From IMG/VR virus record IMGVR_UViG_3300028650_000126, positions 1 to 20,635 of that record: DNA of 20,635 nt. One strand, 5' to 3'. The notes below the pieces were generated by a model. It did no database searches and was not told where the DNA came from. It saw nothing but the letters and a program-made list of their open reading frames with translations. How positions within the stretch are numbered: the first letter of the stretch is position 1; every line of letters begins with the position of its first letter. Below are positions 1 through 20,635 of the stretch, one piece after another. The position numbers and the translations under genes are program-made. This DNA comes from a virus.

Positions 1-855
1 GGACATCCGTTCACGATTGCTACCTATCCTATATTGGATGGGAAGGTCATGGGATTCGGGTATTTCCATATTGACCAGCAGAAGTTCATAAACCGTTTGG
101 TTACGATGAATGACTTCCTCATACGCAATTCGGCCAAAGGAGTACTCCTTGTCCACAAGAAAGCCTTGGGGAGTAACTCGCCCGAAGAGTTTAAGAAAGC
201 TTGGGTAGACATGGATGGAGTTCTCGTGTGGGAGGGTGATGCAAATGTCCCAAAGCCGGAACAGCTTTCTACAAACACCACGAATATCGGTACAGATAGG
301 TTGCTTGAAATAGAGAAACAGATGATGGAAGATGTAAGCGGTGTCAGTGGTGCTATACAGGGAAAGACCCCCTACTCAGGCACCAGTGCTGCTTTGTACA
401 ACCAGCAGACCAGCAACTCCACAAACACCGTGAGTGGCCTTTTTCAAGTCTTCTCAAAGTTTATACGTGACGTGTCTGTAAAGAAACTAAAGAATATACA
501 GCAATTCTATGACCGCACGCGTAAGATCAACATTGCGGGTAAGTCGTATTCGGATGTAAACTACTACGATCCTGCGGAGGTAGGTGATCTGGAATTTAAT
601 GTCTCCGTTGAAGATGCCGCAGGCAGTCCGGTACACCGCATGGTTAACAACGACTTATTGATGCAGTTACTCGAGCAAGGACAAATCGATGTGGAGATGC
701 TTCTTGAAAATGGAGATTTCCCTTTTGCAGACCAACTCTTACAGTCCATACAACGGAAGAAGCAGGAGATGGCCGAGCAACAAATGCAACAAGGAGCTCA
801 GCAAGGAGGCCAACAAGAAGGCCAACAAGGTGGATCTGTTCCGCCACAAAATTAG
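1..855 (+). CDS. Phage portal protein, C-terminal part (5' end outside the window)
   Basis: The frame is open from the first base, so the start lies upstream; about 284 residues are visible. Portal proteins form the dodecameric ring at one capsid vertex through which DNA is packaged and ejected. Support: a helical segment rich in Gln, Ser and Thr near positions 300-440 (TPYSGTSAALYNQQTSNS), followed by a long helix with FIRDVSVKKLKNIQQFYDR, the usual layout of the portal stem and wing in Bacteroidetes phages. The C-terminal tail is a low-complexity Gln/Gly/Glu stretch (AQQGGQQEGQQGG), common at portal C-termini. It is the first gene of the co-directional structural run and the next gene starts four bases after its stop. 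TTG at 34 is only an internal codon. Portal identity is by recognition of family style, not by a search. Confidence 0.72.
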   Translation, partial: GHPFTIATYPILDGKVMGFGYFHIDQQKFINRLVTMNDFLIRNSAKGVLLVHKKALGSNSPEEFKKAWVDMDGVLVWEGDANVPKPEQLSTNTTNIGTDRLLEIEKQMMEDVSGVSGAIQGKTPYSGTSAALYNQQTSNSTNTVSGLFQVFSKFIRDVSVKKLKNIQQFYDRTRKINIAGKSYSDVNYYDPAEVGDLEFNVSVEDAAGSPVHRMVNNDLLMQLLEQGQIDVEMLLENGDFPFADQLLQSIQRKKQEMAEQQMQQGAQQGGQQEGQQGGSVPPQN

Positions 856-859
856 AATT

Positions 860-1369
860 ATGGGACTATTTGAAAACGAAATCACTGAAAAGAAGAAGAT
901 AGAAGTCTGCATCGTGATCTATGACGACGAAGTAATTTACGACGTAGAGAATCTTGTTGATAAGGGAATACGAGTAAAGAAACAACTCGATGCCTCTAGT
1001 GTGGTAGAAGCACAGCAGGCGGAGTACGAAAATGCTCAAGACCGTTCAATATTAATGCGCTCGTTAGCTCGTGGAAAAGGAAAACTACGCAACCTCCTCA
1101 CTTCTTATCTTGTCGACAATGGAACTTATGCAAAGGATAACACTCTGAAAGAGGAAAAGTCGCATACGATCTTCTGTCTTTCTTTTCCCTGCAACTGGAA
1201 AAGAGGACTCTTGGATGCACTGAAAGAGGAGATTCACGAATACCTCGTTCGCTCGGTGTTGTCAGACTTTGAACGCAATACGATGCCGGAGAACTCACAG
1301 ATCGACTTTGCACTGGCTGATGACAGCAGAAGTAATATACTGGGAATTATCCATAAGCGGAATAATTAG
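860..1369 (+). CDS. Small phage structural-module protein, unknown function (paralogue family member 1)
   Basis: 169 residues. ATG 860 is chosen because it follows the portal stop by four bases; the frame is open further upstream only as overlap with the portal gene. There is no signal peptide or membrane segment. The layout is: an N-terminal beta-rich part ending in EVIYDVENL (about residues 21-29); a Gln/Glu-rich helix; a helix with KLRNLLTSYL; a strand HTIFCLSFPCNW; then a long helix LLDALKEEIHEYLVRSVLSDF. The same order of elements recurs in the products of 3137-3610 and 3899-4447, so the three may be divergent duplicates. Its position directly after the portal suggests a head-tail connector or minor virion role, but this is inference and no known family was recognised. 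Confidence 0.8.
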   Translation: MGLFENEITEKKKIEVCIVIYDDEVIYDVENLVDKGIRVKKQLDASSVVEAQQAEYENAQDRSILMRSLARGKGKLRNLLTSYLVDNGTYAKDNTLKEEKSHTIFCLSFPCNWKRGLLDALKEEIHEYLVRSVLSDFERNTMPENSQIDFALADDSRSNILGIIHKRNN

Positions 1370-1393
1370 AACAAAACAAAATTTAGGATCACC

Positions 1394-1401
1394 TAACTTT
1401 G
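1394..1401 (+). promoter_or_regulatory. Possible Bacteroides-type -7 promoter element
   Basis: TAACTTTG matches the Bacteroidales -7 consensus TAnnTTTG and sits 18 bases before ATG 1420, in one of the few gaps of the structural run. No TTTG -33 element is seen at the expected distance upstream (about 1370-1375), so the match may be chance. Confidence 0.3.
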
Positions 1402-1419
1402 CACGAAAACAGAAACACA

Positions 1420-2016
1420 ATGGTAGGATTACTAGCAGGTGCCGCACTTTCTGCGGCAGGAAGTATATTTGGAGGCATAAGCGGACAAAAAACGGCTGAA
1501 AAGCAGACTGCACTCCTTGCGGCTCAAAAAGCCAATGAACAGGCTTACTATGATAAAAATTACAACGAAGACGTGTTCTCTACTTCTGATGCACAATCAG
1601 CAATGAAGTATGCCAGGGAACAGGCCGATAAGATTTTTAGAAAAGAAGCAGGTGCGGCAGCTGTAGCCGGAGCTACTACTGCTTCGGAATCTGCGGCAAA
1701 AGAACGTGCCAATGAGATGATCTCAAATACAGCGTCTGCGATTGCATCAACCGGTTCGTACAGAAAAGATTCTTTGGATGCCAACCATCTAGCACAGCAA
1801 AATAATTTTGCACAGCAGGAAATTGCCACCGAGGGAGCAAAGGGCAACGCAATAGCCGGTGCTACAAAAGGAGTTTTAGGAGCAGCGGGTAATATCTTCA
1901 TGGCATCCGACACATGGGGAAATCCCACACAGAATGCTACCAAGGTAGTAACCGGAAATTCCCCTAATGCAATAATCGGGAATCCTTATACATACGACAA
2001 TTCAACTTTAGTATAA
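1420..2016 (+). CDS. Putative DNA-ejection / internal virion protein (T7 gp14-like layout)
   Basis: 198 residues from ATG 1420; an in-frame TTG at 1399 is an alternative start but overlaps the possible -7 box. The N-terminus is a hydrophobic Gly/Ala stretch (VGLLAGAALSAAGSIFGG) followed by SGQKTAEKQ and a long Ala/Gln/Glu-rich helical body. A second Gly/Ala-rich hydrophobic patch lies near residues 150-170 (GATKGVLGAAGNIF). Size and order resemble T7 gp14 (196 residues): membrane-active N-terminus, SGQ motif, then Ala-rich amphipathic helices. In T7 that protein leaves the capsid and forms a channel in the host envelope. Here the assignment is inference from architecture; pilot-type proteins of other phages look alike. 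The next gene starts one base after the stop. Confidence 0.6.
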   Translation: MVGLLAGAALSAAGSIFGGISGQKTAEKQTALLAAQKANEQAYYDKNYNEDVFSTSDAQSAMKYAREQADKIFRKEAGAAAVAGATTASESAAKERANEMISNTASAIASTGSYRKDSLDANHLAQQNNFAQQEIATEGAKGNAIAGATKGVLGAAGNIFMASDTWGNPTQNATKVVTGNSPNAIIGNPYTYDNSTLV

Positions 2017-2017
2017 T

Positions 2018-3124
2018 ATGCTTGTACCGGATAATGAAGAGAAGAAAGCAGTTGCCACGAATCAGAATACAGTGCCTAGCCCTGTTAGGGACACTCCACT
2101 GCTTTCTGCGGATGAGGTAAACAAACCCGTTGACTCCTTCATAGGAGGGCTGACTGATATGTACGGAAATAATGCGTCTCCCCAGGCAGTCCCCGCCCCT
2201 CCTAAATATAAAAGTTTTGAAGATGTAGTTACCGACACTTGGAACAATAGGCCACAATCGCAGGTTGAGAAAGAACAGAAACAACTGAAAGCGAAAGGTG
2301 TAGCTTCTGCCATAACGGATGCCTTTACCAATCTTTCAAATCTCTATTTCACTAGTAAAGGTGCTCCGGATATGGGCGGCACTCAATATAGTAAACAGGT
2401 CTCCGACCAAGTTCAGAAGCAAAATGACTACCTTAAAAGATTACAGGAAGAACGTTTCAAAGCGATTTCGGATGCAAAGGTACAGGATGCAGCTTCAAAT
2501 AATTCATGGTACCGAGATATGGCAAAAGCCGGATATCAGAATTCAAATGCCAGACAGAATCTGCTTTTAGGTCAGGTCATGGATGCACAAAAGTTACGCC
2601 TGAAACAATCTTTCGACGTGCAGATGGCCAATGCCACCACTAACGAGAATAGAGTAAAAATAGCAGAGAAATATCAACAAGATAAAGAACTCTTGAAAAG
2701 AAGAAACGAACAGGAAATGAAAATGGCAGCCATCGGTCATCAAAACCGATTGTCAGAAGGCAGACAAAGTGCCGATCTGAGCTTACGTAACGGGGAGACA
2801 CTCAGTGCACTGAATAAAGGAAACAAGAGGAGTGGCACTTACCGTAGCATCACGGCTAGTGACGGAAGAAAATATGCGGTCGATAAGAATCTGGCTACAA
2901 CCATGGCTTATAACTATCTTGCCCAAAACAGCAAAAAGTTCGGAGCAGATGATCCGCTGAGCAGAATGGCAATGACCGCAGACTTAGAGGGGCTAGATGA
3001 GAAACAAATGGAGTTGGTCTTTTCAAAGATGTCTGCTGACCCCAATGCACTTAGAACGATTAAAGAATACGATACGATCAGTCGTGAGGGTTCGAAAAAA
3101 GAACTTACGGCAGGATGGAAATAA
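2018..3124 (+). CDS. Coiled-coil virion protein, putative internal/ejection protein
   Basis: 368 residues, with ATG 2018 one base after the previous stop, so probably translationally linked. The first 90 residues are Pro/Asn-rich and probably disordered. The middle (about 95-270) is a nearly continuous charged helix with many Gln, Lys and Glu, for example KQNDYLKRLQEERFKAI and KYQQDKELLKRRNEQEMKM, expected to form coiled coils. A Gly/Ser linker near 275-285 leads to a small helical C-terminal domain (LATTMAYNYLAQNSKKFG). There is no signal peptide, membrane helix or enzymatic motif. Its place directly after the gp14-like gene suggests a second ejection or internal core component. A scaffold or minor tail role cannot be excluded. 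Confidence 0.68.
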   Translation: MLVPDNEEKKAVATNQNTVPSPVRDTPLLSADEVNKPVDSFIGGLTDMYGNNASPQAVPAPPKYKSFEDVVTDTWNNRPQSQVEKEQKQLKAKGVASAITDAFTNLSNLYFTSKGAPDMGGTQYSKQVSDQVQKQNDYLKRLQEERFKAISDAKVQDAASNNSWYRDMAKAGYQNSNARQNLLLGQVMDAQKLRLKQSFDVQMANATTNENRVKIAEKYQQDKELLKRRNEQEMKMAAIGHQNRLSEGRQSADLSLRNGETLSALNKGNKRSGTYRSITASDGRKYAVDKNLATTMAYNYLAQNSKKFGADDPLSRMAMTADLEGLDEKQMELVFSKMSADPNALRTIKEYDTISREGSKKELTAGWK

Positions 3125-3136
3125 AACGAATAGAGA

Positions 3137-3610
3137 ATGACAGTAGATTTATCCTTATCACAGTTGCTGGATAGCTTGAAAAGAGAAAGTCGTTTCGTAG
3201 CAAGAGTATCCCTCAAGAAGGACCAAACTCCTGCTTATGACATCGCAAAGATAACCGGGCAGGAAAGCGAATTGCTCTCTTCTTATATCGTGTTAGCAGT
3301 AAGTGAGCTAAAGGCTCTTCTTACTACACTGATCGATGAGAATGTAAACACTGGCGGCACGTATGAGATTTCTCTATCAAGAGTCTTTGGAGATGCTCGG
3401 ATGAGCTCGTTAACCGAAGCAATCAAAGCTTATGTCGCAGCAAGGGTACTCGAGTTATTCTATCAAATCAGCTATCCCGAGTGCACAGAACCTTTGAAGA
3501 ATAGAGTCACTCTCTTGACAGAATCGATAAGACGTATCGCTTTCGGGAAAAATAAGATCGACACAGTAAGTAATCTAGGATACTCAAAATGGAGCACAAA
3601 GAGAACATAG
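3137..3610 (+). CDS. Small phage structural-module protein, unknown function (paralogue family member 2)
   Basis: 157 residues. ATG 3137 lies 12 bases after the previous stop and the end overlaps the next gene by 22 bases. The element order matches the products of 860-1369 and 3899-4447: N-terminal strands with PAYDIAKI (compare VIYDV and LLYDV), a helix with ELKALLTTLI, a strand TYEISLSRVFG, a long helix LTEAIKAYVAARVLELFYQI, then a final helix ending in ESIRRIAFGK. The repeated layout in three genes of one cluster argues for divergent duplicates forming a complex or ring. No known family was recognised; a connector or minor virion role is inferred from position only. Confidence 0.75.
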   Translation: MTVDLSLSQLLDSLKRESRFVARVSLKKDQTPAYDIAKITGQESELLSSYIVLAVSELKALLTTLIDENVNTGGTYEISLSRVFGDARMSSLTEAIKAYVAARVLELFYQISYPECTEPLKNRVTLLTESIRRIAFGKNKIDTVSNLGYSKWSTKRT

Positions 3611-3897
3611 AAGATGACAAGCCTAAAAGCGAAGTCAAACGAGGAAAGAACAAAGCCAACATCATCCTGAAAGAAGGAATGATCGCATTCTGTGAAGGTA
3701 ATATGGAAACGTTCAACAAGGCTTTCAAAGATTTGAAAGACAAGGATAAATGTGACGTATATCTGAAAGCACTCGGCTATTGTCTACCCTCTATAAAAGC
3801 AGTGGATTTTACCGACAAGACAGACGGAATAGCAAATTCATTGAAGAAAAGAATTTCTTCGCTAATTAATGCAGACGAAACTAATAATACGAAATAA
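3589..3897 (+). CDS. Small protein resembling Bacteroidetes terminase-small-subunit/DUF5681-type proteins
   Basis: 102 residues, starting inside the preceding gene (22-base overlap) and ending one base before the next start. The N-terminus is basic (KSEVKRGKNKANIILKEGM). It is followed by MIAFCEGNMETFNKAFKDL and then KDKCDVYLKALGYCLPSIKA. That last pattern recalls the common end of small terminase-like proteins of Bacteroidetes phages, where a basic GxKNK-type segment is followed by L-x-x-K-D-x-x-D-x-Y-x-K-L-x-x-Y-x-L-P. The resemblance is from memory and not verified. If right, the gene is out of place, since small terminase genes usually lie beside the large subunit ahead of the portal. Otherwise it is a small helical DNA-binding or virion protein. 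Confidence 0.55.
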   Translation: MEHKENIEDDKPKSEVKRGKNKANIILKEGMIAFCEGNMETFNKAFKDLKDKDKCDVYLKALGYCLPSIKAVDFTDKTDGIANSLKKRISSLINADETNNTK

Positions 3898-3898
3898 C

Positions 3899-4447
3899 AT
3901 GGCAAATACAGGTTCACAAATCGATTCGGGACAGACGGTCAGCATCAAGCTGTACAAGTCTGAACTGTTGTATGACGTATACAATGAAACGAACATATCG
4001 GGTAACGCAAAGTTCACCGGTGACAATTCACAGTTCATCTATTACATGAAAGCGAATGGAGAAACACAGACGGTAGACAAGATGCTGCGGTGTTTGTACA
4101 AGAGCACAGAGGAATTAAAAGCTTTTCTGCTACCCTATTTAGCTTCTCCTTCTTCGGAATCCACCACCAGTGAGGAACGCTTTAATATATTGGGTGACGT
4201 GACAGGCGACGACGATTTCATGGAGATAAAGATGAATGTCTCTAAACGACTCAACAAATCAATGTTGGACAGTATTTGTCAATTGGCTCATCGATTTATC
4301 TATCTGGAGATGCTAGTGGACTGGATGCGTAGCGTAAAGCCCGACGAATGTACCGGATATATGAACGAAATGTCAGTGATTTCGTCCTCTCTACGCTCCT
4401 GCTTCTTCAAGCTACCACCCAATAGACCCACTCATTCAAACGCGTAA
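3899..4447 (+). CDS. Small phage structural-module protein, unknown function (paralogue family member 3)
   Basis: 182 residues. ATG 3899 is preferred over an in-frame ATG at 3869 because it begins one base after the previous stop. The order is: strands VSIKLYKSELLYDVYNE; strand QFIYYMKANG; helix MLRCLYKSTEELKAFLLPYL; acidic loop and strand FMEIKMNVSKRL; long helix MLDSICQLAHRFIYLEMLVDWM; and a last helix near SVISSSLRSCFFK. This is the same plan as 860-1369 and 3137-3610. It is the last small gene before the tail fibre (two-base gap), so an adaptor between the neck and the fibre is a reasonable guess. There is no membrane segment, catalytic motif or recognised family. Confidence 0.75.
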   Translation: MANTGSQIDSGQTVSIKLYKSELLYDVYNETNISGNAKFTGDNSQFIYYMKANGETQTVDKMLRCLYKSTEELKAFLLPYLASPSSESTTSEERFNILGDVTGDDDFMEIKMNVSKRLNKSMLDSICQLAHRFIYLEMLVDWMRSVKPDECTGYMNEMSVISSSLRSCFFKLPPNRPTHSNA

Positions 4448-4449
4448 CT

Positions 4450-7074
4450 ATGATATACACTATTTATAAAGGCACAGGCTTCTCCATTAAATGGAGAATT
4501 ACCAGAAAGGGAAGACTCCTGCCACTCGATTTCAGACTGGAGGGGATAAGGGTCAAACTATTTGTCTGCACAAATGGAAACATGACCCCACTCAACTTCG
4601 AGATTACGGATAAAGGCGAAGTCAGCTTTGCGATCCTTGCAAATTCTTTTGGTGTAGGGGTTTATAACTTGTATCTGATCTGGGAGGATAAGGCTTCTAA
4701 AAAAGGAGAAGCGTTTGAGAAGGAAGCATTTATACTCACAGACGATGCAACCGATACCGATTCCAATGGATGCTACTATTTTAGTACCGAAGTTCCGTGT
4801 GTGGCCATGGATGGCCTTTCTGCTTATGATCTCTATGTACTGGACGGTGGAGGACTTACCCTGCAAGAGTGGATTCTTAGCACGGTAAGCAGTGCAAAGA
4901 ACGAACTCGATAGAATTGCGGCTGAAAAAGAAAGAGTCTCGGCGGAAAGCACGAGAAAGACGCAGGAAGAATCCCGTGTAATCAATGAAAATACGAGGAT
5001 TTTGTCTGAAAACGACAGAACAGCAAAGGAAATAGCAAGAGTCAGTGCCGAAAATAACAGAGAAATACAGGAGAAGGCAAGAAAAAGTTCTACCGATACT
5101 GCACTCTCCAATGTAAATGCAGCGATATCCAATGTAAACAACCTTACCGAATTGGTAAACGACATGTTCACTTACGGATATTTGTTCAGTAACATTCTAA
5201 CTAGTATTGAACCACCTGATTTTGTAGGAAGTATAGGAAAATATTTCTGCATCACTCAGATTCCCGGAGTCTATGCGTGGGCTAACAGCACCGAAGTAAA
5301 CGAAGGAGAAATAGCCTTTCTCGTTTATTCGAAAGATACGGAAACTAGTACTGCGACATGGCAAAAAGGGTCTATTAAGGTAACTTCACCGATAGGGACT
5401 GCAATAACCGAATTAAATGCGGATGTAGAAGCTATACAAGGCACACTAGTAGATACTACTTCTACTACCACGCAGGATACAACACTTGCTCCTGCTGCTA
5501 TGGGCTCATCTCCGACCTCTACGGGCATGTACTACTGGAATACGATATTCGTAGGATTATCTAATGTAAAGAAGATATCATTTAAGGCGCTCGTGGGTAC
5601 AACACGAATAGCTATAATAGATATAACCACACATGCCGTCATAACTCTATTATACACGCTCACTAACACCTCGGAAGAGGCGGGCAGCACCAAAATAGTA
5701 ACGCTTTTGGATGCGGTGTCATTGACTGCTTCACAGGCTATTGCCATATCTGGTAGCTTCTATTATGGATCGTCAACGGGTGACACTATGAAAGATTCGG
5801 GTGGTGGGACAACTGCGAGTTATGCGGCAGCGTATTCGGTTATCACGCAGGAAACTGTTACCGTTACGACTAAGGGGCTAACAAACAGTGTGGCGGAGAT
5901 CGAAAACAGACTCGTAGTCGTAGAAGATACAGTCCTCGAAAAAGAATATATAAGACTTTTCTCGGATTATTTTTCCGAAAAAGATAGTACAAAATGGTCG
6001 TATGTAGGCATTTGGAATCTATCGCAGGGAGGAGTAACCACCGCAGGAGTAGGGAATACTACGTACATGCAATGCACGAATGTATATCACGCGGATAACA
6101 GATTTATGCGTGCAAAGGTACTTATGCAGAGTAATACTGTTTTAAAGATTCCCGTGATCTATGGGGGCATAAATGCGGGGGAAGGGGCAAGCTGCTTCAC
6201 CGTAGACTTCTACGCAAAAAAACTTGCTATACACAGTGTCGGTTCGGGCTTAGATACGCAATGCACATCTACCGGCTACAATTCTGCTTATCTTGAATCG
6301 ATCGATATCCCTACCGAGGCCATCGGTAGCCGGGAGTACATTATAGAAATCTATAAAAAGGGCACTACAAGTACTATAAGATTGCTTGATACTCTTACTG
6401 GTACGCACTTGGAAATCTCGCATACTGGCTGGGGCGCAGGTAGACAAAATCAGAATTACGCGTTCTATACAGAATCAGGAACACCCCCTGTGTTTTTAAG
6501 CTTCGAAGTGTACGCACTATATAATCCCGACGTCGTATTTGCAGGCGACAGCATAACAGAAGGCGTTTATGTTTATGACCGTGCCAAGAGATATGCGGAG
6601 TTATTTAGATCGGAAAATCCTACAAAAAAAGTGATGATCTCCGCGAGAGGCGGAGATGACATACACGGGGTAGTGAGTAAATTCACATCTGAATATAACA
6701 TATATAAGCCCAAGATTATATGCGTACTTATAGGGGCTAATGGCGGAAATACGCTAACAGACTTGCAAATTTTAAAAGCTAAATGCGATGCCATAGGCTC
6801 TACTTTAATACTTCATTATAGGACGTGCCAGCAAAACGGGAATTCACATATAGCGGGCAATACTATGATTGCTGCCGTAGGCGTAAATGGCGCACGATTT
6901 GACAAAGCTACCGCCCTATTAAATGATCCTGGCGACGCCTCTACTACGGTAGATGGAACGAACGTAAGATATAATCCATCTTTATACGAAGATGGCGGAT
7001 TGCACCCGAATGCGTTAGGAGACCAAGCGATGTTTAACCGTCTTCGAATAGACACCCCCGAATTATATTTTTAA
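4450..7074 (+). CDS. Tail fibre/spike (receptor-binding protein) with C-terminal SGNH/GDSL hydrolase domain
   Basis: 874 residues. The first 110 residues form a beta-rich anchor-like domain typical of Bacteroidetes phage fibres and BppU-like baseplate proteins (GTGFSIKWRITRKGRLLPLD). A strongly charged coiled coil follows at about 145-215, a stalk expected to trimerise. Beta-rich Ser/Thr regions then run to about residue 690. The last 180 residues are an SGNH hydrolase: block I FAGDSITEG with candidate nucleophile Ser701, block III LIGANGGN (Gly762, Asn764), and block V DGGLHPNALG (Asp848, His852). Such fibre-borne domains commonly deacetylate or deacylate capsule or O-antigen sugars during adsorption. 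It is the largest structural gene and sits just before the lysis cassette. The exact substrate is unknown. Block V has one extra Gly between Asp and His compared with the usual DxxH spacing. Confidence 0.85.
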   Translation: MIYTIYKGTGFSIKWRITRKGRLLPLDFRLEGIRVKLFVCTNGNMTPLNFEITDKGEVSFAILANSFGVGVYNLYLIWEDKASKKGEAFEKEAFILTDDATDTDSNGCYYFSTEVPCVAMDGLSAYDLYVLDGGGLTLQEWILSTVSSAKNELDRIAAEKERVSAESTRKTQEESRVINENTRILSENDRTAKEIARVSAENNREIQEKARKSSTDTALSNVNAAISNVNNLTELVNDMFTYGYLFSNILTSIEPPDFVGSIGKYFCITQIPGVYAWANSTEVNEGEIAFLVYSKDTETSTATWQKGSIKVTSPIGTAITELNADVEAIQGTLVDTTSTTTQDTTLAPAAMGSSPTSTGMYYWNTIFVGLSNVKKISFKALVGTTRIAIIDITTHAVITLLYTLTNTSEEAGSTKIVTLLDAVSLTASQAIAISGSFYYGSSTGDTMKDSGGGTTASYAAAYSVITQETVTVTTKGLTNSVAEIENRLVVVEDTVLEKEYIRLFSDYFSEKDSTKWSYVGIWNLSQGGVTTAGVGNTTYMQCTNVYHADNRFMRAKVLMQSNTVLKIPVIYGGINAGEGASCFTVDFYAKKLAIHSVGSGLDTQCTSTGYNSAYLESIDIPTEAIGSREYIIEIYKKGTTSTIRLLDTLTGTHLEISHTGWGAGRQNQNYAFYTESGTPPVFLSFEVYALYNPDVVFAGDSITEGVYVYDRAKRYAELFRSENPTKKVMISARGGDDIHGVVSKFTSEYNIYKPKIICVLIGANGGNTLTDLQILKAKCDAIGSTLILHYRTCQQNGNSHIAGNTMIAAVGVNGARFDKATALLNDPGDASTTVDGTNVRYNPSLYEDGGLHPNALGDQAMFNRLRIDTPELYF

Positions 7075-7151
7075 AATTGCTGCGTTTGACTTTCGCTGTA
7101 AAAGGGGAGTTAACGGGCGTTATTGGGCACAAAAAGCAAGTAACAGAGAAC

Positions 7152-7193
7152 ATGAAGAAATATAACATATTCCACATTTTAGATTTTGTGTGA
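7152..7193 (+). CDS. Possible 13-residue leader peptide overlapping the holin start
   Basis: ATG 7152 opens a short frame (MKKYNIFHILDFV) whose TGA shares its last base with the holin ATG at 7193, giving a TGATG junction typical of translational coupling. It lies in a 118-base gap between fibre and holin. It could set holin translation or timing, but such short frames also occur by chance. Confidence 0.25.
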   Translation: MKKYNIFHILDFV

Positions 7194-7654
7194 TGGAGAA
7201 ATTTAAAGAAACGATTAAACCATTTTTGGCGTGTCTGTTGAGTATGTTAGCACCGATTAGATTCAACATACTTGCCATGACAATACTACTGCTCATCAAC
7301 TTCCTTTTCGGATTAGCTTCTGACCTCTCGGCAGGCGAGAAATGGAATAAAAAGAAAGCGGCAAGATTCTTCTTGGAAGCCTTATGCTTTTTTCTGCTCA
7401 TTTTGGCAATGTACGGAATTGGATATTTCCAAGGAGAGGCTGAAAAAGCAAGACAGGCAGTCGTCCTAATTGGATGGGTTGCATGTTGGTTTTATGGAGT
7501 TAACATAAGCCGTAATGGGGAGATCGCATTCCGTGGGCGGACATTTGGAAAAATATGCGGATTCTTCTACTTCATCTTGTCCATGAAGGTAGTAGATCGA
7601 ATTCCATACTTAAATGAATTTTTAAAAAAAGATAAAAAGGAGGACATTAAATGA
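7193..7654 (+). CDS. Holin (multi-helix phage holin family)
   Basis: 153 residues from ATG 7193; a GTG directly before it is a less likely start. Hydrophobic stretches, at about residues 10-45 (FLACLLSMLAPIRFNILAMT), 65-85 (LEALCFFLLILAMYGIGYF), 95-110 (AVVLIGWVACWFYGV) and 125-135, give three to four membrane helices. The C-terminus is short and very basic/acidic (FLKKDKKEDIK). This fits the holin families common in Bacteroidetes phages, which open the inner membrane at a set time so that an endolysin without its own signal can reach the cell wall. The stop overlaps the lysozyme start (ATGA), and that lysozyme has no signal peptide, supporting the role. Confidence 0.82.
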   Translation: MEKFKETIKPFLACLLSMLAPIRFNILAMTILLLINFLFGLASDLSAGEKWNKKKAARFFLEALCFFLLILAMYGIGYFQGEAEKARQAVVLIGWVACWFYGVNISRNGEIAFRGRTFGKICGFFYFILSMKVVDRIPYLNEFLKKDKKEDIK

Positions 7655-8067
7655 AAACGAGTAAAGAAGGTATTGAAGGAATTAAGGAGTTTGAAGATTT
7701 TTCTGCAAAGGTCTATAAATGCCCTGCTAAAAAATGGACGATTGGCTATGGACATATCGTTGGCGTTAAAGAGGGCCAAGTTATTAGTAAGCGACAAGCC
7801 GAAGTGTTATTGGAAGGAGACCTTCTTCCTAAAGAGAAGGCTGTTAATGCACTTAACAGAGAATTCACGCAGTCACAATTTGATGCGCTAGTAAGCTTCG
7901 CGTTTAATCTAGGAGTTGATACTCCATTATTTGCTCGCATTAAAGCCGGGCAATCTAACGAACAAACTGCAAAGGACATTCTTAAGTACAATCGCGCTGC
8001 CGGAAAGATTTTATCAGGATTGGTGTGGCGAAGACAATGGGAATACTCACTTTTTACTCGAAAATAG
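7651..8067 (+). CDS. Endolysin, GH24 (T4-type) lysozyme
   Basis: 138 residues, overlapping the holin stop (ATGA). It hydrolyses the beta-1,4 bond between N-acetylmuramic acid and N-acetylglucosamine. The GH24 signature is clear: Glu15 in IKEFEDFSAKVYKCP is the general acid, and TIGYGH follows at residues 30-35. Counting the T4 lysozyme Glu11/Asp20/Thr26 spacing gives Glu15/Cys24/Thr30, so Cys takes the Asp position, as in many phage lysozymes with the YxCPAxxxTIGYGH form. The later motif QFDALVSFAFNLG (about 76-88) and the C-terminal VWRRQWEYSLF also fit the family, as does the short length. With no signal peptide or SAR helix, export depends on the upstream holin. Confidence 0.95.
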   Translation: MKTSKEGIEGIKEFEDFSAKVYKCPAKKWTIGYGHIVGVKEGQVISKRQAEVLLEGDLLPKEKAVNALNREFTQSQFDALVSFAFNLGVDTPLFARIKAGQSNEQTAKDILKYNRAAGKILSGLVWRRQWEYSLFTRK

Positions 8068-8074
8068 CATTGCT

Positions 8075-8308
8075 ATGAATAAGTTTGTAAAAGAAATGTG
8101 TCGCCGTTGGAGGGCTGACACTCCCGGATTGGCAAAAGCTATACGGAATATTGCGGGTACCATAACAGCTATTGTACCCACGGCATGGTTGACTTTTCAG
8201 GGTATGGGTATCACTCTCCCATCCTGGTTTGTAAATAACATTGGGTACATCACTTTCGCAAGTCTATTAATAACAGGCTATGCCGGGTTAAAAGAGAAAA
8301 AGCAATGA
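8075..8308 (+). CDS. Small two-helix membrane protein of the lysis cassette (possible second holin or antiholin)
   Basis: 77 residues from ATG 8075, seven bases after the lysozyme stop; the frame is open upstream only inside the lysozyme gene. A basic N-terminus (MNKFVKEMCRRWR) is followed by hydrophobic helices at about 26-42 (AGTITAIVPTAWLTF) and 54-70 (NIGYITFASLLITGYAG), with Pro-Ser-Trp in the turn and a basic tail. This hairpin is the plan of small class II holins and antiholins. It lies between endolysin and spanin and its stop overlaps the spanin start (ATGA), so a lysis role is likely. Whether it triggers or delays lysis cannot be told from the sequence. Confidence 0.75.
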   Translation: MNKFVKEMCRRWRADTPGLAKAIRNIAGTITAIVPTAWLTFQGMGITLPSWFVNNIGYITFASLLITGYAGLKEKKQ

Positions 8309-8793
8309 AACAACATAAATATCTGTTCATCGTGCTACTAGCACTATCCGTTGTGGTAACTATGATTTCCTGCAAAAGCAAGCAGGAAGTAACAACGTCT
8401 CTCACCTCTGTACATACGGATAAGAAAGATTCGATCGTCTATACGAAGGTACTAGATACTACGAAAGATGAGGACGAAGTGGTAGAGGCGGAAACAATCT
8501 ATTATGACACTTCTTTAAAACCGGATTCGATAACGGGGCTATACCCTATTCTGAAAAAGGAAACCACAAAAACGGCAAAAAAGATCAATACGATTAGCAA
8601 GCAGCAGGAGAAGCAGGTGCAACAAACGAAATCCAAATTAGATAGCATCTCCCAAAAAGAGATAGTTAAGAAAGAAGGAGAAACGAAAACATGGTGGGAC
8701 AAGAAACTCATCGCACTGGGATATGTCGCTAGTGGTGCAATCCTTTTGTTCGCAGGATGGATCTTTTATAAGTTACTATTTGGCTCAAAATAG
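8305..8793 (+). CDS. Unimolecular spanin (u-spanin) candidate: lipoprotein with C-terminal membrane helix
   Basis: 162 residues. The N-terminal signal ends in a lipobox with Cys23 (VTMISC), so the mature N-terminus would be lipid-anchored. The middle (about 85-125) is charged and helical (KQQEKQVQQTKSKLDSISQK). The C-terminus has one membrane helix at about 136-158 (YVASGAILLFAGWIFYKLL) and a short tail. An outer-membrane lipid anchor plus an inner-membrane helix in one chain is the topology of phage T1 gp11 u-spanin, which fuses the two membranes as the last lysis step. Residues after Cys23 (KSKQE) lack the acidic surface-export signal of Bacteroidetes lipoproteins, consistent with facing the periplasm. 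It overlaps the upstream gene by ATGA and is the last gene before a terminator. Confidence 0.82.
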   Translation: MKQHKYLFIVLLALSVVVTMISCKSKQEVTTSLTSVHTDKKDSIVYTKVLDTTKDEDEVVEAETIYYDTSLKPDSITGLYPILKKETTKTAKKINTISKQQEKQVQQTKSKLDSISQKEIVKKEGETKTWWDKKLIALGYVASGAILLFAGWIFYKLLFGSK

Positions 8794-8827
8794 TTTTTTT
8801 GTGAAATAAGTTCTTTGATTTACAGAG

Positions 8828-8869
8828 AAAAGGCTGCATCTTTTAGTGGATGTAGTCTTTATTTTATTT
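8828..8869 (+). terminator. Intrinsic terminator after the lysis cassette
   Basis: The arms GGCTGCATC (8832-8840) and GATGTAGTC (8849-8857) pair over nine bases with two G-U wobbles around an eight-base loop. Flanking A and T runs extend the stem. TTTATTTTATTT follows. It ends the rightward late transcript from the structural and lysis genes. Confidence 0.8.
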
Positions 8870-8898
8870 CAGTAATCTATTCGTATTTTTCAATTCCT
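8852..8898. repeat. Direct repeat, left copy (partner 11790-11838)
   Basis: 47 bases that match 11790-11838 with three substitutions and a two-base indel. The copy begins in the right arm of the lysis terminator. Read on the - strand, it carries the codons ELKNTNRLLK-stop, nearly the last ten codons of rloB (ELKNPDRLLK-stop). A TAG lies immediately upstream in that frame, so it is a detached 3' tail and not a gene. Confidence 0.85.
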
Positions 8899-9253
8899 AT
8901 TCTTTTGCATGCTTTAGCAAAAGGAATGAATCTCGATTTCCAACCCTTCTGGTTGAGTCGATAAGGGATTTCTAATTTGGAGAATATTACATATAAATTG
9001 TGCACACTTAGATTCAAAATTGTTTTTTACTATTATTAACGCATTTATAATCAGTGATATAAATATATTTTTCAGCTCTCAATTTTAATAATTTAATTCT
9101 GCTGACGAGTTAATCTAATAAATCCATTCGTTAATATGCATATACAATGGTTTAAATTATGCTAAAAAAGAACTAAAAAACTTCTTTTTGTCGAATATTA
9201 TATATTACTTTGTTGTGTAAAATCTAATATATTAATCTAAATTAATTGAAAAA
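8899..9253. other. AT-rich intergenic region with a possible gene remnant
   Basis: No intact gene is seen in this stretch. On the - strand, an open frame without a convincing start runs from about 9030 to a TAG at 8877-8879. It reads, in part, YRLNQKGWKSRFIPFAKACK, which looks more protein-like than random and may be the decayed end of a gene. The rest is very AT-rich and leads into the promoter region of the 9254 gene. Confidence 0.4.
9187..9212 (+). promoter_or_regulatory. Possible promoter of the exported-protein unit
   Basis: TTTG at 9187-9190 and TTACTTTG at 9205-9212 resemble the Bacteroides -33 and -7 elements. The -7 box is off consensus at its second base, and the spacing (14) is shorter than the usual 19-21. 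The position, about 40 bases ahead of ATG 9254 in AT-rich DNA, is suitable. Confidence 0.4.
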
Positions 9254-10066
9254 ATGAAAAACCACTTAGTAAAAAAAGCAGCAAAGAGTATTATCTCTAA
9301 AAAGAAATTATTTCTTATTCTTGCATTCTCTCTTACTTATCCGTGTGTAGGGTTTGCACAATGGAATGTAAACGGTAATAATCAATGTAACGGCAACCTA
9401 GAGGTAGGAACTACGATTGATTCAACCTATTCATTCATAAAAATACATGCTCCCAATAAACCTTTTTATGAAGCAAGTAAAGCCGATCTCCTTTTTGAAT
9501 TTTCTCATCCCTCATGCAGCAGCGCTATTAGAGCATATCGTGGAGGAGAATGGGGTACATACTTGCAGATAATGACTTCTTCTCCAACAGCAGCAGGTGG
9601 CCCTAAGTTAGATGTAAGAATGCATTTCAATGAATGGGGAAATGTTGGAATAGGAACAGTATGTCCAGGTTACAAGCTAGATGTAAATGGAAAGATACAC
9701 TCTCATGGTGGACTCTTGGTTGATTCGGGATATGTGGGCATTGGTACTTTCTCTCCAGCTCATGAATTAGATGTAAACGGTACAATACGAGCTAAAGAGG
9801 TTTTAGTAGAATCTGGTTGGGCTGATTATGTATTTGCAAATGACTATAAATTACCAGCTTTGAATGAGGTTAAATCTTATATCAAAGACAATGGTCATCT
9901 CTCAGGCGTTCCTTCTGCTGAAGAAGTTAAAAAAACAGGTATTGGAGTTGGAACTTCTACTGCGATGTTATTGCAGAAGATAGAAGAACTAACTTTGTAT
10001 GCTATTCAGCAGCAAGAAGAGATCCAGCTAATGAAAAGTAAGATAGAAAAGATGGAAAAACAATGA
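9254..10066 (+). CDS. Exported tail-fibre-type protein with VGIGT repeats and S74-like C-terminus
   Basis: 270 residues. The N-terminus has a long basic stretch and a hydrophobic core ending in VGFAQ, a probable signal peptidase I site near residue 36. Two copies of a V-G-I-G-T-x-x-P-x-x-x-L-D-V-N-G repeat lie near residues 133-150 and 161-178. The C-terminus (about 200-270) contains LPALNEVKSYIKDNGHLSGV, SAEEVKKTGIGVGTSTAMLL and a heptad-like helix. This resembles the S74 chaperone-like trimerisation ends widespread in Bacteroidetes exported 'tail fiber domain' proteins. A signal peptide is odd for a virion fibre, so a cell-surface or secreted product of the lysogen is more likely. Its stop overlaps the next start (ATGA), forming a two-gene unit. 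Confidence 0.78.
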   Translation: MKNHLVKKAAKSIISKKKLFLILAFSLTYPCVGFAQWNVNGNNQCNGNLEVGTTIDSTYSFIKIHAPNKPFYEASKADLLFEFSHPSCSSAIRAYRGGEWGTYLQIMTSSPTAAGGPKLDVRMHFNEWGNVGIGTVCPGYKLDVNGKIHSHGGLLVDSGYVGIGTFSPAHELDVNGTIRAKEVLVESGWADYVFANDYKLPALNEVKSYIKDNGHLSGVPSAEEVKKTGIGVGTSTAMLLQKIEELTLYAIQQQEEIQLMKSKIEKMEKQ

Positions 10067-11013
10067 AAAGAAAAATATTATTTTTATTGATGACAATTTT
10101 GTCATCAACCTTGATGAAGGCTGCTATTTATATTTCCGGAGAGTATAGCGACATCATGCAATATCAGGCATATGAATATTGGATTTCCAATTATAAAAGT
10201 GGAGAAGTTGTGGCGAATAGTTTTACTTGGAAAATAAAAAATGGTAAAATATGGGATGCCTCAACTGATAAATTTAATTTAGACTCTTTGAATGTTGATC
10301 ACATAAATAACAGGTCTCATATTTATGTTATTTGGACATCTGACAATGGAGGCGCATTGGAACTATATGCTAATACTAGCCGTGGATCTAATCTTTTTTT
10401 AAATTTTCCAATTACAACTTGGCCTGCCGATGATGAGATGAATAATGAAGTGTTTTCAACTCCGATGTCTAGCTCCGAATATTTGGGGGTGAGTACTTGG
10501 ATTCATGATTGCGTTGTAAACAATGGTGGTGGGCTACGTATCTGGGCTACAAAATCAATACGAATAACTCCTCCTTTTGAGGCTTATGAAGGTAGTACTG
10601 TAAGACTCCTTGCTAAAATGGAAACCAGTGCATTAGCCGATACAGCTTACTCTGATACAGTTATAGCTCCCGAAAGTCTTAAGAAAATGGTATTATCTCG
10701 TTGGGTAGATCCTCAAGAAACGATTTCTAGCTCAGTGACAGAACTTGGATCGCCTAGTTTGGGAACTAATACTCCGAATCCATTTACAGAGAGTTCTGTG
10801 ATTTCTTGCTATATACCGAAATTAGCTAATTCAGCACAGATATTCATTTTTGATGTTGCTGGCAATGCTATAAAAAAGATTAACTTAGCGGATAGAGGAA
10901 ATATAAGTATTACAATAAATGCTTCCGACTTTTCTAAAGGAGGAACCTACTGTTACGCTCTTTTGTTGAATGGTAAATTTGCTGGCTCAAAGAAAATGCA
11001 AGTTATTAAATAA
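10063..11013 (+). CDS. Exported protein with type IX secretion-like C-terminal sorting domain
   Basis: 316 residues with a signal peptide (KRKILFLLMTILSSTLMKA) cleaved near residue 20. The central region (about 25-225) is beta-rich with no recognised domain. The last 80 residues read as a Por/T9SS type A sorting domain: NTPNPFTESSVISCYIPKL, then QIFIFDVAGNAIKKI, a Gly/Ser/Ile strand (GNISITINASDFSKGGTYCY) and a final strand ending in KKMQVIK. Such domains guide cargo through the type IX system of Bacteroidota and are then removed or anchored. It overlaps the upstream S74-like gene by ATGA, so the two are probably co-expressed and may form one surface structure. A phage origin is doubtful; it looks like host-derived cargo. 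Confidence 0.78.
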   Translation: MKRKILFLLMTILSSTLMKAAIYISGEYSDIMQYQAYEYWISNYKSGEVVANSFTWKIKNGKIWDASTDKFNLDSLNVDHINNRSHIYVIWTSDNGGALELYANTSRGSNLFLNFPITTWPADDEMNNEVFSTPMSSSEYLGVSTWIHDCVVNNGGGLRIWATKSIRITPPFEAYEGSTVRLLAKMETSALADTAYSDTVIAPESLKKMVLSRWVDPQETISSSVTELGSPSLGTNTPNPFTESSVISCYIPKLANSAQIFIFDVAGNAIKKINLADRGNISITINASDFSKGGTYCYALLLNGKFAGSKKMQVIK

Positions 11014-11071
11014 GTAGTCATGCTTGATAATAACTCTATCCACGCATTTTTTTAGATTTGTTCTATGATTC

Positions 11072-11115
11072 AAGCCCCAGAAGTAAGATTTTGCTTTTGG
11101 GGCTTGTTTTTTATT
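11072..11115 (+). terminator. Strong intrinsic terminator after the exported-protein unit
   Basis: AAGCCCCAGAAG (11072-11083) pairs with CTTTTGGGGCTT (11094-11105): twelve base pairs with one G-U wobble and a ten-base loop. GTTTTTTATT follows. It ends the rightward transcript of the two-gene unit and insulates the leftward acetyltransferase gene beyond. Confidence 0.92.
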
Positions 11116-11176
11116 AGCTTAGAGTAATGTCTTCTAACGAGCGCAGGTTACTATTATAAAAGAAGCTTGACACAGT

Positions 11177-11713
11177 TTAATTTACACACCAATCTTTTTC
11201 AATCAATGCATATATCAAGTCATCAACCCATTTTCCATTGATTAATAAACTCTCGACAAAGTGAGCTTCTTTCCGGAATCCAACTCTTTCAAATAATCGA
11301 ATAGATTTTTTATTATCAGGATCAATTGATGCTATAATCCGATGTTTATTCAATTTTTTAAATAAATAGTCAATTACTGCCTTAATAGATTCTGTTGCAT
11401 AACCTTTATCCTGAAAATCTTTATTTAGCGTGCATCCAATTTCAACTTGTTTATTTGCATTGTCAAAAAAGTGAATGCCCAAGTCACCAACTATTTTTTG
11501 TGTCTTTTTCTCAATGATGACAAGTTGAAACCAAGTATCAGATTCATTAATTTGTTTTGAGATTTTTCCAATGAATACTTCCACATCAGTAATAGTTTTA
11601 GGAATCCATCCTTGGTACTTATTTGTCTCTGCATCGGAACGATATTCAAAAACTTCACTTTTATCAGCAAGAGTAATCGGCCTAATTATTATTCGTTCAG
11701 TTTCTAATTTCAT
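11177..11713 (-). CDS. GNAT-family N-acetyltransferase (RimJ/RimL type)
   Basis: 178 residues. The opening LETERIIIRPITLAD is the standard start of RimJ/RimL-like acetyltransferases. VGDLGIHFFD (about 75-85) forms the central strands. The acetyl-CoA loop is DFQDKGYATESI, with Gln101-Ala106 as the Q/R-x-x-G-x-A motif, and DPDNKKSIRLFERVGF (131-146) is the conserved strand and helix that closes the active site. The family moves an acetyl group from acetyl-CoA to a protein N-terminus, antibiotic or small amine; the acceptor here cannot be told. It lies on the - strand between the exported-protein unit and rloB, convergent with the former, and inside the interval bracketed by the 47-bp direct repeat. 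It is probably cargo. Confidence 0.93.
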   Translation of the reverse strand: MKLETERIIIRPITLADKSEVFEYRSDAETNKYQGWIPKTITDVEVFIGKISKQINESDTWFQLVIIEKKTQKIVGDLGIHFFDNANKQVEIGCTLNKDFQDKGYATESIKAVIDYLFKKLNKHRIIASIDPDNKKSIRLFERVGFRKEAHFVESLLINGKWVDDLIYALIEKDWCVN

Positions 11714-11777
11714 GTTCTAATTCTTTTTATATTCCACGGCGAATAGGCTCAAGATTCAATTATATAATTTAGTGCAC

Positions 11778-11808
11778 ACTGCCGTAGGTGCAGTCTTTAT
11801 TTTTTATT
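11778..11808 (+). terminator. Orphan terminator-like hairpin next to the right repeat copy
   Basis: ACTGC (11778-11782) and GCAGT (11790-11794) form a five-base stem with a seven-base loop, followed by CTTTATTTTTTATTT. It points rightward, but no + strand gene ends here. It resembles the terminator at 8828-8869 in the same position relative to the repeat, so it may be a duplicated relic. Confidence 0.5.
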
Positions 11809-11838
11809 TCAGTAATCTATCCGGATTTTTCAATTCCT
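11790..11838. repeat. Direct repeat, right copy (partner 8852-8898), over the 3' end of rloB
   Basis: 49 bases spanning the rloB stop and its last ten codons on the - strand. The match to 8852-8898 has three substitutions and one two-base indel. The two copies are in the same orientation, about 2.9 kb apart, and enclose two exported-protein genes and the acetyltransferase. This suggests insertion or recombination at the rloB 3' end. Confidence 0.85.
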
Positions 11839-12484
11839 CAACCAACTCATTCACATGGGTGCAAGGATTGTGAATTGAATAATTCTCGTCAGTAAACTGT
11901 TCTTGCAAACGCTCAGCATTGATAATAGCTTTCTCCTCATCTCCATATTGTTGCAATAGAGAATAGAAATCGGTGTCGTTTTTCTTGTATTTATAAGTAG
12001 AATCACCAGTCGCTTTTTTAATCTCACGTTCTATTATTTCTTCGTATCCTATCCGTGATATAGCTGAATCCAAATATTGGAAATGAAGACAATACCATAA
12101 CTCAAAGGACTCATTTGACCACGCGCAATTAATCTTGTTCTTTTTAGCTAATGCGATAGCTTCATTGAAATCTTGAAAGTCGTCTTTGTCAAATACCACC
12201 CAAACACGATCAAATTCCTTTTGAGATTTATCCCGTATGGCAATAGCCTCTTTGACTAGACTGACCGTTCCGAGACCCTTCCCTTTTATAGTGAACTCAC
12301 GCACATCTGAATAACGATCTTTAATAAGTGCTAAAAAGTAATTAGGTTCAGTACATTTGCCCTCACAAACAATAAGAAAACTGACTGATACGGTTCGTGT
12401 ATTGACCTTACGCTTCTTGTCTTGCTTAGCTTGTCGGTGGGCACGCTTAAGCTCTTCCATTTTGTTTTTTGGCAATAATCCCAT
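11804..12484 (-). CDS. rloB: RloB-family TOPRIM-like protein (AbiL-type defence effector)
   Basis: 226 residues, starting five bases after the rloA stop. The basic N-terminus (residues 8-30) precedes FLIVCEGKCTEPNYF (36-50), with Glu41 and Glu46 in the family's C-E-G-x-x-T-E motif. VWVVFDKDDF (94-103) supplies the acidic D-x-D-D cluster, and SNESFELWYCLHF (123-135) is the characteristic S-x-x-x-F-E-x-W-x-x-x-H-F block. These mark RloB, a TOPRIM-like nuclease-type fold. RloA/RloB relatives, such as lactococcal AbiL, act in abortive infection: the ATPase partner is thought to control a toxic TOPRIM protein. Its 3' end coincides with one copy of the 47-bp repeat. In a phage such a pair would protect the lysogen from competing phages. 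Confidence 0.92.
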   Translation of the reverse strand: MGLLPKNKMEELKRAHRQAKQDKKRKVNTRTVSVSFLIVCEGKCTEPNYFLALIKDRYSDVREFTIKGKGLGTVSLVKEAIAIRDKSQKEFDRVWVVFDKDDFQDFNEAIALAKKNKINCAWSNESFELWYCLHFQYLDSAISRIGYEEIIEREIKKATGDSTYKYKKNDTDFYSLLQQYGDEEKAIINAERLQEQFTDENYSIHNPCTHVNELVEELKNPDRLLK

Positions 12485-12489
12485 AGCTT

Positions 12490-13761
12490 CTAATCTTTAA
12501 TGTATGGAATTGCCCCATAGCGACCGTTTATATAGTCTTTCTCTAGGCTACGATCATTGCGGATTTTGGTACCATTCACATCCTTAAATTCAACCAAAGA
12601 ATATAGATCGGTTGCTGCTGTCTTATTCTTTTCAGTAAACCAAATCTGATCTCTTCTAAAAGTTTTCGTATTTAGCAGATTTGTATCGTGCGTGGCAAAA
12701 ATAAGTTGCGCTCCTTTTTTATTTACCTCAGGGTTATTGAATAGATTAATGATTTGTCTTGTCAAAAGCGGATGTAATTTAGCATCCAACTCATCGACCA
12801 ACAAGATTGTACCACCCAACAACGTACTGAAAATAGGTCCGGACATTTCGATTATTTTCTTTGTTCCCTCAGATTCCATTTCATCTTTGTTGAATGATTG
12901 AAGTTTGCTTACCTCTCCTTTCTCATTATAAATCTGATGGACGGTCTTAATAGACAACATTTTTTCTCCTGAAAATTTCTTTTTCAATTGTTCTTTCAGT
13001 TTGTCCGACAGAATATCACTAGGCAACATCTCATCCCTAAAATCTATCTCGCTGATAGTAATATCTTCAAAGCCCAATTCTAACTGATGAAAAAAAGAAA
13101 GCGCATTATCACAACCTTCCAAATGTTCGTGTAACATGCGAATGGAAAGTCCTTCGTATCCATCACTCTTCAGACCTGAAACATAGTTACAATATCGGAA
13201 CCATTCGATAATCTGCCCTGATTTTGTACCTTTGAGTTGTGCCACCAATGAAAGAAATAATCGGTTATCAAGAGTATCTTCTTCTCTTCCCTTTCCTTCC
13301 TTAAAGCGTGTCTCCGATACCTCAATTCCATCTTCAACACGAAGGAAAAGGTTGTATTCCCGTTCACCCGGCAGTTTTTCATATAGCCATTCCGAGATAA
13401 TTCTTGTTGAAACGAAAGTATATCCGTAACGATATTTGGTAGTATCAATTAAGAATTCCATTTCAAAAGAAATAGGTTGCTCGTCTTTACTTTCTATCAA
13501 GAGAAATGGATCAAAATCCAACTTGTCACCCGGATTGAGTTTTACTGAATCAAGTAAAACCTGTTTCATCGTTGCGATTGCCCGTAACAAATTACTTTTT
13601 CCACTTGAATTGGCTCCATAAATGACGGCAGAAGGCAACAATTTGTATTTGCCTTTAGTGATAACTGATTCTTTGAGTTCCTTAATGGCCGTAGCTTCCA
13701 TACTCAAAGTGCATTTCTCCTTAAAAGAACGATAGTTCCCTACGGTAAAGTTAATCAGCAT
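12490..13761 (-). CDS. rloA: RloA-type AAA/ABC-like ATPase, partner of RloB
   Basis: 423 residues, the standard size for AAA_15/AAA_21 ATPases of defence systems. The start MLINFTVGNYRSFKEKCTLS is the typical N-terminal strand pair. Walker A is GANSSGKS (49-56). The C-terminal half has a signature-like segment SEGTKKIIEM, Walker B TILLVDELD (Asp323, Glu324) and the switch His358 in IFATHDTN, the ABC/SMC-like layout. Such proteins dimerise on ATP and sense infection, often by recognising phage DNA ends or inhibitors, and restrain or release a TOPRIM partner. rloB follows by five bases on the same strand. A near-consensus promoter and a perfect inverted repeat lie upstream, so expression is probably repressor-controlled. 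Confidence 0.92.
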   Translation of the reverse strand: MLINFTVGNYRSFKEKCTLSMEATAIKELKESVITKGKYKLLPSAVIYGANSSGKSNLLRAIATMKQVLLDSVKLNPGDKLDFDPFLLIESKDEQPISFEMEFLIDTTKYRYGYTFVSTRIISEWLYEKLPGEREYNLFLRVEDGIEVSETRFKEGKGREEDTLDNRLFLSLVAQLKGTKSGQIIEWFRYCNYVSGLKSDGYEGLSIRMLHEHLEGCDNALSFFHQLELGFEDITISEIDFRDEMLPSDILSDKLKEQLKKKFSGEKMLSIKTVHQIYNEKGEVSKLQSFNKDEMESEGTKKIIEMSGPIFSTLLGGTILLVDELDAKLHPLLTRQIINLFNNPEVNKKGAQLIFATHDTNLLNTKTFRRDQIWFTEKNKTAATDLYSLVEFKDVNGTKIRNDRSLEKDYINGRYGAIPYIKD

Positions 13762-13802
13762 AGTTTCAATTGTTATTTATTTGTTTATTTATAAACGCCC
13801 GA

Positions 13803-13835
13803 CAAAGATAGAAAAAATATATATATGGTGCTAAA
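13803..13835 (-). promoter_or_regulatory. Promoter of rloA-rloB
   Basis: On the - strand, TATCTTTG (complement of 13803-13810) matches the Bacteroidales -7 consensus TAnnTTTG. A TTTAG (complement of 13831-13835) lies 20 bases upstream in place of the TTTG -33 box. The start codon of rloA follows about 40 bases downstream. Confidence 0.68.
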
Positions 13836-13859
13836 TAAATGAGAAAAATTCTCATTTAT
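13835..13859. repeat. Perfect 11-bp inverted repeat, candidate operator for rloAB
   Basis: ATAAATGAGAA (13835-13845) and TTCTCATTTAT (13849-13859) are exact reverse complements separated by AAA. The repeat touches the -33 region of the leftward promoter, where a bound dimeric repressor would block transcription. No poly-T tract fits a terminator and no gene end is near. A 10-bp palindrome, AGAGTACTCT, follows at 13911-13920. The regulator is not in the window. Confidence 0.6.
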
Positions 13860-14000
13860 AATCGATAAAGATGTTATTTTATGCTTTTTAGCCCCTAAAT
13901 TACTAGAATAAGAGTACTCTGCTTTACAATTATAGCCACCCTCTTTTATCATTTATAGAGGAAAAAATCAAATTCCAAAAGTGATATTTCTGTTACTCCC
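13860..14000. other. Remainder of the divergent intergenic region
   Basis: The gap between rloA and the lipoprotein gene spans 13762-14073 (312 bases). Besides the listed promoters and inverted repeat it holds AGAGTACTCT (13911-13920) and a weak hairpin CCTCT/AGAGG (13940-13961). No coding frame or RNA gene is seen. Confidence 0.6.
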
Positions 14001-14031
14001 TTTGTTCCTACAATAAAGATAACTATCTTTG
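14001..14031 (+). promoter_or_regulatory. Consensus Bacteroides promoter of the lipoprotein gene
   Basis: TTTG at 14001-14004 and TATCTTTG at 14024-14031 are exact matches to the -33 and -7 elements, separated by 19 bases, the preferred spacing. Transcription would start near 14038-14042, about 35 bases before ATG 14074. This is the clearest promoter in the window and indicates expression by the host sigma factor, for example in a lysogen. Confidence 0.88.
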
Positions 14032-14073
14032 CAATGTATAAAATTGTGATCTTATAATATATAAACAAAAAGT

Positions 14074-14709
14074 ATGTCTAGAAATATAATAATAATATGT
14101 ATCTTATTTGCATTAACCTCTTGCTCTAATTTACCAGACTATAGTGTCCTATCAGAAGACTCCGATAGTATTTTTAATAATAAGGCTAGAATCGAAATCT
14201 TATTGACTAAAAAAGAGCCGAAATTAGAATTAGAAAAAATTGCGAGATTCTATGTAGAAAAATACAACGATAAAAAGCATGTTTTTCTTACATTTTATTT
14301 ATCTAAAGATGCTAGAGAAGTATATGCGTATACGAATTCAGAAAATGAAATTCTTAATAAGATAGTGATAGCTCAGCCTATATATGGAGATATAGGCTGG
14401 TTCACAGCTAAACTTAAACAAATGAAGGACTATAAAATAGTCGGGAAATATATGGATACTCTGCTTGTGCCAATAGCTAGTGCTGTTCTAGAGAAAGAAG
14501 GAAAATATATTTTTGTGAATGGATATTTAACTGAAAGGAAAATAAGTGTAAGGGAAGAATATGATGTTAAAATTCTGGACAACGATATGATATCGATTAA
14601 ACTTAAAAATTCAGAGCAGGGAGAATCCTATCTTGTAATTAAGGATACGATGCATTTAATTAGCGGGATAGATGGCCGATTCGTGATGAAATTCCCGAGA
14701 TTCGAATAA
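14074..14709 (+). CDS. Predicted lipoprotein, unknown function (possible lysogenic-conversion gene)
   Basis: 211 residues. The signal (SRNIIIICILFALTSC) ends in a lipobox with Cys17; residues after it (SNLPD) have only one acidic residue, so a surface-export signal is weak or absent. The mature protein is a mix of charged helices (LEKIARFYVEKYNDKKHVFL) and, in the C-terminal half, short strands (KYIFVNGYL, DMISIKLKNSEQ, SYLVIKDTMHLI). No family was recognised. It stands alone with its own consensus promoter, divergent from rloAB and convergent with the giant polyvalent gene (11-base gap). Its exported nature and constitutive-looking promoter fit a superinfection-exclusion or host-surface gene, but this is speculation. 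Confidence 0.8.
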   Translation: MSRNIIIICILFALTSCSNLPDYSVLSEDSDSIFNNKARIEILLTKKEPKLELEKIARFYVEKYNDKKHVFLTFYLSKDAREVYAYTNSENEILNKIVIAQPIYGDIGWFTAKLKQMKDYKIVGKYMDTLLVPIASAVLEKEGKYIFVNGYLTERKISVREEYDVKILDNDMISIKLKNSEQGESYLVIKDTMHLISGIDGRFVMKFPRFE

Positions 14710-14720
14710 CAGAATTATTC
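14704..14720. terminator. Weak hairpin between convergent genes
   Basis: GAATAA (14704-14709) and TTATTC (14715-14720) form a six-base AT-rich stem with a five-base loop, exactly in the gap between two convergent stops. It could act weakly in both directions; its low GC makes this uncertain. Confidence 0.3.
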
Positions 14721-17700
14721 TCATTCTTTTTCATCATGATCCTCCCACAGTAGCGGGATATTCTTCTCATACTCTATAACGGCATTTTCTTTCAAATCAT
14801 TTATCCTGTTCTGCAGAAGTTCTTTTTGCTTTTTATCTGTTACGCTGTCGATACTCTTGTACAACTTACTGATCATCTCATTGTAAAAATTGAAAGTATG
14901 ATCGTATTGGGATTGTGAGGAGCGCATCATTTGTGTATACTCTTTGACTGCCGTTTCTTTTTGAGTATTGTCTATTTTTGCAGCGGAGCTTTTATAGATA
15001 CTTTTATAGATTCCGGCATTCTTTTCCCGGCTTTCCACTTGTTCTTTATACTCATAAAACTTTTCATTAACAGCTCTATTTATGATAGTTTCATCCTCTG
15101 TCCTAAACAAAACATTTAAGAGAGGAACATTTCTAGTTGTAAATTCCTCGTCTCCCTTTGCCGCATTTATTCCATTGATTATCGTATTGGATATCTGAGA
15201 AACGATCTTAAAGGGTCCACCAGCATAGCCTTCGACGACGTGCTCCATTTTGGCGGGATTCCAGTCGAGAAGACCGATGCTGTTCTTCGTAGCGTTTAGC
15301 TCATCATCGTTCCCGAGTGAATTACTCCATTCGGAAAGGAATTTGAATAACCCACCCGTTCCTTTTGGTGCTTTGGTATATTCAGGATTATTTTCATTGT
15401 AATAGCTGTCGTTGCTGATTCTTCCTCCATAGAAGTTCTCATTATAGAGGTAGGCTTCTCCCAAAGGTTTTATTACAGAGGGTAACCACCATCCTCTTCC
15501 TCCTTCCATCGGGTCGACTGGTAAGATTGCAGAGAATTGTTTAACAAGATCGGCACCTAAATTGAGATGTTTCCTATTCCCTTTTGCATATTCGTTCATG
15601 ATTCGCCCCATGCCGTAGATTAATCTAAGATCTATTGGTAAAGGTATCATTATGAATCCGCCAAAAGGAGTGAACAAGACAATGTTGTTATTGGCTATGG
15701 AGTCCGGCAAATTGTCGTAATACCTCTTATCATCATCGTCTCCAAAGAGCATAAGCATTAGGCTGTTAAGCATTGGGATAACTGCAAAACCCATGGTAAA
15801 GTTAGCTAAGGTTATTGCTGTCATCTTTATCGGATGGTTCTTATACAGCTTCGAAGTATTGTAAAGCCCCTGTATGCCGGCATTGAAAAAGACGTAAGAA
15901 CCTCTGACTAAGGCAAAGGTCTGCCCCCAGAAACCTTCTCCGCCAAGACCTGTACGATTGAAATTTACGGTAATCTCTTTAGCATCCATTACGGAACGAC
16001 TTACACTTCTACCTTGACTGATACTGGTCTGATATGTATTAAAACGAGAGACAAGCTCCGCAATGCGGTTGTAGTCGTTTGTGAATTTCATTACTGCGGA
16101 TGCTGCGTCAGCGGGGGTTAGATTTTTTCCGTTTACTTCATCGATCATTTTTTTATACTTGTTCTTCCAATCTTCTACCGAGGTATTTATGCTAAATCCC
16201 GTTTCACCTCCATTCTCTAGAAATTTGTTCAGTGCTTCAAATTCCGGGCTATCTTTATCAGTCTTTCCTGCGAAGTATTTCCGAAGCATTAAAGCTGATC
16301 TGGCATAGTTTCTTCGATAAGAATTTAGATAGTTCAAATCCTCTTTAGCTATGATGGCCGTGAGCGCAAAGATATTATCGCGAGAGAAATTTGAAAGGAT
16401 GAAATTCGGATTCCTTGTGGTATAGCTAGATGACATCCATCTTGATAATCTTGTTCCGGCTTTCCAATTGAACTTTTCTACGTTTTTCTGAGCAGTGCCA
16501 TTGATTAGTTGCGCTACAATAGGATCGCCATTGACGAAAACGCTATGCTTTATACCGTTGACATAAGCATATACGACATGTTCCTGAGCGTGACGTCTTT
16601 GTTCGAAGGGTACTTGCAAGTCTACTTTGCTCAGCTGTTTTTTGGCCTTTCCCTCGGCCTCCAATGCTTCCATCGTTTCGTTGAATGTTCTGAATGCTTC
16701 ATTGATTTCAGTTTCTTCCATGCCGGGAGTGATGGTAGGATATTTTTCCTCCCATTCACCAAGTCCATTTTCAACATACCAAACAGACGCTGTTCGGAGA
16801 AGTTTGCCCGGATGGTTCTGCGAAAGATACAGCAAAGCCTTTCCTACCCTATTTTTCTCTGAAATCTCAATTGCCGAAGTGATGACATTTGACATAGTGG
16901 CAATAACATCGTCAGGCAAGGATGCTCTGCCATTCGCACCTTTTAGCGGATCGTTAAACAAACTTGTTGCTGAGGTGGTGTATTTGTGAAGATCTTCGGC
17001 CATGGTCTGATCCCATCCCCGAAGAGGAACATAGTTGTTGTACATAGAAATGATTTCGTCATACTTCTCCTTCGAAAGTATTCCGGAACGGTACTCGAGC
17101 CTCACAGAAGTTTGGTTGAGTGCGTTGGTAGTTTCCCATAATTTCTCAATCAAGTTAGGATCCTGTTCAGCAATCTGTTCTTCTACGATGTTAGCATACT
17201 GCCTGCAGAAAGAATCGAAGTCGCCCGATGCGTAATGCGACATCAAGTCATTGTATTGTTCTTCACTGAATCCTTTTTTAGATAGGAACTCATCTTTGTT
17301 GAAGTCCGGCTTCTGTGTTTCCTCTGCTATCTTCTTCATTAAAGCCGATGCTCCGGCAAAGTCTTTTCCCTCCACATTTAAGTTCCCCTCGCTCATCTTC
17401 TCTTCCCTCATGTGGTCGTTTCTCTCCGGCATGTGTTTGGCCATCATGTAATGATTTACCTCCTCTGGGGTAAGTCCACAGTCAACCATTTGAGATACTG
17501 CATTTATAAATGGTTTGTAATAGATGCGCTCAATATTATCGGCTATGCCACGAGTTTTTGAGGAACGAAGCATCTCTGCCTGATAGACATTCTCGAAGTC
17601 CTCGATGCCTTTTCCTGTTTGTTTCTCCAGCTCTTGTTGCAAGATCTTTACCGGATGTAATCTATCCACTACAATCGTAAACAACTTATTTAGCGACTGG

Positions 17701-20635
17701 GCTGTTCGTTTACTGTATGTATCAAGTAATGCAGTCTTTACCTTTTCGGATTTTCCGAACAAGCGTTTTCTTACACTTTCATCTTTCAAAGAAGCTACAG
17801 CTTTCAGCTCGTTACCAGCATTCTTGGATTCCGCTGCGCGATAGAAAAGATACCTCAGATTCGTGTCGTTCATCTTGAAAGGTCGTCCCATAATCTTGCT
17901 CATGTGATAGTTGAACGCTCCCCGTATTTTCTGCCACGTAGACAGCTCTTTATGATACTTCTCATCCTCTGCATACCTGGCAAGAAGTTCCTCTATCTTT
18001 TCTGTGTCGGGAATCCCGTCCGTCTGCATCTGCGACTGTATTTCGTGGGGTAATGCTGTATATACAGAGCCAAGAAAAGCGTGGAATCTTATGCCCAATA
18101 AGGAACGCAATCCTTTGTGACCTACAGCTTCATGCATTACGGTAGCTATGGCATCTGCTGCATTCTCTGCATTGTCTGCTACCAGATAGACACGGCCGGT
18201 AAGTGGATCGTACCATCCTTTGGATTGGCGTTTATCACTTTCATCTTTCCCCGTTATTTCATCGGAAGAAACAATGCGTACCTCTACGCCTAATTTTTGG
18301 GCTGATTCTTTAGCTGCATCGATGACTTCTTTCTGTTTGACGGGCTGTGCGTTTTTACTTATTACTTTTTGTGAGATTGGTTCGTGTCTTTGAATGGATG
18401 ATTCAGAAAGTTTAACACTATTAGCGCTTGGGTTTTCAAAGTTTTCTATTATCTTTGCAGTATCAGAAAGGTATTGATTAGATATTTCCTGTGATTCATT
18501 GGGATTCACTGAGGAGATCCAATCAATACCTTTCTTCTTGTCTACCCATCTTAATGTCCCGTTGTTAAGTATAGGAAGGATTATATTTTCGATTCTTCTC
18601 CCATGTACAGATCGAACATCATTTACTTCAAGTAATTGTTTCCCATCTTTAATTATTTTGTTCATCTCGATGGCAACACATACATTTCTGCTATTTCGAT
18701 CTTTCATCTCTGTTAAAATGCCAATAGTTTTAGCATTCCTTTGAAATACAAATATGGGCGAAGAAATCATAGATGGCATATCTTTCAAATCAGACAAATC
18801 TACATCATGTTTTTTTTCGCTTCCTTTCCTTACCGTACTTTGGTGCATGATGATAGGAAGTTCCGGAAGAAATGAAAGCATTGTTCCCCGTGGCGTTCCA
18901 AGATGAAACATCTCATTGGATCTCATTTCTCCTGTCTTAAATCTTTTCAAATCTTCGTTGAATCGTGTGTTGATTCGGCCTAATTCTTTATCTGCATCGA
19001 CAACGTCTTCATCTTTGACGGCCTGATGTCTTTGAATGGATGATTCAGAAAGTTTAACACTATCTGTGCTTGCGTTTTCAACGTTTTCTGCTATTTTTGT
19101 AGCAGAATTTAAATTCTTAATTGGAGTTGCCACGTCAGCGGAATTGGACTGCTGTTGAGTAATTCTATCAAGCTCTTGATTGTTTGAGGCTTCCGCTATT
19201 GGTGCGGAGAGGTGCAAAGAATTAAGAGTTTCCTTTTTATCTACAGATGTCGAGTAATCTTTATTAAGCTGCTCACTTATCTCTTTAGGAGTCTGTTCTT
19301 GTTTTGCTTTGTCTATGATAGATTGCTCTTCCGGAACAGTAGAATTTGCTGAGTTATATGAAGCACCCTTTTCCATAATACCCTCAGAAGAAGCACTCAC
19401 GGTGTTTAATCCATCCACTTTTATTGCATCCAATATTGTGGATTTAGAAGAAGTTAACTGATCAGTCTGTTTGGAGAGTTCCTCTAAAGAGCGATGATCG
19501 AGTTTAAAATCGCCATACGGAATAGCTCTCATTCCTCCAAAGCGAATAATATTCGTTGCAATGTCTTCGGCAAGTTCTTTTTTGTTATCCTCTATTGAAG
19601 TATACGGTGTGTGTATGTTTCCTACAATGCCGTTCGATTGATCTAAAATCAAATAGCTGATCTTCTGCCTCTCTCCTAGTCGATGTGATGATATAAATCC
19701 TGCGACATCTGAACTGTCTTTTATCTTCTTTGTTGTTTCAGGCTTATAATCTTTACTAAAGACAAGCGTATCGAAAGAATATACTTTTACCGGTAAAGCA
19801 TTTTCTTGATTTCTTTCTATATCAGCAGCATGATCTGTCCCAAATTCTCCAAAAGAGCAGAACTTACCGGATGTTGTGTTAATGATAATTCCATCGGCTA
19901 CCAAACCTTTTTGAGGGAACATTTTTCTTATTGATATTAAAGCTCTTTGATCTTGGTTTGAAGCGATTAAATGTCCTGATGGATGATTGTGCACAAAGAC
20001 CATTTTATCGGGTTTAATAGACTCGTAAGCAGCTTTAATAGCTTGTGCATTAAATGCTGTGCTAGTAAAATCGCCCATTCCTAAATGGATAACAATGGGC
20101 TTCCCTTTCTTTATAAGTACGATAAAAGAATTTTCGATGGCAGCATTTTCTAATTGCTTGAATATATAAGCAACATCCTCAGGACTATTAATCTTTTCTT
20201 TTGCCGTAAAGGAGAATGATCCTGATTCAGTGAATACTCTTTCCACATGACAAAACTGCCCATCTTTATTTTCTCCTAATTTCTTCTTTTTCCAACGAGA
20301 AAATCGTATGGGTTCACCACTCTTTTGTACATAGGTTTCAGATGCGGAAGGTTTTTCCGGTTGTACTTCGGTTTTTTCCGAAGCTATATTTACATATTCG
20401 GCAAAAGGTTTCCTCTGTTGCTTTCTGTTGGACATCCAATCATCAAAAGCTTCTTTTGAAACTCCCGTAATGTTTCCAAATCCTTTCCATCCCGATGAGT
20501 AGTTCGATAGATATGCTTTTTTAGCTTCTTCCTCAGAATTAAATCCAAGCATGACCTTACTCTCATCAAAAGAGCCATCGGGTTTTACCTGATCGATAAC
20601 ATAAACAGGACCGTCATAGTTTCCTCCGGAAGAAT
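14721..20635 (-). CDS. Giant polyvalent phage protein: InPase-like, JAB, MuF_C-like, metallopeptidase and LPD38-like domains (5' end beyond the window)
   Basis: The frame stays open to the right edge, giving 1971 codons in view including the stop. The Met at 20552 is internal: residues before it (VYVIDQVKPDGSFDESK) and after it (MLGFNSEEEAKKAYLSNY) are one continuous InPase-like domain. Numbering from that Met: RadC-like JAB at about 120-240 with an intact JAMM motif (His188, His190, Ser198, Asp201); a possible degenerate JAB copy at 280-360; a Ser/Gln-rich linker; MuF_C-like domain at 545-682 (LPELPIIMHQS, VNDVRSVHGRR); a zincin-like peptidase around MHEAVGHKGLRSLLG (His807, Glu808, His812); long helices; an LPD38-like region at about 1170-1655 with a hydrophobic segment near 1572-1600; and a charged helical tail. 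Polyvalent proteins are packaged and enter the host with the DNA, countering defence or processing host targets. It is convergent with the lipoprotein gene and antisense to the structural genes. Confidence 0.9.
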   Translation of the reverse strand, partial: SSGGNYDGPVYVIDQVKPDGSFDESKVMLGFNSEEEAKKAYLSNYSSGWKGFGNITGVSKEAFDDWMSNRKQQRKPFAEYVNIASEKTEVQPEKPSASETYVQKSGEPIRFSRWKKKKLGENKDGQFCHVERVFTESGSFSFTAKEKINSPEDVAYIFKQLENAAIENSFIVLIKKGKPIVIHLGMGDFTSTAFNAQAIKAAYESIKPDKMVFVHNHPSGHLIASNQDQRALISIRKMFPQKGLVADGIIINTTSGKFCSFGEFGTDHAADIERNQENALPVKVYSFDTLVFSKDYKPETTKKIKDSSDVAGFISSHRLGERQKISYLILDQSNGIVGNIHTPYTSIEDNKKELAEDIATNIIRFGGMRAIPYGDFKLDHRSLEELSKQTDQLTSSKSTILDAIKVDGLNTVSASSEGIMEKGASYNSANSTVPEEQSIIDKAKQEQTPKEISEQLNKDYSTSVDKKETLNSLHLSAPIAEASNNQELDRITQQQSNSADVATPIKNLNSATKIAENVENASTDSVKLSESSIQRHQAVKDEDVVDADKELGRINTRFNEDLKRFKTGEMRSNEMFHLGTPRGTMLSFLPELPIIMHQSTVRKGSEKKHDVDLSDLKDMPSMISSPIFVFQRNAKTIGILTEMKDRNSRNVCVAIEMNKIIKDGKQLLEVNDVRSVHGRRIENIILPILNNGTLRWVDKKKGIDWISSVNPNESQEISNQYLSDTAKIIENFENPSANSVKLSESSIQRHEPISQKVISKNAQPVKQKEVIDAAKESAQKLGVEVRIVSSDEITGKDESDKRQSKGWYDPLTGRVYLVADNAENAADAIATVMHEAVGHKGLRSLLGIRFHAFLGSVYTALPHEIQSQMQTDGIPDTEKIEELLARYAEDEKYHKELSTWQKIRGAFNYHMSKIMGRPFKMNDTNLRYLFYRAAESKNAGNELKAVASLKDESVRKRLFGKSEKVKTALLDTYSKRTAQSLNKLFTIVVDRLHPVKILQQELEKQTGKGIEDFENVYQAEMLRSSKTRGIADNIERIYYKPFINAVSQMVDCGLTPEEVNHYMMAKHMPERNDHMREEKMSEGNLNVEGKDFAGASALMKKIAEETQKPDFNKDEFLSKKGFSEEQYNDLMSHYASGDFDSFCRQYANIVEEQIAEQDPNLIEKLWETTNALNQTSVRLEYRSGILSKEKYDEIISMYNNYVPLRGWDQTMAEDLHKYTTSATSLFNDPLKGANGRASLPDDVIATMSNVITSAIEISEKNRVGKALLYLSQNHPGKLLRTASVWYVENGLGEWEEKYPTITPGMEETEINEAFRTFNETMEALEAEGKAKKQLSKVDLQVPFEQRRHAQEHVVYAYVNGIKHSVFVNGDPIVAQLINGTAQKNVEKFNWKAGTRLSRWMSSSYTTRNPNFILSNFSRDNIFALTAIIAKEDLNYLNSYRRNYARSALMLRKYFAGKTDKDSPEFEALNKFLENGGETGFSINTSVEDWKNKYKKMIDEVNGKNLTPADAASAVMKFTNDYNRIAELVSRFNTYQTSISQGRSVSRSVMDAKEITVNFNRTGLGGEGFWGQTFALVRGSYVFFNAGIQGLYNTSKLYKNHPIKMTAITLANFTMGFAVIPMLNSLMLMLFGDDDDKRYYDNLPDSIANNNIVLFTPFGGFIMIPLPIDLRLIYGMGRIMNEYAKGNRKHLNLGADLVKQFSAILPVDPMEGGRGWWLPSVIKPLGEAYLYNENFYGGRISNDSYYNENNPEYTKAPKGTGGLFKFLSEWSNSLGNDDELNATKNSIGLLDWNPAKMEHVVEGYAGGPFKIVSQISNTIINGINAAKGDEEFTTRNVPLLNVLFRTEDETIINRAVNEKFYEYKEQVESREKNAGIYKSIYKSSAAKIDNTQKETAVKEYTQMMRSSQSQYDHTFNFYNEMISKLYKSIDSVTDKKQKELLQNRINDLKENAVIEYEKNIPLLWEDHDEKE
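18385..18460. repeat. Direct repeat inside the polyvalent gene, copy after MuF_C
   Basis: 76 bases matching 19027-19102: the first 37 are identical and about 30 of the remaining 39 agree. On the - strand it encodes residues about 698-723, including SVKLSESSIQRH. It lies between the MuF_C-like and metallopeptidase domains. Confidence 0.9.
19027..19102. repeat. Direct repeat inside the polyvalent gene, copy before MuF_C
   Basis: Partner of 18385-18460, offset by 642 bases (214 codons, in frame). It encodes residues about 484-509 with the same SVKLSESSIQRH. Both copies are followed by a related acidic V-(I/V)-D-A-x-K-E stretch, so the duplicated linker may extend beyond the well-matched DNA. 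Confidence 0.9.

Follow-up and report, generated by a model that had tools for sequence, protein, structure and literature searches.

The window analysed here, a virus record of 20,635 bases, carries on its plus strand a head–tail module in which a portal gene, whose start lies upstream of the window, is followed by three small genes (copies A, B and C, encoding P0001, P0002 and P0003) with other genes between them, and finally by a probable fibre gene. A preliminary description of the sequence had proposed that the three products are divergent copies of one unnamed family, and the starts and extents which it gave for their reading frames were found to be correct. The module is composed as follows, with r1, r2 and r3 denoting the three classes of this family in related phages:

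1 to 855, plus strand: C-terminal part of a P22-type portal protein (PF16510 P22_portal, 3e-23; phrog_156 portal, 7.9e-32)
860 to 1369, plus strand: copy A (P0001, 169 aa), directly 3' of the portal gene, closest to class r2
1420 to 2016, plus strand: possible ejection protein of 198 aa (PF24072 T7_gp14, E = 0.14, not significant)
2018 to 3124, plus strand: 368-aa protein with no significant family match
3137 to 3610, plus strand: copy B (P0002, 157 aa), the most divergent copy, with a short loop as in class r1
3589 to 3897, plus strand: 102-aa protein, its gene overlapping the 3' end of copy B, with no significant family
3899 to 4447, plus strand: copy C (P0003, 182 aa), which is nearest to class r2 and then to r3
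4450 to 7074, plus strand: probable tail fibre or spike with a GDSL-hydrolase-like C-terminal domain (PF13472, 9e-7, residues 697–859, a match slightly under Pfam's cut-off)

A homologue of the possible ejection protein is encoded near the portal in contig L022, and the 368-aa protein might be a second ejection protein. The viral contig IMGVR_UViG_3300028651_000022 (L012) probably carries the head genes that lie upstream in this phage, as the end of the contig (positions 8001–8688) is identical to positions 1–688 of the window.

Relatives of the three proteins were collected from three isolated Bacteroides phages, viral contigs and Bacteroidota genomes, which gave 146 member ORFs. The contig scans were run with class-specific alignments, the initial alignment being too variable; P0001, P0002 and P0003, each used as a single query against viral contigs, returned zero relatives, as the sequences are too divergent. 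A nucleotide search among phages found nothing matching, Pfam gave no match above its cut-offs for any of the three proteins and none common to the family members, and a profile search against the PDB did not find a sequence relative of the family. All three proteins do match PHROG 19255 (P0001 with 1.4e-14, P0002 with 3.7e-4 and P0003 with 1.5e-14), and a profile made from 104 members outside the window recognised P0003 with E = 1.4e-24, P0001 with 4.2e-19 and P0002 with 8.4e-6. With this profile the window trio ranked right behind all 143 non-window member ORFs, and the best non-member among about 9,700 other ORFs reached E = 0.38. The r2 profile gave 57–61 bits for P0001 and P0003, with 300 shuffles of each protein never exceeding 10 bits, and the r1 profile gave 14.4 bits for P0002 against 3.0 for the best of 300 shuffles. 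When P0001 was aligned with the r2 profile by hhalign, a probability of 97.6% was obtained over residues 11–167, nearly the whole length. By sequence comparison P0001, P0002 and P0003 are thus paralogous copies of one family, confirmed by both the PHROG match and the non-window profile. The proposal of one unnamed family is borne out, and the trio falls into a single uncharacterised family instead of different known ones. Of the 91 aligned members all match PHROG 19255 and 57 match PHROG 35482, and class r1 is separated from r2 and r3 in the PHROGs' split of the family; the two PHROGs are the direct family, but 19255 and 35482 are annotated as 'unknown function', with no mention of rings or triplication.

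Within the window the three proteins share only 15.5–16.4% identity pair by pair in the family alignment, as expected from the low identity noted before, and P0002 is weak by sequence alone in its 14.4-bit match to r1. Both points would fit a mere chance likeness of small mixed alpha/beta proteins without a common family. We regard such a coincidence as extremely improbable, since the non-window profile finds each of the trio at 8.4e-6 or better against 0.38 for the best non-member, the independent PHROG profile matches all three, and the two structural models described below have a common topology. The homology is above chance despite an identity of 15–16%, and the claim that order and spacing of the elements agree can be kept with a correction of the motif list on which it was based. 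Models and alignment agree that the second strand FMEIKMNV (107–114) of P0003 is the counterpart of TYEISL (75–80) in P0002, and that the helices with the E/K-L-K/R pattern (56–76 in P0003 and 41–61 in P0002) are homologous. One of the five listed motifs, AYDI in P0002 (33–36), is out of register, as it is located one helix further on (helix 31–37) and is not equivalent to VIYDV and LLYDV; the P0002 equivalent of the Y-D-V motif is LLDSL (10–14). Also, Y-D-V does not end a strand as had been described, and sits within the helix that follows strand 1 (helix 20–37 in P0003).

Among the relatives, which are Bacteroidota phages and prophages with nearly always three copies per genome, the order r1-r2-r3 was found in 42 loci, corresponding to about 37 distinct records once contigs fetched twice are removed. 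The three positions form three clades in a maximum-likelihood tree (support 99/89 for r1, 97/89 for r2 and 100/99 for r3), and on this tree the triplication predates the group's spread, with each class retained since. In 29 long viral records, the majority of which had been picked for this portal, the family was present in 22, of which 20 have exactly three copies and the other two have two; of the seven negative records, six may be fragments, with lengths below 48 kb. As 20 of these 22 records have exactly three copies, the classes are retained side by side and are probably not interchangeable. Five distinct contigs (L022, L105, L106, L111 and L131) carry r1 and r3 without r2, which on this gene content is the variable member of the set, and a search with a relaxed profile found no missing copy in the two-copy records. 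The middle ring class r2 seems to be dispensable or gained later. For the window itself the best-scoring class is r2 for copies A and C and r1 for copy B, with all three on long tree branches where their placement is unsure. Weak matches were also seen in other Bacteroidales genomes; L142 has the family beside the portal and the rest are by their appearance mostly host-flanked remnants.

In order to compare the folds we used AlphaFold2 models of P0003 (pLDDT 84.8) and P0002 (pLDDT 81.2), with the model alignment rebuilt without the loci behind four of its rows, which came from annotated phage records. Both models show the same order of elements, namely strand, helix, short helix, helix, strand(s), long helix and helix, with short strands only (two in P0003, three in P0002), so that the two modelled copies have one topology and not unrelated folds, an agreement that is not fully independent as the P0002 model was built with the family alignment. 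In VIA-align the best seven rows for P0003 are all head-to-tail adaptors or necks (Z 7.8–6.5, best unrelated row 5.2), including SU10, Kp7, Sf6 gp7, P22 gp4 and phicrAss001 Ring protein 1. For P0002 the best 23 rows are all of this kind (Z 9.3–6.0), including T7 gp11, KP32 TTPA, Pa223, Carin 1, P-SCSP1u, Mu, P1, JBD30 and most of those found for P0003. Ring protein 1 of phicrAss001 (7qog_B, identified as gp43), which is among the best rows for both models, reached Z 8.4 with an rmsd of 2.7 Å over 99 residues. Foldseek against the PDB gave no match with E <0.3 for either model, and against predicted viral proteins the best match of P0003 was an uncharacterised podovirus protein (E = 1e-5). Individually, Z-scores of 6–9.3 are unconvincing as common helical arrangements can reach such values, but the unbroken run of adaptors is convincing. 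We assign the gp4/gp11/HK97-gp6-like head-to-tail adaptor fold to the P0002 and P0003 models with moderate confidence, and for P0001 this fold is suggested by its homology to class r2 only. The adaptor rows thus favour the earlier guess that the three proteins belong to the neck.

Adaptors of this fold are known as dodecameric rings under the portal in P22, T7 and phicrAss001. We consider it likely that the products of the three genes are paralogous ring (adaptor) proteins at the head-to-tail junction of a short-tailed Bacteroidota phage, which would form stacked rings. Each product would be small, consisting of a helical adaptor core and a few short strands, and, judging from fold and context, would most likely assemble into its own dodecameric ring. 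These rings, with a presumed copy number of 12, would stack beneath the dodecameric P22-type portal and give a tail barrel longer than the one-ring adaptor of T7 or P22, which could act as a conduit for ejection proteins and for the DNA leaving the head. Both the order of the rings and their presence in the virion are what we infer from this model.

Two other arrangements of the same proteins have to be weighed. The three paralogues might build one mixed hetero-oligomeric ring, for example with four subunits of each in a dodecamer, and their co-encoding in a conserved order would fit this design as well as three homo-rings. The sole solved case of paralogous rings, phicrAss001, consists of stacked single-protein dodecamers (PMC10172136), and in the records with only r1 and r3 a whole ring could more readily have been lost than one subunit of a mixed ring, which makes the mixed ring an unlikely solution. 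It is also rather improbable that a single copy serves as portal adaptor while the others have drifted to different tasks in the virion, for example as a collar for fibre docking or as accessories in assembly or lysis. The strong divergence of the copies would be explained in this way, and an endolysin and a DUF6808 protein adjoin the genes in many relatives, but the most divergent copy, P0002, has the strongest adaptor match, the three classes are retained together and the window copies are located between portal and fibre. Three stacked homo-rings are therefore the arrangement that we prefer.

L022, L091 and L142 also have family members near the portal. In most relatives the triplet is distant from the portal and lies between the endolysin and DUF6808 genes and a convergent gene for a protein of about 900 aa, and as it is often so far away its location alone would not prove a role in the neck. 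The isolate BS-TP4, which carries the triplet, encodes an integrase, and none of its genes is annotated as tape measure, tail tube or sheath. Its gp7 (L001:13491-15587) is called a 'tail spike protein' in GenBank, yet it matches phrog_5989 (8.7e-11) and phrog_24361 (5.2e-10); as these are families of terminase large subunits, gp7 is probably misannotated.

Two further proteins of the group might belong to the same structure. A phrog_22135 protein of 212–217 aa, conserved in the group, is encoded after the major capsid protein, as in L012:6256-6894, where it lies between major capsid protein and portal, and in BS-TP4 (gp13, L001:19477-20115). It shows an LP-x-DF pattern resembling tail adaptors, and we would guess that it is a further, more classical adaptor and a candidate for a fourth ring. 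The convergent protein of about 900 aa (phrog_32516; L092:7407-10103 on the minus strand and relatives) adjoins the portal in L022 and shows a weak match to phrog_511 'internal virion protein'; as a guess, it could be the counterpart of a nozzle or muzzle. A sequence search of the PDB gave no match for either protein.

The closest known parallel is phicrAss001 (Crassvirales), in which four paralogous ring proteins, R1–R4, with 15–31% mutual identity stack into five rings that make up a 23-nm barrel (PMC10172136). These are gp43, gp40, gp35 and gp34. Several paralogous adaptor-fold proteins per genome, a P22-type portal and Bacteroidota hosts are common to both systems. In contrast, the window family is smaller (about 150–180 aa versus 225–238 aa), and the phicrAss001 rings have a beta-sandwich domain beside three helices whereas our models contain short strands only. 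The relatives of BS-TP4 also differ from phicrAss001 in being temperate with genomes near 64 kb. Sequence homology with the crassvirus rings was rejected at the sensitivity used, as hhalign of the family against R1–R4 gave a probability of ≤0.9% for all pairs. An hmmsearch with the group's portal, MCP and TerL profiles found no match in positions 11000–60000 of crAss001, the one crassvirus compared and a stretch holding only part of TerL (gp19, cut at its start); hhalign against crAss001 was not significant for portal and MCP, and a similarity to its muzzle was not detected by sequence. By analogy the triplet may work like the crassvirus rings, with no membership in Crassvirales found in this comparison with one crassvirus. 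P22 gp4 and Sf6 gp7 are of similar size, occur with a P22-type portal and gave VIA-align Z-scores of about 6–7 for both models; P22 and Sf6 have one adaptor each, whereas the window phage has three paralogues plus the phrog_22135 candidate. T7 gp11 and the KP32 TTPA-type tail tubular protein A, which gave the rows with Z 7.6–8.5 for P0002, are single ring proteins of about 190–200 aa with a larger beta domain than the window family.

In the literature the crassvirus atlas was the sole multi-ring podovirus paper that we found. A short tail of multiple rings has so far been described for crAss-like phages and is probable here too. It is possible, though we put it somewhat below an even chance, that a second podovirus lineage of Bacteroidota phages outside Crassvirales arrived at a multi-ring barrel independently, through triplication of a smaller adaptor. 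This would be a case of convergence, perhaps related to the thick capsules of Bacteroides, with a ring number that can be adjusted as in the contigs with only r1 and r3. If so, ring multiplication would be a recurrent route to longer short tails, and two PHROG families of unknown function in cultured temperate Bacteroides phages would obtain a role. BS-TP4 and BKO1-TP3 are isolates with which ring number could be related to tail length.

The remainder of the window carries further genes. Downstream of the lysis genes, positions 9254–11013 encode two secreted-looking proteins of 270 and 316 aa, the latter with a C-terminal end that by eye resembles a type IX secretion sorting domain, although Pfam at 1e-3 gave no match. 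On the minus strand at 11804–13761 lies an AbiL/RloAB-type abortive-infection pair (RloB 3.5e-45, AbiLi 4.1e-97, AbiLii 8.1e-30), followed by a GNAT acetyltransferase (11177–11713), which together, judging from these family matches, are phage-borne defence cargo. The minus strand at 14721–20552 encodes a polyvalent protein of 1943 aa, which contains RadC-like JAB, MuF C-terminal and LPD38 domains and is probably packaged and injected; in L142 a homologue of it is encoded immediately before the portal.
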